64,000 nucleotides of DNA from Clostridiales bacterium (lineage in GTDB: Bacteria > Bacillota > Clostridia > Christensenellales > Pumilibacteraceae): contig JAFLVD010000004.1 in the NCBI GenBank assembly GCA_022508485.1, positions 48,946 through 112,945 of the forward strand. The letters run 5' to 3'. The position numbers were made by a program, and so were the translations under genes. Positions 1-64,000 of the stretch are shown here, piece after piece. The notes under the pieces were generated by a model. It had not been told where the DNA came from. It did not search any database and saw only the letters and a list, made by a program, of their open reading frames with translations. Numbering within the stretch: the first letter of the stretch is position 1; every line of letters begins with the position of its first letter.

Positions 1-641
1 ACGTCGCCTATCTTTTTTGCTGCGGCGACGATATCGGGGTTGGGCTCAAAACCTTTGGGCGAGCAGACGCACACCTTCATGCCGGTTTTGGCGCCTGCAA
101 GCATAAGCGAGTGCGCCATGTTGTTTCCGTCGCCGAAGTAGGAAAGCTTAACGCCCTCGAGCCTGCCGTACGTTTCCCAAAGCGTGAATATGTCGGCAAG
201 AGCCTGGCAGGGGTGAAAGTCGTCGGTAAGTCCGTTTATAACCGAAAAGGTGCCGTACTGCGCGAGCATGTCCACGTCCGACTGCTTAAAGGTTCTTATC
301 ATTACGCCGTCAATCCCGTACCTGGAAAGCACGCGTGCGGTGTCCTCTATCGTTTCGCCCCTGCCGAGCTGAATGTCGTTGCTCGAAAGAAAGAGCGAGT
401 GTCCGCCGAGCTGGTGCATACCCATTTCGAACGATACGCGAGTGCGCGTCGACGACTTGGAAAAAATCATCGCAAGGGTTTTGCCCTTTAACAGCTCGTG
501 CTTTTTGCCGCGACGGAACGCCGATTTGAGCGACGCCGCAAGATGTAATATTTCGTATATGTCCGAAGAGGAATAATCGAGTAGGTTGAGAAGGTGTTTA
601 TGTTCTATCCGGCCCTTCGGCTTGTAAGACGATATGTCCAT
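1..641 (-). CDS. argF: Ornithine carbamoyltransferase, 3' end outside the window
   Basis: Transfers the carbamoyl group of carbamoyl phosphate to ornithine to give citrulline, the sixth step of arginine synthesis, in the cytoplasm. The first 213 codons are present; the C-terminal third lies beyond base 1. The carbamoyl-phosphate-binding motif STRTR is at residues 64-68 and HPCQ at 143-146, both diagnostic of this family. The ATG at 641 follows an AGGAG site by a few bases and lies about 65 bases downstream of a consensus promoter. argD ends upstream behind a terminator, so argF seems to have its own promoter while still sitting in the arginine cluster. The call is firm; only the truncated end is unknown. 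Confidence 0.96.
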   Translation of the reverse strand, partial: MDISSYKPKGRIEHKHLLNLLDYSSSDIYEILHLAASLKSAFRRGKKHELLKGKTLAMIFSKSSTRTRVSFEMGMHQLGGHSLFLSSNDIQLGRGETIEDTARVLSRYGIDGVMIRTFKQSDVDMLAQYGTFSVINGLTDDFHPCQALADIFTLWETYGRLEGVKLSYFGDGNNMAHSLMLAGAKTGMKVCVCSPKGFEPNPDIVAAAKKIGD

Positions 642-689
642 GTTTCTCCTTTGCGTTTATACGCCTTATTCTCGGCATAAAGCCGCGGC

Positions 690-705
690 TGTATAATTAT
701 GTATA
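690..705 (-). promoter_or_regulatory. ARG-box-like palindromic site next to the argF promoter
   Basis: TGTATAATTATGTATA is centred on the perfect palindrome ATAATTAT and begins one base downstream of the -10 hexamer, over the expected start of transcription. It resembles the A/T-rich ArgR/AhrC operator half-sites but has several mismatches to the consensus, and no second box was found. The role is inferred from position. Confidence 0.3.
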
Positions 706-706
706 T

Positions 707-735
707 ATTATAACAGTTTTGTTATTTTAAAGCAA
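707..735 (-). promoter_or_regulatory. argF promoter
   Basis: Reading on the minus strand, TTGCTT (730-735) and TATAAT (707-712) are separated by exactly 17 bases. This matches a sigma-A promoter and gives argF a short leader. Confidence 0.75.
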
Positions 736-796
736 GTAAAAGTAACGGCTTTTGATTTTTAGTTGCTTTTTTAAGGGCGAAAAACCGCGTTTTATG

Positions 797-825
797 AAAA
801 AAGCGGCAGATTATGCCGCTTTTTT
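797..825 (-). terminator. Terminator after argD
   Basis: A near-perfect hairpin: an arm ending in AAGCGGCA, a short loop, and TGCCGCTT followed by a T run. It lies directly downstream of the argD stop codon and, being symmetric, could act in both directions. Confidence 0.8.
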
Positions 826-848
826 CAGTATCGATGAAACGATTTAAA

Positions 849-2039
849 CTAAATGTTTGTCGAGGCGCAAATTTCGTCGAGCGCAGATATAAGTCCGTCG
901 ATTTCCTCTTTCGTAATAGTAAGGGGCGGAATGAGCCTTATCGTGTTGTTGCCTGCCACGTTTACAAGGTATCCGCGCTCTCTTAATTTGTTGTCGAACA
1001 CCGCCGCCGGAAGCTTGTCGATAAGCTGAATTCCGCGCATAAGTCCTTTGCCTCGAATGTCCGATATAAAGTTATATTTAGAGAAGTGGGCGAGCCGTTC
1101 GCCTAAATATTCGCCTACGGCCGCCGAGCTTTCGAGAAGTCCGCTCGTTAAAATTTCGAGCGTCTTTTTTGCCGCCGCGCAGGCAAGCGAGTTGCCGCCG
1201 AATGTAGAGCCGTGGTCGCCGAGCCTGAATGCGGTGCCGACTTCCTCGCTCGCAAGGCAGGCGCCCATCGGGATTCCGCCTGCAATACCCTTTGCCATTG
1301 TGATAATGTCGGGCTGTATGCCGAAGTGCTCGAACGAGAAAAGCTTGCCCGTTCTGCCCATGCCGGTCTGAACCTCGTCGACCGCGAAAAGTATTCCACG
1401 CGACTTGCAAAGCGCGTACGCGTTGACTATAAAATCGTTGGTAAAAGGGCGCACGCCGCGCTCGCCCTGAATCGTTTCGATAAGCACGCCGCACACCGAG
1501 TCGTCGAGCTTACTTTTAAAGTCCTCGAAGTCGTTATACTTAAAGTGCTCGAAGCCCTCGGGAAGCGGTGCATACGCCTCGTGCTGCGAGGCGTTGTCGG
1601 TTGCGGTGAGCGTTGCGAGCGTTCTGCCGTGGAACGCGCCCTCCGACGCGAGGATTTTGCACGGCTTGCCGCTGTTTGCCGCGTATCTACGCATAAGCTT
1701 TATGGCGCACTCGTTGGCCTCCGCGCCGCTGTTGCATAAAAATATGCGTTTAAAGCCCGATTTTTCGGCGAGAAGGGCGAGATACTCCGACTGCACCTGC
1801 GTATAGTAGTGGTTGGACACGTGCATCAGTTTATGCACCTGCTCGCACACCGCCGCGGTGTATTCGGGGTGGTTGTAGCCGAGGATATTCGTGGCGATGC
1901 CTGCGACAAAATCGACGTACTTGTTGCCGTTTATGTCGTAAAGACAGTTGCCTTCGCCGTGATCGATGCAAAGATTATGCCGCGAAAATACCGGCATGTA
2001 GTTCTCCGCCTCGATTTCCTTGATTTTATTTAAATTCAT
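849..2039 (-). CDS. argD: Acetylornithine aminotransferase
   Basis: PLP enzyme that converts N-acetylglutamate semialdehyde to N-acetylornithine using glutamate; it may also serve N-succinyl-diaminopimelate, as some relatives do. The class-III aminotransferase fold is complete over 396 residues, with GAEANE at 105-110, DEVQ from D221 and the PLP lysine K250 in TMAKGIAGG. The ATG at 2039 is preferred because a GGTGGG site lies about 8 bases upstream; the ATG five codons earlier (2054) has none. It is the third gene of argC-argB-argD and is followed by a terminator. A 127-base gap to argB contains a second GGTGGGCAAAA copy, but no gene is visible there. Confidence 0.95.
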   Translation of the reverse strand: MNLNKIKEIEAENYMPVFSRHNLCIDHGEGNCLYDINGNKYVDFVAGIATNILGYNHPEYTAAVCEQVHKLMHVSNHYYTQVQSEYLALLAEKSGFKRIFLCNSGAEANECAIKLMRRYAANSGKPCKILASEGAFHGRTLATLTATDNASQHEAYAPLPEGFEHFKYNDFEDFKSKLDDSVCGVLIETIQGERGVRPFTNDFIVNAYALCKSRGILFAVDEVQTGMGRTGKLFSFEHFGIQPDIITMAKGIAGGIPMGACLASEEVGTAFRLGDHGSTFGGNSLACAAAKKTLEILTSGLLESSAAVGEYLGERLAHFSKYNFISDIRGKGLMRGIQLIDKLPAAVFDNKLRERGYLVNVAGNNTIRLIPPLTITKEEIDGLISALDEICASTNI

Positions 2040-2166
2040 TTTTTTGCCCACCAATCATTTTATTGTTGTCAAGCGTATGCAGTCTGTTTGTATTTATCTG
2101 TTAGTTTAACAAGCAGGCTTTTGCCCACCTATATTTATTTTTTGCGTGTTGTGTAATGCGCGAACT

Positions 2167-3030
2167 TTACCGTTCTATCATTGTGCCTACGCCGTCGTCG
2201 GTGAACAGCTCTAAGAGTATCGAGTGGGGAAGCGTGCCGTTTAGAACGAGGACGCTGCCTATTCCGCGCTCGATTGCGTCGATACAGCTGTTGGCCTTAG
2301 GCACCATGCCTCCCGAGATTGCGCCGCTGTCTATCATCTTTCTAAGCTCGGCGACCGAAATTCTGTCGATAAGCGTTTCTTTGTCGTTCTTGTTTGCCAT
2401 AATGCCGTCGATGTCGGACAGGAACAGCAGCTTTTCGGCGTGCATTGCCGCGCCTATTGCCGCCGCGGCAGTATCCGCGTTTACGTTGTAGCTGTTGCCT
2501 TCCTCATCGGTCGCTATGGAAGCTATAACGGGGATAAACTCGTCCTTTGCAAGCACTTCGAGAAGCTTTGCGTTGATTTCTGTGATTTTTCCGACGTAGC
2601 CGAGGTTGTCGTCGAGCTTTTCCGCCTTTATCAGCTGGGAATCCTTGCCGCAAAGCCCGATTGCCTTTACGCCGAGCGTGTTCAACGTGCCGGCGATGTT
2701 CTTGTTAAGCTTGCCGCAAAGAATCATTTGCGCGACTTCCATAGTATCCTCGTCGGTTACTCTGAGTCCGTTGCAAAACTGCGGCTTAATGCCGAGACGG
2801 GAGAGCATCTTGTTTATCTCGGGTCCGCCGCCGTGGACGAGTATGGGGTTTACGCCCACGATCTTTAACGCGGCGATATCTTGAAGTATAGTCGCCGTTA
2901 TTTCCTCGTCGCCCATTGCGTTTCCGCCGTATTTAATGACTATCGTTTTGCCCGAGTACTGGTGTATGTAGGGTAACGCTTCGCAGATTATCTTTGCGCG
3001 CTCGATTGTCGATTTGAATGATTCCTTCAT
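2167..3030 (-). CDS. argB: Acetylglutamate kinase
   Basis: Phosphorylates N-acetylglutamate with ATP, the second step of arginine synthesis and in many bacteria the arginine-inhibited one. It is 287 residues long, within the family range. The phosphate-binding KYGGNAM starts at K33 and the acetylglutamate-binding HGGGPE at H66. The N-terminal helix before residue 30 is the element that in arginine-sensitive hexameric kinases mediates feedback inhibition, so inhibition by arginine is plausible but not proven. The start is fixed by AAGAGGA ahead of the ATG. The gene lies between argC and argD on one transcript. Confidence 0.95.
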   Translation of the reverse strand: MKESFKSTIERAKIICEALPYIHQYSGKTIVIKYGGNAMGDEEITATILQDIAALKIVGVNPILVHGGGPEINKMLSRLGIKPQFCNGLRVTDEDTMEVAQMILCGKLNKNIAGTLNTLGVKAIGLCGKDSQLIKAEKLDDNLGYVGKITEINAKLLEVLAKDEFIPVIASIATDEEGNSYNVNADTAAAAIGAAMHAEKLLFLSDIDGIMANKNDKETLIDRISVAELRKMIDSGAISGGMVPKANSCIDAIERGIGSVLVLNGTLPHSILLELFTDDGVGTMIER

Positions 3031-3149
3031 TATATATATTCCTCTTGTCTTGATGTCGTGATTGTAATGTGGCCTTGTTAGTTAGGTTAGGTAAACGGCA
3101 GTCGCTCTTAACTGTAAGCAGGTAAATCCGAGAACCGAATCCGCGATTG

Positions 3150-4148
3150 TTATATCGGTGCGTTTACGGGAAGTCCGCTCGTTTCCTCGAAGCCGAACAT
3201 GATGTTCATGTTTTGCACGGCCTGACCTGCGGCGCCCTTTAAAAGATTGTCGAGTACGGACACTATAATTCCGTGTCCCACGCCGTCGAACCTTGCCGAA
3301 AAAACGCATTTGTTGGTGTGTGCAACGTGCGCTATTTCGGGAAGCGAATCCGAATAAGATACGAACGTTTCGCCCTCGTACGCGCCCTTTAAAGCCGATT
3401 TAGCCGCTTCCTCGTCCTTAACCGTAAAGTAGACGGTGGAAAGTATTCCGCGTTTTATGGGCAGAAGGTGAGGTGTGAATATAATTTTGTGCCCGATTTT
3501 TTCCTCTATCTCGGGTGCGTGGCGGTGGGTAAAAACACCGTACGCTTTAAAGTTTTCGTCGAGCGTTGTAAACGAGTACGCCTCGTCGCTTTTTCTGCCG
3601 GCGCCGCTCACTCCGCTCTTGCTGTCGATAACGACGTTATCTATAAGCTTGTTTTTTGTAAGCGGAATAAGAGGAAGCACAGCGCTCGTTACGTAGCAGC
3701 CGGGATTGGATACGAGTGCGGCGGTCTTTATTTTATCGCGGTTAACCTCGCACAGTCCGTACACCGCTTTTTTGTTAAGGTCGGGTCGGGGGTGGGTTAC
3801 GCCGTACGTTTTTTCGTAGACCGAAATATCGTCGAAGCGGTAGTCGGCGGACAGGTCGATAACGCGTATTCCTTTGTCGATAAGGTTTCCGCAAATCTCC
3901 GCGCCGGCGGTCTGCGGAAGAGCGACGAACACGACGTCGCATGCGTAAATGTCGGCGGAGTCCGGCTCGGTAAAAGTGAGAGCACACGAGAGCGCAGGGA
4001 AAGCCTCGCACACCTTTTTACCTAACTGCGCGCGGCTTGTTACCGCGTTAAGCTCGGCGTACGGGTGAGAGGATATAAGCCGCAAAACTTCCATACCGGC
4101 ATAGCCGTTGGCGCCGATTATTCCTACCTTGATTTTAGCTTTCTTCAT
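3150..4148 (-). CDS. argC: N-acetyl-gamma-glutamyl-phosphate reductase
   Basis: NADPH-dependent reductive dephosphorylation giving N-acetylglutamate semialdehyde. The Rossmann motif GANGYAG is at 12-18 and the catalytic cysteine C151 lies in SNPGCY. An in-frame ATG ten codons earlier (4178) falls just behind the -10 hexamer at 4181-4186, roughly where transcription should begin, so the start at 4148 (MKKAKIK) is chosen, giving 332 residues. It is the first gene of the arginine operon. argJ, which often follows argC in Clostridia, is absent; argB follows after 119 bases with no open frame of interest. Confidence 0.95.
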   Translation of the reverse strand: MKKAKIKVGIIGANGYAGMEVLRLISSHPYAELNAVTSRAQLGKKVCEAFPALSCALTFTEPDSADIYACDVVFVALPQTAGAEICGNLIDKGIRVIDLSADYRFDDISVYEKTYGVTHPRPDLNKKAVYGLCEVNRDKIKTAALVSNPGCYVTSAVLPLIPLTKNKLIDNVVIDSKSGVSGAGRKSDEAYSFTTLDENFKAYGVFTHRHAPEIEEKIGHKIIFTPHLLPIKRGILSTVYFTVKDEEAAKSALKGAYEGETFVSYSDSLPEIAHVAHTNKCVFSARFDGVGHGIIVSVLDNLLKGAAGQAVQNMNIMFGFEETSGLPVNAPI

Positions 4149-4180
4149 ATCAACCCAATCGAAATATTTATTATACATTG

Positions 4181-4209
4181 ATTATATACAAATTCGATAA
4201 AAAAAGCAA
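4181..4209 (-). promoter_or_regulatory. argCBD promoter
   Basis: On the minus strand, TTGCTT (4204-4209), a 17-base spacer and TATAAT (4181-4186). It predicts a leader of about 26 bases before argC. Upstream, ATAAACAGTAG occurs twice (4228-4238 and 4247-4257), 19 bases apart, which could be an activator or repressor site. Confidence 0.75.
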
Positions 4210-4282
4210 CAAATATAACTATATTTTATAAACAGTAGCTTATGACATAAACAGTAGACGATGCCGTGCGAGCTAAAAACAC

Positions 4283-4311
4283 TTGACAAAGAATGTACAA
4301 TAAAGTATAAT
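4283..4311 (+). promoter_or_regulatory. tRNA-Leu promoter
   Basis: Perfect TTGACA (4283-4288) and TATAAT (4306-4311) with a 17-base spacer, 13 bases before the mature tRNA. This is the strongest promoter in the window by consensus, as expected for a stable RNA. Confidence 0.85.
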
Positions 4312-4324
4312 CAACCTTAGCCAT

Positions 4325-4412
4325 GCCGGTGTGGTGGAATTGGCAGACGCGCCGGACTCAAAATCCGGTGGACTAATAATCCGTATCGGTTCGACCCCGA
4401 TCACCGGCACCA
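4325..4412 (+). tRNA. tRNA-Leu (CAA)
   Basis: Type II (long variable arm) tRNA of 88 bases including an encoded CCA. The acceptor stem pairs GCCGGTG with CACCGGC, the anticodon loop CTCAAAA gives anticodon CAA for UUG codons, and the T arm contains GGTTCGACCCC. The long variable arm fits leucine. It is the only tRNA in the window. Confidence 0.95.
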
Positions 4413-4440
4413 AAGCGGCGCTATCCGCGCCTAAATGAAT

Positions 4441-4520
4441 AGATAAGAGATAATAGATAAGAATTAATAAAGCGAAAACTATCGTCGCCGCTTTGTATTT
4501 TTATCTCTTATCTCTTATCT
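4441..4520. repeat. 20-bp inverted repeat of GATAAGA units, probably the tRNA terminator
   Basis: The arms 4441-4460 and 4501-4520 are inverted copies with 19 of 20 positions matching, each built from GATAAGA-like units, separated by 40 bases. The right arm runs into a T-rich stretch, so the structure could end the tRNA transcript. A second inverted pair, AAAGCGGCG (4413-4421) and CGCCGCTTT (4488-4496), interleaves with the first, so the two stems would form a pseudoknot or alternatives. Confidence 0.6.
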
Positions 4521-4547
4521 TTTATTTTTTATCTAAACGAGGTTACT

Positions 4548-4898
4548 ATGTCGCAAGATAACGTGTTGCAAGAAAAGTCGCTGTTGTTTGCCGCAAGAAT
4601 CGTAAAGCTGCATAATTATCTTTGCAAAGAAAAACACGAAACGATAATTTCCAAACAAATAATCCGAAGCGGAACCAGCATCGGTGCAAACATTAACGAA
4701 GCTACTTACGGGGCAAGCAAGGCCGACTTTGTTGCTAAATTGCATATAGCCTTAAAGGAAACAGCCGAAACCGAATATTGGTTAAGGCTGCTTACTCTTA
4801 CTGAATATTTAACTGCTTCGGAAAGTGAATCGCTTATCGAAGATTGTATGGAAATAAAGCGGATACTTGTTTCCTCGTTAAAAACTTCCAAGGCATAA
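4548..4898 (+). CDS. S23 / 23S rRNA-IVP family four-helix-bundle protein
   Basis: A 116-residue, almost wholly helical protein of the family first seen in intervening sequences of 23S rRNA genes and now known as free-standing genes. The core pattern IIRSGTSIGANINEA is seen at about residues 40-54, and the length matches the usual 115-125. The molecular role is unknown; relatives include the Avd accessory protein of diversity-generating retroelements, but no reverse transcriptase or template repeat is nearby. The ATG follows GAGG by 6 bases. It lies immediately downstream of the tRNA and its inverted repeat and converges on the IMPase gene. Confidence 0.8.
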   Translation: MSQDNVLQEKSLLFAARIVKLHNYLCKEKHETIISKQIIRSGTSIGANINEATYGASKADFVAKLHIALKETAETEYWLRLLTLTEYLTASESESLIEDCMEIKRILVSSLKTSKA

Positions 4899-4935
4899 AT
4901 ATAATAAAAACACTTTTATTGTTGTTCTAAATAAT

Positions 4936-5721
4936 TCACATCTCAATTTTACAGTCTTTCGCCGCGTTAAGGATGAGTTTTAGGTTTTCCTCGCTGTTTG
5001 CGACGACGAGGCCCGATTCGCCGTAGCGGTAGGGCGAGCCGTCTATTGCGGCGTACACACAGCCTGCTTCCTTAGCGGCGAGCAGTCCCGGGGAAATGTC
5101 CCATACCTTAGAGTAGTACGTTATATACGCGAGCGCATGACCGCAAACGATTAGCGAAAAATCGATACACGCCGCGCCGAAATGCCGCGTTTTTAAAAAT
5201 GAGGGCTGTAATTTTTCCACGAGCGAAAACTGCTTTTGCATAGGTACGGAAACATCGCCGTAGTAGTCGCTTATAATAAGCATGCCGTCCGCCGCTTTTT
5301 GTGAATGGTCTACGCGCAGGCGCACGCCGTTAAAGTACGCACCGTTGCCGTCGATTGCGGTTAAAACGTCGTCGTGCTTGGGAAAGTACAGCACGGACGC
5401 GCGGCAAACCTCGTCCTCGAAGTACGCGATTTGAATTCCGTAGAGGGTAAGACCTGCGGCAAAGTTGCACGTTCCGTCGATAGGGTCGACGACGTAGCAG
5501 CGGCCCGAAAGACTTCCTCTCGAATAGTTTTCCTCGCTTATAACCGAAGCGGACGGGTCGAACCGTTTAATTTTTTCTACTATAAAATTCTCTATCAGAA
5601 TATCGTTTTCGGTGAGTAGATCGTTTTTCGTTTTGTGGCGCGATACGACAACTTCCTGGGCAAGCAGCTTTTTGCCGGCCTCGCGCACAATGGTCTCAAT
5701 CTGTTTAATCCGTTCAGTCAA
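4936..5721 (-). CDS. Inositol monophosphatase-family phosphatase
   Basis: Metal-dependent phosphatase of the IMPase/FBPase/CysQ superfamily, 261 residues. The metal site is visible: E63/E64 in ISEE, DPIDGT at 79-84 and W207-D208. The family includes inositol-1-phosphatases, 3',5'-bisphosphate nucleotidases (CysQ) and NADP phosphatases; the substrate cannot be read from sequence. The start is a TTG at 5721, supported by GGAGG eight bases upstream inside the last codons of the TIR gene, whose stop it overlaps by 8 bases. Translation is therefore very likely coupled to the TIR-STAND gene, and it is the third gene of that operon. An A/T hairpin after the stop (about 4905-4920) may terminate. Confidence 0.88.
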   Translation of the reverse strand: MTERIKQIETIVREAGKKLLAQEVVVSRHKTKNDLLTENDILIENFIVEKIKRFDPSASVISEENYSRGSLSGRCYVVDPIDGTCNFAAGLTLYGIQIAYFEDEVCRASVLYFPKHDDVLTAIDGNGAYFNGVRLRVDHSQKAADGMLIISDYYGDVSVPMQKQFSLVEKLQPSFLKTRHFGAACIDFSLIVCGHALAYITYYSKVWDISPGLLAAKEAGCVYAAIDGSPYRYGESGLVVANSEENLKLILNAAKDCKIEM

Positions 5722-8563
5722 GGCTTTTACCTCCGTTTTGAATGAGCTTGCCGATATATTCGACCCACTTATCTATGTACTCGTTATCTTCCGTTTCCGA
5801 GCGGTGCTTGTCGCCGGTTAGGGAAGAGATAAGCCCTATGAGTAAATCGCATTCCGCCGTTTCGAGATAGGCGTCGATTGCGTCGTAGGCCTCCGCGCCG
5901 GCGCGCGCGTATTTTAATCCCGACGCCAGCTCGTTTGCGTCGTTTTTACAGTTCATGTACGCGTTAAGCGCGAGGTAGAATTCCACCTGGCCTTTGTCGT
6001 ACGAGCTTACCGCCTCGTTGTTTAAGATGTTTTCGAGGTCCTCTCTTATGCCGGCGGCGTCGCCGCGCATTATGCGTAAAAAGAGCGAGGTGTATTTATA
6101 GCGAACGTAATAGCGGTCGACGCACGAATTGTTTTTGTCGTAAATCTCTTTGCACGACATAAGACATTCCTCCGCCGCCTCGTAGTCCGCCTGCCAGATA
6201 TATGCGTCGGCAAGAACGCGGTAGTCCTCGGCAAGAAACAGGGTGTTGGAAATGCGCTTGTCGGTGTTGGGCATATCCTCAATCCTGCGTTTAAGCGTTT
6301 TTATGGCGGTGCGAATACTCTTGTTGCCGCTCGAAAACTCGAGCATGTGCAGATATATTTTTCCTCTTATGAGGTACGCCATACTCTTTTCGAACTCGGG
6401 ATCGCTGTTTTTCGGATCGATTTCGCTGTCGAGCACCTTTTCCACGTGCTCTATGCTCTTATCGAAGCTTTCCATAGCCTCGTCGAAAAGAACGAGCTTG
6501 CGTTCCGAAAGACCTTTAACGTTGTACAGCTCGGAAAGCAAAAGGTCGTTTCCGTTCAGCTCGGCATGGCTTGATAAAAGCTGCTTCGCCTTTTTAATGG
6601 CGCGGTTAAAATCCTCGACGATGTAATAGTAGAACACCTTGCCGATTTCGCCCTCTATTCCCCAGTCGGAATTGTCGCTTCTTAGTGCGACTGTAAGACC
6701 GATACGTTTAAGAGTAAAGAACATACCCGAGTTGTAAAGAAGCCTGCGGTTTTCAGAGAAAATGCGTATAAACGTAGGGCGAGTGAGAAGCTCTATGCAC
6801 TTTTCAGGTATATGATTGTTAAGCTCTTTGAGTTCCTCCAAATACCTGCCCAGTCCGAAATCGAAGTCGAGTTTTTCTATAACGCAGCGCTGATATTCGT
6901 AGTTGTCGAGGCTTTGCGCCAGCTCTTCGTATAGTTCAAGCTCGATAAGGGTAGCGCCGTAGTAACGCAAAACGTAAAGATTGGAGTAGTTGCCAGCCGA
7001 GTAGTCCTTTTCGATAAAGGTGCGAAGGCGCTTGAATCCGCTCTTTTTACTGATAAAGAAAATCTGCGTAATGTCGTCGAGAGTGAGCCAGTCTATAAGC
7101 GATTTGTGAAGCGGCTCGATAAAGTTGTCGCGCACGGGGAAAAGTCCGCTTATCCGCGCGAGAATGCCTTTAAGCTCGTACTCCGACCACTCGAGGTAGT
7201 CCTCTAAGAATTTAATGTTGGTCGGTTCCTGCGCGATACAGAGAAATTCGAGAAGGGGCTTGACGTCCTCGTAGGTAAGTCCGCTGTCGCGCCCGAAGAT
7301 TCGGGAAAAGCAGTCGTTAAAAAACCCGTAAATGCCGACCGGGAAAAAGTCGATGTCCTCGAGACTGCGGTTGTCCTCTTTAATCTCTTTTGTTATCTCG
7401 CTTGCGTAGAGGAACGAGCCCTCCGACTTTTTTAACAGCGCTTCGATTTTATCCTCGACGGCGTCGGGGAATTGCGATTTATAATACTCGCGCAAATCGT
7501 CCTCGGTCTCGTCCGCGGAGAGAACGCATTCCACCGAAATGGGGTAGATGGTGCGGCGGATTTCCGCCTCGTTGCGGCTCGAAAGCACAAACTTCAACCA
7601 GGGCGGAACGCTGTCCTTCATGCGTGCGAGCACCGAGCACAGCTCGTTTTCGCCGCGCCAGGAACATTCGTCGAGCGCGTCGATTACTATTACGACCGGT
7701 CGATCCATCGTAATGTCCTGCATCGGCTCGACAAGCAAATACTCGAAAATTCGCGCCGCGCTCTTTTCGAAAATAGAGTCGAGGTCGATAAGGCTTAAAA
7801 GCTTTTCCTTGTACGCCGGGATTGCGCTTGCGAGCTGGTAGGCGATAGAGGACAGGATATTTTTGGGATTTACTCTGTCGGAGTTGTTGAATTTACAAAA
7901 GTGCACGGCGCTGACGTATTCCGGATATTTCCAAACGAGCATGCTCGTAAACGCCGTTTTGCCTATTCCCGGCCGTGCGTTTATCCAGAAAAAGCGTTTA
8001 TTCGATTTTAAAAAGCCGTCGAACGCCGCAAACGCGCTTCGTCTGCCGCAAAACGTGCCGTAATACTTAAACGCGTTTTCGCGAGAAAATATCGGCTTTA
8101 AAAGTGTTCTGAGCCGAAGCTCTCTGTCCGAAAACCCGAGCTGAACGTTTCCGTTTAAAATATCGGTGAGGCTTTTGAAAAAGTCGTCGTATTTTGCGGT
8201 AATAAGCTCGCCCGACGGGTCGAGACAATCCATAAGCGAAAGCCGTTGAAACTTGTTTATGCTGAGCGGAATAAGAGAATCGTCGAGCTTGACGGGGATT
8301 ATTACCGCGTTGTTTTCGCCTGCGCGGCAAAGCTCGTTTAAACAGTACCCGTCGCTCGAAGTCGAACGGGCGGAGACGAGAAAAATAAAGTACTTGCAGG
8401 ATAGAATATGCTCGTCGATTATTCTTTCCCAATCGCCCGTTTTAAGATAGTCTACGTCGAGGAAAACCTGAAAACCGGCGCCGCGCAAATCTTCCGCAAA
8501 CTTTTTAACCGCGTCGTCGTGGTGTCCGTGGCCGTAGCTTATAAAGACGTGCTTTGCGTTCAT
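5714..8563 (-). CDS. TIR-NACHT (STAND) NTPase with TPR C-terminus
   Basis: Large sensor-effector protein of 949 residues. Residues 1-135 are a TIR domain (FISYGHG near the N-terminus; probable catalytic glutamate E77 in YCLNEL), the type that hydrolyses or cyclises NAD+ in bacterial immunity. Residues 170-460 are a NACHT-type STAND ATPase with a Walker A variant ARPGIGKT (196-203) and Walker B VIVIDALDEC (291-300). The C-terminal half is helical, with TPR-like repeats from about residue 640, the usual ligand-sensing part. The ATG at 8563 overlaps the MBL stop as ATGA; earlier in-frame starts would lie inside that gene. The architecture matches anti-phage STAND proteins, but the trigger is unknown and no phage data exist. 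Confidence 0.88.
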   Translation of the reverse strand: MNAKHVFISYGHGHHDDAVKKFAEDLRGAGFQVFLDVDYLKTGDWERIIDEHILSCKYFIFLVSARSTSSDGYCLNELCRAGENNAVIIPVKLDDSLIPLSINKFQRLSLMDCLDPSGELITAKYDDFFKSLTDILNGNVQLGFSDRELRLRTLLKPIFSRENAFKYYGTFCGRRSAFAAFDGFLKSNKRFFWINARPGIGKTAFTSMLVWKYPEYVSAVHFCKFNNSDRVNPKNILSSIAYQLASAIPAYKEKLLSLIDLDSIFEKSAARIFEYLLVEPMQDITMDRPVVIVIDALDECSWRGENELCSVLARMKDSVPPWLKFVLSSRNEAEIRRTIYPISVECVLSADETEDDLREYYKSQFPDAVEDKIEALLKKSEGSFLYASEITKEIKEDNRSLEDIDFFPVGIYGFFNDCFSRIFGRDSGLTYEDVKPLLEFLCIAQEPTNIKFLEDYLEWSEYELKGILARISGLFPVRDNFIEPLHKSLIDWLTLDDITQIFFISKKSGFKRLRTFIEKDYSAGNYSNLYVLRYYGATLIELELYEELAQSLDNYEYQRCVIEKLDFDFGLGRYLEELKELNNHIPEKCIELLTRPTFIRIFSENRRLLYNSGMFFTLKRIGLTVALRSDNSDWGIEGEIGKVFYYYIVEDFNRAIKKAKQLLSSHAELNGNDLLLSELYNVKGLSERKLVLFDEAMESFDKSIEHVEKVLDSEIDPKNSDPEFEKSMAYLIRGKIYLHMLEFSSGNKSIRTAIKTLKRRIEDMPNTDKRISNTLFLAEDYRVLADAYIWQADYEAAEECLMSCKEIYDKNNSCVDRYYVRYKYTSLFLRIMRGDAAGIREDLENILNNEAVSSYDKGQVEFYLALNAYMNCKNDANELASGLKYARAGAEAYDAIDAYLETAECDLLIGLISSLTGDKHRSETEDNEYIDKWVEYIGKLIQNGGKSLD

Positions 8564-9237
8564 TCGTTCACCTCGGCAACAAGAAATCCGTCCGCCTCGC
8601 ACTCTTTCATAAACTCGTCGCTGTCAAAGTGCATTAGGCAGACCTTATCCCTTATGGGCGTGGGGAACGCGCGTTTAAGCTCGCTTATATGCGTATGAAT
8701 GGGCGAGGACGAGCAGGTTGCTTCGTGGTAAATGCGGTCTATTTTGCCGCTGTTAAGCTCGTTTACCGCGCGAGGATTTATTTTGCACGTGTCGCCGCTG
8801 TAAAAAAAGGAAAACTCGCCGTAAAAGAAAAATCCGTAGCTGAAAGGTATGTGCTTTTGAGGCACGCAGTCTATTTTATAGCCGGCAAGCTCATTGGGCA
8901 CTTGTTCTATTTCGAACGGAAAGTCGACGCCGGTAAGCTTTAACAGCTGTTTAAGCCGTGCCGCCCTCGGATAGAAGATGTGAAACTCTTTATGTAAAAA
9001 TTTTTCGTTATAGTAAATAAGCGCTTCGAGCGAGCCGATGTGGTCGCTGTGCGTGTGGGTAATAAAGACGCAGATTTTATCCGCCTTTGTCAGTACGCCA
9101 AGCTTTATAAGGCGGTTGCAAATGCTCTCGCCGCAGTCGAAAATAATGAGCGTTTCTTCCGAAAAGAAGTATGCGGCAGTGTTGTACGCGCCGTAGTGAA
9201 AGGCAGACCCGTTCCCGAGAAAAGTCAGTTCGTTCAT
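8560..9237 (-). CDS. MBL-fold metallo-hydrolase paired with the TIR-STAND gene
   Basis: 225-residue metallo-beta-lactamase-fold protein of the RNase Z/phosphodiesterase-like type. Metal ligands are visible: HTHSDH at 61-66, H129, D149 in YSGDT and H203. No signal peptide, so cytoplasmic. The start at 9237 has GGAGG ten bases upstream; an extension to 9294 lacks such a site. It is the first gene of a three-gene operon behind its own promoter and is joined to the TIR-STAND gene by an ATGA overlap. MBL-fold genes accompany some STAND defence systems (type I AVAST, from memory), so a role in processing a nucleotide signal or RNA is a reasonable inference, not shown. Confidence 0.85.
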   Translation of the reverse strand: MNELTFLGNGSAFHYGAYNTAAYFFSEETLIIFDCGESICNRLIKLGVLTKADKICVFITHTHSDHIGSLEALIYYNEKFLHKEFHIFYPRAARLKQLLKLTGVDFPFEIEQVPNELAGYKIDCVPQKHIPFSYGFFFYGEFSFFYSGDTCKINPRAVNELNSGKIDRIYHEATCSSSPIHTHISELKRAFPTPIRDKVCLMHFDSDEFMKECEADGFLVAEVNE

Positions 9238-9296
9238 CAGCGTTTTTCCTCCGTTGTCAGACGTCGTAATCGCGTAGTTATTTTTACGGCGCATCT

Positions 9297-9325
9297 ATTT
9301 TAGCACAGCCGCACGGAAAAATCAA
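9297..9325 (-). promoter_or_regulatory. Promoter of the MBL/TIR-STAND/IMPase operon
   Basis: Minus strand TTGATT (9320-9325), 17-base spacer, TAAAAT (9297-9302), about 60 bases upstream of the MBL start. It is the only good promoter seen ahead of the three genes. Confidence 0.6.
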
Positions 9326-9367
9326 GATATGGAGTGTTTTTTGTGCGCCGCTTTTTGCAAATACCTC

Positions 9368-9397
9368 TTGCAAACGCAATGCCGCTTATGCTATAAT
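9368..9397 (+). promoter_or_regulatory. Promoter of the SGNH lipoprotein pair
   Basis: TTGCAA (9368-9373), 18-base spacer, TATAAT (9392-9397), about 30 bases before the GTG start at 9427. It is divergent from the immune-type operon. Confidence 0.65.
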
Positions 9398-9426
9398 CGT
9401 GTAAACATATTATTGCGAGGGAAATT

Positions 9427-10791
9427 GTGAAAATCAAAAAATGTTGTACGGCTGTTATTACTGCGCTTATAACGGCGACGCTGTTTTGCGCAGCCACCGT
9501 ATCGTGCGGAGAGCGCGGCGACGAAAAGAATCCGCCGCACGAAATTCCGTATAACGCGTTTTACGACGCCGATAACTGGGAAACCATGACGAATAACTCG
9601 GGCGCGTCGCTCGATACGGGCGAGAAGCCGGTGTCGCTGTACGACGGCTCTATAAGGTTTTTCCGCGCGAACCAAGCGTACGAGCTTGGCGATAAGTCTA
9701 ACGATACCGTTTCGTTTTTATTAAAAGCGACGCACGATTTTTCGATTTGGCTTAATTCAAGCTCTAAGGACAACGGCGTAAATAACAGCTACCGTCTTGT
9801 TCATGCGAATAACGAGCTTTCCCTCGTCGTTTCGGATAAGCCGAACGAGGCGGCGGTTGTTTCCTCTACATACGAGTCGGGGCAGTGGAACAGGTTCGAT
9901 ATAGATTTTATCACCGAAAACAACGTAACGCGCATTGTCGTTAACGTAAACGACGAGCCGGCGGCGCTTTCGCCGGGCAAAAACATATCCGAAGTCAAAG
10001 TGGAAAACGACATACTGTTCCATTACGCGCCCGAAAGCTTTAAAACCGGCGGCTGGTTTGCCGTCAAGGTTTGGGACGCTTGCGACTACGTTCAACTTAA
10101 GCCGGTAGAGCTTGCCGTCGAAGTAGACGTGCCTATCGTCGCGGTGATAGGCGACTCGATTACCGAAGGGTCGGGCGCAACAAACGCATATACCGACAGT
10201 TATCCGTCGCAAATGCAAAAAATGCTCGGAAAGGACTACAACGTTATCAACTTCGGAAAGAGCGGCCGCACCGCGCGCACGGACCTGCCTTCGGACGGAA
10301 GCGCCCCAGTGGGCTGGCTCGACAACTTGCAGTGGCAGGGCGTAAAGGCTATCGTGCCCGACATTGCCATAATCAACATAGGCACCAACGATTCGAAAAC
10401 GTCGCTCAATCCCAAAACAACGGCGGAAAACTTTAAGGAAGCGTACGAGCGCATTATCGACGAGGTGCTTAAAGTAAATCCCAAAACAAAAATATACCTT
10501 TGTACGTCCGCCTATGCGTATTCTTCCGCCTATGCCATAAACAACGGCAACATAGAAAGCATAATCGTTCCGGTGCAAAAGCAGGTGGCGGAAGAGCGCG
10601 GATATCCGATAATCGATATTCACGAGATAACAAAAAACAAGTCGGCGCTTTTCCCGGACGGAATTCACCCTAACTCGAAGGGGTACACCATGCTTGCCGA
10701 GGTGTTTACTAAGGTTATTAAGGACGGCGTTTCTTCGCTTACGAGCGAGTTTTTGGACGACGTCAACGCGCGCTACAACGACGAGGCGTAA
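9427..10791 (+). CDS. SGNH/GDSL-family esterase lipoprotein, first copy
   Basis: Predicted exported lipoprotein of 454 residues: a charged N-terminus, a hydrophobic stretch and a lipobox-like TVSC near residue 27. Residues 30-230 form a beta-rich N-terminal domain, followed by an SGNH hydrolase domain with GDSITEGSG (S244), GTND and DGIHPN (D411, H414) giving the Ser-Asp-His set. Relatives deacetylate xylan, other glycans or sialic acids; the substrate is not readable here. Translation starts at GTG behind GAGGG. Eleven bases separate it from a second SGNH gene, so the two form an operon. Confidence 0.85.
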   Translation: MKIKKCCTAVITALITATLFCAATVSCGERGDEKNPPHEIPYNAFYDADNWETMTNNSGASLDTGEKPVSLYDGSIRFFRANQAYELGDKSNDTVSFLLKATHDFSIWLNSSSKDNGVNNSYRLVHANNELSLVVSDKPNEAAVVSSTYESGQWNRFDIDFITENNVTRIVVNVNDEPAALSPGKNISEVKVENDILFHYAPESFKTGGWFAVKVWDACDYVQLKPVELAVEVDVPIVAVIGDSITEGSGATNAYTDSYPSQMQKMLGKDYNVINFGKSGRTARTDLPSDGSAPVGWLDNLQWQGVKAIVPDIAIINIGTNDSKTSLNPKTTAENFKEAYERIIDEVLKVNPKTKIYLCTSAYAYSSAYAINNGNIESIIVPVQKQVAEERGYPIIDIHEITKNKSALFPDGIHPNSKGYTMLAEVFTKVIKDGVSSLTSEFLDDVNARYNDEA

Positions 10792-10802
10792 AGGGGAATA
10801 TA

Positions 10803-11753
10803 ATGAAAAAGCTTTTGTTTGTAGCGGCGGCGGCCGCGCTTCTCGTGCCGACGGCGGCTTGCTCGCAAAAAACGGCGACTCAGTCGGGCGACGTTTCGCC
10901 TATTACGAAAGGATACTTTTCGGGACTTGCCGCCGCAAACTCGGTTACGGTTAATCTCGACGACTACGTACAAAAGAACGGAACCTCGGTTTCCTATACC
11001 GCGTCCGGCGATAACGACGAAATAGTGGGTTTGACGGTGAACGGCAGCGAGCTTACGGTTACGCTTAACGGCGGCGAGGGCGTCGCCACCGTTACGGTAA
11101 ACGTCAATTCCGACGGAAAGAAGGCTTTTACTATGTCGTTTTCGGTTTCCGTATTTAAATGCGAACGCGTCGCGTGCATAGGCGATAGTCTTACGTACGG
11201 CCACGCCTGGCATAACGAGTCTTACCCCGTGTACCTGCAAGAGCTACTGGGCGGCGGTGTCGAGGTAAAAAACTTCGGCGTTAATGGTTCCGCGGTTACT
11301 AACCGCAACGAGAGCGGTTACAAGCTTAAATACGACACGTTAAAGGAGTATTCAGACAGTATTGCGTTTAAGCCCGATATTGCGGTTATTATGCTTGGGT
11401 CTAACGACGGCTACAACTGGAATGGGGCCGAACCCACCTTCGACGCCGAATACGAAAAGCTTGTCGAGTCGTACTTTACAAACGGCGCCGATCGGGTGGT
11501 TTTGCTTACCGCGCCGCCCACGCTCGAAAACAACGCGTTTAATATTTCGGACGACGTTTTAAAAACCGAGGTGTGTCCGAGACAGCGACAGCTTTCGGAG
11601 TCGCTCGGCACTCCGCTCGTCGACCTTAGGGAAGTACTCGAAGCGCTCGACGATTTGGGGCCGCTTTACCGTCCGGGCGACGGTGTGCATTTTTCGGTAG
11701 AGGGCGCAAAAAAGGTCGCCTCTACCGTCCGCGACGCCTTAATAAAGCTGTAA
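10803..11753 (+). CDS. SGNH/GDSL-family esterase lipoprotein, second copy
   Basis: 316-residue predicted lipoprotein with lipobox TAAC around residue 20, then a short beta-sandwich-like region (about 35-120) and an SGNH hydrolase domain: GDSLTYG with S129, GSND, and DGVH with D293/H296. It shares the fold and order of domains with the gene before it but is shorter and clearly diverged, suggesting an old duplication or two substrates. ATG is preceded by AGGGG. No terminator was seen before Hen1, whose start is 72 bases on. Confidence 0.85.
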   Translation: MKKLLFVAAAAALLVPTAACSQKTATQSGDVSPITKGYFSGLAAANSVTVNLDDYVQKNGTSVSYTASGDNDEIVGLTVNGSELTVTLNGGEGVATVTVNVNSDGKKAFTMSFSVSVFKCERVACIGDSLTYGHAWHNESYPVYLQELLGGGVEVKNFGVNGSAVTNRNESGYKLKYDTLKEYSDSIAFKPDIAVIMLGSNDGYNWNGAEPTFDAEYEKLVESYFTNGADRVVLLTAPPTLENNAFNISDDVLKTEVCPRQRQLSESLGTPLVDLREVLEALDDLGPLYRPGDGVHFSVEGAKKVASTVRDALIKL

Positions 11754-11825
11754 CAACCTCGGTAAAGTTATATGCTTTTGGCGCAAAATAAGCGCTTTAA
11801 TTACATGTAAATAGAGAGAGAAAAT

Positions 11826-13217
11826 ATGTTACTTACAATAACCTACGAAGGAAAAAATACACAGGAACTCGGATTTTTGTTGTATAAAAATCCGAACAAG
11901 ACGCAGCAGTTTGAATTAAGCTACGGAAAAGCGTACGTTTTTTATCCGGAAGTAAGCGATACCCGTACGACCGCGGCGCTTCTTATTGATATCGACCCAA
12001 TCGACCTTGCAAGAGGTAAGCTCGGATCTTCCGTCGGCGGACTTTTCGATTACGTCAACGACAGACCGTACGCTTCGACCTCGTTTTTGAGTACCGCAAT
12101 TTCGCGCGTTTTCGGCACGGCCATGAGCGGAAAGTGCGAAGGCAGACAAGCCCTTGCCGACGCGCCGTTAAAGCTTACGGCGCGCATTTACTCGATTCGG
12201 GACGGCGGCGAGGACGACCTTGCGGCACAGCTTTTCGAACCGCTCGGATATACTGTCCGAACGGAGAGGACCGTGCTTGACGAAAGATTTCCAGAATGGG
12301 GAAGGTCGCCGTACGTTAACCTAACGGTAAGCGGCACGGTAAAGCTGTCCGTGCTGTTAAACCAGCTTTACGTGCTTATTCCCGTATTCGACAGGCAAAA
12401 GCATTACTACATGTCCGAGGACGAAATCCATAAGCTTATCGATCACGGCGAGGGCTGGCTTAGCGCCCACCCTCAAAGAGAGAAAATAGCGCACAGATAT
12501 TTTAACGCGAAAAGAAGCTATGCAAAAAAGGCGCTCGACGTTTTGCTTGCCGACGAGGCGGACGAATCGGACAAGGCGGAAGAGGAAACGGCCGAGGAAA
12601 AGGTTGTCCGTTCGCCGCTAAACGCGTTAAGAATGGAAAGCGTAAAGTCTGCCGTTCTTTTAAGCGGCGCGACAAGCGTAATAGACCTCGGGTGTGGGGA
12701 ATGTCGGCTTACGGCGCTACTTCTTAACGAGCCGCAAATAAAAAAGATTACCGCTTGCGATGTGTCGGTAAGCGTGCTCGAAAAGGGCGCGCAAAGGCTA
12801 AATATCGACCGAATGCCGAAGTACAAGCAGGATAAATTGACGCTTATGCAAGCTTCGCTTACGTATAGGGACAAAAGGTTCGAGGGCTTCGACTGCGCGT
12901 GCGTTATAGAGGTTATTGAGCACATAGAGCCCGCGCGCATACCGGCGTTCGAGCGCTCGGTGTTCGAGTTCGCCGCGCCTCGGACTGTTATTGTTACGAC
13001 GCCTAACAAGGAATATAACACGGTTTACGAGAAGATGCAAGAGGATGCCATGCGTCACGGCGACCACCGTTTCGAGTGGACGAGAGCGGAGTTTAAGAAA
13101 TGGACGGAACACGTTTGCAGTGTGTTTGGATATTCGTGCGAGATAAGCGGAATAGGCGAGAGCGACGAAAGGTACGGAACGCCTACGCAGATGGGGGTGT
13201 TTACAAAAAATGGATAA
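11826..13217 (+). CDS. hen1: Hen1, RNA 3'-terminal ribose 2'-O-methyltransferase
   Basis: Bacterial Hen1, 463 residues. It methylates the 2'-OH at the 3' end of a cleaved RNA during repair, which protects the sealed site from being cut again by the same ribotoxin. The N-terminal half is the bacterial Hen1 domain; the C-terminal methyltransferase has the SAM motif DLGCGE near 286 and the metal-binding residues E362/E365/H366 (EVIEH) and H411/H414 (HGDH). The ATG follows AGAGAG. The gene overlaps pnkp by 8 bases, as in other Pnkp/Hen1 operons. No regulator lies beside it. Confidence 0.95.
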   Translation: MLLTITYEGKNTQELGFLLYKNPNKTQQFELSYGKAYVFYPEVSDTRTTAALLIDIDPIDLARGKLGSSVGGLFDYVNDRPYASTSFLSTAISRVFGTAMSGKCEGRQALADAPLKLTARIYSIRDGGEDDLAAQLFEPLGYTVRTERTVLDERFPEWGRSPYVNLTVSGTVKLSVLLNQLYVLIPVFDRQKHYYMSEDEIHKLIDHGEGWLSAHPQREKIAHRYFNAKRSYAKKALDVLLADEADESDKAEEETAEEKVVRSPLNALRMESVKSAVLLSGATSVIDLGCGECRLTALLLNEPQIKKITACDVSVSVLEKGAQRLNIDRMPKYKQDKLTLMQASLTYRDKRFEGFDCACVIEVIEHIEPARIPAFERSVFEFAAPRTVIVTTPNKEYNTVYEKMQEDAMRHGDHRFEWTRAEFKKWTEHVCSVFGYSCEISGIGESDERYGTPTQMGVFTKNG

Positions 13218-15786
13218 AGATAAATATATATTAGAGCTTCCCGAGTTTTGCCTTGTTGCTTTGGTCGGTTCCACGTCCTCGGGCAAAAGCAGCTTTGCGA
13301 AAAAGCATTTTAAGCCGACGGAGATACTGTCGTCAGACTTTTTCAGAGGAATGGTGTGCGATGACGAAAACGACCAGAGCATTTCCGCCGACGCTTTTTC
13401 GTTGCTTCATTTTGCGGCGGAAAAGCGGCTTAAAAACATGAAGCTTACCGTAATAGACGCTACAAACATTCAGCAAAACGCAAGAAAACAAATAATCGAC
13501 CTTGCAAAAGAACAAAACGTTCACGCGGCGGCGATAGTTTTAAACCTTCCCGAAGCGATTATGCAAGAGCGGAACAAAGCCCGTCCCGACAGGAATTTTC
13601 CCGAACGAGTTATTAAACAGCACTGCCGCGAGGTAAAGCAGAGCATAAAATCTCTTAAAAAAGAAGGGTTTCGTTTCGTATACGTAATCAATTCGCTCGA
13701 GCAGCTTGAGTCCGTAGAGATTGTCCGCACCAAGCTTTGGAATGATAAGCGCGACGAACACGGGCCTTTTGATGTGATAGGCGATATTCACGGCTGCTAC
13801 GACGAGCTTGAACTTTTACTCGGTAAGCTCGGTTACGAAAAGAAAGACGGCGTGTATTCTCATTCGCAAGGCAGAAAAGTCGCCTTTCTCGGCGATTTTT
13901 GCGACAGAGGACCGAGAAACGCCGACGTGCTTCGTCTCGTAATGGACATGGTAAAATCGGGTAATGCCATAGCCGTGCCCGGAAACCACGACGTCAAGCT
14001 ACTGAAATATCTTAAAGGCAAAGATATCGCATTGACTCACGGCATAGATCTTACCATTGCCGAGCTTAACGAAAAAGGGGAAGAGTTTAAAAACGAGGTC
14101 GCTTTATTTATCGACGGGCTCATCAGTCATTACGTTCTGGACGGCGGTAAGCTTGTTATCGCTCACGCCGGACTCAAACAGGAATACATAGGTCGCGGAT
14201 CCGCAAAGGTCAGAGAGTTCTGTCTTTACGGCGAGACGACGGGCGAGCTCGATACCTACGGCCTTCCGTGCAGGCTCGATTGGGCGGCGGACTACCGCGG
14301 CCACGCTACGGTGGTGTACGGGCACATAGCGTCGAGAGAGGTGCGAGCGCAAAACGGAACGTACTGCATAGACACGGGCTGTGTTTTCGGCGGAAAGCTG
14401 ACGGCATACCGCTATCCCGAAAGGACGATCGAAAGCGTTAATGCGCTTAAAGTGTACTGCGAGCCGACTAAGCCGCTCGACGAACAAATTGACGAGAGCA
14501 TGGGCGATATGCTTACCGTTGGTGATTTTAACCGTAAAATGCATATTGCCACCGAGCTGATGCCGTCCATAGACGTTCACGAAAACAACGCCGCGGCGGC
14601 TTTGGAAATAATGTCGCGCTATGCCGCCGATCCGCATTGGCTTATTTACCTTCCGCCTACAATGTCGCCGTGCGAAACGAGTAACCTCGACGAGTATCTC
14701 GAACACCCCGTTCAGGCGTTCGACTACTATGCCAAAAGCGGCATAACGCAGGTGGTCTGCGAAAAGAAACACATGGGCTCGCGCGCCGTGATTGTGCTGT
14801 GCAAAAACGGCGGAGTTGCCAAAAACCGTTTCGGCGTTTCGGACGGAACGACGGGTATAGTTTACACACGAACGGGCAGGCGGTTTTTCGACGACTCGGC
14901 AACCGAACAAGCGGTGCTCGAAAGGCTTAACCGCGTCCTCGACTCGACCGGGTTTTGGACTGATTTCGATACGGATTGGGTTTGCCTGGATACAGAGCTT
15001 ATGCCCTGGTCGGAAAAGGCGATTGCGCTTATCCGCAGTCAGTACGCGCCTACTGGAAACGCGGCAACGGGAAGCATTTCCGTCGCGGTCGAGCTTCTCG
15101 AAAAAACGTGCGGAAGCGGAAAGTCCGTCCCTAATGCAACTGACGGATCTGACAGAAGCGTCGACCCGAGCGATATTTTAAAGCGCTACACCGGCAAGCT
15201 TTCCGACATTGAAAAATACGTTAAGGCATACCGCGAGTATTGCTGGACAGTTAACGGCATAGACGATTACCGCATTGCGCCGTTCCATATTCTTGCGACA
15301 GAGGGTAAGGTTTTCACGTCCGAAAAGCACGTTTGGCACATGGAAACAATAAAAAGGTACATGACCGGCGTCGACCCTATTTTTATGGAAACGCCGTATA
15401 TCTGCGTAAATACGGAGGACGAGGAAAGCGTTAAGGCCGGCGTTGACTGGTGGCTTAACCTAACCGCAAGCGGCGGCGAGGGAATGGTCGTTAAACCCGA
15501 AACGTACACCGCAAAGCAGGGCGCAAAGCTTTTGCAGCCTGCTGTAAAGTGTAGAGGCAGGGAATATCTCAGGATTATTTACGGCGCGGAGTATCTCGAA
15601 AAGCAGCATTTGGACAGGCTGAAGGTGCGCTCGCTTAACCGTAAACGCGCGCTCGCTTTACGGGAATTTTCGCTCGGTGTGGAAGCGCTATGTCGGTTTG
15701 TGAAGGGCGAGCCGCTTTACAGAGTTCACGAATGCGTATTCGGGGTGCTCGCTTTCGAGAGCGAGCCGGTGGACCCGAGACTTTAA
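13210..15786 (+). CDS. pnkp: Pnkp, polynucleotide kinase-phosphatase with ligase-like domain
   Basis: 858-residue three-domain RNA end-healing enzyme. Residues 1-170 are the 5'-kinase (Walker A GSTSSGKS at 20-27); 185-420 the metallophosphatase that removes 2',3'-cyclic phosphate (GDIHG near 191, GDFCDRG at 228, GNHD from 258); 470-858 the ligase-like adenylyltransferase, with the candidate nucleotidyl lysine K520 in KKHMGSR. Together with Hen1 it repairs and marks RNAs cut by ribotoxins, typically tRNAs. The ATG lies inside the end of hen1, so translation is coupled. Length and domain order match the Clostridium thermocellum enzyme family. Confidence 0.95.
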   Translation: MDKDKYILELPEFCLVALVGSTSSGKSSFAKKHFKPTEILSSDFFRGMVCDDENDQSISADAFSLLHFAAEKRLKNMKLTVIDATNIQQNARKQIIDLAKEQNVHAAAIVLNLPEAIMQERNKARPDRNFPERVIKQHCREVKQSIKSLKKEGFRFVYVINSLEQLESVEIVRTKLWNDKRDEHGPFDVIGDIHGCYDELELLLGKLGYEKKDGVYSHSQGRKVAFLGDFCDRGPRNADVLRLVMDMVKSGNAIAVPGNHDVKLLKYLKGKDIALTHGIDLTIAELNEKGEEFKNEVALFIDGLISHYVLDGGKLVIAHAGLKQEYIGRGSAKVREFCLYGETTGELDTYGLPCRLDWAADYRGHATVVYGHIASREVRAQNGTYCIDTGCVFGGKLTAYRYPERTIESVNALKVYCEPTKPLDEQIDESMGDMLTVGDFNRKMHIATELMPSIDVHENNAAAALEIMSRYAADPHWLIYLPPTMSPCETSNLDEYLEHPVQAFDYYAKSGITQVVCEKKHMGSRAVIVLCKNGGVAKNRFGVSDGTTGIVYTRTGRRFFDDSATEQAVLERLNRVLDSTGFWTDFDTDWVCLDTELMPWSEKAIALIRSQYAPTGNAATGSISVAVELLEKTCGSGKSVPNATDGSDRSVDPSDILKRYTGKLSDIEKYVKAYREYCWTVNGIDDYRIAPFHILATEGKVFTSEKHVWHMETIKRYMTGVDPIFMETPYICVNTEDEESVKAGVDWWLNLTASGGEGMVVKPETYTAKQGAKLLQPAVKCRGREYLRIIYGAEYLEKQHLDRLKVRSLNRKRALALREFSLGVEALCRFVKGEPLYRVHECVFGVLAFESEPVDPRL

Positions 15787-15804
15787 TCGGAAAGAGGTGG
15801 TGTT

Positions 15805-18033
15805 ATGAAGTTTACATTGCGTGGGGATACGGCGGTTTTCGGCGCCGGAAAGAATATGCGCGGCGTTCAGACGGACGGAAAAATCGTTCGGGTTTTCGAC
15901 TGCGCGGTTGAACTCGATCCGCTCGTAAAGCTCGATTTTAACCCCGTTCCGCCCGATATAGAGGGTGATAAGCTTGTTATCGGCGGTTATACTCTATGCG
16001 CCGACGAAAAAAAGCGGCTAACCGTACGAAACGGCGACGGCGCTGTCGTTTACAGCGATTACGCCGGCGATTCCGTGGTTAACGCCGATGACGGCGACAA
16101 TTCGATAGCCGAGCTCGAAGGGCATAAGGTCGAAAAGAAAATCGCCGAATTTTCAGCCAAAATCGATATACGCCTCGACGACGGCGCCGCCGTTTACGGC
16201 CTCGGCGATAAGGCGGCGGCGGTCGATAGGCGCGGGTACGAGTACGTTCAGTGGAACACGGACGACCCATCTCAACACAACGAAAACTACAAAAGCCTTT
16301 ATAAGTCGATTAACTTTGTCGTCGTTTCGGGAAAGAACGGCATGTTCGGGCTGTTCTGTCCATGCACGTACAGAACGGTGTTCAATATCGGTAAATACAA
16401 GCCCGACCTATTGTATATCGCGCAAGAGGGCGGAAAGCTCGATTATTACATTATCCTCGGCGACACTCCCAAAGAGATAGTAAGCGCGTACACCGCGCTC
16501 GTCGGAAGGCCCCTTCTTCCGCGGCTTAAAATGCTCGGGTTTCAGCAGTCGCGCTGGAGTTACGGATCGCAGGCGGAAGTGGAAGAGGTTGCGGAAAAGT
16601 TCGTTTCAAACGATCTTCCGCTCGACTATATTCATATCGATATTGACTACATGGACGGGTACAGAGTGTACACCGTCGACAAAAACAGGTTCCCCGACAT
16701 AAAGGGTTTAACCGAAAAGCTCGGGGGCATGGGCATAGAGCTTGTTTCCATTCTCGACCCCGGCGTTAAGTACGATACCGAGTACTTCGTGTATAAGCGT
16801 CTGGAACAAGAGGGCGGACTGGCGACGTATAACGGCGAGATTTACCATAACGAGGTGTGGCCGGGCGATTCCGTTTATCCCGATTATTTCGATATGGGCG
16901 TTTCCGAAGTGGTAGCCGAGTTTACCTCCGCCTTTATGGACGAGACGGGCGTTACCGGCATTTGGTGCGACATGAACGAACCGGCGTCGTTTAAAGGTCC
17001 GCTTCGGGACGACGTCATGTTCGGCGAATATCCGCACCGAAGAGTGCATAACCTTTACGGCGATTACATGGTTCGCGCCGTTTTCCGCGCGTTTGAGCAA
17101 AAGAATATCAGACCGTATATAATAACGCGCGCGTGCTTTGCTACTACGGCACGCTACACCACCGTGTGGAATGGCGACAATCAGTCGCTGTGGGCGCACC
17201 TTCGTTCGTCGCTGCCGCAGATAGCTACCATGAACCTATGCGGCTTTCCGCTCGACGGGGTGGATATAGGCGGTTTCGGCGGCGACTGCACCAAAGAGCT
17301 TGCCGTGCGCTGGATAGAGGCGAATATCTTTTCGCCGCTAATCAGAAACCATTCCGCGATAGGGTCAAGACGGCAAGAGCCTTACGCGTTCGACGGCGAG
17401 ACTCTTAACATATACAAAAAATTCCTGCGCCTTCGCTACGATTTGATTCCGTACCTTTACGACCTCGCTTACCGTGCGCACTTGTTCGGCGAGCCGATTG
17501 TAAGACCCATGTTTTACTCGTACCCCGACGATAAAAACTGCGCGAGGATAAGCGACGAGGTAATGATAGGCGACAGTCTTCTTTTGGCGCCCATACTCGA
17601 TTGCGGTGCGGAGGCTCGCGCCGTCTATTTCCCGGAAGGCAGGTGGAAGGGCTTTCCGGGCGTAAACGCGGATACGGAAAAGTATAAGCGCGGTTATGCG
17701 GCGATTAAAATTCCGCTCGATTCCACGGGACTTTTCTATAACCGTCATTGCATTATCCCCATGTACTCGGGACTTAATAATTTGAGCAAAAAGCCAAACG
17801 AGCTGATTGTTTTCCTCGGCGGCAAGAGCGCCGAATATATCAACTACGAGGACGATGGGAAGTCGGTCGGAGGCATGCACAACGAATATAAGATGACATT
17901 CGACGGAAAGATATTCACTCTTTCCGCGCTTATCCGCGAGTACGACACCGATTATAAAAAATTAACCGTCGTGCTTGACGGCAAGAAAACTACGGTCGAC
18001 TTCGATTACAAAATCGAATTAAAGATAAAATAA
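15805..18033 (+). CDS. Glycoside hydrolase family 31 (alpha-glucosidase type)
   Basis: 742-residue GH31 enzyme. The catalytic nucleophile is D389 in WCDMNE and the probable acid/base D458 in NGDNQS. N-terminal beta-sandwich (1-220), TIM barrel (about 230-610) and C-terminal beta domain follow the family layout. GH31 covers alpha-glucosidases, alpha-xylosidases and transglycosidases; alpha-glucosidase is the default. No signal peptide, so it acts inside the cell on imported oligosaccharides. The ATG follows AAAGAGGTGG and lies 18 bases after pnkp, so it may share its transcript although the functions differ. Confidence 0.92.
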   Translation: MKFTLRGDTAVFGAGKNMRGVQTDGKIVRVFDCAVELDPLVKLDFNPVPPDIEGDKLVIGGYTLCADEKKRLTVRNGDGAVVYSDYAGDSVVNADDGDNSIAELEGHKVEKKIAEFSAKIDIRLDDGAAVYGLGDKAAAVDRRGYEYVQWNTDDPSQHNENYKSLYKSINFVVVSGKNGMFGLFCPCTYRTVFNIGKYKPDLLYIAQEGGKLDYYIILGDTPKEIVSAYTALVGRPLLPRLKMLGFQQSRWSYGSQAEVEEVAEKFVSNDLPLDYIHIDIDYMDGYRVYTVDKNRFPDIKGLTEKLGGMGIELVSILDPGVKYDTEYFVYKRLEQEGGLATYNGEIYHNEVWPGDSVYPDYFDMGVSEVVAEFTSAFMDETGVTGIWCDMNEPASFKGPLRDDVMFGEYPHRRVHNLYGDYMVRAVFRAFEQKNIRPYIITRACFATTARYTTVWNGDNQSLWAHLRSSLPQIATMNLCGFPLDGVDIGGFGGDCTKELAVRWIEANIFSPLIRNHSAIGSRRQEPYAFDGETLNIYKKFLRLRYDLIPYLYDLAYRAHLFGEPIVRPMFYSYPDDKNCARISDEVMIGDSLLLAPILDCGAEARAVYFPEGRWKGFPGVNADTEKYKRGYAAIKIPLDSTGLFYNRHCIIPMYSGLNNLSKKPNELIVFLGGKSAEYINYEDDGKSVGGMHNEYKMTFDGKIFTLSALIREYDTDYKKLTVVLDGKKTTVDFDYKIELKIK

Positions 18034-18059
18034 AAGATAATAGAATAGCGGTTAGGCGC

Positions 18060-18167
18060 AAAAAAAACCGCCCGGTGAGGACGGTCGAAGCAAGCACAAA
18101 GAGGAAACTTCCGCTCTTCCTCCCCACGCTTAATTTAAATATAAAACACTTTTTACCGATTTGTCAA
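18060..18167 (-). ncRNA. Candidate small RNA with own promoter and terminator
   Basis: On the minus strand TTGACA (18162-18167), 17 bases, then TTATAT (18139-18144), predict a transcript beginning near 18132. It ends about 70 bases later in a hairpin (18068-18084) followed by eight T. The middle can fold: GAGGAA pairs with TTCCTC, and GTGGGG with a downstream CCTCAC. No open frame fits. The sequence does not match SRP RNA, 6S or any riboswitch I recognise. It may instead be only the 3' end and terminator of the WYL transcript with a chance promoter. Confidence 0.4.
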
Positions 18168-18206
18168 GAAAATCGATAGGGTATAATGGCCGAATTAAAA
18201 AATTTT

Positions 18207-18452
18207 TTATTCGGCTTTATTTCCGTCGAAGTCGGTTTCGTTAAGAGTGAGGCGGCGCGAAAGCTGTTTTGCAAGCTGAAGGTCAATAAGTGCGGCTACC
18301 TGCTCGTCCGTCCCAAACAGCCCCATAGACGTGGCGGCGGCAATCGCCTCGAAGGCAAGCTCGCTGTCGCGCTTTTTTGCCTCTTCCTCGTGCGCGTCCG
18401 TTAAATCCTTAGCTTCTTCTATCGTGTCGCGGTAATCGTGCTTCTTTTCCAT
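18207..18452 (-). CDS. Small hydrophilic protein of unknown function
   Basis: An 81-codon frame, rich in Glu, Asp, Lys and Ala and probably helical, 92 bases downstream of the WYL regulator on the same strand. It has no membrane segment or known motif that I recognise. No good SD sits before the ATG at 18452, which is the main doubt. The opposing frame on the plus strand has a far less protein-like composition. Function unknown. Confidence 0.5.
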   Translation of the reverse strand: MEKKHDYRDTIEEAKDLTDAHEEEAKKRDSELAFEAIAAATSMGLFGTDEQVAALIDLQLAKQLSRRLTLNETDFDGNKAE

Positions 18453-18544
18453 ACCGTTAGTATGGAATGAACGGCGGTTTTTATGCGCCTTGTCGCCGCA
18501 ATAGGCAAACGAATATGTAAAAGCAAATAGCTGATGTCGGAAGG

Positions 18545-19471
18545 CTAATCGCCGTATTTGTCGAGCATTAGCTTTGCTTCCTCTTTAAGTCGGTCCTGTA
18601 TTTCCGCGGGGGCGAGAACTTTTACGGACGAGCCGTATGACAAAAGCCGCTTGTAAAGCGAGGAGTTTAGCGGAACCTCTGCGGAAGCCACAAGCTTTGT
18701 GCCGCGTTCCGACACGGCGCCTTCTCCCAGCCAGTCGACAACGCTTTCCGTTACGGTGGGGAAGAATTCGAATTCTATATCGGTGTACACCTCGTTGTAA
18801 TACTCAAGCTCGAGCTTTTCGGTCAGCGATCCTGTGCGCCTTATAAAGCTTTGGCTTGTAAGGCGAATGTCGCTTATTCTTAAAAGCTTAAACAGCCGAA
18901 AATCGCCGCGAAGGTCGCAAAGCGCGTATATATACCACGCGCCGTTTTTAAACACCAAAGTGTGCGGCTCTATTCTTCTGAACGACACGCTGCCGCGCGC
19001 GTCGGTGTATTTTATCTCGCATACCCGACACTGTTCTATCGCTTGGGAAAGCAGCCGTATTCTCGGTTTGAGCTTTTCCGACTGGTTGTAGTCGCAGTCT
19101 ATGTAAAGATCGTCTTGCTTTATCGCAAAGCTGTCCGCTTCCTTCGACTTGTCGAGACAGTCGAGCTTTTCGATTATCGCAGCGTTTACCTTGTCGCCGT
19201 AGGAAGCCGAGGTCTTTTTGAGCGCGTCGCGTATCCGCACCGACTCGGCGTCCGACAGAACGGTTTTATCGAGAGTAAAGTCGTCCGCGATACACACGCC
19301 GCCGTTTACGCCGGGGATTGATTCTATCGGTATGCCGGCGTCGGCGAGGGTAGTTAGGTATCTTGACACGGTGCGCTTACTCACCGAAAAACGCTCGGCA
19401 AGATAGTCGCGAGAAACCTTGCGCTTAGCAAGCAGTATCATAAGTATCGAAAAAATCGTGCTTTGGGGCAT
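18545..19471 (-). CDS. WYL-domain transcriptional regulator
   Basis: 308-residue YafY/DeoR-type regulator: an N-terminal winged helix (about 1-60, SVSKRTVSRYLTTL recognition helix), a WYL ligand-binding domain in the middle (YIYALCDLRGDFRLFKLLRI) and a C-terminal WCX extension. WYL proteins sense nucleic acids or nucleotides in several defence and DNA-damage settings; the target here is unknown. A longer reading from TTG at 19531 is excluded because that TTG is the -35 hexamer of the promoter, so ATG 19471 is used. It is divergent from the M28-like gene and may control it. Confidence 0.88.
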   Translation of the reverse strand: MPQSTIFSILMILLAKRKVSRDYLAERFSVSKRTVSRYLTTLADAGIPIESIPGVNGGVCIADDFTLDKTVLSDAESVRIRDALKKTSASYGDKVNAAIIEKLDCLDKSKEADSFAIKQDDLYIDCDYNQSEKLKPRIRLLSQAIEQCRVCEIKYTDARGSVSFRRIEPHTLVFKNGAWYIYALCDLRGDFRLFKLLRISDIRLTSQSFIRRTGSLTEKLELEYYNEVYTDIEFEFFPTVTESVVDWLGEGAVSERGTKLVASAEVPLNSSLYKRLLSYGSSVKVLAPAEIQDRLKEEAKLMLDKYGD

Positions 19472-19502
19472 AACAAAACAATTTCCGTCGTGTAATGAAA
19501 TA

Positions 19503-19531
19503 AGTATATAATCGCCGAAAAAGTTTGTCAA
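19503..19531 (-). promoter_or_regulatory. WYL regulator promoter
   Basis: Minus strand perfect TTGACA (19526-19531), 17-base spacer, TATACT (19503-19508). It fixes the start of the regulator gene downstream at 19471 with a leader of about 25 bases. Confidence 0.75.
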
Positions 19532-19561
19532 GATAAAATTTTCGAAAACGGCGCAAAATGA

Positions 19562-19590
19562 TTGTAATAATCTTTTAAATATGGTAAAAT
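19562..19590 (+). promoter_or_regulatory. Promoter of the M28-like membrane protein
   Basis: TTGTAA (19562-19567), 17 bases, TAAAAT (19585-19590); a second TATAAT lies a few bases further but lacks a -35. GGAG precedes the ATG at 19628. Confidence 0.5.
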
Positions 19591-19627
19591 ATCCGTATAC
19601 CTATAATTATAGCTTGTTGGAGTTACA

Positions 19628-22450
19628 ATGATTAACGAGGAAGAAAAAATCAACGAGTCGACCGAAGCGGAAGAAACCGCGGAAGAGGTAAAGCCCACGG
19701 CGGAAGAGAAACCGGCAGCGGAAGAGGTAAAGCCCGTTTCGCCGTCTAAACCTCAAAAACAGCCGGCAGGTAAGACTCCGTCCAAAAAGGTCGAGATGAA
19801 CGCGTCGTTCAAGCGGATATACTTTCCGCTCGTTATCGTTTTAATCGTCGTAATGACGGTGTTTTCGGTTATCGACGCGCTTTTCGGTTACAGCCCCAAA
19901 GCGTATGACGACGGTTACTACGCCAACGTGTTCGAGCATGCTAAGGAGATAAGCGTCAACAGAGACAGGTCCGATTTGTCGTCTAACGGCGCGGCGACCG
20001 TTGCCGACTATATAGTGGGCGCGCTCGAGGACGGTTCGTTTACTCTGTCCGAACAGGAAAAGGACGAGGCAGAGCCCGACCTTAAAGAAGAGCAAGAGCT
20101 TTTTATTACCACCGATTGGTCGCGCGTAAGCGGCGCACCCGTTCCCACGGTTACAAGGCTTACCGAAGCGCCGTCGTCCATGCTTCAAGCACGGCATAAC
20201 ATTCCCGTCTACACCGCGGCAAAGGAAATTACCGATATCGTCGCCGCGATTCCGTCCCGTGCGACGAGAATGGGAAAATCGTCGAAATCAGTTATCATTA
20301 CCGTGCGCTACGACAGCCGCGCCGACTCCAACGAGGCCGCGCTCGCCGGCTTTGTGGGCGCCGCGCTCGAAACGCTTGTAGAATATGTAAAATCGGGCGC
20401 AATACCCAAAAACGATATAGTTGTAGTATTTACCGAGGATATGGACTATGCCTACGGCACGTATACGTTTGTAGACGCATTTACCGGCCTCGATAACGTT
20501 GTGTCGCGCGCTAAGGCGGCGGTAAACCTCGAAGCGTACGGCAATGGCGGCACGCTTGCCTTAACCGACGCATCGGGCGCGGGGCTTAGCTACTTTAACG
20601 AATATACCTCCGTTTCCGGCACGGCGTTTAATTCCTCGATCGCCGCCGCGGCAATCCCCGGCGAGATTAAAAACACTTATGCCGTAGACGCGTTTAAGTA
20701 CGCGGAAATACCTGTTGTGCAGGTCGCGCTTTTGGGCAATCTCAATAACGCGCAGTCGCCTGCGGATAACTACGCCGCGCTTTCCGAGTCCGCCGTCCGC
20801 ACGATGAGCGACTTCATTAAAAACTACTTCGAGTTTGCCGGCGAGACTGAAAAAACGTTTGAACTTAACGACAACAAGCTCGTGTTCTTCTCGTACTTCG
20901 ATTGGGGCACGGTCGCTTACGACAATATCGCCGCGTACGTTATTGCGGCAATAACGCTTGTAATCCTTATAGCGGCGATTGCGCTTACCGCAAAGAAAAA
21001 GACGTTCTCGCTGTACCGTATGCTCGTTGCCGTCGGCGTTATGTTCCTCGTGTTTGTCAGCTCTATCGTCGCCATGTTCGCGGCGTACTTCCTCGTAACG
21101 CTTATGCTTACCGGCTTCGGTGTATTGCCTATACACGCGATAGTGCAGGTAAGATACTTTAACGTGGGAATACTCATCGCTTCCATGCTTATCGCTTTTG
21201 CTTCGGCGTTCGGTTTTTCGAGCGTGTACAAAAAGCTGTTTAAGGTTACCTCGTCCGATACCGTAAGAGGCAACGCAATTCTCGTTGCGCTTATCGGCGC
21301 GGTGCTCGGCTTTGCCGCACCTGCGTACTCGTACGCGGTTTCCTGGCTCGGTCTTTTAATGGCCGCGGTTCTGCTTGTAACAGTCTTGTTCAACAAGAAG
21401 TTTAAGGACAAGTTCGGCTACGGTCTCGATAAGCTGTTCCTGTTTGTACTTCCCGTGCTTATCACTCTGCCTTTAACCATGTCGACGGTAACGGCGCTTT
21501 CCGCGTTGTGGCCGCTGTACCTGCTGCCCATCGTTATGCTCATCTTTGTGGCTATGCTCGGCTCGGCTGTGCCGTACCTCGACCGCTCGGTCGTATTCTT
21601 CGACAAGCTTGCCAAAAAGCTTCCCATGCGCACTCGCCGCGTCGAGCGCACCGTAATCGAAAGGGTAGAGGACCGCGCCAAAAAGGGCAAGTTTACTGAA
21701 CAGACCGTGCGCCGCGTGGAAAACGAAAAGGTGCCGGTAAACTACAAAAACTACTTCGGCATTTCGCTCGTAACCGTTTTGGCGGTTGTTATCGCTCTGC
21801 TTTCGGGCGGCTTCGGCGCGACCTTCGGTCAAACCGTAACCGCGCCCAACGCGTACGGCTCTTCCATTTACAACGACTCGCTCGTTTACGAATGGACCAA
21901 GTCGTCGGGCGGCGCCGTATCGCAGCGGCTTATTATCGGCGACCTTATCACCTATAAGTACGCGCGCTACGCGATAGACGACCTTGAATGGGATTCCGAG
22001 CTTGGCATGTATACCAAGAAGGTTAACCAGCCTTCCACCGACATAATCGGCACCGAACCCAACCTTACCAGAGCTTCTACCGGCTACGACATAACCACTT
22101 TCGACGGTCCGCGCTCGGTCGTAACGCTCACCATTCCTTCGGCGCGTGGGGTAACAAAGGCCATAATCACCGACAGCCGAGGCAAGGAGTACGAGTATTT
22201 TTACAGCAAGGTAAATACCATAGTACTGCGCCTGCCGTATGGCACGGACAGATTTAATATCAGGTTCGAAGGCTCTACACCGTCCACTATCCAATACGAG
22301 GAAAGGAAGTCTTTCCTTATCGAAGGCAGCGGAAACAGAGCGCTCGAAAACCTTACCGACCGCACGTATATGGAACAGTATTATAAAGACACCGAGCTTT
22401 GGAACAACCTCCGCGGCGGCATAATTCTTAAAGCCACGTTCTCTGTGTAA
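19628..22450 (+). CDS. Polytopic membrane protein with degenerate M28 peptidase-like domain
   Basis: 940 residues: an acidic, repetitive N-tail (1-58), one membrane helix (about 63-85), an extracytoplasmic domain (90-420) with the M28 aminopeptidase layout, a cluster of about 8 membrane helices (430-660), a cytoplasmic basic stretch, one more helix (near 710-730) and a beta-rich C-terminal domain. This order resembles eukaryotic ERMP1/Fxna. The expected zinc ligands look lost: the HYD signature reads VRYDS (226-229), and the EE pair reads TEDMD near 270. It is probably a pseudo-peptidase or a divergent one. It stands alone between a promoter and a strong terminator. Function unknown. Confidence 0.7.
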   Translation: MINEEEKINESTEAEETAEEVKPTAEEKPAAEEVKPVSPSKPQKQPAGKTPSKKVEMNASFKRIYFPLVIVLIVVMTVFSVIDALFGYSPKAYDDGYYANVFEHAKEISVNRDRSDLSSNGAATVADYIVGALEDGSFTLSEQEKDEAEPDLKEEQELFITTDWSRVSGAPVPTVTRLTEAPSSMLQARHNIPVYTAAKEITDIVAAIPSRATRMGKSSKSVIITVRYDSRADSNEAALAGFVGAALETLVEYVKSGAIPKNDIVVVFTEDMDYAYGTYTFVDAFTGLDNVVSRAKAAVNLEAYGNGGTLALTDASGAGLSYFNEYTSVSGTAFNSSIAAAAIPGEIKNTYAVDAFKYAEIPVVQVALLGNLNNAQSPADNYAALSESAVRTMSDFIKNYFEFAGETEKTFELNDNKLVFFSYFDWGTVAYDNIAAYVIAAITLVILIAAIALTAKKKTFSLYRMLVAVGVMFLVFVSSIVAMFAAYFLVTLMLTGFGVLPIHAIVQVRYFNVGILIASMLIAFASAFGFSSVYKKLFKVTSSDTVRGNAILVALIGAVLGFAAPAYSYAVSWLGLLMAAVLLVTVLFNKKFKDKFGYGLDKLFLFVLPVLITLPLTMSTVTALSALWPLYLLPIVMLIFVAMLGSAVPYLDRSVVFFDKLAKKLPMRTRRVERTVIERVEDRAKKGKFTEQTVRRVENEKVPVNYKNYFGISLVTVLAVVIALLSGGFGATFGQTVTAPNAYGSSIYNDSLVYEWTKSSGGAVSQRLIIGDLITYKYARYAIDDLEWDSELGMYTKKVNQPSTDIIGTEPNLTRASTGYDITTFDGPRSVVTLTIPSARGVTKAIITDSRGKEYEYFYSKVNTIVLRLPYGTDRFNIRFEGSTPSTIQYEERKSFLIEGSGNRALENLTDRTYMEQYYKDTELWNNLRGGIILKATFSV

Positions 22451-22471
22451 AACCCGAAATTTTAAATGATA

Positions 22472-22506
22472 AACGGCGCCGATTACCATAACCGGCGCCG
22501 TTTTTT
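22472..22506 (+). terminator. Terminator after the M28-like gene
   Basis: A 10-bp perfect stem, AACGGCGCCG (22472-22481) with CGGCGCCGTT (22493-22502), followed by a T run. The next 160 bases show no gene. Confidence 0.92.
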
Positions 22507-22669
22507 ATTGGCGGCAGGGCGGTGCGCACGTTCGAAAAAAAACGGTGTTTTTCGGTTTGGCAAAACGCTCGTCGAGGCCCCAAAACCCCTTAAAACGAAA
22601 AATATGGGCAAAAAATAGAGATTTTTTACATAAATTCGCATTTTTGTCGTATAAATTTGTCGCGAATAC

Positions 22670-22699
22670 TGGACAAAAACAAAAATTATGTGCTATAAT
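22670..22699 (+). promoter_or_regulatory. GH95 promoter
   Basis: TGGACA (22670-22675), 18-base spacer, TATAAT (22694-22699), with AGAGG ahead of the ATG at 22738. Confidence 0.6.
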
Positions 22700-22737
22700 T
22701 CTATCGATATATACCTATAAAACAGAGGTCGAAATAA

Positions 22738-25152
22738 ATGGCATCAGCACGCAAACCGAAGAATGTTCTCAAGTTTTCGCAGCCCTCTTCCTGGTGGGGA
22801 AGTCAGTGGCGCGAGGCGATTCCGCTCGGTAACGGCGTACTCGGCGCGGCTGTATACGGCGGCGCCGCCGAGGACGTCATTATGCTTACGCACGGCGATC
22901 TGTGGTGGCAGGGCAAGGATTCCGTTTTGCAGGACGTTTCCGACAAGGTTAAAGACGTTCGCAAAAAGATAGACGACGGAGATTTCCTCGGCGCGGAAAA
23001 AATACTTTCCACCGAGCTTATCAAAAAAGGGTACCGTCCGCAGCTGTCCTATCCGTTGCCGCTACTCGATTTTGTCGTTAAGATGCAGCTCGACCATACC
23101 GTTAAAGAATATTCGCGCGAGCTTGATATGGAAAGCGCGGAGGCGTCCGTTACGTTTAAGGACGGCGCGACGCGTTTTACGCGCAATACGTTTGTGTCGC
23201 GCGCTCGCGATATTATCGTTTACGAAATAACCCGTACCGGACAGAAGAATATAAACTGCTTCCTTAAACTGGAAACGCACGACAAGTTTAACGCGCGTAC
23301 CCCGGTTGCCATAAGCGCAATGCCCGAAAACGTAAACGTAAAGAGCGAAAAGTACTGGCTTTACTATTCCGCCCGCTCGTCGTCCGGCTCGGACTTCGGC
23401 GCGGTCGCCCAGGTTAAGTTTATGTCCGGCAATCAAGAGCCGGTAGACGGCGGACTTAAAGTAACCGGCGCGGATAGGATTATCGTTATCATAAAGCCGT
23501 TTATCGAAACGCCGCACGAAAAGGCGTGGAAGGAAGGAAAGGCCGCCATTGCCGACATTAAGCTTCCGTACGACAAGCTTTTAAAAGAGCATCAGACGCT
23601 TCACCAAAAACTGTTCTTTACCGCCGAGCTTGATTTTAACTGCGGCGGCAGGGAAGACTTTGTGGACGATTCGGTTGTCAAAACGGTTAAATCGGGTGAG
23701 ACCGACCCTGCGCTTCTCGAAAAGCTTTGGGCGTACGGCAGATACCTTATGATAACGGGTTCCCGTCCCGACGCGCGCCCCTTTGCGCCTTACGGACTGT
23801 GGTGCGGCGACTATAAAGCGGTGCTCGCGCAGATTAATGCCGCAGGAAGCTTGCAGGCGGCTTACGACATGACGCAGACCGGCAACCTCGGCGAGTTTAC
23901 CGAGAGCGTGTTCAGCCTTTACGAAGGCGTTATGCAGATGCTTAAATACAACGCGTCCCGTCTTTACGGCTGCCGCGGTATATTTGTTCCGTACACCACC
24001 TCGCCCTCGACCGGCTATCCCGGCGAGGTTTACGAGTCGATGATTCACTTTACCGGCGTCGCCGGCTGGCTCGGAAATCTGTTCTACGATTATGCGCTTT
24101 ACACCGACGACCAAAAATTCCTTAAAAACCGCGCTTTGCCGTTTATGAAAGAGGCGGCGACGTTCTACGAGGAGTTCTTTAAGCTCGTTCTCGGCGAGAA
24201 CGCCAAACAGGACTACGAAAACAAGTACTACGAGTCGTCTCCGTCGTACTCGCCGTTCTCCACGCCCGGCAATCTTACAGGGTCGGGTGAGGAACATGCT
24301 ATTGCGAGAAACGCGACCGTCGACTTTGCAATAGCCAGAAACCTTCTCAAAAACCTTATCGAAGGCTCGGAAAGCGCCAATATGAACAAGTCCGAGGTTA
24401 TGAAATGGAAGGATATGCTTAAAAAGCTTCCTCCGTTTAAATACAACCCCGACGGCACGCTAAGCGAGTATATAGACGACAAGTGCACCGACAATCCCGA
24501 ATCACCGTCGCTCGCGCTTTATTATCCGGTCTATCCCGACTACCGCAGCCGCGACAACCTCGAACTGAATAAAGCGCTTATCAACACGGCGCGCAAAAAG
24601 TCGCAGACCGCGAGAAGTAATATGAACGCGGACGCGCTCGCAAGGTATGCGCAGGTGTTTGCAAGGCTTGGCGACGGCGACAACGTTTACGACTGCATTA
24701 ACGCGCTCGTACGCGGCATGGCAATGAACAACCTCATCTTTGCCGACGCCGACTGGCGCGGTATGGGTAGCGGAAAAAAATCGACCTGGGCGCAGCCCGT
24801 GCCGTACGTTAACCTTATAGTAACCGGCGCGATACAAGAATCGCTCGTTCAGTCCACGCCCGACACGATATCGCTTCTTCCTGCACTTTGCGCAGGAATG
24901 GGCAAGGGTATGCTTACCGGCTTCCAGACTCGCGCAAAGGTGGAAGTTTCCTCGCTCGAGTGGGACGTTTCGCGCGGCACGCTTGTCGTTAAGCTTAAAG
25001 CAAAGCGCGCAACAAAGATCGACGTTCAGTTCCCCAAAACGGCAAAAGCGCCCAAAAAGGTGGACGCCGAAAAGTTCGACGACACGCGAGGCCTGCTTAT
25101 GGGGCTTAAACTTGCCGCCAACAAGCCGGTTACGGTCGAAGTTAAATTCTGA
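22738..25152 (+). CDS. Glycoside hydrolase family 95 (alpha-L-fucosidase type)
   Basis: 804 residues with the GH95 layout: N-terminal beta-sandwich opening with WREAIPLGNGVLGAAVYGG (from about residue 24) and LWWQG, a helical linker, an (alpha/alpha)6 barrel at about 300-690 and a C-terminal beta domain. GH95 members cleave alpha-1,2-L-fucose or alpha-L-galactose; the exact specificity cannot be read. No signal peptide, so substrates must be imported. Some barrel motifs are altered relative to fucosidases I recall, so family is firmer than activity. It is a single-gene unit with its own promoter; a weak G+C-rich hairpin follows near 25187-25217. The 243 bases to the NUDIX gene contain only terminator-like hairpins. 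Confidence 0.8.
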   Translation: MASARKPKNVLKFSQPSSWWGSQWREAIPLGNGVLGAAVYGGAAEDVIMLTHGDLWWQGKDSVLQDVSDKVKDVRKKIDDGDFLGAEKILSTELIKKGYRPQLSYPLPLLDFVVKMQLDHTVKEYSRELDMESAEASVTFKDGATRFTRNTFVSRARDIIVYEITRTGQKNINCFLKLETHDKFNARTPVAISAMPENVNVKSEKYWLYYSARSSSGSDFGAVAQVKFMSGNQEPVDGGLKVTGADRIIVIIKPFIETPHEKAWKEGKAAIADIKLPYDKLLKEHQTLHQKLFFTAELDFNCGGREDFVDDSVVKTVKSGETDPALLEKLWAYGRYLMITGSRPDARPFAPYGLWCGDYKAVLAQINAAGSLQAAYDMTQTGNLGEFTESVFSLYEGVMQMLKYNASRLYGCRGIFVPYTTSPSTGYPGEVYESMIHFTGVAGWLGNLFYDYALYTDDQKFLKNRALPFMKEAATFYEEFFKLVLGENAKQDYENKYYESSPSYSPFSTPGNLTGSGEEHAIARNATVDFAIARNLLKNLIEGSESANMNKSEVMKWKDMLKKLPPFKYNPDGTLSEYIDDKCTDNPESPSLALYYPVYPDYRSRDNLELNKALINTARKKSQTARSNMNADALARYAQVFARLGDGDNVYDCINALVRGMAMNNLIFADADWRGMGSGKKSTWAQPVPYVNLIVTGAIQESLVQSTPDTISLLPALCAGMGKGMLTGFQTRAKVEVSSLEWDVSRGTLVVKLKAKRATKIDVQFPKTAKAPKKVDAEKFDDTRGLLMGLKLAANKPVTVEVKF

Positions 25153-25395
25153 TAACCGCAGTTTCGGTAAGATACAATTTAATTAAAAATAGGCGCGCCT
25201 AAAAACCGCGCTTTTATTTTTGCCGTTTCCCGGCGAAAAAACCGCGTTTTTCGAACCCAAGCGAGATATGCCTAACGCGCCGCTTGTCTTTTTGCTTTTA
25301 TCATGCTTGAAGGTTTAATAAAATAAAGTTTTTGCTTGGTTTTCTCTATTAAAAAGCTGATTTAGTATCTGCGTTTTTTTATGCGGAAAACTCGG

Positions 25396-25893
25396 TTAGT
25401 TCTTTGTCAGCATGAATTTAACCGAGTCGGGAAGAGAGGAGAGCTCTTTTGCGAAAAAGTCGGGATACACCTCGTAATCGGAAAGAGAGTCGATAGGCAG
25501 CCACACAAGCTGCTCTTTGTCGCCCCGATCGGTAGTCGAGCCTGATCGGATATTTTTAATCTCGCTCGATTTTTTCATTAAGAAGAATATGGAAAGCTCG
25601 TGGTAGCGCGTGGAAGTGCCTTGAAGCGTAAAAAAGTTTTCGTGGATAAATACAGGCCGCTCTATTTCGAGACGAATACCCGTTTCCTCGTACACTTCGC
25701 GTAAAACGGCGTCGTTTGCCGTTTCGCCGAAGTGAACTCGTCCGCCCACCGAGTAATGGTACGAGGTCTTGTCCGTTTTTACCATGAGGATTTTTCCGTC
25801 GTCGATAATGATTGCGCCCACGCGGTAATTGAATTTTCCGAGCGGCGTCATGAGCGCTACGTCGAGAATCTCTTTTTCGTTTGTGTTTTTCAT
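25396..25893 (-). CDS. NUDIX hydrolase
   Basis: 165-residue NUDIX protein. The Nudix box is intact: G51, E57, then REVYEETGI from R65, supplying the Mg-binding glutamates E69/E70. Substrates are nucleoside diphosphates linked to another group; members related to this may clean oxidised nucleotides or ADP-ribose, but none can be assigned. ATG at 25893 is preferred over GTG 25899 because GAGGTG would abut the GTG. It lies 20 bases downstream of dapB and may be the tail of the lysine operon. Confidence 0.88.
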   Translation of the reverse strand: MKNTNEKEILDVALMTPLGKFNYRVGAIIIDDGKILMVKTDKTSYHYSVGGRVHFGETANDAVLREVYEETGIRLEIERPVFIHENFFTLQGTSTRYHELSIFFLMKKSSEIKNIRSGSTTDRGDKEQLVWLPIDSLSDYEVYPDFFAKELSSLPDSVKFMLTKN

Positions 25894-25913
25894 ATTCACC
25901 TCGAAAAGTGTTA

Positions 25914-26666
25914 TTATAGTATTTTTGTTTGTATAAGCTCGGCTGTCAGGTCGTCCATGCCGTAAAGTCCGGGCGGCTTTCCAATAACGAACGCCGCCGC
26001 CTTAAACGCACCGAGCGCAAACAGCTTTCTCGAAAGCGCGGTGTGCGTAACGGTGATAACCTCGTTTTCGCCGTAAAAGCCCACCTCGTGCTCGCCGATA
26101 ACGCCGCCGCCTCGCACCGATGAGACGCCTATTTCGTTACTTCCGCGCTTTCCGTTTCGGTTATAAACCACCGTCTTTCCGTCGCTAATTGCGTTTATCA
26201 GCGACAGTGCGGTGCCCGACGGACTGTCCGTCTTCGACTTATGGTGCTTTTCGACAATCTCGATGTCGAAGTCGTTCCCAAGTACTTTTTTAACAGCCTT
26301 TATCGCTTCCTTTGCCGCGGCAACGCCGAGACTGAAGTTGGCGGACATAAAAACCGGCACCGATTTTGATAGGTCCGTTATCGCGTTACGGTATTTCTCG
26401 CCGTAGCCGGTCGTCGCGATAACGGCAGGGCAGTCGTTTTTTAAGCAAAGGAATTTTATAGCTTCCAAAGTGTTCACGGACGGGCTTGAAAAATCTATAA
26501 TTACGTCGTATGGTACGTCCGCTTTTTGTGGGTCGGTAAAGGTTTTTGGGTTTTCGCATTCGGTTAGGTCGAGACCGCCGGTAACCGTAAAACCGCAGCT
26601 TTCGGCGCAGGAGATAAGGTTGCTTCCCATTTTGCCGCGTATGCCGATAATAAAAGCGTTTATCAT
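25914..26666 (-). CDS. dapB: 4-hydroxy-tetrahydrodipicolinate reductase
   Basis: NAD(P)H-dependent reduction giving tetrahydrodipicolinate for diaminopimelate and lysine. 250 residues; nucleotide-binding GIRGKMG at 8-14 (usually GAxGRMG), the signature EKHHKSK at 139-145 and SPSGTA from 148. The ATG at 26666 overlaps the dapA stop as ATGA; the longer frame from 26699 lies inside dapA and is rejected. Coupled to dapA in the asd-dapA-dapB operon. Confidence 0.95.
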   Translation of the reverse strand: MINAFIIGIRGKMGSNLISCAESCGFTVTGGLDLTECENPKTFTDPQKADVPYDVIIDFSSPSVNTLEAIKFLCLKNDCPAVIATTGYGEKYRNAITDLSKSVPVFMSANFSLGVAAAKEAIKAVKKVLGNDFDIEIVEKHHKSKTDSPSGTALSLINAISDGKTVVYNRNGKRGSNEIGVSSVRGGGVIGEHEVGFYGENEVITVTHTALSRKLFALGAFKAAAFVIGKPPGLYGMDDLTAELIQTKIL

Positions 26667-27559
26667 TTTATCAGTCCCATGCTTAACATTGCGGACCATA
26701 GCCGCTTTGTGTGCGCTTTTTCAAGCTCGGTAAGGGGGAGACGGGGAAGTCCTACGTCTATTCCGTATAGCTGCAACGCTTTTTTTATCGGTATGGGATT
26801 GACCTCGCAAAACAGAGCTGATATAAGCTCGGACAAATCAAACTGTATTTTTCGTGCCGAAGCGTAGTCGCCGCTACGGCACAGCGAGCACATTTTATTC
26901 ATGCGTTCGGGCACAAGGTTTGCCGCCACCGATATAGCGCCTATTCCGCCGAGCGCCATTGTCGTTACCGTATGCGCGTCGTCGCCGCAGTAGAGGTCGA
27001 GACCTATTTCACAGCACGCTTCGGCGGTTTTCGTAATGCTCTCTATATTTCCGCTCGCTTCCTTTATCCCTATTACGCCGTCGATTTTTTTCAGCTTTGC
27101 AAGCGTTTCAGGCTCGATGTTTACGCACGTTCTGTACGGAACGTTATACAGCACGACGGGGATTTTGGCTTCCTTTGCGACCGCTTTGTAGTGCTCGACA
27201 ATGCCTTGCTGCGTGCATTTATTGTAGTACGGTGTAACTACAAGCACGGCGTCTGCGCCGAGCCGCCTTGCCGCAGCGCATTTGTACGCGGCGCGAACGG
27301 TGTTGTTGCTTCCGGCACCTACGATAACGGGTACGCGCCGCCGCGTTTTTTCCGTTATAAAGCGCACCGCGTCCTCGAACTCGCTATCCGTAACCGTCGA
27401 GGATTCGCCGGTGGTGCCGAAAGGGATAAGAGCGTTTACTCCGCCGCTTATAAGATGCTCGATATACATTTCGAGTACGGAGTAATCGATATTGCCGTTC
27501 CTGTCGAACGGCGTTGCCATCGCCGCGCCGACGCCGCTGAAAACCGAATGTTTTTTCAT
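26663..27559 (-). CDS. dapA: 4-hydroxy-tetrahydrodipicolinate synthase
   Basis: Condenses pyruvate and aspartate semialdehyde in the first committed step of lysine and diaminopimelate synthesis. 298 residues, the family length. GTTGE is at 48-52, Y142 is the proton relay and K166 (GIKEASG) the Schiff-base lysine. The ATG at 27559 gives the standard N-terminus; a frame open back to 27694 would overlap asd. The SD is weak, so translation may depend on reading through from asd 50 bases upstream. Confidence 0.95.
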   Translation of the reverse strand: MKKHSVFSGVGAAMATPFDRNGNIDYSVLEMYIEHLISGGVNALIPFGTTGESSTVTDSEFEDAVRFITEKTRRRVPVIVGAGSNNTVRAAYKCAAARRLGADAVLVVTPYYNKCTQQGIVEHYKAVAKEAKIPVVLYNVPYRTCVNIEPETLAKLKKIDGVIGIKEASGNIESITKTAEACCEIGLDLYCGDDAHTVTTMALGGIGAISVAANLVPERMNKMCSLCRSGDYASARKIQFDLSELISALFCEVNPIPIKKALQLYGIDVGLPRLPLTELEKAHTKRLWSAMLSMGLIK

Positions 27560-27609
27560 TACGGTTAAATTTATGATATCGGACGGTAATGTGTGTAAAA
27601 ATATTTGTG

Positions 27610-28608
27610 CTACGGTCTGCCGCGGTGAAGAAGCTCGGCTATCTGAACGGAGTTTGTCGCCGCGCCTTTGCGGATATTGTCGGCTACCACCCAAAGGTTA
27701 AGACCGCTTTCCACAGACTTATCCTCTCGCACCCGTCCCACGAATACATCGTCGCAACCTTCGGAAGTAATGGGCATAGGGTAGGATAGGGTTTCCGCGT
27801 CGTCGCACACCTTTACGCCCGGCGCGGCGGACAGGATCTTTAATGCCGACTCTCGCGTTGCTTTTTTATAAAACTCTACGTTTATGCTTTCGCTGTGGCC
27901 GTAGTAGACGGGGACTCTCACCGTTGTCGCGGTTATTCGGATAGAATCGTCGCCGAGGATTTTTTTGGTTTCGTTTATCATTTTATGCTCTTCCTTTGTG
28001 TAGCCGTCGTCCGAAAACGCGTCTATGTGCGGAAGAACGTTGTTTGCGATGGGATGCGGAAACTTTTGCGGCGGCTTGCCGGTTAAACCCTGCCGTAAAT
28101 CCTCTATGCCGCGAAACCCGGCGCCCGACACCGATTGATAGGTGGAGTAAACTATGCGCTTTATTTTAAACGCATCGTGAAGCGGTTTTAACGCCACAAC
28201 CGCCTGAATGGTCGAACAGTTGGGGTTGGATATTATTCCGTTATGGTTAAACGCGCTTTCGGGATTGACTTCGGGCACGATGAGCGGAACGTTATTTTCC
28301 ATGCGGAAGCAGCTTGAATTGTCGATTACTATTCCGCCGCATTTATTAAAGACGTGCGCAAAGCTTTCGGCTACGTCGCTTCCGGCGGAAAATATCGCGT
28401 ACTTTACGTTTGCGTTTATTACGTTTTGCTCGGTAAGCCGTTGCACCGTGTACGCCTTTTTGCAAAAGTCGATTGATTTTCCCTCGCTGCGCTTCGAGGC
28501 GAATAAATAAAGCTTATCTATGGGGAACGAACGCTCGCCGAGTACTTTAAGTATCGTTCTGCCTACGACGCCGGTTGCGCCGACGACGGCAATATTCGCC
28601 TTTTCCAT
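27610..28608 (-). CDS. asd: Aspartate-semialdehyde dehydrogenase
   Basis: Reduces aspartyl phosphate to aspartate semialdehyde, feeding lysine, threonine and methionine. 332 residues with the NADP motif GATGVVG at 10-16 and catalytic C131 in SNPNCST. The ATG has a GGAGGG site. It is the first gene of asd-dapA-dapB, behind a near-consensus promoter, with no lysine riboswitch in the 112 bases to the divergent gene. Confidence 0.95.
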   Translation of the reverse strand: MEKANIAVVGATGVVGRTILKVLGERSFPIDKLYLFASKRSEGKSIDFCKKAYTVQRLTEQNVINANVKYAIFSAGSDVAESFAHVFNKCGGIVIDNSSCFRMENNVPLIVPEVNPESAFNHNGIISNPNCSTIQAVVALKPLHDAFKIKRIVYSTYQSVSGAGFRGIEDLRQGLTGKPPQKFPHPIANNVLPHIDAFSDDGYTKEEHKMINETKKILGDDSIRITATTVRVPVYYGHSESINVEFYKKATRESALKILSAAPGVKVCDDAETLSYPMPITSEGCDDVFVGRVREDKSVESGLNLWVVADNIRKGAATNSVQIAELLHRGRP

Positions 28609-28620
28609 AATGCCCTCCGT

Positions 28621-28650
28621 ATTATATTATATATGCGCCGAATGTGTCAA
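28621..28650 (-). promoter_or_regulatory. asd-dapA-dapB promoter
   Basis: Minus strand TTGACA (28645-28650), 18-base spacer, TATAAT (28621-28626), leaving a very short leader before the GGAGGG of asd. Confidence 0.75.
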
Positions 28651-28703
28651 GCGGCTTCGCATTTCGGGCGAAAGAGCGTATTTTTAAAAAGACATTAAAT
28701 TAC

Positions 28704-28732
28704 TTGAAAAAAGGGGATAAATGGTGTATAAT
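28704..28732 (+). promoter_or_regulatory. M20 operon promoter placing the start of transcription at the start codon
   Basis: TTGAAA (28704-28709), 17 bases, TATAAT (28727-28732), then only 6 bases to ATG 28739. Transcription should begin at or within a base or two of the A of the ATG, so the mRNA is predicted to be leaderless. Confidence 0.7.
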
Positions 28733-28738
28733 GGCTTT

Positions 28739-29866
28739 ATGAATCAGACCGATAAAGAGTATCTTACCGTAACGCGCCGAAAGCTTCACGCTCTTGCCGA
28801 GCTTTCGGGTGAGGAACATAAAACCTCCGCCTTTATCGTCGACGAGCTTAAATCGTTCGGCTTTAAGCCCAAGACGGTGGGTACAGGCGTATATTGCGAC
28901 GTCGGAAAAGGTCCGCGCCTTGCACTCCGCGCCGATATCGACGCGCTGCCCATTAAAGAGGACGTCGCTTTTACGGGCGTCGACTTTGCGGCGGAAGGGT
29001 GTGTAATGCACGCGTGCGGCCATGACGGACATACCGCAAACCTTTTAAACGTTGCGCGTATAATCGGTCCCAAGTCGGATATTCCGCTTAGGTTCATTTT
29101 CCAGTTCGGCGAGGAAGGTATAGGCGGAAGCGAGGCGATGATCGAGGGCGGTGTTCTCGAGGATGTCGAGGAGATTTACGCCATTCACATGTGTCCTGAG
29201 CTGGACGAGGGAAAAATCGGCTATACCTACGGCGCAATGTTCGCCGGCTGCGTCGAATTCGACGTCGAGTTTAAGGGTGTTTCCGCTCACTGCGCTACGC
29301 CCGAAAAGGGCGCGGACGCCATCAGAGCGTCGATTTACGCCGCAAACAAGGCGTTCGACGCCGCCAAAAAGCATAACCTTCTTATAAACCTCGGTAAAAT
29401 CGGCGGCGGCGCGGCGCGAAATATCATCGCCGACAGGTGCCTTTCCGCGTACACTCTGCGCTTTTACGATATGGCAAAGAGCGAGGCGTTTATAATGGAA
29501 CTCGAGCGCGCGCTTATAGAAGCGGACGAAACCTTCGGTACAGAACACAATCTTATTACAAGCGCGGTTTATCCGCCGCTTATCAATCACGCACTTTGCG
29601 TAGATAAGGTGCGTTATCTAATGGGCGATATTGCGGTGCCTACCGAGCCGAGATATACCGCCGAGGATTTTTCCAATTACATTAACGTCGTACCCGGCGC
29701 AATCTTCTGGCTGGGTACCAAAAAGAGCGACGGAAGATATTCCGTTCCGCTTCACAGCGAAAAGTTCGGTTTTGACGAAAGCGCGCTTAACCTGGGCACC
29801 GAGCTGTTTTTAAAACTCATCGACGCGCACGCCGCTGCGCATGGGAGAGGACATGGCAAAAAATAA
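28739..29866 (+). CDS. M20D-family amidohydrolase
   Basis: 375-residue zinc hydrolase of the M20D group (N-acyl amino acid amidohydrolases, including N-acetyl-diaminopimelate deacetylase). Motifs: RADIDALP (D66, D68), HACGHD at 91-96 and QFGEEG with E125/E126. It faces the asd-dapA-dapB operon across 130 bases, so N-acetyl-DAP deacetylase is an attractive but unproven assignment. An upstream in-frame ATG (28721) falls inside the promoter spacer and is rejected. There is no SD at 28739. It heads an operon whose next gene overlaps it by 14 bases. Confidence 0.85.
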   Translation: MNQTDKEYLTVTRRKLHALAELSGEEHKTSAFIVDELKSFGFKPKTVGTGVYCDVGKGPRLALRADIDALPIKEDVAFTGVDFAAEGCVMHACGHDGHTANLLNVARIIGPKSDIPLRFIFQFGEEGIGGSEAMIEGGVLEDVEEIYAIHMCPELDEGKIGYTYGAMFAGCVEFDVEFKGVSAHCATPEKGADAIRASIYAANKAFDAAKKHNLLINLGKIGGGAARNIIADRCLSAYTLRFYDMAKSEAFIMELERALIEADETFGTEHNLITSAVYPPLINHALCVDKVRYLMGDIAVPTEPRYTAEDFSNYINVVPGAIFWLGTKKSDGRYSVPLHSEKFGFDESALNLGTELFLKLIDAHAAAHGRGHGKK

Positions 29867-31154
29867 AGTTGGCTCCGATAAGACCGAAAAACCGGAAAAG
29901 AAAAAAGTCGGATTCGTTCATCGAATGATGTTCGGCGACGAGAATAAGCCGGACGTTACACCCGAACAAACAAATCTAAGCAAGTGGGGAATGTTCAAAG
30001 AACTGTTCCTTCACAGATTCGGCACAATGGTCGCGCTTAACATACTGGTTGTGCTTTTTGCCGTTCCTGCGGTTGCGGTTATCGTAATCGTTTACATGAA
30101 CAACGCGCTAAGCGGCGCAATGATCCCGTATTCCTCTAATCTCGGCTTCGGATATCCCGTCGTTACGGACGCAATAGCGCAGGGCGAGATGACCGAGTTT
30201 ATGTATAGGCTTTTCGAATTCATTTTGCTCATACCCGGAATAATGATTTTATCCCTCGGGCTTTCCGGCAATATGTACGTTATACGAAAGCTTATTTGGG
30301 GCGAGCCGACTTCCACCATTAAGGACTTTTTCCGCGGTATCAAAAAAAGCTGGCTGGGCGCGCTCGTAATAGGGCTTGTCGACGGGCTTACCGCGCTGCT
30401 GTTTGCGTTTTCGCTCGGATATTTCGACGTGTACGGGCTTCCCGTTACCTACAAGGTAATAAGCGTGATTCTGTCCTCGGCGCTCGCCGTGTTTATGTCG
30501 CTGTTTACCGCGTTTTTCATGACGCAGAACGTCGCGTTTAAAATGAAGCCGGGCGTACTTATAAGAAACTCCGTGCTGTTTATAGCAGGCACGAACATTC
30601 AGGCGATATTTTTTGTGGCGGTTGCGGTTGCACCGGCGTTTCTCGCGCTTATACCCGGAATAATTCCGTTCTTTTCGATACTTTACTTTTTTATCGCGTT
30701 TTCGTTTACGACTCTTGTTATTTCGCTTTTTACTCACCACTGCTACGAAAAGTTTTTGTACAGCAAGGTGGACGGCGCGCCCACGGTGTATTCCAAACGC
30801 AAGACCGATATAGAAGAGCTTCGCGAGGAAAACCAAAAAAAGAAAACCTCGCCCATGCCGTATAAAAACCCCAAAAAGCGCAAAAAGTCAATCGACGAGG
30901 GCGCGAGCATAACGCCGCTTATGCCAACCTTCCGAAGAGAGGACTTAGAGCGGCTTCAACGCGAGCATGAGGCTGTGTTAAGCGACGGCGACGACGCGGA
31001 CGATTACGACGAGGACGAGGACGAGGTAGAGCCGAATTCTCCCGACGATATTTTACCGGTAGATTCCGAAGAGTCAGTCGAGTCCGAGCAAGGCGGCGAA
31101 GACGAAAACGAAGAGCCCGATTTCGAAGAAGAAGAGGGAATGCGTTGGTTATAA
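29853..31154 (+). CDS. Membrane protein with long acidic C-tail (DUF624/YesL-like)
   Basis: 433 residues. After a charged 45-residue head there are about 6 membrane helices (60-285) resembling the YesL/DUF624 group, then a cytoplasmic tail of about 140 residues, first basic and then very rich in Asp and Glu. Start chosen at ATG 29853 because GGAGAGG lies just ahead; ATG 29841 is part of that site. It overlaps the end of the M20 gene by 14 bases and the next gene by 10. Function unknown; the tail may bind the TPR protein encoded next. The family match is moderate. Confidence 0.7.
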   Translation: MAKNKVGSDKTEKPEKKKVGFVHRMMFGDENKPDVTPEQTNLSKWGMFKELFLHRFGTMVALNILVVLFAVPAVAVIVIVYMNNALSGAMIPYSSNLGFGYPVVTDAIAQGEMTEFMYRLFEFILLIPGIMILSLGLSGNMYVIRKLIWGEPTSTIKDFFRGIKKSWLGALVIGLVDGLTALLFAFSLGYFDVYGLPVTYKVISVILSSALAVFMSLFTAFFMTQNVAFKMKPGVLIRNSVLFIAGTNIQAIFFVAVAVAPAFLALIPGIIPFFSILYFFIAFSFTTLVISLFTHHCYEKFLYSKVDGAPTVYSKRKTDIEELREENQKKKTSPMPYKNPKKRKKSIDEGASITPLMPTFRREDLERLQREHEAVLSDGDDADDYDEDEDEVEPNSPDDILPVDSEESVESEQGGEDENEEPDFEEEEGMRWL

Positions 31155-33175
31155 GCTTCGATAAAGACAATATCGCGTCGTATTACAAACGGCGCTTTTG
31201 CGAGTGTATCGACGACGAGGATTACGAGCGTGCGCTTGATTATCTTATAAAGTATAGGGACGAAACGGGCTACCCGGAATTCCATTTGACGTGCGGTATG
31301 TTATACTTGAATTTGACGCGAGAAAGCGACGACGCCGAACTCGTGTATCTTGCTTACCGCGAATTTATGCTACATATTTTACGTTACCCCGACTGCGAAG
31401 CGGCGTACCGTTATCTTATAATAACAGAATATATGCGTTCTTCTAAGCTCGCGACCGAATACGCCGTGTGGCTCGAAAAGCGCGGTATCGACCTCGGCAC
31501 CGTCGCTATGGCGATAATGAAAAGCTGTCTTGACGGGGGTGGCGGTCCGTTTCCGCTCGAGCTTTTGTTTAGGCGCGGCGACTACGGCGAAATAGACTCG
31601 CGCGACGAGTGCGACGTAGACGAAATGCTCGGCGTTTCTAAGGACGGCGAGAGCGAATCCGACAGACCTTCCGAGGTTAAGGCGGAAAACAAGATAATTC
31701 AGTTTGATTTAACGAAGTGCTCGGCAAAATCCGAGCCGGTTTTTCATAGCTCTACAACCGAAATAGACAGTCCCGAGGCAGAGCTTCACCGCATTATAAG
31801 CAGCTATCTGGACGTCGACGAGGCAGGGTTTGAGTTTTACGACGACGAGGATTACGACGACGATTACGACGTAGACTTCGAGGACGATTTGTTCGATTCG
31901 AGAAGCGGCGAGAGAACGGAGTCGTACGAAGCGGAGGATCCCACCTCCCGAAAGCTTGCTTTAGCCGAAAAGCTGTGTTCGTCGGGCGATTATGCCGCCG
32001 CGCTCGAGGCGGTCGCCGATATAACGGTATTCGATAAAAAATACTACTTTGCGCTCATTATGCGTGCGCTTGTGTATTTGTCGTCCGGCGAGCTTGATAA
32101 CGCTGAAAACGCGCTTAATAAAGCTAAATCCATAAGACCCAATCATGCGCTTGTCGGCACCATGCTTTGCGATTTGTACGAAGCGCAGGGAAGGATCGAA
32201 AAAATCCCCGACGTGCTCGACAATATAGATATTACCACCTTTATGAGCGGCGAGCACGTTTACAGAGCGTTCGATTTTATCGTAAAATACTACGACGAGG
32301 ATAAGGCGCTCGATTTAATAGAGGAATATATCGAAGAATACAACCTCATGAACATGCGCTTAATCTACGCGCAAATGCTTTATAACCGCGGCGAAAAGGC
32401 GCAGGCTATTGAGGAATTGTATCTTCTTACGCGCATTTTTTACGACGATATCAACATCGCGTTTTTTTACGCGAGCGCAAAGCTCGGCATAGAGCGTATG
32501 CCGCTCGAGGAGGAAGCGCCGCAGTCCATGCTGTCCTTTATGGTTGACGAGTTTATGCAGTTGGTTCTGTCCGGCGGCGTTACTAATCAGGAAGAGAATA
32601 ACGATATGTTTTCGACAATGCTCGAGTTTTTCATATCGCTCGAATTCCGCAACGACAAAAAGATGCTCGTTAAAATGTTCGACACCGTTAAAAAACTCGC
32701 CGGGATGAAAAGCTTCGAGCAAAAATCGCGCGACGCGCTCGTATCGCCGTACGTAGAGCCGATTGTAAAAGGCGCGATACTTTCAGAGCTGTTAAAGCGC
32801 GATCGTAATACCGAGTTTCTTGCCGAAGTGATGTATAAGCCTATTTCGAGCGAGTGTATCGCTCGGCTTGGCAACGGGTATTCCGAAAGATATTACACCG
32901 CTTACGCGTACGTCGCAATGCTAAATAGCGACGCGGTGGACGACTTTATCGCGCTTGCGGAGAAGTGTAAACGCGAACCCGTTACCGACGAGCTCGGCGA
33001 CGCGCTTACGTATTTTCTGATAAAAACTTCGCTCGAAAAATACGGCGTCGAGCCTGACGAGCGGTATGTCCAAGCGCTCGGCTATAAAACAAAAAATTCT
33101 TTGACTCTCGGCTGTAAGAAGATAAAAAAACTTTTAAAGTCGACCGAAAAAGAGAGCAAAAAAGAGGGGAAATGA
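31145..33175 (+). CDS. TPR-repeat protein with central acidic region
   Basis: 676 residues, no membrane segment. Helical repeats occur at about 10-130 and 275-480, where the pattern fits tetratricopeptide repeats (for example LAEKLCSSGDYAAALEAV); a central stretch (about 230-255) is nearly all Asp, Glu and Tyr; the C-terminal 200 residues are helical. Translation begins at TTG 31145 with GAGGG 8 bases upstream, and overlaps the previous gene by 10 bases, so it is coupled. The next in-frame Met is about 48 codons on. Probably a scaffold for the neighbouring membrane protein; no known function. Confidence 0.75.
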   Translation: MVISFDKDNIASYYKRRFCECIDDEDYERALDYLIKYRDETGYPEFHLTCGMLYLNLTRESDDAELVYLAYREFMLHILRYPDCEAAYRYLIITEYMRSSKLATEYAVWLEKRGIDLGTVAMAIMKSCLDGGGGPFPLELLFRRGDYGEIDSRDECDVDEMLGVSKDGESESDRPSEVKAENKIIQFDLTKCSAKSEPVFHSSTTEIDSPEAELHRIISSYLDVDEAGFEFYDDEDYDDDYDVDFEDDLFDSRSGERTESYEAEDPTSRKLALAEKLCSSGDYAAALEAVADITVFDKKYYFALIMRALVYLSSGELDNAENALNKAKSIRPNHALVGTMLCDLYEAQGRIEKIPDVLDNIDITTFMSGEHVYRAFDFIVKYYDEDKALDLIEEYIEEYNLMNMRLIYAQMLYNRGEKAQAIEELYLLTRIFYDDINIAFFYASAKLGIERMPLEEEAPQSMLSFMVDEFMQLVLSGGVTNQEENNDMFSTMLEFFISLEFRNDKKMLVKMFDTVKKLAGMKSFEQKSRDALVSPYVEPIVKGAILSELLKRDRNTEFLAEVMYKPISSECIARLGNGYSERYYTAYAYVAMLNSDAVDDFIALAEKCKREPVTDELGDALTYFLIKTSLEKYGVEPDERYVQALGYKTKNSLTLGCKKIKKLLKSTEKESKKEGK

Positions 33176-33176
33176 C

Positions 33177-34010
33177 ATGGACGAAAAAGAAATGTACTAT
33201 TTAGACTTCGACAAGCTTTTCGAGAACTTTGCGGATAAATACTACTCCGAACACGAGTCCGAATACGAGTCGCCAGACGATTTCGCGCGCGATCTCGACT
33301 TGGTATATTCGATTTGGGCGACCTCGCCGCAAGAAGCGCTCGGCGGCATTGCGCCGGCGGCGTTTTTCGACAATATCCCGAAAGACGAGCTTATAGATAT
33401 ACTTAAAGGCTCGTGCGCCGGCGACGGAAACCCCTCGTCGCTTTTGTTCGATAGGATTGCGGAAGAGCATAGTCTGCTCGGCGAGCTTTGCATGCTTGCG
33501 CGAGAGTCTTCCGACGAAAAGCTTTTAACTGTAACGCTCAGCCTTATCGCAGAGCTTGGCGGCGGCGAGAATGAGTTTTATCTCGACATGCTCGACCGTA
33601 CCGACGTCGATTCGTGCGTTAAGGATATGTGTATAGAAATGCTTTGCACAAGGGCGGAAGAGGTTAAAAGCGTTCTTCTTTGCCGCGCCGAAAAAACGGA
33701 CGACGTCGGCATGATAGAATTGTACGCCGAGGTCCTCTCGTACTGCGCGTCAGGCGACGACAAGATACTTAACCTTCTCGTAACGCTTCTTCATCTCGAC
33801 CCCAACACCGCCTACGTCGCGGGGCTTATCGGGCGTTACGGCGACGACCGCGCGACGAAGTATCTGTATCCGCTTCTCGATTCGTGCGACTACGCAACGT
33901 TTATAGAGGTTCGTAACTCGATAGAAGAGCTTGGCGGCACGGTGGACGACAAGTACAGAGACTTTTCGGACGACCCACTCTACGCGCTTTTAAAAGGGAA
34001 GAATAAATAA
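33177..34010 (+). CDS. HEAT-like helical repeat protein
   Basis: 277 residues, acidic, consisting of paired helices that look like HEAT/armadillo repeats (from about 95 to 265). The ATG lies one base after the stop of the TPR gene, and the site GAGGGGAAA at the end of that gene serves as its SD. Last gene of the M20 operon, followed by a UUCG-loop terminator. No catalytic motif seen. Function unknown. Confidence 0.7.
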   Translation: MDEKEMYYLDFDKLFENFADKYYSEHESEYESPDDFARDLDLVYSIWATSPQEALGGIAPAAFFDNIPKDELIDILKGSCAGDGNPSSLLFDRIAEEHSLLGELCMLARESSDEKLLTVTLSLIAELGGGENEFYLDMLDRTDVDSCVKDMCIEMLCTRAEEVKSVLLCRAEKTDDVGMIELYAEVLSYCASGDDKILNLLVTLLHLDPNTAYVAGLIGRYGDDRATKYLYPLLDSCDYATFIEVRNSIEELGGTVDDKYRDFSDDPLYALLKGKNK

Positions 34011-34017
34011 TATCAAT

Positions 34018-34041
34018 GCTCGGCTTCGGTCGAGCTTTTTT
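34018..34041 (+). terminator. Terminator of the M20 operon
   Basis: GCTCGGC and GTCGAGC pair over 7 bp (one G-U) with a UUCG loop, followed by six T. Confidence 0.9.
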
Positions 34042-34122
34042 ATATTATGTGTTTGCCGCTCTGCGCGGCGTATACATTGCTTTCTTTGTCTTATTCGATT
34101 TTTAATTGCATATACATAAAGC

Positions 34123-35187
34123 ATGTTTAAGTCGTTTTTGCGCGCAATGTCCGTATCTATGCTTGTGGTGGGGACTGTAATCGGCGCGGGCTTTGCGTCG
34201 GGAAGGGAAGTCGTTGCGTTTTTCGGCGCAGAGCCGAGCTTGCTTGCGGCGCTTATCGCAGGAGTGCTTGTATTCGGCTGTTCGGTGCTTTTTCTGTTCG
34301 TGGGGCGACGGGTCAAAAAAGACGACATAGGCGAGGTGAACGGCGCCGTATTCGGGAAGATAAGACCGATTGCCGATATCTTTGTGCTGTTTAACTCGAT
34401 AACCGTGCTCGGCGCGATGCTCGCAGGCACCGACAGCCTCGCCGCAGAGTTTTTGGACGTAAGACCGCTCGCGTCTATTGTTCTCGGCGTAATTTGCGCG
34501 GTGGTCGCCGTAACCGGGCTGAAAGGCGTAATTAAGGCGAACGCTGTGCTCGTGCCCGTTATGATTGCATTTATCGCGATAAGCTGCCTGCTTGCAATAG
34601 ATTATCCGTTTTCGCCGTCGTCGTCGCCCATTAAGCCGTACTCTATAATTCTGTACGTTTCCATGAATATGATTCTCGGCGGCGGAGTGCTTACTACCGT
34701 CCACCACCTTTCGCCGCGAGAGATTATTCTTTCTTCCGCGGTGGCGGCCGTGATTATCGCGGTTCTGCTAACGGTTATTATGGGCGCACTGCGCTCTACG
34801 TCCGCCGCGCTGTCCGACATGCCGATGCTGCTTATAGCGTTAAAGAGCGGAAAGCCCATGTACTTTATCGCGCTTCCCGTTATCGCGCTTTCCATTTTTA
34901 CGACAATGCTTTCCGCGTTTAAGGCGCTTTACGATTATATAATCGGATTTATAAAATACAAATGGATTGCGGCAGGGCTTGTCCTTATCGCAGGGCTTGC
35001 GGTGGGGCTTTTCGGTTTTTCCGTCGTAGTCGGTAAGATTTATCCCATAACAGGCGCAATCGGATTGGTGTATCTTGCGTTTAACCTTGCGTACCTTATA
35101 AAAACGCGCGTTAAACGCAAAGTGCGCCGCGGCGTCAAAAAGGTTAAAAAAAGACTTAACCTCAGGCGCACGCGGCGCACGGCGTAA
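34123..35187 (+). CDS. YkvI-family membrane transporter
   Basis: 354 residues with about 10 membrane helices and the N-terminal signature GAGFASGRE (about 22-30), typical of the YkvI group of LeuT-fold transporters related to branched-chain amino acid carriers. A basic C-terminal tail (about 325-354) is rich in Arg and Lys. Substrate unknown. No SD precedes the ATG; a TATACA lies six bases upstream of it, hinting at a leaderless message, but no good -35 is seen. It ends 3 bases before the converging ABC permease gene. Confidence 0.8.
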   Translation: MFKSFLRAMSVSMLVVGTVIGAGFASGREVVAFFGAEPSLLAALIAGVLVFGCSVLFLFVGRRVKKDDIGEVNGAVFGKIRPIADIFVLFNSITVLGAMLAGTDSLAAEFLDVRPLASIVLGVICAVVAVTGLKGVIKANAVLVPVMIAFIAISCLLAIDYPFSPSSSPIKPYSIILYVSMNMILGGGVLTTVHHLSPREIILSSAVAAVIIAVLLTVIMGALRSTSAALSDMPMLLIALKSGKPMYFIALPVIALSIFTTMLSAFKALYDYIIGFIKYKWIAAGLVLIAGLAVGLFGFSVVVGKIYPITGAIGLVYLAFNLAYLIKTRVKRKVRRGVKKVKKRLNLRRTRRTA

Positions 35188-35190
35188 AAA

Positions 35191-36015
35191 TCAGTCGATA
35201 TTGAACTTCTTTTTGGTAAGCCGCTCTATGCCGGCGACGGCAAGGTACATGACGGTTGCGAGCAAGCAGAGTATTACGGTGCTCGACATAACAAGGTCCA
35301 TTTTAAACACTTGGCTGCCGTAGATAATAAGATAGCCGAGTCCGGCGCTCGATACGAGATATTCGCCCATAATCGTTCCTACCCAGGCAAGCCCCACGTT
35401 TATTTTCAGCATGTTGACAAGCGCCGGAATGTTCGCCGGAAAAATGAGCTTGGTGAGTATTTGAAACTTGCTCGCGCCCATCGACCTAAGCAAAAGTATC
35501 TTTCCTGCATCCACCGACATAAATCCGTTAAGCACGCTTATAACGGTTACTATAACGCATATCAGTATGGTCATAACTACAATCGCTTGAACGCCTGCGC
35601 CGACCCAGATAATTATAATGGGGCCGAGCGCGATTTTGGGCAGGGCGTTAAGCACGATAATGTACGGTTCGAGCACCTCGCGAAGCTTTATAAACCGCCA
35701 CAGAATAACCGCAATCGCAACGCCTATAAGGCTTGCCGCCAAAAAGCCCACGATACATTCTATTAGCGTATAGCCTATGTGTTTAAACAGCTCGGTAGGG
35801 TCGATGCTTCCGAGCGTGGAAACAATCCGCGAAGGGCAGGAAAAGATGAACGGGTCGATAATCTCCAGCTTTGCGGACAGTTCCCACAGCCCGATAAACG
35901 CCGCCAAAACGCCTATCCTCAAAACAAGCGTAACGATTTTTTCGGTGCGTCTTTTGCTGAGATAAATATCGCGCGGCGATTTTTTTTCGGTTATAAGACG
36001 CGGTAAACCTTTCAT
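35191..36015 (-). CDS. ABC transporter permease (SsuC/ThiX type)
   Basis: 274-residue permease with 6 membrane helices and the EAA-loop region (SMGASKFQILTKLIFP near 180-195) of the BPD_transp_1 family found with NMT1/SsuA-type binding proteins. The ATG at 36015 has a full AGGAGG site; a longer frame from 36072 overlaps the small gene upstream and is rejected. It is the last gene of the binding protein, ATPase, small protein, permease operon. Substrate could be a thiamine pyrimidine precursor, sulfonate or similar; nothing decides. Confidence 0.88.
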   Translation of the reverse strand: MKGLPRLITEKKSPRDIYLSKRRTEKIVTLVLRIGVLAAFIGLWELSAKLEIIDPFIFSCPSRIVSTLGSIDPTELFKHIGYTLIECIVGFLAASLIGVAIAVILWRFIKLREVLEPYIIVLNALPKIALGPIIIIWVGAGVQAIVVMTILICVIVTVISVLNGFMSVDAGKILLLRSMGASKFQILTKLIFPANIPALVNMLKINVGLAWVGTIMGEYLVSSAGLGYLIIYGSQVFKMDLVMSSTVILCLLATVMYLAVAGIERLTKKKFNID

Positions 36016-36041
36016 AACTAACCTCCTTTGTTTAATATCGG

Positions 36042-36191
36042 TTACTCGTTTTTCTCCTCGCGACCTTCGCATATCGCCGATTTTACGGCAAAGTACGCTC
36101 TTTTTCCGAGACCGAATATGTAAATGCCGAGATGCTTAAACAGCGTGGCGGCATCGCGTAATACCGTCATTCCTCCAATCTCTTCAGTCAT
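36042..36191 (-). CDS. 49-residue protein inside the ABC operon
   Basis: A short gene not normally annotated. It begins at ATG 36191, overlapping the stop of the ATPase gene, with AAGGAGG 6 bases upstream inside the last ATPase codons, a full-strength SD. It ends 26 bases before the permease. The product starts MTEEIGGMTVL and carries an amphipathic or partly hydrophobic stretch (HLGIYIFGLG) and a basic then acidic end, with one Cys. It fills an otherwise empty 168-base gap in a tightly packed operon. No homologue is known to me; it may be a small accessory subunit. Confidence 0.65.
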   Translation of the reverse strand: MTEEIGGMTVLRDAATLFKHLGIYIFGLGKRAYFAVKSAICEGREEKNE

Positions 36192-36936
36192 TGGAAACCT
36201 CCTTCCATACTATGTCGAACCACTTCGAAAACAGCGGACTTTCGCGCCTTCTGAGCGGCGTTTCGCCTGGTACGTCAAGCGTGAATATTTTTTTAACGGT
36301 AGCCGGACGGGAAGAGAGCACAACTATTCTGTCCGCCATCGATACCGCTTCCGAAATGTCGTGGGTTACGAGCAGGGCGGTTTTTTTCTCGCCTTTTATA
36401 ATCGTATACACGTCGTCGCACACCGTCATTCGCGTTTGAAAATCTATTGCGGAAAACGGCTCGTCGAGAAGCAACAGGCGCGGCTTAAAGGCAAGCGTCC
36501 TTATAAGCGCGGCGCGCTGGCGCATGCCGCCCGAAAGCTGAGTGGGGTAGTGCTTTTTAAATTCGCCGAGACCGTACTTGTCGAGCATCATTCTTGCGTA
36601 CTCGCGGCTTTCCGGCGTCAGCTTTTTTTGGATAGACAGTCCGAGCGTAACGTTACTCTCTATCGTGCGCCACTCGAAAAGATTGTCGCGTTGCAGCATG
36701 TACCCGACGTCGCCGTTAGCCGAAACGTTTACGCCGTCGATTGTAACCGAGCCGGACGTCGGCGAAATAAGCCCTGCGATAAGCGAGAGTATGGTCGTTT
36801 TGCCGCAGCCAGACGGACCGACGAGGGCGATAAACTCGCCTTCGTCGACCGTCATGGACAGCTGTCTTACCGCTTCGGTCTGCCCCTCGGGTGTTTGGTA
36901 AATGAGATCTACGTTATCGAGAGCGAGAAGCGCCAT
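36184..36936 (-). CDS. ABC transporter ATP-binding protein (SsuB/ThiZ type)
   Basis: 250 residues with all nucleotide-binding motifs: Walker A GPSGCGKTT at 40-48, signature LSGGM at 134-138, Walker B ending LLLLDEP. It energises the permease encoded downstream. The ATG has AAGGTGG; the binding-protein gene ends 14 bases before. The end overlaps the start of the 49-residue protein by 8 bases. Confidence 0.92.
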   Translation of the reverse strand: MALLALDNVDLIYQTPEGQTEAVRQLSMTVDEGEFIALVGPSGCGKTTILSLIAGLISPTSGSVTIDGVNVSANGDVGYMLQRDNLFEWRTIESNVTLGLSIQKKLTPESREYARMMLDKYGLGEFKKHYPTQLSGGMRQRAALIRTLAFKPRLLLLDEPFSAIDFQTRMTVCDDVYTIIKGEKKTALLVTHDISEAVSMADRIVVLSSRPATVKKIFTLDVPGETPLRRRESPLFSKWFDIVWKEVSND

Positions 36937-36950
36937 AATTCCACCTTCGG

Positions 36951-37958
36951 TTATATTTTAAGCTCGCCGACAAGCTCGGTTGCTATGGTGTTATCTACCG
37001 CGAGCGTGTAGTCGGCGCGAGAGGACAAGGTGCCCGCGTTTTCCATAATGTCTTGAAGCCTATCGAAGCTTTCGCGGCTCATAACGGGAGTGGGCGCCCA
37101 TGCTTCTATGCCGAGATAGCTTTTTACCGAGTCGGCAATAGACGTTTCGCTCGTTCCCACAAAGGAGGGTGCAAGCGCTTTTGCAACAACCTCGGGCGTG
37201 TTTTCGGTCATATATTTGTATCCTTTCAGTACGGCGCGCAGGAACCGTTTGGCGGTGTCGGCGTTTTTCTTCAGGTACGACTTTTGCGCCGAGAACGCGG
37301 TGTACGGAACGTCGCCCGAAGCCTCTCCGACCGAGGCTACGATATATCCCTTGCCGGCGCGTACGTATTCCGAGGCGGTCGGCTCGAACATAGTCGTATA
37401 GTCGATGGACTTGTCGGTGTCGAACGTGCCTACCATCGCGTCGAACGCAACCTTCGTGTCGAATAGGTCGGGATTGTCGGTCGATACGCCGTTGGTGTTA
37501 AGGATATACTGAAGCGTCATCGCAGGAACGCCGCCGGGCCGTCCTGCGAGGATATGCTTGCCGGTAAGCGAACTCCATTTAAAGTCGGGCTCTTCCACAC
37601 GCCCTACGAGGAAGGATCCGTCGCGCTGAGTAAGCTGACCGAAAATAACGGGGTAGTCGCGCTGACCTTCGACGTGGCAGTAAATGGTGGCCTCGGGACC
37701 CATTAGCCCGATGTCGGCAGAGCCGGAAATGACCGAGGTCATTACCTTGTCGGCGCCGCCGCCGTTGCTTAGCTCTATTTTGATGTTTTCTTCCTCGAAA
37801 TAGCCCTTGTTTATGGCTATATAAAGCGGCGCGTAAAAGATAGAGTGGGTAACTTCGCTAAGTCTTACCTTAGTCAAGCCGTCGTCCGTGCAGGCGGCAA
37901 ACCCAAACGGTAAAACCGCCATGATGAGTGCAGACAGTACTGCGGTTAGTTTTTTCAT
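36951..37958 (-). CDS. ABC transporter substrate-binding lipoprotein (NMT1/THI5-like)
   Basis: 335 residues; a signal peptide with lipobox FAAC near residue 20 anchors it outside the membrane. The rest is an NMT1/SsuA-type periplasmic-binding fold: YAPLYIAINKGYFEEENI, then SGSADIGLMGPE. Such proteins bind thiamine pyrimidine precursors, sulfonates, nitrate or riboflavin. No TPP, FMN or other riboswitch precedes the gene, so thiamine is not supported by regulation. Start 37958 has GGAGGAAG; the SD borders a perfect hairpin. Heads the operon. Confidence 0.88.
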   Translation of the reverse strand: MKKLTAVLSALIMAVLPFGFAACTDDGLTKVRLSEVTHSIFYAPLYIAINKGYFEEENIKIELSNGGGADKVMTSVISGSADIGLMGPEATIYCHVEGQRDYPVIFGQLTQRDGSFLVGRVEEPDFKWSSLTGKHILAGRPGGVPAMTLQYILNTNGVSTDNPDLFDTKVAFDAMVGTFDTDKSIDYTTMFEPTASEYVRAGKGYIVASVGEASGDVPYTAFSAQKSYLKKNADTAKRFLRAVLKGYKYMTENTPEVVAKALAPSFVGTSETSIADSVKSYLGIEAWAPTPVMSRESFDRLQDIMENAGTLSSRADYTLAVDNTIATELVGELKI

Positions 37959-37967
37959 TTTCTTCCT

Positions 37968-37988
37968 CCGAAATAGAATATATTTCGG
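37968..37988 (-). promoter_or_regulatory. Hairpin overlapping the binding-protein SD
   Basis: On the minus strand CCGAAATA (37981-37988) and TATTTCGG (37968-37975) pair perfectly around a 5-base loop; the last two G of the stem are the first of GGAGG. The structure could lower translation of the binding protein, or be a protein-binding site. Confidence 0.4.
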
Positions 37989-38054
37989 TATATGCGCCGC
38001 ACCTTGCATAAGTGCCGACGCGGTTAATAATAATTATTAAGGTATAAAAAATAC

Positions 38055-38073
38055 ACAAAATGTAACATTTTGT
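38055..38073. promoter_or_regulatory. Perfect 8-3-8 palindrome between divergent genes
   Basis: ACAAAATG, TAA, CATTTTGT. It lies 20 bases upstream of the -35 of the 38152 gene and upstream of the ABC operon, where a shared repressor or activator could bind. A second palindrome, TTAATAAT-A-ATTATTAA, is at 38024-38040. No regulator gene is adjacent. Confidence 0.45.
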
Positions 38074-38093
38074 ATCATTTTTGCTTTTTCCTA

Positions 38094-38122
38094 TTGACAT
38101 AATAAAAGGCAAGTGGTAAAAT
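38094..38122 (+). promoter_or_regulatory. Promoter of the four-helix membrane protein
   Basis: TTGACA (38094-38099), 17 bases, TAAAAT (38117-38122), followed by a leader with AGGAGG. Confidence 0.8.
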
Positions 38123-38151
38123 AGAGTATATCATTTTCAGGAGGTAAAAAA

Positions 38152-38694
38152 ATGGCAAAAAAGCAGAAAGGAAGCTTGCTCGGCATAGTTTTCCTTTGTC
38201 TCGTCCTTGTGGGACTCGTACTTGTCGTCGTCGGCATGTTCGTGGGACAGGTGGCGTACACTCACCTCGAAGGTCTCAAAGAAACCGTAACGGAGAATAT
38301 CGGTCTTTTCCATGAAGATTGGGGTAAGGTAATCGACCTTGTTGTTATGAAGATAACATATCCTTCCAACACGCTCGGCGTAATTGCGTTTATCGTAGCG
38401 GCGGTAGGACTTTTGGTTCTTCTCTGCACCGGCGTATTGCAGACCCTTCTCAAAAAGGACGGATCCATCCTTAACATCGTCCGTATTATCGGCGTTGTGC
38501 TTACTGTCGTAGGCGCGGTGCTTATCCTTGTTTCGGGCATCACTATGGCTAACGCTTGCTACGGCGACGCGAAGGAAACGCTCGAAAAAGCGAGCATAAC
38601 CTATGCCCCCGGCATCGGCGTATGGCTCGGTTTTGTGGGTGGCCTTGTCGGCGGCATTTGCGGCACGCTTCCGCTTTTAAAGCCTTTTAAGTAA
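38152..38694 (+). CDS. Four-helix membrane protein of unknown function
   Basis: 180 residues with membrane helices at about 8-35, 75-98, 107-130 and 150-175 and one 40-residue loop between the first two. Strong promoter, SD and terminator point to a well-expressed single gene. It does not match a family I recognise. Confidence 0.8.
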   Translation: MAKKQKGSLLGIVFLCLVLVGLVLVVVGMFVGQVAYTHLEGLKETVTENIGLFHEDWGKVIDLVVMKITYPSNTLGVIAFIVAAVGLLVLLCTGVLQTLLKKDGSILNIVRIIGVVLTVVGAVLILVSGITMANACYGDAKETLEKASITYAPGIGVWLGFVGGLVGGICGTLPLLKPFK

Positions 38695-38727
38695 ACCGTA
38701 AACATTTTACTTACATATTAAAGCATA

Positions 38728-38761
38728 AAAAAGAGCGCTTCCGTAGCGCTCTTTTTGGTTG
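38728..38761 (+). terminator. Terminator after the four-helix protein
   Basis: AAAAAGAGCGCT, a 5-base loop, AGCGCTCTTTTT: a 12-bp perfect stem ending in T. Confidence 0.93.
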
Positions 38762-38769
38762 CTATTTGT

Positions 38770-38798
38770 TTGCGTTTTGGGATTAGTTGTGATAAAAT
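38770..38798 (+). promoter_or_regulatory. valS promoter
   Basis: TTGCGT (38770-38775), 17 bases, TAAAAT (38793-38798), 21 bases before the ATG. There is no room for a T-box leader. Confidence 0.6.
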
Positions 38799-38819
38799 TA
38801 TACGCACATAGGAGTTATC

Positions 38820-41387
38820 ATGGATAAAACTTACGATCCCAAACAATTCGAGTCTCGAATAAACAAGCGCTGGCTTGAAAGCGGCTGTTTTTCGCCGCGC
38901 CCCGGCAAGAGGAAAAAGAAGTTTTCTATATGCTTGCCGCCGCCTAATATCACCGGTCAGCTTCACGTAGGGCATGCGATGAATATGACAATTCCCGATT
39001 CGATAGTCAGGTTTAAGCGAATGAAGGGGTACGAAACGCTCTGGCTGCCCGGCTACGACCACGCTTCAATCGCCACCGAGATGAAGGTCGTCGAGGCGAT
39101 GAAGGAAGAGGGTATAAGCAAGGCGGACGTCGGGCGCGACGGGTTTTTAAAGCGCGCTTGGGAATGGAAAAACAAGTACGGCGGCCGTATCGTCGAGCAG
39201 ATGCAGACAATGGGCTTTTCGCTCGACTGGTCGAGAATGTCTTTTACCATGGACGAAAAACGAAGCCGTGCCGTAAAAGAGGTTTTCGTATCGCTGTATA
39301 ACGAGGGTTATATCTATCGCGGCGATAGGATTATAAACTGGTGTCCGTGCTGCAAAACGGCTATTTCGGACGCCGAGGTTGATTATGTGTCCGAGCCGTC
39401 CCACCTATGGCATATAAAATATCCGTACGCAGACGGCAGCGGTTACGTTACCGTCGCAACGACCCGTCCCGAGACTCTTCTCGGCGACACCGCCGTTGCC
39501 GTAAACCCCACCGACAGCCGCTACGCCGGCATGGAAGGGAAAAAAGTAATTGTTCCGCTTGTTGACCGCGAAATTCCCATTGTGTTCGACGAGTACGTCG
39601 AAAAGGACTTCGGTACCGGCGCCGTTAAAATAACGCCTGCGCACGACCCCAACGACTTTGAGGTGGGGACGCGCCACGGGCTTAAAATCATTCGCGTAAT
39701 GAACGACGACGGCACGATGAACGCCGAGGCAGGCAAGTACGAGGGTATGCCCAGAGACAAGGCGCGCGCGGCGATTGTAAAAGACCTCGAGGCGCTCGGC
39801 CTTCTCGAAAAGACGGAGGACTACACGCACAACGTAGGGCATTGCTACCGCTGCAAGGAAACGGTAGAGCCTATCGTGTCCAAGCAATGGTTTGTACGAA
39901 TGAAAGAGCTTACCGCGCCGGCAATCGACGCGGTTAGGACGGGAAAGATAAAGTTTATTCCCAAACGCTTCGAAAAGCATTATTTTAACTGGACGGAAAA
40001 TATCCGCGACTGGTGCATATCCCGTCAGCTTTGGTGGGGACACCGCATACCCGTTTACTACTGCGACGACTGCGGCAAGGAAATAGCGAGCAAAGAGGAT
40101 ATTACCGTTTGTCCGCATTGCGGAAGCAAGGTGCGGCAGGACGAGGACGTACTCGATACCTGGTTCTCGTCGGCGCTTTGGCCGTTTTCCACGCTCGGTT
40201 GGCCGGACGAAACGGACGACCTTAAAAAGTTCTATCCGACCGATCTTCTCGTAACCGCGTACGATATAATAACGTTCTGGGTGTCGCGAATGATTTTTGC
40301 CGGAATAAAGTTTACCGGCGAGGTTCCGTTTAAGGAAGTGTATATCCACGGTCTTGTGCGCGACGGGCAGGGCAGAAAGATGAGTAAGTCGTCCGGAAAC
40401 GGCGTCGATCCGCTCGAAGTAGTATCTACAACCGGCGCGGACGCGCTCAGGTTTTCGCTCGTTAACGGCATAGCTCGAGGGGGCGACGTGTGTTTTTCGG
40501 CGTCCTCGCTCAACTCGTACCGCAACTTTATGAATAAGCTCTATAACGCGGCGCGGTTTGTTATCGGCGCGTGCGAGCAGTACGGTTACTTGGAAAAGCC
40601 CAAGCCTCTTACCGTTGCCGACGGCTGGCTTACGAATAAACTCAATACGCTTATAGGCGCGGTTACCTCGTCCATGAACAAGTACGACGTCGGCCACGCC
40701 GCAACGCTGTTGTACGATTTTATTTGGGACGAGTTCTGCGACTGGTATATCGAGCTTGCAAAGGTTCAGCTTAAAACAGGCGACGCTAAAAACACCGCCG
40801 GGCTTTTAAAATACGCGCTCGAAACGCTGTTAAAGCTTGTTCATCCGATTATTCCGTTTATAACGACAGAGATTTACGATAACCTTCCCGGAAGTCAAGG
40901 CGAGCTTATGCTTCTCGATTATCCGACAAAAAAGCGCGGCGACTACTCGGCGGCGGAAAAGACGACCGAAAAGCTTAAAGAGTGTATTCGCGCCGTCAGA
41001 AATCTCAAACAGACAAACGCCGCGGTCGAAAAACAGCCGAAGGTGTATTGCGAGGGCGACGAGGATTTATGCGAGGCGATACTTTACTATCTGCCGTCGC
41101 TTGCCAAAACCGCCGATGCGGAAATCGGCTCGACAAGCGCCGACCACGCGCTTATTACTCAGGACGGCGTTAGGCTTTACATTCCGCTCGCCGACACAAA
41201 CAAGGAAAAAGAGCGGCTCGAAAAAGAGCTTGAGTTCTGCAAAAAAGAGCTTGCGCTCGCTCAGTCCAAGCTTAACAATCAGGGCTTCGTTTCGCGCGCG
41301 CCGGCTAAGCTTGTCGACGCGGAAAAGGAAAAGGTCGCGTCTTTTACCGAGCGTATCGCCGCAATTACGCAGAAATTGGGGAAGTAA
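38820..41387 (+). CDS. valS: Valyl-tRNA synthetase
   Basis: 855 residues, in the range of bacterial ValRS. The class I HIGH motif reads HVGH at 49-52 and KMSKS is at 520-524. The editing domain lies between; zinc-finger-like pairs of cysteines (CPCC near 176, CDDC...CPHC near 415-435) are present; the C-terminal coiled-coil arm typical of ValRS (about 790-855) closes the protein. The SD is GGAG ahead of ATG. It stands alone, without the T-box leader common upstream of aminoacyl-tRNA synthetases in Clostridia. Confidence 0.97.
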   Translation: MDKTYDPKQFESRINKRWLESGCFSPRPGKRKKKFSICLPPPNITGQLHVGHAMNMTIPDSIVRFKRMKGYETLWLPGYDHASIATEMKVVEAMKEEGISKADVGRDGFLKRAWEWKNKYGGRIVEQMQTMGFSLDWSRMSFTMDEKRSRAVKEVFVSLYNEGYIYRGDRIINWCPCCKTAISDAEVDYVSEPSHLWHIKYPYADGSGYVTVATTRPETLLGDTAVAVNPTDSRYAGMEGKKVIVPLVDREIPIVFDEYVEKDFGTGAVKITPAHDPNDFEVGTRHGLKIIRVMNDDGTMNAEAGKYEGMPRDKARAAIVKDLEALGLLEKTEDYTHNVGHCYRCKETVEPIVSKQWFVRMKELTAPAIDAVRTGKIKFIPKRFEKHYFNWTENIRDWCISRQLWWGHRIPVYYCDDCGKEIASKEDITVCPHCGSKVRQDEDVLDTWFSSALWPFSTLGWPDETDDLKKFYPTDLLVTAYDIITFWVSRMIFAGIKFTGEVPFKEVYIHGLVRDGQGRKMSKSSGNGVDPLEVVSTTGADALRFSLVNGIARGGDVCFSASSLNSYRNFMNKLYNAARFVIGACEQYGYLEKPKPLTVADGWLTNKLNTLIGAVTSSMNKYDVGHAATLLYDFIWDEFCDWYIELAKVQLKTGDAKNTAGLLKYALETLLKLVHPIIPFITTEIYDNLPGSQGELMLLDYPTKKRGDYSAAEKTTEKLKECIRAVRNLKQTNAAVEKQPKVYCEGDEDLCEAILYYLPSLAKTADAEIGSTSADHALITQDGVRLYIPLADTNKEKERLEKELEFCKKELALAQSKLNNQGFVSRAPAKLVDAEKEKVASFTERIAAITQKLGK

Positions 41388-41589
41388 ATATCCTTTAATT
41401 TTACTGCGAGGATATTAAGCAAAAGATATTTACTTTTATCGCGAAACGTGATATACTATAATACCCGTTGTATCGCAAGCATAGGTTAGTTAACGTTTTA
41501 CATATAATAAATCTTCGTTTGCGGTATAATAAACACATATTAAGTTTAACACGCATTAGCCCCACAATACAATTTGAGAGGTCGGCGCA

Positions 41590-42114
41590 TTGGACCAGTC
41601 CGAAGAGGAACTACTTAATAAGTTAATCGTCTTGTTTGTATTCGACAAAATGGATATTTCGCTCGACGAGAAAACCATCATCAACATCTGCTACACGCAG
41701 AACGGTTGGATGATGCCTTTGTATTGCATGGACGCCATACAGAAGCTTGTAAAAGCCAACTTTATTCACCAGCAATCGCGCGGTAAGGAAAAGCTTTACA
41801 CAATGACTCCCGACGGCAGGATTTGCCTTGCCAATTTCTATTCGCGTATTCCCGAATCGCTTCGCCAAGAGATAAGCGACTATGTAAAAGAAAACCGCAT
41901 GTCGTTTAAACGGCAGCAGGAATACCGTCATACATATTATAAAAACAACGACGGCACGTATACCGTTTGGCTTAGGATTGTTCAGCCGTCGTCCACGCTT
42001 ATGGACCTTAAATTTGTCGTCGCAAACAACAAAACGGCAAAAAGCATACACGAAAACTGGGAGAAAAAGGCGGCGGACATTTACCTTCTTCTTCACGACC
42101 AGCTTATAGAGTGA
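41590..42114 (+). CDS. DUF4364 family protein
   Basis: 174 residues matching the DUF4364 family of Clostridia: an N-terminal winged-helix-like part (about 5-75) and a C-terminal alpha/beta part with YTVWLRIVQP. Likely a DNA-binding or PadR-like regulator, but no target is known. The start is TTG 41590, with GAGAGG eight bases upstream; no in-frame ATG precedes. The 200 bases upstream hold several TATAAT-like hexamers but no gene. The TSCPD gene starts 8 bases after the stop. Confidence 0.8.
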   Translation: MDQSEEELLNKLIVLFVFDKMDISLDEKTIINICYTQNGWMMPLYCMDAIQKLVKANFIHQQSRGKEKLYTMTPDGRICLANFYSRIPESLRQEISDYVKENRMSFKRQQEYRHTYYKNNDGTYTVWLRIVQPSSTLMDLKFVVANNKTAKSIHENWEKKAADIYLLLHDQLIE

Positions 42115-42121
42115 GGTTACT

Positions 42122-42373
42122 ATGGAAAGATACGTTACGCAAGGAACATGCTCGCGCGAAATAGATTTCGAGGTAGAGGGCAACAAGCTCGTTTCCGTCA
42201 AGTTCGTTCACGGCTGCGCCGGCAACACGCAGGGCGTTTCGAGGCTTGCCGTAGGGCGCGACATCGACGAGGTGATAGAGCTTTTGTCGGGAATAGTCTG
42301 CCGTAACGGTACGTCTTGTCCCGACCAGCTCGCAAAAGCGCTTATCGAATACAAAAAGTCGCATAACGCTTGA
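42122..42373 (+). CDS. TSCPD-domain protein (TIGR03905 family)
   Basis: 83-residue protein with the defining GTSCPDQLA (from about 62) and an upstream VHGCAGNTQ motif holding a conserved Cys. The same domain is found at the C-terminus of some ribonucleotide reductases and in small stand-alone proteins; a metal or tRNA role has been suggested but is not settled. Downstream of DUF4364, an arrangement I have seen in Clostridia. Confidence 0.88.
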   Translation: MERYVTQGTCSREIDFEVEGNKLVSVKFVHGCAGNTQGVSRLAVGRDIDEVIELLSGIVCRNGTSCPDQLAKALIEYKKSHNA

Positions 42374-42393
42374 TTTTTTACACAACGGATAAT

Positions 42394-42993
42394 ATGACAA
42401 CTAAGCGACTTGTTTACATAGCCGTCTTTACGGCGCTTATAATAGTGGGTGGGCTAATATCGATTCCCATTCCGTTTACGTCGGTCGAGGTTTCACTGCA
42501 AACGGTTTTTGTGCTTATGGCAGGACTTATCCTCGGTGCGCGCGACGGCGCGATTTCCGTTATCGTGTACATAATAATGGGGCTTATAGGGCTTCCCGTG
42601 TTTACCAAAGGCGGCGGAATAGGATACGTGCTTCAACCGTCGTTCGGGTACCTTATAGGCTTTATTATAGGCGCCTTTCTTTCCGGCGTTGTTATTAACA
42701 GATTTACCAAAAAGAAAACGGTGGGCAGGGCGTTTGTCGCAACTCTTATCGGCATGATTCCCGTTTACGTTTTGGGCATAACTTATCAGGTGCTTATTAT
42801 GTACTACTATTTGCACACCGCCGCGGCTGCCGCTTTCGCGTCGGTGCCGGCAATAGGCGTACTCGCGGTAAAGGACGCGGTTTTGTGCGGACTTGTATGT
42901 ATGCTGTACCCGTCGATAAGTAGGGCGGTTAAGCTCGACCGCCCGTCGAAATCTTCGCGCCGCGACGCTCTTACCGACGAAGCGAATAAATGA
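42394..42993 (+). CDS. bioY: Biotin transporter BioY (ECF S-component)
   Basis: 199-residue membrane protein with 6 helices, the S-component that binds biotin and pairs with a shared ECF energising module encoded elsewhere. Family signatures: IPIPFTSVEVSLQTVFVLMAG near the N-terminus and GLIGLPVFTKGGG-like loop. The longer frame starts at TTG 42370 without a ribosome site; ATG 42394 is used, although its SD (CGGAT) is also weak. Close spacing to the TSCPD gene suggests one transcript, ended by a hairpin. No BirA box was identified. Confidence 0.9.
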   Translation: MTTKRLVYIAVFTALIIVGGLISIPIPFTSVEVSLQTVFVLMAGLILGARDGAISVIVYIIMGLIGLPVFTKGGGIGYVLQPSFGYLIGFIIGAFLSGVVINRFTKKKTVGRAFVATLIGMIPVYVLGITYQVLIMYYYLHTAAAAAFASVPAIGVLAVKDAVLCGLVCMLYPSISRAVKLDRPSKSSRRDALTDEANK

Positions 42994-43011
42994 TACTTTG
43001 TTTATAAGGCT

Positions 43012-43042
43012 ACCGCAGGCAGAACGCTCTGCGGTTTTTTTT
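43012..43042 (+). terminator. Terminator after bioY
   Basis: ACCGCAG and CTGCGGT pair around a 10-base loop and are followed by eight T. Confidence 0.92.
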
Positions 43043-43149
43043 GTGCAATAAGTTTTTCATTCGGTGCTCGGCGCGGCGGACAATTCGTCGGACGAAAAAA
43101 CTATGGTCAAATTATACAAAATTCTCGTATATCTTTATGCAGTTTTATA

Positions 43150-43178
43150 TTGAAAAGATTTTTTCGAGGTAGTATAAT
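43150..43178 (+). promoter_or_regulatory. Promoter of the sugar ABC ATPase
   Basis: TTGAAA (43150-43155), 17-base spacer, TATAAT (43173-43178); AAGGAG precedes ATG 43214. Confidence 0.75.
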
Positions 43179-43213
43179 AACAGTATAAAAACCAATTAAA
43201 TAAGGAGAAAATT

Positions 43214-45415
43214 ATGGCAAGTTTGTCGCTTAGACACATCTACAAAATCTACGCCGGCGGTGTTCGCGCCGTCAGCGATTTTAACCTCGACATCGACGAT
43301 AAGGAATTTATCGTATTCGTCGGACCGTCCGGTTGCGGAAAGTCGACCACGCTTCGTATGATAGCAGGTCTCGAGGACATCTCGGAAGGCGAGCTTTACA
43401 TCGACGATCAGCTCGTTAACGACAGGGAACCTAAGGACCGCGATATAGCGATGGTTTTCCAGAACTACGCGCTTTATCCGCACATGACCGTTTACGACAA
43501 CATGGCGTTCGGTCTGCGCCTTAGACACGTTCCTGCCGACATAATCGACGAGAAGGTGCAGGAAGCGGCAAGCATACTCGGCATTAAGCACTTGCTGTCC
43601 CGTCGTCCGAAGGCTTTGTCCGGCGGTCAGCGCCAGCGCGTTGCGCTCGGTCGTGCTATCGTTCGCGAACCTAAGGTTTTCCTTCTCGACGAGCCGCTCA
43701 GTAACCTCGACGCAAAGCTGCGCGTTCAGATGCGTACCGAGATAACCAAGATTCACCACCGCCTTGCGACTACGTTTATTTACGTTACTCACGACCAGAC
43801 CGAGGCTATGACGATGGGTACCCGTATCGTCGTTATGAAGGACGGTATCGTTCAACAGGTCGATACCCCTACGACCCTTTACGACAATCCGGCAAACCTC
43901 TTCGTCGCGTGCTTCCTCGGCTCACCGCAGATGAATATTTTCAACGCCAAGCTCGTTGAGGAAAACGGCGAGGTGTACGCGCTCATAGGCGAGACCAACA
44001 AGGTGCTCATTCCCAAATCCCGTGCAAAACGCCTTATCGACGTTAACACTATCGGCAAGGACGTTCTCCTCGGTATCCGTCCCGAAGACGTGCATTACGA
44101 GCAGAGTCTCGTCGAGGCGCATCCCGATTGCGTAATCAACGCCACCGTCGACGTTATAGAGAACCTCGGTAACGAGACCATTCTTTACCTTAACGTAGAG
44201 GGCAAAGAGGACTATACCATTTCCCGTGTTAACGCGCGCTACTCGTTTACTCAGGGCGAGGAAGTCAAGATGTATCTTGCCACCGACCACGCTCACTTGT
44301 TCGACCCGACGACCGAGTTTACGCTTATGGGTGTTCCCGACTACAACCTTATTCCGGCAAAGACGGTTGCCATCGACGGAACGCTTGCCGTCGTGTTCGG
44401 CGATACATGCATTAAGCTTCCTGCGTCGGTTACCGAGCGCATTACCGATCCGTCCATAATCAATAACGACGTTACTCTCGCGCTTCCGCCTAAGGCGTTT
44501 AAGTCCGAGCGCACCTCCGACGACGATATCGAGATAGAAGGCGTTGCGGAATTCTTCGATAACTATCCTCGCTTCAAAGCGGTGTATGTTGCCGTTCCCG
44601 GTATGCAAAACTACCTTATCGTAGCGCGCGGCCTCGACGAGCAGTTTAACGGCGGCGAAACACTCAAAGTTTACATCAATCCTGCCGACGTTCAGCTCTT
44701 TAACGACAAGGAAGAGCGTATCATTACCGAAAAGGTTGTTACCGGAAACGAGACGGTCGGCACCATTACCGAGGAAAACGGCGTTTATACCTACAAGCTC
44801 GCTTCCGAAAGCGGCAAATGCAAGCTTAACTACAACAACTACGCGGTTGAGGTAGGTCCTACCGGCGAGAAGGTGTCGAAAAAGCTTATCGAATCGCTTC
44901 CCACCGCCATTGCGGAAACGCCAATTCATATTCTTTCGACCGGCTTCTCCATCGATAAAGACGACATAACAAAAACGCCCAAGATGGTTATAAACGGCGT
45001 TATCAAGAACCTCGACGAGTACCGCAAGAACGCGGTCGTTACGGTAGAGGTGCCCGGCTTTAACGGCGACGTAACTGCGGTTATCCATAAGTTCGCAGGC
45101 TACAACATTCACGACAGAATTAAGCTTGCCGTAAATCCCGAAGCGGTTGTTATCGGCACCTACGAAAAGATCGGAACCGTTATCGAAAAGGCGCAGGAAG
45201 AGGGCGAGCTTCGCTACAAAGAGATTCTTGCCGCACGCGAGAAGGAAAAAGAGCTTGAAGCGGCTGCCAAAAAGCCCGTAAAAGAGCAAGCCGCGGCAAA
45301 GACCGAAGAGGATGCGTCTGCACCTGCGGCTAAAAAGCCGGCGAAAAAAGCGGCTGCCAAAAAGCCGGCGGCCAAAAAGGCGCCCGTAAAAAAGCCGTCC
45401 GCAAAAAAGAAATAA
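43214..45415 (+). CDS. UgpC/MsmK-type ABC ATPase with extended C-terminus and lysine-rich tail
   Basis: 733 residues, about twice the usual 360-370. Residues 1-370 are a complete CUT1 sugar-importer ATPase: Walker A GPSGCGKST at 37-45, LSGGQ at 135-139, Walker B LLDEP at 157-161 and a TOBE/MalK regulatory part. Residues 370-660 are an added beta-rich region that looks like further TOBE- or OB-like modules. The last 50 residues are a Lys-Ala-Pro-rich tail resembling histone H1. No permease or binding protein is adjacent, so it likely energises several importers, as MsmK does. A strong promoter and terminator enclose it. Confidence 0.88.
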   Translation: MASLSLRHIYKIYAGGVRAVSDFNLDIDDKEFIVFVGPSGCGKSTTLRMIAGLEDISEGELYIDDQLVNDREPKDRDIAMVFQNYALYPHMTVYDNMAFGLRLRHVPADIIDEKVQEAASILGIKHLLSRRPKALSGGQRQRVALGRAIVREPKVFLLDEPLSNLDAKLRVQMRTEITKIHHRLATTFIYVTHDQTEAMTMGTRIVVMKDGIVQQVDTPTTLYDNPANLFVACFLGSPQMNIFNAKLVEENGEVYALIGETNKVLIPKSRAKRLIDVNTIGKDVLLGIRPEDVHYEQSLVEAHPDCVINATVDVIENLGNETILYLNVEGKEDYTISRVNARYSFTQGEEVKMYLATDHAHLFDPTTEFTLMGVPDYNLIPAKTVAIDGTLAVVFGDTCIKLPASVTERITDPSIINNDVTLALPPKAFKSERTSDDDIEIEGVAEFFDNYPRFKAVYVAVPGMQNYLIVARGLDEQFNGGETLKVYINPADVQLFNDKEERIITEKVVTGNETVGTITEENGVYTYKLASESGKCKLNYNNYAVEVGPTGEKVSKKLIESLPTAIAETPIHILSTGFSIDKDDITKTPKMVINGVIKNLDEYRKNAVVTVEVPGFNGDVTAVIHKFAGYNIHDRIKLAVNPEAVVIGTYEKIGTVIEKAQEEGELRYKEILAAREKEKELEAAAKKPVKEQAAAKTEEDASAPAAKKPAKKAAAKKPAAKKAPVKKPSAKKK

Positions 45416-45442
45416 TAAGTAATATTAAATAATAAAATTCAG

Positions 45443-45476
45443 CCGCCTGTCCGAATATCGGACGGGCGGTTTCTTT
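45443..45476 (+). terminator. Terminator after the ABC ATPase
   Basis: 12-bp stem (45443-45454 with 45458-45469, one G-T pair), 3-base loop, T-rich tail. Confidence 0.92.
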
Positions 45477-45557
45477 TGGGGCGAAATAAGTAATAAAAAG
45501 AAAAAATCCTCAACTATTGTTAAGGAAATTTTCTCTTCGCATATCGCGAAATCATAT

Positions 45558-45600
45558 TGTAAAGCAATTACGTATTCAATTAAGAAGGAATCGCTTTACA
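45558..45600. repeat. Inverted repeat TGTAAAGC / GCTTTACA
   Basis: Perfect 8-base arms at 45558-45565 and 45593-45600 in a 270-base gap between converging genes. The rest of the gap holds A/T-rich sequence and no open frame. Confidence 0.4.
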
Positions 45601-45666
45601 CTTGTATTATGTGTAGGAATCGGGATTATATGCAAGGTTTATAATTTTTTTTATGTTTCGTAATTC

Positions 45667-45685
45667 GCCAAGCCTTCGGCTTGCC
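45667..45685. repeat. Short palindrome GCCAAGCC-TTC-GGCTTGCC
   Basis: 8-base arms with one mismatch around a 3-base loop, next to the cysS terminator. Looks like a dispersed REP-type palindrome, but no second copy was found in the window. Confidence 0.4.
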
Positions 45686-45687
45686 AA

Positions 45688-45712
45688 TAAAAAAGGACCG
45701 CGGCGCGATCCT
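45688..45712 (-). terminator. Terminator of cysE-cysS
   Basis: On the minus strand AGGATCGC, GCC, GCGGTCCT (8 bp with one G-T) followed by seven T, 37 bases after cysS. Confidence 0.88.
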
Positions 45713-45748
45713 TACTTATTAGATTTTATCTATTACTTATCGGTAACG

Positions 45749-47143
45749 TCAGTTGCGCTTTTTAATTTCGTAGCCGTCCTTGCTGTCGAGAACGGTGTAG
45801 CCCATTGCGTCGAGCTGTGCTCTAAGCGCGTCGGAGGTTGCCCAGTCCTTGTTTTTGCGCGCCTCGAAGCGTTTTTCGGCAAGCGCTTTGACTTCCTCCG
45901 GAACGTCGAGTTTTTTTGCCTCGGGCGGAAGGTGAAGTTTGAGTCCGAATACGGCGTCGAGATCCTTTGCGGTTTCGTACACCTCGCGGCAGTTAAGCTT
46001 GCTAAGCCCCCACAGCTCGCCGAGTGCGAGAGGGAAGTTGAGGTCGTCGTACAGCGCGGCATTTACGTTGCCTTTTATCTTTGCGGCGTCGGCTAAGGTG
46101 TTTTTATCGGCTTTGGGCGCGTTTTCGCACGAGCTTATTGCGCTTCTCAGTCTGTCGTAGGCGGTTTGCGCCGCGTCCAGTCCGCCGAACGTAAAGTTCA
46201 GTTTGTTGCGGTAGTGGGTGTTCATGCAGAAGTATCTGAACGCGAGTGGGGAATAGCCGCGCTCGATTAAATCGTCTATCGTGTAAACGTTGCCGAGCGA
46301 TTTACTCATTTTTCCGCCGTCCACAAGCATAAACTCGCCGTGCAGCCACATGCTGACAACTTTGTGTCCTTCGAGCGCCTCGGACTGCGCTATCTCGTTT
46401 TCGTGGTGAATGGGAATATGGTCGACGCCGCCGGTGTGAATGTCGAACCTTTCGCCCAAAAACTTTTTGCCCATTGCCGAGCATTCGATGTGCCAGCCCG
46501 GATAACCCTTGCCCCAGGGCGAATCCCATTGCATAATGTGATTGGGTTCTGCCTTTTTCCAAAGCGCAAAGTCGGCAGGGTGGCGCTTTTGCGTGTTAAC
46601 AGCAACGCGCGCACCGGCAAGCGCGTCATCGAGGTTGCACCTTGACAGCTTGCCGTAGCCGTCGAACTTGGATATATCGAAGTAAATTCCGTCGTCCGTT
46701 TCGTAGCCGTAGCCGGTATCCACGAGCGTTTTTACGAAATCTATCATTTCGGGAATGTTGTCCGTCGCCTTCGCGATAATCTCGGGCAAAAGAATATTCA
46801 GCCTTTCGAGGTCCTTAAAAAACACCGCAGAATAGAACGAAGCGATCTCTTCGGGCGTTTTGTTGGATTTTCGCGCCGCCGACTGCATTTTGTCCTCGCC
46901 GTCGTCGGCGTCCGACATAAGATGTCCGACGTCGGTTATGTTCATTACCGATTTGGTCGTATAGCCGGCGTATTTCAGCACGCGCCGCAATTCGTCCATA
47001 AAAACGTATGTGCGAAGGTTGCCTATATGCGCGTAGTTATACACGGTCGGACCGCATGAATAGGTGGCGACCGTGGGCGCGGCTATGGGCGTCAGGGTTT
47101 CCTTTGTGCGCGTCAGCGTATTGTAAAGCGTTATTTTTTCCAT
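45749..47143 (-). CDS. cysS: Cysteinyl-tRNA synthetase
   Basis: 464 residues. C30 in CGPTVYNYAHIGN begins the zinc site and HIGN is at 39-42; KMSKS near 270 completes the class I signature. The family-specific WHIECS motif is present. Two ATGs overlap the cysE stop; the second (47143), 5 bases after GGAG, is chosen. It is co-transcribed with cysE, linking cysteine synthesis and charging, a common Firmicute order. No T-box leader is present upstream of the pair. Confidence 0.96.
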   Translation of the reverse strand: MEKITLYNTLTRTKETLTPIAAPTVATYSCGPTVYNYAHIGNLRTYVFMDELRRVLKYAGYTTKSVMNITDVGHLMSDADDGEDKMQSAARKSNKTPEEIASFYSAVFFKDLERLNILLPEIIAKATDNIPEMIDFVKTLVDTGYGYETDDGIYFDISKFDGYGKLSRCNLDDALAGARVAVNTQKRHPADFALWKKAEPNHIMQWDSPWGKGYPGWHIECSAMGKKFLGERFDIHTGGVDHIPIHHENEIAQSEALEGHKVVSMWLHGEFMLVDGGKMSKSLGNVYTIDDLIERGYSPLAFRYFCMNTHYRNKLNFTFGGLDAAQTAYDRLRSAISSCENAPKADKNTLADAAKIKGNVNAALYDDLNFPLALGELWGLSKLNCREVYETAKDLDAVFGLKLHLPPEAKKLDVPEEVKALAEKRFEARKNKDWATSDALRAQLDAMGYTVLDSKDGYEIKKRN

Positions 47144-47145
47144 CA

Positions 47146-47811
47146 TTACTCCGTTACGTCTGTGTCGTCTTGGTTGTTTTTTTGTAAAAGCTCTTCGAGG
47201 CGGCGTACGCGCTCTTCGAGCTCGGCGATTTTTTTGAGACTTTGGTCGTTAGGCGGCGTGAACAGACTGTTAACCTTTCGACCGGACAGCTTTACTATTC
47301 GTCCGGGCACGCCCACGACCGTGCTTTTGGGCGGAACCTCGGCAAGTACTATCGAGCCTGCGCCGATGATTGCGCCTTTTCCTACGGTGAAGGGGCCTAA
47401 AACCTTTGCGCCCGAGCAAACGGTAACGTCGTCCTCTACGGTGGGGTGGCGCTTGCCCTTATCCTTTCCGGTGCCGCCGAGCGTAACGCCCTGATAAATA
47501 ACTACGTTGTTGCCGACTACTGCGGTTTCGCCGATAACGACTCCTGCGCCGTGGTCGATAAACACGCCGCTGCCTATAACCGCGCCGGGATGAATCTCTA
47601 TCCCGGTGAAAAAGCGTGTGAGCGCGGATAATAGGCGCGCGAGCAGAAAGTACCGATGTACGTACAGAAAGTGAAAAAACCTGTACATAACGAGCGCATG
47701 AAATCCGCTGTAACAAAGTGCCGCTTCCAGAGGGTTCCTCGCAGCCGGATCGTGAGAGAGAACCGCTTCGAGGTCTTTTTTTATTGCGTAGAATGCGCGA
47801 GGTGAAGTCAT
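47146..47811 (-). CDS. cysE: Serine O-acetyltransferase
   Basis: Makes O-acetylserine for cysteine synthesis. 221 residues: a helical N-terminal part and a left-handed beta-helix of hexapeptide repeats, with the active-site region FIDHGAGVVIGET and GVTLGGTGK. The C-terminal extension after residue 180 is charged and helical. The ATG follows GGAGAG. It is the first gene of cysE-cysS; 93 bases upstream lies the MarR gene terminator, so the promoter must be in that gap or upstream. Confidence 0.95.
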   Translation of the reverse strand: MTSPRAFYAIKKDLEAVLSHDPAARNPLEAALCYSGFHALVMYRFFHFLYVHRYFLLARLLSALTRFFTGIEIHPGAVIGSGVFIDHGAGVVIGETAVVGNNVVIYQGVTLGGTGKDKGKRHPTVEDDVTVCSGAKVLGPFTVGKGAIIGAGSIVLAEVPPKSTVVGVPGRIVKLSGRKVNSLFTPPNDQSLKKIAELEERVRRLEELLQKNNQDDTDVTE

Positions 47812-47844
47812 TAACTCTCCGAAAAGCGAGCGAGAAGGGGAAAG

Positions 47845-47886
47845 GTAAAAAATAAACGCCGCACGCCCAAAGGCGAAAACGGCGTT
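47845..47886 (-). terminator. Terminator after the MarR gene
   Basis: On the minus strand a stem AACGCCG/CGGCGTT (47880-47886 and 47855-47861) with an inner CGCC/GGCG pair, then TTTATTTTTT. Confidence 0.85.
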
Positions 47887-47904
47887 CGTGCGCGAAAAAG
47901 AGTG

Positions 47905-48309
47905 TTATTTAACGCCGTTAAGGAAGGAAAGCGCCGATTCGAGAGCCTTTTCGCCCTCGGCAATCTCGCTCTCGGACGCGTCGAGCTGTTTGACGATATA
48001 TTCGTTAAGCTCGGCGGTCATGCGGCTAAGCTCTTGCTTGCCTTTTTCCGTAATTTTGTAGTTGATTGCACGCATGTCGTTTTCGACGCGAAGTTTTTCT
48101 ATAAGACCTTCCGCCACCATATTGCGTGCGAGAATGGTAAGGTTGGGTTTGGCAATGGAAAGCTCGCTTACAAGGTCTTTAGGGGAAAGGACTTCGTCGC
48201 GAAGAAGATACAGCAAGCGCATTTTTTGGGAAATTACCGTGCCGTTTTCACAATTTTTACATATTTTTCTCGTTGTGAGATTAAGCGAAAGAATTTGATC
48301 GGCTAACAT
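47905..48309 (-). CDS. MarR-family regulator with N-terminal CxxC
   Basis: 134 residues: winged helix (about 40-95, LSIAKPNLTILARNMVAEGLI) and the flanking dimer helices of MarR proteins. C17 and C20 form a CKNC pair in the N-terminal helix, which could sense thiols or a metal. ATG 48309 has GGAG; the frame is open to 48345 without such a site. It lies upstream of cysE-cysS on the same strand and is divergent from the giant surface protein; either could be its target. Confidence 0.82.
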   Translation of the reverse strand: MLADQILSLNLTTRKICKNCENGTVISQKMRLLYLLRDEVLSPKDLVSELSIAKPNLTILARNMVAEGLIEKLRVENDMRAINYKITEKGKQELSRMTAELNEYIVKQLDASESEIAEGEKALESALSFLNGVK

Positions 48310-48401
48310 TTTCGTACTCCGAAATAATTTTTTCGAGTTTATCATATTATATGTTCTCTTGTCAAATATTTTAACGGACTTTACATTAATATATATATTT
48401 C

Positions 48402-48453
48402 CGGGCGGTAAAATGTGCCGAAATATACCGTTTTTTGTATGTTCGGCCGCCCG
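48402..48453. repeat. Nested inverted repeats
   Basis: Outer arms CGGGCGG (48402-48408) and CCGCCCG (48447-48453); inner arms GCCGAA (48417-48422) and TTCGGC (48442-48447), extended by ATAC/GTAT. A following AACCGTT/AACGG pair lies at about 48455-48475. Could be a structured RNA or a terminator-like barrier. Confidence 0.5.
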
Positions 48454-48482
48454 AAACCGTTATCGCTCAACGGGGTTAAGTG

Positions 48483-48509
48483 TTAGCACTTAATAATATT
48501 GACTGCTAA
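48483..48509. promoter_or_regulatory. CIRCE-like HrcA operator
   Basis: TTAGCACTT, nine bases, GACTGCTAA. The HrcA operator is TTAGCACTC-N9-GAGTGCTAA, so each half has one mismatch and the spacer is exact. It lies 203 bases upstream of the -35 of the giant gene and is not next to groE or dnaK genes. Confidence 0.45.
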
Positions 48510-48711
48510 AAAAATATTTTAGAATTTACTAAAACAAAAAAACATATATTATCATAAATAGCCACGACTGTGGATTTAATTAGGTAAAGGATTACTACTT
48601 AACAGTCTAAAATGCTGAAAAGCAAAGATGTCTGACCATTTTTTACGAGTTTCGTATATTAGGAAATGTTTAATATTCGCTAAAATAAATTGAGTTGTTG
48701 TGTATTTTATA

Positions 48712-48740
48712 TTGACAAATTGTTTGATTTTTTGTATCAT
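48712..48740 (+). promoter_or_regulatory. Giant surface protein promoter
   Basis: TTGACA (48712-48717), 17-base spacer, TATCAT (48735-48740), 32 bases before the ATG at 48773, with GAGAGG as SD. Confidence 0.78.
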
Positions 48741-48772
48741 ATAAGGGTATAAATATCATCGAGAGGTGTACT

Positions 48773-51700
48773 ATGCCAATATCGGATGAGATTATCGAAC
48801 TTGCACCGATAAAAAAATCGAAACCAAAAATGATTATTGTGTTCGTCTTGATGGGCCTGTTTTTTGCGGCCGCGGCGGCGTTTTTGGTTTTGTATCTACT
48901 TAAACCGTCTGCAACGGTAAGCACCGGCGCTGTTTTGAGCGTCGAGGAAGCGCCCGTAAACACGTCCGCTGTTCAAGGCGCGAAGGCTTTGTTTAAAAAG
49001 ACGGAAGGCGACGATTCCGAGTACTTTGCTACGGTCGGCGTCGAGTATACCGTCGCCGTCAAGGTAAGCGTAGAGGGCGAAGCCAACAACCAGGTTTCCT
49101 GGATTGTCGAGCCGCACGGCGCGCTTGACGAAAAGGGCGAAGGCTCGTACGACTACGGCGTAACCACGGTAGAGGACGGTCGGCAGTCCGTGCATTGGTA
49201 TAAGTTTACCGTCTTACCCGAGTTTGCCGGTCAGCAGATAACGATTACCGCACGCTCGCATTCCGATTCGGCGCAGCGTTCCGTTATTAAATTCAACGCG
49301 GTGAATCAGGGCGCGGAGACCGTTGAGTTTGTTTCGGTCGAGCGTAACGAGGCAGGCGCGTCAACCACCAATATAACCACCGAAAAGATAACTCTTCCGT
49401 TTTACGACAGCAAGAGCAACTCGTATCTTCTCGTTTACCGTCAGCTCGGCGCGTCCAACGGTACCGAGCATAACGACATAGCGCACATAAGGCTGCCCGA
49501 CGGCACGTACACCGATAAGGTAGAGGTTACTTCGAGCAACCCTGCCACCATTACCGCACGCGTTGTCGAGACGGCGCAAAGGCCGACCATAGAGATTAAC
49601 CTTCTTAAAACAACACCCGACGCCGATCATCCGGTAACCATCACTTTAAAGGCCAACGTAAATAATGCCAGCGCCGACGAAGTTACCCAAACTCTTAAAA
49701 TCGTTTCTACGAGCAGTAAAGAGCTTGGATACATAGACGACATTCGCATAATAAAAGAGGAGACGAGCACGACGTATTTCAGCGAGCTTAGGGCTTTGCC
49801 TGCGTCCATTCCCTCGATAACTCTTCCTTACGGCACGACGTATAACGAAATTTTAAAGCACGTCGTTCTTTCGCCGTGGACTCTTCAGTACGACGCGGCC
49901 GGCGATAAGCTTATTGAAAACTGGAAGGATAATATCGAAGTTACGTCCTCCAACAACAATCTCGTAACGACGAGCTCTGCCAACAGAGTAGTATCGATTA
50001 CCGCGCATTCCACTCTTTCCACCGACTGCACGCTTACATTCCGCGACAAGTCGGCAAACAGCACGGGCGCGACTCGCCAGCTTAAAGTAAACGTCGTAGC
50101 GCAACACCGCGCCAACGGTATCGCGTCCGAGGTAAAAATAGGTACGCAAACCTATAACGACAATCAGGTAAGCAGAAACGAGCTGCCTATATCGCAGGGC
50201 TTGAGCGCGAACGTAACATTTACGTATACCGTTACCGCGCCGGCGAACACCTCGAAGGAGACGCTCGGTAAATACATTTCCTCCGCTTACAGACTGTTCT
50301 ACAACAAGTCGGAGATGACCGTACGACTTGGAAGCACAGTGATAGAACCGTACAATCCCAACCCCGCGGCAGGGCAAAAGACCAACGAACAAGATTTGTC
50401 GGGAGACATCACGTTTAAGGCCGGTAGCTCGGCGACGACGTTTGTCGGCGAGATTACGTTTGAGATTACAATAAACGAGGAAGCCGAAAACGGCATAGTA
50501 TCCTTTTCGTTTATGAAAATCGGCGCGGAAATTCCCAATGCCGACGCGATAAATACCGTTGACGCCACCATAGAAAAGACGGTTAACTTTGCGGTTACAA
50601 ACATAGCCAGAAGGGTTATGCTTAAAGACGAAATCCCCGGCGTGCAAAGGTCGGCTTTGGATATTGTTACCGAGCGCTTCACATTGCCCGGCAAAATAGA
50701 AGAGGTAGAAAGCGTTTTGGACGCCAACGGAATTACTTGGAGGCTTACGTTCAACGTATATATCCAGTACGGCACTTACGACGCTACTCTTTGGTTTAAG
50801 CCGCAGGATTTGATTTACGCCGACGGACCGGCGACTGCTTCCGCAGCAACCTTTACACCTAATAACCAGGGCTCGCTTTCGCTGACCGCTCTGCAAGGCA
50901 CTGCGGAAAGAGAGCTTAAATTTAACAACTACGCACCTAACTTTACCGGCAACGACGCTTCGGCTAAATTCTCTTACACCAACACGAATTCGGAAAAAAT
51001 CGCCGAAGTTACTATTAACTATATTGTTATTAACGGTATCAGTGCGATAACCGTCGAAAATTCCAACGTAAAGGAAGTAACTTACAGCGGAAACGGCGGC
51101 GGAAACGGCAATGCCAACTTCGCGGTGGATAAAGTAAGATACACCCACATTTATTCAACCTCGCAAAACCAGGGTGCGCCCGAAGATCCGTACGGCGTAA
51201 GAATAAAATACGGCTCGGACACCGCCGGCATTTACTTTGAGGAAACGGAAGACGAGGACACGGGCGACGTAATATTTAAGTACGTTTCCGAAGCGGCCGC
51301 CGCAGACGATGACGACGATGACGACGATGTGCCCACTTCGATAAACGTATTCCGTTACAGCAACGGCTATATCTATCTGCTTCAAGACCTTTTCTCGCTC
51401 GGTTATAATTACGGCATAGATTTAAGCCGGATTACGATAGAATACACCGCCAATCCGGCGCATTATCCGCTCGAAAACCTTAAAGCAAGCCGCATTTACA
51501 ACTTCGTAAGACTTGCCGACGATATCGGCGTTTATACGGACAGGACCTATTCCGACAGCTCTAAGGTAGAAAAGGACATATCGGGTAATTACTTTATCGA
51601 GGTAAACCACAACAGCTCGCTCAGCATTTACACTTCGCCTATCATAAACGTAAACGGCGTAGGCCCCATTGTGTACAGGCACCCGAGCGACGTTCCCGTA

Positions 51701-54700
51701 AGCTCGAAGCTGCTTCCCGTCGAGGACGCTTACTTAAAGCTTCCCGACAGACTTCCGATTCTTTCTGTCAGTATGGGCGAGGAAACCTCGGACGGCTCGG
51801 GATTATACCGCTACGTAGTTGTTGTTATCGGCGAGGCGTCGGAGACGGGCAGAAAAGAGTACAAAAACGGCTTTATCACGCTTGAAAACTCACGCGAGAG
51901 CTTACTGCAAATTGACGTTCTCAACTATATGCGTGGTATCGCCGAGGACGGCATTAAGATTTACGACGCCGAAACCTACGCCGGTCTCGCTTTTGAAAAC
52001 GGCGACCCTACCGGCAACCCTACGACGCTTACCGATATTATTCTCGGTATATTCAACGGCAGCACGGGGACGGTTGTGGACAACACGTCCGTAACGTTCT
52101 ACGTATACGTTAAGTACGCGACCCCTGCCGACAACCAGTCCGAGTTCGAGCCTGCGATAATAGAGATTCCCACAGGCTTTACCGCCAGCGAGGGCGGCAG
52201 GTACAACAGAACCGAGTCGCTCGACTTGACGCCCGTTGCCGACGAAGAATCTTTGGATAATGCCCACTTCTATAAGATATGGGAAATAACCATTTCCCTC
52301 GATAAGCAGACCGCTACCGACGGCACAAAGCTGAATAACATCACCGTGCTTAACCAGGGCGGCGTAGTCAACGTTCAGACTCGTGTTGCTTCCGCTTCGC
52401 TTAATACGACCGTTTCGACCGGTCTTAAAACGCTTGTTAAGACGGGAGAGGAATACGCTACGATCGAATACGTATTCGGTTCGTCCGATCCGATAACCAA
52501 AGAGTTCGCCGTCGTTACTACGTCGCTTGCCGAGTATGCAGGTTACACGGGCGTTAAGTACGACTTCTCCAATCTTACCGGAGAGCTTGAAACAACCATG
52601 CAGGGTGTTGAAGTAAGCTTCGAAACTCTTCGTGCCGGCGAGTCGTACTTCCACGTACAGCTTACTCCTTCCAAGCTTCCCAAAAAGCTTGACGGCGACG
52701 AGTTCTTCTTCAACTTCACCGACACGACTAACGGCGCAAATACGGTATTCCGTATCCGCATTCTTTTGTCGACCAGGACGGTTGTTTACGACATCGACCT
52801 CGAAGAGGAAGAATACGCGGTTACCACTAACGGAAAAGACGGCGAGTACGCCGAGCTTCCCATTACCGTTGTTTACAACGCCGGCGGCGTACCGCCTACG
52901 TCCACCGACGGCGTAAACGTTAAGCTTGCCGTTCAAACCGAGAACGGAACCTTTAACATTGTAGAAAGCGCGTCGATTGACAATAACATCGAGATAATTA
53001 AATCGGACGGCGTATCAGCGACTGCCGACGGCAAATCGACGAACGCCTACACGCTTCGCGTAAAGCACAGCATGCTTTCGAGCGGTAACATTCAGTATTA
53101 CGTGTATGCTTACTACTACGACGGAGAAAAGACCGTCTCTGCGTACGCGCCTATAAAGATTACCACTACGGCACTCGACATTGCGCTCTCCGACGCCGCA
53201 AGAGACAACGTGGATAACAACGTTGCCAACCTTAACTTTAAGACTAAGGAAAAAACCTACGACCTGTCCGCAAAGATTATCAATAAAGGTAACTCCGAGG
53301 ACAACGTAGGCTCTCATACTATTAATTACGCGCTTTATTCCGACGCTCAGTGCGACGAGCCGCTCGGCGAGGGCATCGCTACCATTACCGGCGGTATATT
53401 CAAGCTGGTAAATCCCGATAAGGCGTTCGGCACAATTTACTACAAAGCGACTTTTGCCGACCCGACGAGCGGAAAGACGCGCGAGCTTCGCCTTACCGTT
53501 AACTACACTGTTTCGATTACAGAGGTTACGCTCGACGGTATCGACTCGTACACCTATAACGACGGCGTTATAACGCTGTACTACGTTTCGAACGCGGCGT
53601 ATAGCATGCTCGACCTTGCCAACCGTATCCGCCCGATAACGGCGTTCGGCGATATCGAGCTTGCCGATTACACCGTTAAGTTCACCGCGCAAAACGGCGA
53701 TCTTATTAACGGCGCGCTGCTCGAAGGCACCAACTATCAAATCGTGCCGTTAAAGGTGGGCAGCACTCCGTTTGCGATTACCGTCAAAGACGCAACCGGC
53801 ACGGAACAGACGCTTAACTTAACGATTAAAGTACTCTCTATTGAAAACGTTGTTCTCGACGGCACTTCCGCAAATATCGACTTGTTTAAAAACGTACCCG
53901 TTACGTTTAACGCTTCGGTAAGCGGCGACGCCGCGGTATTCGCTCACACCTTCGAGCTTGTCGGCGACTCTCGCATAAGCGTAGAAAAGGAGGACAAGGA
54001 AAACGCCGCCGAGTTTACGCTTAAACTCGACCGCACCAAGTTTACCGCAGATTCCGATTCGGACGACAAGCCGTACACGCTTACGTTAACCGTAACGTAC
54101 TCGTATTTGCCTTCGCTTTCCGTAACCGCCCAAACGGTGGGAAGCTTTACTCGCACCGCCGAGTACACGCTTACGGTAGGAAAGGACTTTACCGGCTTCG
54201 GCTTCGAGCTTTACAAGGGCGATGATAAGATAAACGACAACGATACTATATTTATCGACCATTCCGCCGACTATAAGTTGAAGCTTTCCGTCCCCGTAAA
54301 TTCGGAGAGCTGGTACCAAAAGAACGATTGGACGTTTAAAGCGCTTCCCACGCCTTCGACCATAGCTTCTGTCGCTAACGGCGGCGTGTTCGATAAGGAC
54401 GCGCTCTCGCTTGCGGTAACGCCGTCGAGGTCCGCGGCAGGCGAGGTAACGTTTACATTTACGGCCACCGCGTACGGCGCCACGCTTACTCTTACAAAGT
54501 CGTACACTTTTGCTGTTACCGATAACGTAACCGTTACGATAACCGCGTCGGTTAACGGCGGACAGGCAAATGCAATCAGCTTCAGCGAGGAAGGCACCGC
54601 CACAAAAGCTATCGACTTTGACTCCGCGGACAAAGCCGCTAAGTTTACCTATACCGTTGCGCTTAACGGCACGGGAACCACGGCAACCGGCTGCGACATC

Positions 54701-57700
54701 GACTACGTGGGCGACGCGACGGCAGGCGAGCTTTCTACCGACGCCAACGGTTACAGCCGTACGTTTACCGTAACTAAGCCCACGACGCTTATTCTGTCGT
54801 CGGCGGTTAAGATTAACGGCGTAACAATCTACTCCAAAAAGTACACGATTACCATTACCGCTACCGCGCCCGACTTCGGCTTAAAGAGCACGAACAACGC
54901 GGAAAAGATGAATCCTGCTACCGCGCTCGCCTTTGAACTTGAAGAGACTTCGGACGGCTTTATGGGCGACTACACCGTCGCTTACTCGATCGTTCAGTCG
55001 GGAACGGGCGCTACCTTACAGCAAAACGACGGCGACCAAACCAAAGCGACGCTCACAGCGCCCACAACCAACTTTACCGATAAGCTTGTAACCGTCCGCG
55101 CGACGGTAAGCGTTACGAGCGGCGCGTACATTGGCACGACGTACACCGTAGAAAAGACGGTCGTCGTTGTCGGCATCGCGCTTCCCACAATCGGCTGGAA
55201 GTCCGGAAGTAATCCCATAACCGTACTCGGCCCGAACGAAGCCACAAAAGGCGGCAAGTTCATAAACCTCGAGGCTTACCGTAGCTTTAACGCCACCGTA
55301 CGCGACAGCTACAACCAGGAGTACACTTATTCGGACGTCGAGTACACGTACACGCTTGCTTCCGACACGCTTTCTTCTTCCACCGATTACGCGCTCTCTA
55401 ACGGCAATACGCTTAACATTACCGCCAACGACGTTACAAAGGCGGGCGGAATTATCTACGTAACCGTTAAGGCGAAAATCCTTTCGGGTGCGAATAAGGA
55501 CAGCGAGGTCAGCGCGGTTCTTGCAGTCATGATTATGCCCGAGGCAACCGCAGGCGCCGCCAAGTTCGTTTCCGGTCAAGCCGGAACGTACACGCTTGGC
55601 GAGCTTGCGCACCCTGCAAACAGCGAGCGCACCGACGCCGTTCAGCAAACCGACGACTATACCGTTAAGTACACGCTTGCTTCGAGCTATGCCGGCAAGT
55701 ACGCGGTGTTCGGCGACACCTTCCGCATTATCAACTCGATTAAGACGGTGGAAACCGTTCCTCTTACGGTTGACATTATAATCACTTCCGGCGCGTACGC
55801 CGGCGTGGCGCTGAGAACAACCGTTAACGTTACGGTGCTCGGCACTGTGCTTAACGAAGGCAACACGCACTCCGTTTCTTGGAGTTCGTCGGATAACAAG
55901 TATACGCCTATTGACGCGGCAAGCTTAGTCGATATGTCTAAGCTCGGCGGCTGGTCGATATCCACGATTACCGTTACCACCGACAATTCCTCGTTTACAA
56001 GCGTACAGTCTCAAGGTACGGCAGAGCCTTCGATTGATGTTAATAAGGACTTTAACGTAACCGCAGGCACGGCCTCCCAGGCGACGCTTACGCTTTACTA
56101 CGACATTGCTCTTACCGGCAGCGCGTCCGCCGAGGCGGTCCACTGCTACGGCGAGGGCACAATCGCGGTCGACTCGATAACGCCTGCGCTTACCGTGCAG
56201 GTCGACGGCGTCGATTCCGCGGAAGAACCGTCCGTATCTCTGCCCGGCGGTCAGTCGTTTATTATCAGCTACACCGAAACGCACGGACTCCGCCTTACCG
56301 GAATAGAAGTGTCCAATATAGGCAGCTCGCTGTCGTACACGGTGTCCGGCTCGTCCGTTCAGTTTACCGCGGCAAGCTCGGTAACGACAAACCAGCCTGC
56401 ACGCGAGGTTGTGGTTAAGCTTACTTACAGCGCGCGCAACGAAGACGTTGAGATCGAGAAAAAGATAAACATTACCGTAACAAAGGCAGTGCTTTCCGCG
56501 TTTGACGTAACCAATACCAACATGGAAGTGCTCTATCTTAATTCGGGCAGTACCAACACTTACTACAACGTTTACTCCGTATGGACGGCTACCGAAACGA
56601 ACAGCAGTAAGCACCCCGTACAGCTCGAAATAAGATCCTCGTCGGCTTTGTCCAATCTCTTCGACAACGGACGTAACGCACAGAGCACGATAAAGGTGTA
56701 TATGTTCGGCGCGGACGGCGTTTTGATAGGGGATTATACCTATAACACCTCTCAGTTGTACAATACCAGCAACGCGACTTCGATTACTATGGATTTACAC
56801 GACTATGCCGAAAGCGAAGTTCAGCGCATGGTGCTTGTAATGCAGTTTAAGCGTTTGATGTCGACAAGCGCTACGCTTACCGTAAACTACTACACCACTT
56901 CGGACGGCGGCACTTCCACCGCTAACTACACGCAGAAGATTTACAACGTGCGTAGGATTTCCGGCTCGACGCTCGTAACGTTCGATCTTAACGGCGGCAC
57001 GCTTAACCGTCAAAGCTCGGTTACCGTTTCGGGAAGCGCCGGCAATAGGATTACCGCACCCGGCTCAAGCCCGGCGCCCGTCCGCGAAGGCTATCGTTTT
57101 GAGGGCTGGTATCCTATGACCAATCCCAGCAAGGCAATCGACAAAGGCCCGGACGAAGCGGACGATTCTTCGCGAATAGTAGACGTCCCCGATCTTGGAA
57201 TTCTTATGCCCGGCGATAGCTTACAAATAGTATTTAACGCCACTTATTACGCGGCATGGACGATTGTTCCCACCACCGTAACGCTCGACGCAGGCTTAGG
57301 CCAGGTCAGCACGAACGGAGAGGACTGGGGCAGCAACGCCACAATCGAAGTCTCGTTCGGCGAACCGTACAGCGCGCTCGCTACGGTACAGACCCAGAGA
57401 GCCGGCTATTCCTTCGGCGGCTGGTACCTCGACACGCAACGCGTTTCCTCGACCACGACCGTAGATAGGTCCACCGCGCACACGCTTACCGCAAGGTGGA
57501 ACGCAAACGACGTTGTCGTTACGTTCAATCCGGGCGAAGGTAACCTTGACGATTTCCTCAGAACGAGAACAATTAAGTTTGATTCCGCTTACGGCGAGCT
57601 TCCCACGCCTACGCGCACCGGCTACACCTTTGTTCAGTGGGAACTTAACGGCGACAAAGTAGAAAGCAATACGCTCTGCACGACCGAGGACGCGGTTACT

Positions 57701-59146
57701 CTTACCGCCAAGTGGCAGATTATCGCATACACTATTACGCTTGATCCTGCCTACGGCGATAAGCCTACTACAACCGTAAATCGTAACTACGGCGAAGGCT
57801 ACGGCAATATCGCCGCGCCCGAAGCGCGTACCGGCTACACCTTCGACGGTTGGTACACCCAGCCCAACGGCAAGGGCACCAAGATAGTCGACGGCAGCGG
57901 AAACGCCGTTAACGACGGACAAAACAAGGTAACAGGCGACATTACGTTGTACGCTAACTGGGTTTCCAACTCGATTACCGTTACGCTTAACTACGGTATT
58001 TACGTGAGAGATGACGAACCCGAAACGCTTTCCGTAACGTACGGCGGCACCTACGAAGGCCTGCCTACGCTTACGAAGACCGGCTACGTGTTCGAGGGCT
58101 GGACGGTTACAAGCGGCGGCACAGACTTTGTGTACGCTTCGAGCAAGGTAACCAAAACCGAAAGCTTCAATCTGTACGCCAAGTTCACCGCCAAAAAGTT
58201 TAAGGTGGCGCTTATCGACACGCACGGCAAGGCGCAGGTTCCCTATATTACCGTTACGTTCGGCGGCGAATTCGACGGTCTTCCCACTCTTACCGATACC
58301 GGTTACACGTTTAAGGGCTGGTTCGACAACAAGGAAGGCGCAGGTTCCGAGGTTACCGACGAAACCGAGGTAACGACCGAGCTTGCGGATTCTTACACGC
58401 TCTACGCGGTATGGGAAATCAAAAAGATTAAGATTTCGTTCAACAAGAACGAAGGTACAGGCACAGCCGAAGACCGCGAGCAGGTCGAATACGGCTCGGT
58501 ATACGGTCCGCTTCCTACGCTTACCAAAGTAGGGCATACCTTCGACGGCTGGACCAAGTCAAATAACGGCACCGATTACGTCAACGCATGGGATAAAGTC
58601 GATTCCGAAACCGATATAACTCTCCACGCGCACTTTACCGCTAAGCCGTACAGCGTAATGCTCGTCAACGTTCACGGCGAACAGATTATAAGCTACATAA
58701 CCGTAACGTTCGGCGGCAAGTTTGTCGGTCTCCCTGCAACGCTTTCCGCCGAGGGCTACTCGTTTAAGGGCTGGTACGAAGACGCCGCCGGTTCGGGTAC
58801 AGCTGTTACCGACGAAACCGAGGTAACGACCGAGCTTAGCGAAAACTATACGTTGTACGCGGTGTGGGAACCCAACCCCGTGGTAGAAACTACCGTTACG
58901 ATTACCTTTAATCCCGGCGACGACAACACGATACTCGGCCAGACAACTCTTACCGTAACCGTTGATGCCGACGGCACCATTTCCTACATTGACTTGATTG
59001 TTCCCGATGCACGCGAAGGCTTCACCTTTGAAGGTTGGTACACGGGCGTCGACGGCGACGGCACGAAAGTAACCTCCGCAACGCAGATATCCGAGCTTGG
59101 CGGCAGCTACACTCTGTACGCCAAGTGGACGCAGGTTGAAGACTAA
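48773..59146 (+). CDS. Giant 3457-residue surface protein with InlB-type B repeats
   Basis: Single open frame of 10.4 kb. One membrane helix at about 20-43 after a short charged head (a signal anchor rather than a cleaved signal), then about 2700 residues of beta-rich, Thr/Ser/Asn-rich modules that read like bacterial Ig/cadherin-type domains, with a run of eight Asp near residue 846. From about 2735 on there are nine InlB B (Listeria-Bacteroides) repeats, recognisable by G-Y-x-F-x-G-W. There is no LPXTG motif, SLH domain or C-terminal membrane segment, so attachment is by the N-terminal helix. Probably adhesion or cell-envelope binding; ligand unknown. No frameshift seen. Confidence 0.9.
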   Translation: MPISDEIIELAPIKKSKPKMIIVFVLMGLFFAAAAAFLVLYLLKPSATVSTGAVLSVEEAPVNTSAVQGAKALFKKTEGDDSEYFATVGVEYTVAVKVSVEGEANNQVSWIVEPHGALDEKGEGSYDYGVTTVEDGRQSVHWYKFTVLPEFAGQQITITARSHSDSAQRSVIKFNAVNQGAETVEFVSVERNEAGASTTNITTEKITLPFYDSKSNSYLLVYRQLGASNGTEHNDIAHIRLPDGTYTDKVEVTSSNPATITARVVETAQRPTIEINLLKTTPDADHPVTITLKANVNNASADEVTQTLKIVSTSSKELGYIDDIRIIKEETSTTYFSELRALPASIPSITLPYGTTYNEILKHVVLSPWTLQYDAAGDKLIENWKDNIEVTSSNNNLVTTSSANRVVSITAHSTLSTDCTLTFRDKSANSTGATRQLKVNVVAQHRANGIASEVKIGTQTYNDNQVSRNELPISQGLSANVTFTYTVTAPANTSKETLGKYISSAYRLFYNKSEMTVRLGSTVIEPYNPNPAAGQKTNEQDLSGDITFKAGSSATTFVGEITFEITINEEAENGIVSFSFMKIGAEIPNADAINTVDATIEKTVNFAVTNIARRVMLKDEIPGVQRSALDIVTERFTLPGKIEEVESVLDANGITWRLTFNVYIQYGTYDATLWFKPQDLIYADGPATASAATFTPNNQGSLSLTALQGTAERELKFNNYAPNFTGNDASAKFSYTNTNSEKIAEVTINYIVINGISAITVENSNVKEVTYSGNGGGNGNANFAVDKVRYTHIYSTSQNQGAPEDPYGVRIKYGSDTAGIYFEETEDEDTGDVIFKYVSEAAAADDDDDDDDVPTSINVFRYSNGYIYLLQDLFSLGYNYGIDLSRITIEYTANPAHYPLENLKASRIYNFVRLADDIGVYTDRTYSDSSKVEKDISGNYFIEVNHNSSLSIYTSPIINVNGVGPIVYRHPSDVPVSSKLLPVEDAYLKLPDRLPILSVSMGEETSDGSGLYRYVVVVIGEASETGRKEYKNGFITLENSRESLLQIDVLNYMRGIAEDGIKIYDAETYAGLAFENGDPTGNPTTLTDIILGIFNGSTGTVVDNTSVTFYVYVKYATPADNQSEFEPAIIEIPTGFTASEGGRYNRTESLDLTPVADEESLDNAHFYKIWEITISLDKQTATDGTKLNNITVLNQGGVVNVQTRVASASLNTTVSTGLKTLVKTGEEYATIEYVFGSSDPITKEFAVVTTSLAEYAGYTGVKYDFSNLTGELETTMQGVEVSFETLRAGESYFHVQLTPSKLPKKLDGDEFFFNFTDTTNGANTVFRIRILLSTRTVVYDIDLEEEEYAVTTNGKDGEYAELPITVVYNAGGVPPTSTDGVNVKLAVQTENGTFNIVESASIDNNIEIIKSDGVSATADGKSTNAYTLRVKHSMLSSGNIQYYVYAYYYDGEKTVSAYAPIKITTTALDIALSDAARDNVDNNVANLNFKTKEKTYDLSAKIINKGNSEDNVGSHTINYALYSDAQCDEPLGEGIATITGGIFKLVNPDKAFGTIYYKATFADPTSGKTRELRLTVNYTVSITEVTLDGIDSYTYNDGVITLYYVSNAAYSMLDLANRIRPITAFGDIELADYTVKFTAQNGDLINGALLEGTNYQIVPLKVGSTPFAITVKDATGTEQTLNLTIKVLSIENVVLDGTSANIDLFKNVPVTFNASVSGDAAVFAHTFELVGDSRISVEKEDKENAAEFTLKLDRTKFTADSDSDDKPYTLTLTVTYSYLPSLSVTAQTVGSFTRTAEYTLTVGKDFTGFGFELYKGDDKINDNDTIFIDHSADYKLKLSVPVNSESWYQKNDWTFKALPTPSTIASVANGGVFDKDALSLAVTPSRSAAGEVTFTFTATAYGATLTLTKSYTFAVTDNVTVTITASVNGGQANAISFSEEGTATKAIDFDSADKAAKFTYTVALNGTGTTATGCDIDYVGDATAGELSTDANGYSRTFTVTKPTTLILSSAVKINGVTIYSKKYTITITATAPDFGLKSTNNAEKMNPATALAFELEETSDGFMGDYTVAYSIVQSGTGATLQQNDGDQTKATLTAPTTNFTDKLVTVRATVSVTSGAYIGTTYTVEKTVVVVGIALPTIGWKSGSNPITVLGPNEATKGGKFINLEAYRSFNATVRDSYNQEYTYSDVEYTYTLASDTLSSSTDYALSNGNTLNITANDVTKAGGIIYVTVKAKILSGANKDSEVSAVLAVMIMPEATAGAAKFVSGQAGTYTLGELAHPANSERTDAVQQTDDYTVKYTLASSYAGKYAVFGDTFRIINSIKTVETVPLTVDIIITSGAYAGVALRTTVNVTVLGTVLNEGNTHSVSWSSSDNKYTPIDAASLVDMSKLGGWSISTITVTTDNSSFTSVQSQGTAEPSIDVNKDFNVTAGTASQATLTLYYDIALTGSASAEAVHCYGEGTIAVDSITPALTVQVDGVDSAEEPSVSLPGGQSFIISYTETHGLRLTGIEVSNIGSSLSYTVSGSSVQFTAASSVTTNQPAREVVVKLTYSARNEDVEIEKKINITVTKAVLSAFDVTNTNMEVLYLNSGSTNTYYNVYSVWTATETNSSKHPVQLEIRSSSALSNLFDNGRNAQSTIKVYMFGADGVLIGDYTYNTSQLYNTSNATSITMDLHDYAESEVQRMVLVMQFKRLMSTSATLTVNYYTTSDGGTSTANYTQKIYNVRRISGSTLVTFDLNGGTLNRQSSVTVSGSAGNRITAPGSSPAPVREGYRFEGWYPMTNPSKAIDKGPDEADDSSRIVDVPDLGILMPGDSLQIVFNATYYAAWTIVPTTVTLDAGLGQVSTNGEDWGSNATIEVSFGEPYSALATVQTQRAGYSFGGWYLDTQRVSSTTTVDRSTAHTLTARWNANDVVVTFNPGEGNLDDFLRTRTIKFDSAYGELPTPTRTGYTFVQWELNGDKVESNTLCTTEDAVTLTAKWQIIAYTITLDPAYGDKPTTTVNRNYGEGYGNIAAPEARTGYTFDGWYTQPNGKGTKIVDGSGNAVNDGQNKVTGDITLYANWVSNSITVTLNYGIYVRDDEPETLSVTYGGTYEGLPTLTKTGYVFEGWTVTSGGTDFVYASSKVTKTESFNLYAKFTAKKFKVALIDTHGKAQVPYITVTFGGEFDGLPTLTDTGYTFKGWFDNKEGAGSEVTDETEVTTELADSYTLYAVWEIKKIKISFNKNEGTGTAEDREQVEYGSVYGPLPTLTKVGHTFDGWTKSNNGTDYVNAWDKVDSETDITLHAHFTAKPYSVMLVNVHGEQIISYITVTFGGKFVGLPATLSAEGYSFKGWYEDAAGSGTAVTDETEVTTELSENYTLYAVWEPNPVVETTVTITFNPGDDNTILGQTTLTVTVDADGTISYIDLIVPDAREGFTFEGWYTGVDGDGTKVTSATQISELGGSYTLYAKWTQVED
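56975..59143 (+). repeat. Nine InlB-type B repeats at the end of the giant gene
   Basis: Repeat units of about 65-80 codons, each with a first strand such as VTFDLNGG or ITFNPG and a GYxFxGW core. Units 6 and 8 are nearly alike: a 33-base stretch is identical at 58352-58384 and 58805-58837, 453 bases (151 codons) apart, so a two-repeat block was duplicated recently. Confidence 0.88.
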
Positions 59147-59201
59147 GCAGGCGATAGGGTCGTAAAACCACACTCAAAAACCATTTCGGCGGAATAAAGC
59201 T

Positions 59202-59744
59202 ATGACGGAAACATACACTGTCGATATCTGCGGAAGAAAGGAAGATCTTCCCGTGCTTGAGATTGCAAAAGGGGTTAAAATCTGCTTTTTCAATCTTCAC
59301 GGCAATACGCTTCTTACCGAACACTGCGGAAAAAAGCTCGCAGAACGCGTCGGGGCGTTTAAGCCTGACGTGCTTATAACCGCGGAAAGCAAGGGCTTAC
59401 AGCTTACTCACGTCGTGGCGCGAGAGCTTAACCACCCGTACTACGCCGTCGCGCGAAAAAGCAAAAAGCTGTACATGCAGGACGGAATAGAAGTGTCCGT
59501 AAAAACAATTACGACGGCGGACGAACAGCATTTGTACCTTTCGGCGCACGACGTAAACCTTATTAAGGGTAAGCGCGTTGCGATAGTCGACGACGTAATA
59601 AGCACCGGCGGATCGCTTTCCGCACTTGTTGCGCTTGTCGAAAAGGGCGGCGGCAGTGTTGTTTGCCGCGCGTTCGTCCTTGCGGAAGGCGACGCCAAAG
59701 ACAGACCCGACGTAGAATACTTGGCGACTATTCCGCTGTTGTAG
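59202..59744 (+). CDS. Adenine/purine phosphoribosyltransferase-like protein
   Basis: 180-residue type I phosphoribosyltransferase. The PRPP-binding loop DDVISTGGS is at 130-138, preceded by VAIVD; the base-binding hood is at the N-terminus. Length and the segment TAESKGLQLTH resemble adenine PRTase (apt), but xanthine or guanine use cannot be excluded. It follows the giant gene by 55 bases without a clear own promoter or SD and is closed by a hairpin. Confidence 0.85.
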   Translation: MTETYTVDICGRKEDLPVLEIAKGVKICFFNLHGNTLLTEHCGKKLAERVGAFKPDVLITAESKGLQLTHVVARELNHPYYAVARKSKKLYMQDGIEVSVKTITTADEQHLYLSAHDVNLIKGKRVAIVDDVISTGGSLSALVALVEKGGGSVVCRAFVLAEGDAKDRPDVEYLATIPLL

Positions 59745-59765
59745 TAAAGAATTATGTAACAATGT

Positions 59766-59805
59766 AAAACCGCACCGTAAGCTTTTACGCCTCGGTGCGG
59801 TTTTT
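59766..59805. terminator. Bidirectional terminator
   Basis: AAAACCGCACCG (59766-59777) and CGGTGCGGTTTT (59793-59804) form a 12-bp stem between the converging phosphoribosyltransferase and coat-protein operons. Confidence 0.93.
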
Positions 59806-59817
59806 AATTTTGTACAG

Positions 59818-60438
59818 TTATTTGCAGCCGCAGTTGCAGTCGTTGTCCCAAACAACCGAAGTGAACTGCTTTTTCGCTTCGTTTATCTTGCTTTCGTCGG
59901 CTTGTTCGGTCTTATACAGTCCGCGCGTCGACATATATTCAAACGTTTCGTACTGGTCCTTTGCGCACTCGATAAGGTTTTCCTTTATGATGTTTCTTAA
60001 AGGTTCCTCCGCACTCTCGCAAAGCGCCGTCGAGTACAGCTTTACAAGCTGTTTTTCGCTGCCGAGCACGTCCGAAATTATCTCGTAGTCGTCGAGAGAA
60101 CACCTTTTTTGCGCCTCGGTCGTATCGTTGCAGCCGCAAGTATAGTCGCAGGTTGCCGCCGTTTCGCCATTCGGATCGTACTCCACCGTATCGCCGTACT
60201 CGTTCGCGCCGCCGTAAGAACTGTCGCCGAAGCGGTCGATATTTTCTTCGTCGTCGTTAGGCGTGTACAGCTCGCTTAAATCGGTCGATTCCTTTTTAAC
60301 AAAGCGGGCGGTGTCTACGCCGAACGATGGGTCGACGGGAGTGTAATCGTTATCCGCCGTTTCGCTGTCCTGACCGTTCTTTTTTACGGTGTCGTAATTG
60401 TCGTCTTCCGAAAAGGGCATATATTCGTTGTTATTCAT
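59818..60438 (-). CDS. CotF-like spore coat protein
   Basis: 206 residues. The N-terminal 100 residues are disordered, rich in Asp, Asn, Glu and Tyr. The rest holds Cys-rich elements (TCDYTCGC and, at the very end, CNCGC) and a CotF/ferritin-like two-helix region (about 115-175: SEKQLVKLYSTAL, LRNIIKENL). Spore coat proteins of this type are laid down late in sporulation. It is the second gene after the 60-residue protein, 12 bases on, with AGGAG. Confidence 0.75.
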   Translation of the reverse strand: MNNNEYMPFSEDDNYDTVKKNGQDSETADNDYTPVDPSFGVDTARFVKKESTDLSELYTPNDDEENIDRFGDSSYGGANEYGDTVEYDPNGETAATCDYTCGCNDTTEAQKRCSLDDYEIISDVLGSEKQLVKLYSTALCESAEEPLRNIIKENLIECAKDQYETFEYMSTRGLYKTEQADESKINEAKKQFTSVVWDNDCNCGCK

Positions 60439-60450
60439 GATGATCTCCTT

Positions 60451-60633
60451 TTAGTTTTTTTCGAGGTAGTTTTTAAGCGTTTCGTAACGCAGTCTGTGTC
60501 CGTTGGCGAGTCTTCCAAGCTCGCAACGCAGCTCGCCGTCGTCCGTTTCCGAAACGTAGTTACAGCACTTTTTGTAGGCGAGCTTTTCGCTGCGCATAAG
60601 CTCGCTTAGTTCTTCAAGGCTTTTTGTGGTCAT
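60451..60633 (-). CDS. 60-residue CotF-like coat protein partner
   Basis: Short all-helical protein with the CotF pattern SEKLAYKKCCNYVSET then LGRLANGHRLRYETLKNYL and two adjacent cysteines. It is the size and fold of the small ferritin-like coat-associated proteins that accompany CotF. AAAGGAG precedes the ATG, and a sigma-G-like promoter lies 28 bases upstream. Likely incorporated with its partner into the spore coat. Confidence 0.7.
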   Translation of the reverse strand: MTTKSLEELSELMRSEKLAYKKCCNYVSETDDGELRCELGRLANGHRLRYETLKNYLEKN

Positions 60634-60660
60634 TTTTTACTCCTTTATGGTTATTGCCTT

Positions 60661-60691
60661 TAATATGCGAGAAGGCAAAAGATATTATTCA
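60661..60691 (-). promoter_or_regulatory. Sigma-G-like promoter of the coat operon
   Basis: On the minus strand TGAATA (60686-60691), 18 bases, CATATTA (60661-60667). This fits the forespore sigma-G pattern (GHATR, 18 bases, CATnHTA) and not sigma-A. It supports sporulation-specific expression of the two coat genes. Confidence 0.6.
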
Positions 60692-60715
60692 TTTTTATTC
60701 CGAGAATAAAACCGC

Positions 60716-60744
60716 TTGATTGTTGGTAATAAAAGTTGTATAAT
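60716..60744 (+). promoter_or_regulatory. recX promoter with 6 bases to the start codon
   Basis: TTGATT (60716-60721), 17 bases, TATAAT (60739-60744), then TAGGTC and ATG 60751. The message is predicted to start at or next to the ATG. Confidence 0.7.
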
Positions 60745-60750
60745 TAGGTC

Positions 60751-61368
60751 ATGGGTAAAATTACCGACATATCGCGCCAAAAACGCGTCAAAACGCGGTT
60801 TTCGGTGTATATAGACGGGCAGTTCGTGTGCGGTCTGGACGAAGTAACCGTAGCATCGTCGAGAATAGCGATAGGCGACGAGATTGACGCCGAAAAACTG
60901 AAAGAGCTTGTGTTTACGAGCGAGGTTAACTGCGCGTTTGAGCGCGCCGTGTCGTATTTGTCAAACTCGCCGCGCTCGCGCAAGGAAGTGTATATGTATC
61001 TTGTAGGCAAGGGCTACGACAAAAAAATCGTGCTCGAAGTACTCGATAAGCTCGACTCTTACAAATACATCGACGACCGCGCTTATGCCGAGCTTTATAT
61101 AAAATCTAAATCAGGTAAGTACGGCGCGTTCCGTATCGCGGCGGAACTCAAACAAAAGGGCGTCGACGGCAAGATAATAGACGAGCTTTTGGAAGATACG
61201 GAAGAGGACGCGGAAGGCGTTGCGCGTAAATACCTAAAATCGCACCGCGGCGCCGACATCCAAAAGCTTAAAAGATTTCTCGCGTCGCGCGGATATAGCT
61301 GGGACGCGATTTCGTCCGCTGTTTCCGCGCTCGGCGACGAGCTTTCTTCCGAAGAGTATTACGATTAA
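60751..61368 (+). CDS. recX: Regulatory protein RecX
   Basis: 205 residues of paired three-helix units typical of RecX, which binds RecA filaments and limits recombination. Segments SPRSRKEVYMYLVGKGY and YIDDRAYAELYIKSKSGKYG match the family. There is a beta-rich N-terminal part of about 60 residues, as in many Firmicute RecX. The P1-peptidase gene begins 17 bases after the stop with GAGAGG. Confidence 0.9.
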   Translation: MGKITDISRQKRVKTRFSVYIDGQFVCGLDEVTVASSRIAIGDEIDAEKLKELVFTSEVNCAFERAVSYLSNSPRSRKEVYMYLVGKGYDKKIVLEVLDKLDSYKYIDDRAYAELYIKSKSGKYGAFRIAAELKQKGVDGKIIDELLEDTEEDAEGVARKYLKSHRGADIQKLKRFLASRGYSWDAISSAVSALGDELSSEEYYD

Positions 61369-61385
61369 ATTAAGAGAGGTTAATT

Positions 61386-62285
61386 ATGAACGGCAAATTT
61401 ATTCTTCCCGACGGGATTAAAATAGGCCACGCCGACGACGACTACACCGGAGTTACCTGCATACTCACAAATAAAGCGGTGGGCGGCGTGTCGGTGCGCG
61501 GCGGTGCGCCGGGTACGCGCGAAACGGATATGCTACGCGCCGACAAGTCGCAGGGCTTTGTGGACGCAATCGTGCTGTCCGGCGGCTCTGCCTACGGACT
61601 GGAAGCGGCGTGCGGCGTTACCGAATACCTGCGCGAAAAAAATATCGGCTTTTCTGTGGGGGACAAGGTTGTTCCGCTTGTCGCGCAGGCGATACTTTTC
61701 GATTTGAACACGCCCGGGGAATATCATTATCCCGATAAGGCTATGGGCAGGCTCGCCGCCCAAAACGCAAAGTCGAGCGGCATTAAGTTCGGCTCTGTCG
61801 GCGCAGGAAAGGGCGCGACCGTCGGAAAAATCCTCGGCCCTACGGGCGCAAGCAAAAGCGGAATAGGCGGTGCTACGGTTACATTCGGCGACGTCGTTGT
61901 TTCCGCGGTCGTTGCCGTTAACGCGCTCGGCGACGTTTACGATCACCGCACCGGCATGGTTCTTTCGGGCGCCAAAATGAACGGCGCGTTTATCGATACC
62001 GAGGGCGCGCTTCTTTCTGGCGCATTCGCGGCAATGATGAATCCCGGTACAAACACGACAATAGGCTGCGTTATGACAAACGCTGCTCTCGGCAAGACCG
62101 AAGTCAATAAGCTTGCCGCCGCCTCGCACGACGGGCTTGCAATGTCCATTCGCCCCGTGCACACCGACGCGGACGGCGACACCATGTTCGCGCTGTCTTG
62201 CGGCGATAAAAAACTCGATCTTTCCGTGCTTATGGCGCTTTCGGCAGAGGCTACGGCGCTCGCAATCGAAAACGCCGTCAAATAG
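61386..62285 (+). CDS. P1-family (S58, DmpA-type) peptidase
   Basis: 299 residues of the DmpA/BapA fold: self-cleaving N-terminal nucleophile amidohydrolases that act as beta-peptidyl or D-amino acid aminopeptidases, or in some cases as transferases. Signatures: GATVGK (about 138-143) and TNTTIGCVMTNAALGK, which holds the expected processing site. Whether it cleaves itself cannot be read. Co-oriented with recX and likely on its transcript. Confidence 0.88.
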   Translation: MNGKFILPDGIKIGHADDDYTGVTCILTNKAVGGVSVRGGAPGTRETDMLRADKSQGFVDAIVLSGGSAYGLEAACGVTEYLREKNIGFSVGDKVVPLVAQAILFDLNTPGEYHYPDKAMGRLAAQNAKSSGIKFGSVGAGKGATVGKILGPTGASKSGIGGATVTFGDVVVSAVVAVNALGDVYDHRTGMVLSGAKMNGAFIDTEGALLSGAFAAMMNPGTNTTIGCVMTNAALGKTEVNKLAAASHDGLAMSIRPVHTDADGDTMFALSCGDKKLDLSVLMALSAEATALAIENAVK

Positions 62286-62397
62286 TCGGGACGAGCTTTT
62301 AGTGCCGTCAAAACGCTATTATGGGCTTAATACGGCATTGTTCTTTATAATTAGGTAGGATTAACGTCGAAAACTAACGTAAATCGGAGTAATTTAT

Positions 62398-63873
62398 ATG
62401 AAAAACGTTGTTACCCGAGATGAGATGCGCGAGGCCGAGAGAAAAATGAATTCGCGCGGAATAGATAACACCATGCTTCGCTTTAACGCGGCGCTGTGCG
62501 TTGCCGACGGACTTTATGACCGCGCGAAAGGCGAAGGCGTTAAGACCGCCGTGTTTTGCGGCTGCGGCGGTAACGGCGCCGACGGGCTTCTTGCCGCGGC
62601 GAGACTTGCGCGGCTCGGCTGTAACGTTTACGCATATATAGTCGGCGATTTCGCTTCGACGTGCGGCAAGCTCGAGCCATATACCGAGTTCGCTAAGGTG
62701 GCAGGAGTCAAAGTGCTTTCCGCTTCGGAGTACGGCGGCGGCGCGAATAACGTTGTGGACGCTATCTTCGGGATAGGTCTTAACCGCACGATAGACGGCG
62801 AAATAAAAGAGCTTATTTTAAGGCTTAACGGCGAAAAGAAAAGTTTTAGGCTTGCGGTGGATATTCCGTCGGGAATAGACGCGACGACGGGCGAGGTGCT
62901 CGGCGCCGCCTTTTCCGCGCACGTTACAATGACTTTTGCGGCGTACAAGCGCGGTATGCTTTTCGGCGCCGGCCGCGACCACTCTGGAAAGATAATAGTC
63001 GAGGACGTCGGTATCGCGACCGAAAGCAACATAACGGTTTGCGACGATAACGACTTCGGCGCGTTTAAACGCAAAACGGATACCCACAAGGGTAACTACG
63101 GCAAGATTTATATTATAGGCGGAAGCGCCGATATGATAGGCGCGCCCATTTTGTCCGCCGCCGCGGCGCACGCCGCGTACCTTAACGGCGCCGGCACGGT
63201 TACCGCATGTGTTCCCGACGAGCACCGCGTTGCGCTGTCATCGCGCGTAACCATGTCGATGATGAAGTTTCTTAAAACCGACAAAAACGGCTTTATAGCG
63301 TTCGATAAAGCCGCGTTCGACGGGATAATAAATAATTCCACCGCAATAGATATCGGTATGGGAATGGGAAAAGCGCCCGAGCTGAAAAGCATAATCGAGT
63401 ATTTGTGCGAAAATTATTCCGGCACGCTTATCATCGACGCCGACGGACTTAACGCGCTATCCGGCGATTACGCGTTTTTGAGCAGGGCAAAATGCAAGAT
63501 TATTCTTACGCCGCACGTCGGCGAGTTTAAGCGGCTCACAGGTAAGGAAGCGACAATCGAAAACGCTGTTTCGCTCGCAAAGGAAATAAACGGCGTCGTC
63601 GTTTTAAAATCCGCGACGACGATTATTACTGACGGAGTAAACGTACGGCTTAACATTACCGGCACGCCGGCAATGGCGAAGGGCGGTACTGGCGACGTAC
63701 TCGGCGGCTGTATCGCCGGTCTTTCAGCGTCGTTTTGTCCGTTCGACGCGGCGACGGTCGCGTGCTACCGTAACGGACTCGGCGCGCAGCGCGCGGTCAG
63801 CTCTTACGCAGAGCTTATGCTTACTCCGCGCGACATTCTTAAAATGGCAGACTATCCCGAGCTTTTCGATTAG
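62398..63873 (+). CDS. nnr: Bifunctional NAD(P)H-hydrate epimerase / ADP-dependent dehydratase
   Basis: 491 residues: N-terminal YjeF_N epimerase (1-205; GGNGADGL and the D-containing FGIGLNR) and a C-terminal ribokinase-like dehydratase (220-491) ending in the GTGD motif at 430-433 (GGTGDVLGG). It repairs hydrated NADH/NADPH. The fused order is the common bacterial one. Start ATG 62398 after GGAG; 112 bases from the P1-peptidase gene. Confidence 0.95.
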   Translation: MKNVVTRDEMREAERKMNSRGIDNTMLRFNAALCVADGLYDRAKGEGVKTAVFCGCGGNGADGLLAAARLARLGCNVYAYIVGDFASTCGKLEPYTEFAKVAGVKVLSASEYGGGANNVVDAIFGIGLNRTIDGEIKELILRLNGEKKSFRLAVDIPSGIDATTGEVLGAAFSAHVTMTFAAYKRGMLFGAGRDHSGKIIVEDVGIATESNITVCDDNDFGAFKRKTDTHKGNYGKIYIIGGSADMIGAPILSAAAAHAAYLNGAGTVTACVPDEHRVALSSRVTMSMMKFLKTDKNGFIAFDKAAFDGIINNSTAIDIGMGMGKAPELKSIIEYLCENYSGTLIIDADGLNALSGDYAFLSRAKCKIILTPHVGEFKRLTGKEATIENAVSLAKEINGVVVLKSATTIITDGVNVRLNITGTPAMAKGGTGDVLGGCIAGLSASFCPFDAATVACYRNGLGAQRAVSSYAELMLTPRDILKMADYPELFD

Positions 63874-63886
63874 CTTATTATTAAAT

Positions 63887-63913
63887 GCAAAAAGCGCCGA
63901 AAGTGGTTTTTGC
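63887..63913 (+). terminator. Possible hairpin after nnr
   Basis: GCAAAAA and TTTTTGC arms around a 13-base loop just after the nnr stop, without a T tract. It may act as a weak terminator. Confidence 0.4.
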
Positions 63914-63961
63914 GATAGGGAATATCAAAAACGCCATAACTATAATTATCAATAAAAATGC

Positions 63962-63999
63962 GGCGCTACGCGCCTAGATTCCTCGACTGCGCTCGGAAT
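63962..63999. repeat. Edge of a dispersed palindromic repeat
   Basis: GGCGC-TAC-GCGCC (63962-63974) followed by ATTCC...GGAAT (63978-63999). This double-hairpin type, with the ATTCC-TCGACTGCGCTC-GGAAT form, is familiar from intergenic REP-like families in many genomes; the window ends inside it. Confidence 0.5.
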
Positions 64000-64000
64000 G

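Follow-up and report, generated by a model that had tools for sequence, protein, structure and literature searches.

A probable M28 pseudo-peptidase carried on a nine-helix membrane protein in Pumilibacteraceae-like Clostridia

The locus and its distribution

The window, the whole 64,000-nucleotide stretch of DNA analyzed here, encodes on its forward strand an M28-type polytopic membrane protein of 940 amino acids in a reading frame that is open over its length (19628-22450). Pfam places Peptidase_M28 (PF04389) at residues 217-399 (E 6.4e-05, 23.2 bits), just over the curated cut-off, and an NCBIfam search with the 940-residue protein assigned no family. Relatives along the whole protein are encoded in all 20 genomes of the genus and in 72 of 74 genomes of the family, a Pumilibacteraceae-like family of the Clostridia, and in only 5 of 77 other sampled genomes of the order. 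When 341 genomes from across the class Clostridia were sampled, only the window's own genome gave a match over the full length. Of the remaining matches in that sample, nearly all cover the M28 part alone, with one (G365, E 4.7e-42) extending slightly beyond it.

A divergent promoter region of 96 bp (19532-19627) precedes the gene. As aligned by eye, the genus has a conserved sigma-A-type promoter upstream of the pseudo-M28 gene, with TTGTAA-17-TAAAAT and a TG that extends the -10, together with a GGAG ribosome site. An imperfect inverted repeat in the same 96 bp, GATTGTAATAATC, overlaps the -35 conserved in this divergent promoter. On the other side of this region, the reverse strand codes for an HTH/WYL/WCX regulator by Pfam (18545-19531), for which the inverted repeat is a possible operator. 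A homolog of the regulator is found near the M28 membrane gene in 31 of 39 loci, usually divergent and adjacent. Downstream on the forward strand is a GH95 glycoside hydrolase (22738-25152, Pfam) with a homolog in 33 of the 39 loci; by eye, the protein lacks an obvious N-terminal signal. Farther downstream of the M28 membrane gene are dapB, dapA and asd; upstream, other genera have polA, coaE and a gene for a lytic transglycosylase. These conserved neighbors may reflect nothing more than the shared gene order of a housekeeping region (dapA/dapB/asd, polA, coaE, lytic transglycosylase) rather than a functional link.

The window also holds the genes of a bacterial RNA repair pair, Hen1 (PF12623) and then Pnkp with its kinase, phosphatase and ligase (11826-15786). 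A 962-residue protein with a TIR domain and NPHP3_N, a STAND-type NTPase, is encoded on the reverse strand (5714-9294). Its gene adjoins one for a protein of the metallo-beta-lactamase fold, whose match to the anti-Pycsar protein Apyc1 is sub-threshold, and the region looks like a defense locus. A very large open reading frame of 3457 amino acids is found at 48773-59146; its first 1076 residues match no Pfam family at E<=0.001.

Architecture and the lost zinc site

The original prediction had described a layout of the ERMP1 type, and this was borne out. An AlphaFold2 model of the window protein, built with 39 homologs (pLDDT 87.3, pTM 0.84), orders the parts as TM1, the M28 domain, eight further helices and a C-terminal beta domain. 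Hydropathy analysis gives nine hydrophobic segments. The protein starts with a cytosolic tail rich in acidic residues and Lys (residues 1-56, 19628-19795) that is variable, absent from other genera in the alignment, and only 45% identical even to that of the closest, 82%-identical relative. TM1 (residues 58-85, 19799-19882) is followed by the degenerate extracytoplasmic M28 domain (residues about 206-415, 20243-20872), placed by Pfam, alignment, model and Foldseek, and then by the TM2-TM8 bundle (residues 433-646, 20924-21565). A long beta-hairpin is predicted between TM8 and TM9, in a Lys/Arg-rich loop (ERTVIERVEDRAKKGKFTE..., residues 651-706, 21578-21745). TM9 (residues 708-728, 21749-21811) leads to the beta-rich C-terminal domain of the model (residues about 751-940, 21878-22447). 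The loop preceding TM9 contains 17 Lys/Arg, so that by the positive-inside rule it would be cytosolic with the M28 and C-terminal domains outside. Foldseek searches against the PDB returned M28 aminopeptidases, with the Streptomyces griseus aminopeptidase (SGAP) as the best match (E 8.7e-08). Together with the PF04389 match, this identifies the domain as having the M28 alpha/beta aminopeptidase fold. A zinc-intact relative was modeled as well; its architecture is identical and its Foldseek matches to the same enzymes are somewhat better.

Relatives with an intact zinc site carry the motifs AHYDS, GAxDN, TDAEEEG, NFDxLG and YHT. At the same alignment columns, the window protein has R227, a second motif without its DN and hence without the bridging Asp, D271/M272, E302 and Q376. 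That a His is replaced at VRYDS and a Glu at TEDMD had been noticed originally, and both replacements are upheld by the alignment. The first zinc His of AHYDS is R227 in the window, at the start of R227-Y-D-S-R-A-D233 (20306-20326), and F268-T-E-D-M-D-Y274 (20429-20449) is the remnant of the catalytic EE motif where intact relatives have TDAEEE. Beyond these two, the bridging Asp is lost, the fourth zinc ligand has changed from Asp to E302 (20531-20533; Asp in most intact members), and the last zinc His is replaced by Q376 (20753-20755). The domain does not carry the ligand set of a catalytic M28 enzyme (HxD, D, EE, D/E and H). Zinc ligands at other positions, the finding named beforehand as counting against a lost site, were looked for and none was found, residues 206-415 containing 0 His and 0 Cys. 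Because the domain has neither residue, the zinc site has not moved elsewhere within it. Across the genus, the M28 domain has no conserved His or Cys column either, and a relocated site is excluded on these sequence grounds.

The genome encodes a second protein with an M28 fold, a 619-residue lipoprotein with one transmembrane segment and a long low-complexity tail (G000:C14:16687-17229; loci L120 and L183). Its motifs are also degenerate (AYYDN, GALSNG, FGSSAV). It is zinc-dead in all 20 genus genomes, with intact versions in two distant relatives from the order (L163, L165). A third PF04389 match in the genome (locus L122) was set aside as its sequence reads as an M20-type peptidase instead. 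By their motifs, both M28 proteins of the window's genome are zinc-dead.

Zinc-intact and zinc-dead relatives

A check proposed with the original prediction, whether relatives keep the zinc ligands, gave a divided answer: some do, and those of the window's genus do not. The two His and the second Glu are missing in the alignment from all 20 genus members. The full set (HxD, D, EE, D/E, H) is kept in 8 of 74 full-length proteins, which come from genera g5, g15 and g17, a paralog in g4 and one relative from the order; two of the eight have Glu at the fourth ligand. The replacements vary by dead lineage. The window's genus has R..Q, while g18 has N-E-E-H, g8 has H-G-R-Y and g2 has R-x-G-Q. Within the genus, R227, D229, R231 and D233 are invariant across the 20 members, as is E270. 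WYL and GH95 genes are found alike beside zinc-dead and zinc-intact members in the 39 loci.

On a tree built from the parts of the protein other than M28, three changes between the zinc-live and zinc-dead states are required on well-supported branches. An AU test did not reject a single zinc-dead clade (p 0.117). As regain of a two-zinc site is unlikely, repeated loss is preferred, and that the site was likely lost more than once is the better reading of the tree, if not a proven one. The chances seem evenly balanced that this bacterial family with an ERMP1 layout has repeatedly passed from zinc peptidase to pseudo-peptidase, live and dead forms occupying one chromosomal position in related genera, with a second M28 protein, the lipoprotein, gone the same way. 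If true, the family would offer a natural series in which to study a protease turning into a scaffold or receptor.

Compared to the 82%-identical closest relative, dN/dS over the whole gene is 0.175; by region, it is 0.091 for TM2-8, 0.097 for the cytosolic loop and 0.118 for the M28 domain. Over three pairs the range is 0.07-0.18. With dN/dS at about 0.12, purifying selection acts on the zinc-dead M28 domain, which shows only that the domain matters. Conservation peaks in the cytosolic loop rather than in the M28 pocket: across the 74 full-length proteins, mean column identity is highest in the loop, at 0.61, and is 0.43 in M28. Those proteins were collected by a whole-protein search whose seed was independent of the loop. 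A separate contig scan was seeded with the hairpin motif, and hairpin conservation was therefore judged from the whole-protein set only. Anaerocaecibacter muris and two Pumilibacter species are among the named relatives from that scan; the NCBI taxonomy has Anaerocaecibacter in the Pumilibacteraceae, Clostridia.

Possible roles and comparison with known M28 proteins

The window protein is almost certainly a pseudo-peptidase. Its M28 domain is predicted to keep the aminopeptidase fold, but the zinc site is gone, and with it peptide hydrolysis. A role as membrane scaffold or receptor is an even call by itself, and a pseudo-peptidase serving as a non-catalytic scaffold or receptor in the membrane is, by a modest measure, our favored overall explanation. 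Outside the cell, a peptide, an exported protein or a cell-wall component would dock on a surface made up of the M28 fold and the C-terminal beta domain. Inside, contacts would be made mainly through the helix bundle together with the basic, highly conserved beta-hairpin on the cytosolic side. As zinc-intact and zinc-dead members are alike in layout, hairpin and neighbors, catalysis seems to be an ancestral activity dispensable for the core role.

The main rivals are a ligand sensor and a chaperone resembling eukaryotic nicalin, and both can be viewed as special cases of the scaffold or receptor reading. A sensor or chaperone role, as suggested originally, would be plausible. As a sensor, the protein would bind a peptide or amino-acid-like ligand outside in a rebuilt pocket formed by R227, D229, R231, D233 and E270, and the hairpin would signal, perhaps to the WYL regulator. 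The invariance of these charges within the genus, the frequent WYL neighbors and a basic hairpin facing the cytosol are all consistent with sensing. However, the other dead lineages differ at these positions, so they share no common rebuilt pocket, and a Pfam search found no recognizable signaling domain; we consider a sensor possible but doubtful. A chaperone of the translocon type, acting on membrane or exported proteins much as nicalin does in the multipass translocon, appears more improbable still. Nicalin has an M28-type fold without activity. The role has precedent at the ribosome-bound translocon, where nicalin is in a complex with TMEM147 and NOMO (PMC7505659), and the parts of the window protein would fit it: M28 outside, a bundle of helices in the membrane and a basic hairpin in the cytosol. 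Translocon factors tend to be widespread, though, whereas this protein is confined to one bacterial family and a few relatives, and no secretion genes are among the conserved neighbors scanned at the 39 loci.

Judging from the residues kept in the genus, R227, D229, R231, D233 and E270 might form a pocket capable of metal-independent chemistry. An enzyme still active through an unrecognized metal site or a metal-free mechanism could draw on the acidic E270, D271, E302 and D380, which in the alignment are still near the old site. With the bridging Asp, both His and the second Glu gone and the domain free of His and Cys, such an enzyme is very improbable. The loss of catalytic residues in several lineages could instead be taken for a decaying, functionless gene. 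The frame is open and stop-free in all 20 genus genomes and the promoter is conserved, and decay, to which we give almost no credence, was rejected as contradicted by the dN/dS values.

In its layout, the closest parallel to the scaffold or receptor candidate is ERMP1 (Fxna, Felix-ina). The M28 domain of ERMP1 is placed after TM1, and the window model has the same order of parts. ERMP1 is a nine-transmembrane M28 protein, its zinc-binding His, Asp and Glu are present in the human and Schizosaccharomyces pombe proteins, the PDB contains no Fxna structure and its function is described as still unknown (PMC11120530). ERMP1 retains the HxD and EE ligands, whereas the window protein has lost them. 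No match to the Pfam ERMP1-TM family (PF22249) was found at E<=1 in 25 members, the window protein and 24 relatives, nor anywhere in the window's genome. We therefore speak of an ERMP1-like layout and not of an ERMP1 homolog. Of the resemblance originally proposed, the layout and the degenerate M28 domain stand; for the membrane part, the sequences indicate a common layout and no more.

SGAP, the AM-1 aminopeptidase 2ek8 and Bacillus subtilis YwaD share the M28 fold and sequence profile of the window domain. They are soluble zinc enzymes, whereas the window domain is without ligands and sits on a nine-helix protein. GPAA1/Gaa1, a subunit of GPI transamidase, combines a lumenal M28 domain with membrane regions (PMC7522609), like the window protein. 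GPAA1 was modeled as zinc-binding (PMC7522609) while the window M28 is zinc-dead, and it is absent among the 50 Foldseek PDB matches listed. The literature searched contained nothing on bacterial M28 pseudoenzymes. One nine-helix protein occurs here both live and dead, in the same gene neighborhood of related, partly cultured gut bacteria (Pumilibacter, Anaerocaecibacter), and the role of such a protein apart from cutting could be approached by swapping the two versions.

Nicalin, nicastrin and the transferrin receptor are non-catalytic M28-fold membrane proteins, and such dead M28 proteins are important in eukaryotes. The transferrin receptor is among the Foldseek PDB matches listed. Like these three, the window protein has a zinc-less M28 fold that is membrane anchored and extracytoplasmic, as an M28 pseudo-peptidase should by alignment, model and hydropathy. 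They are single-pass proteins, whereas the window protein has nine helices and a cytosolic hairpin.
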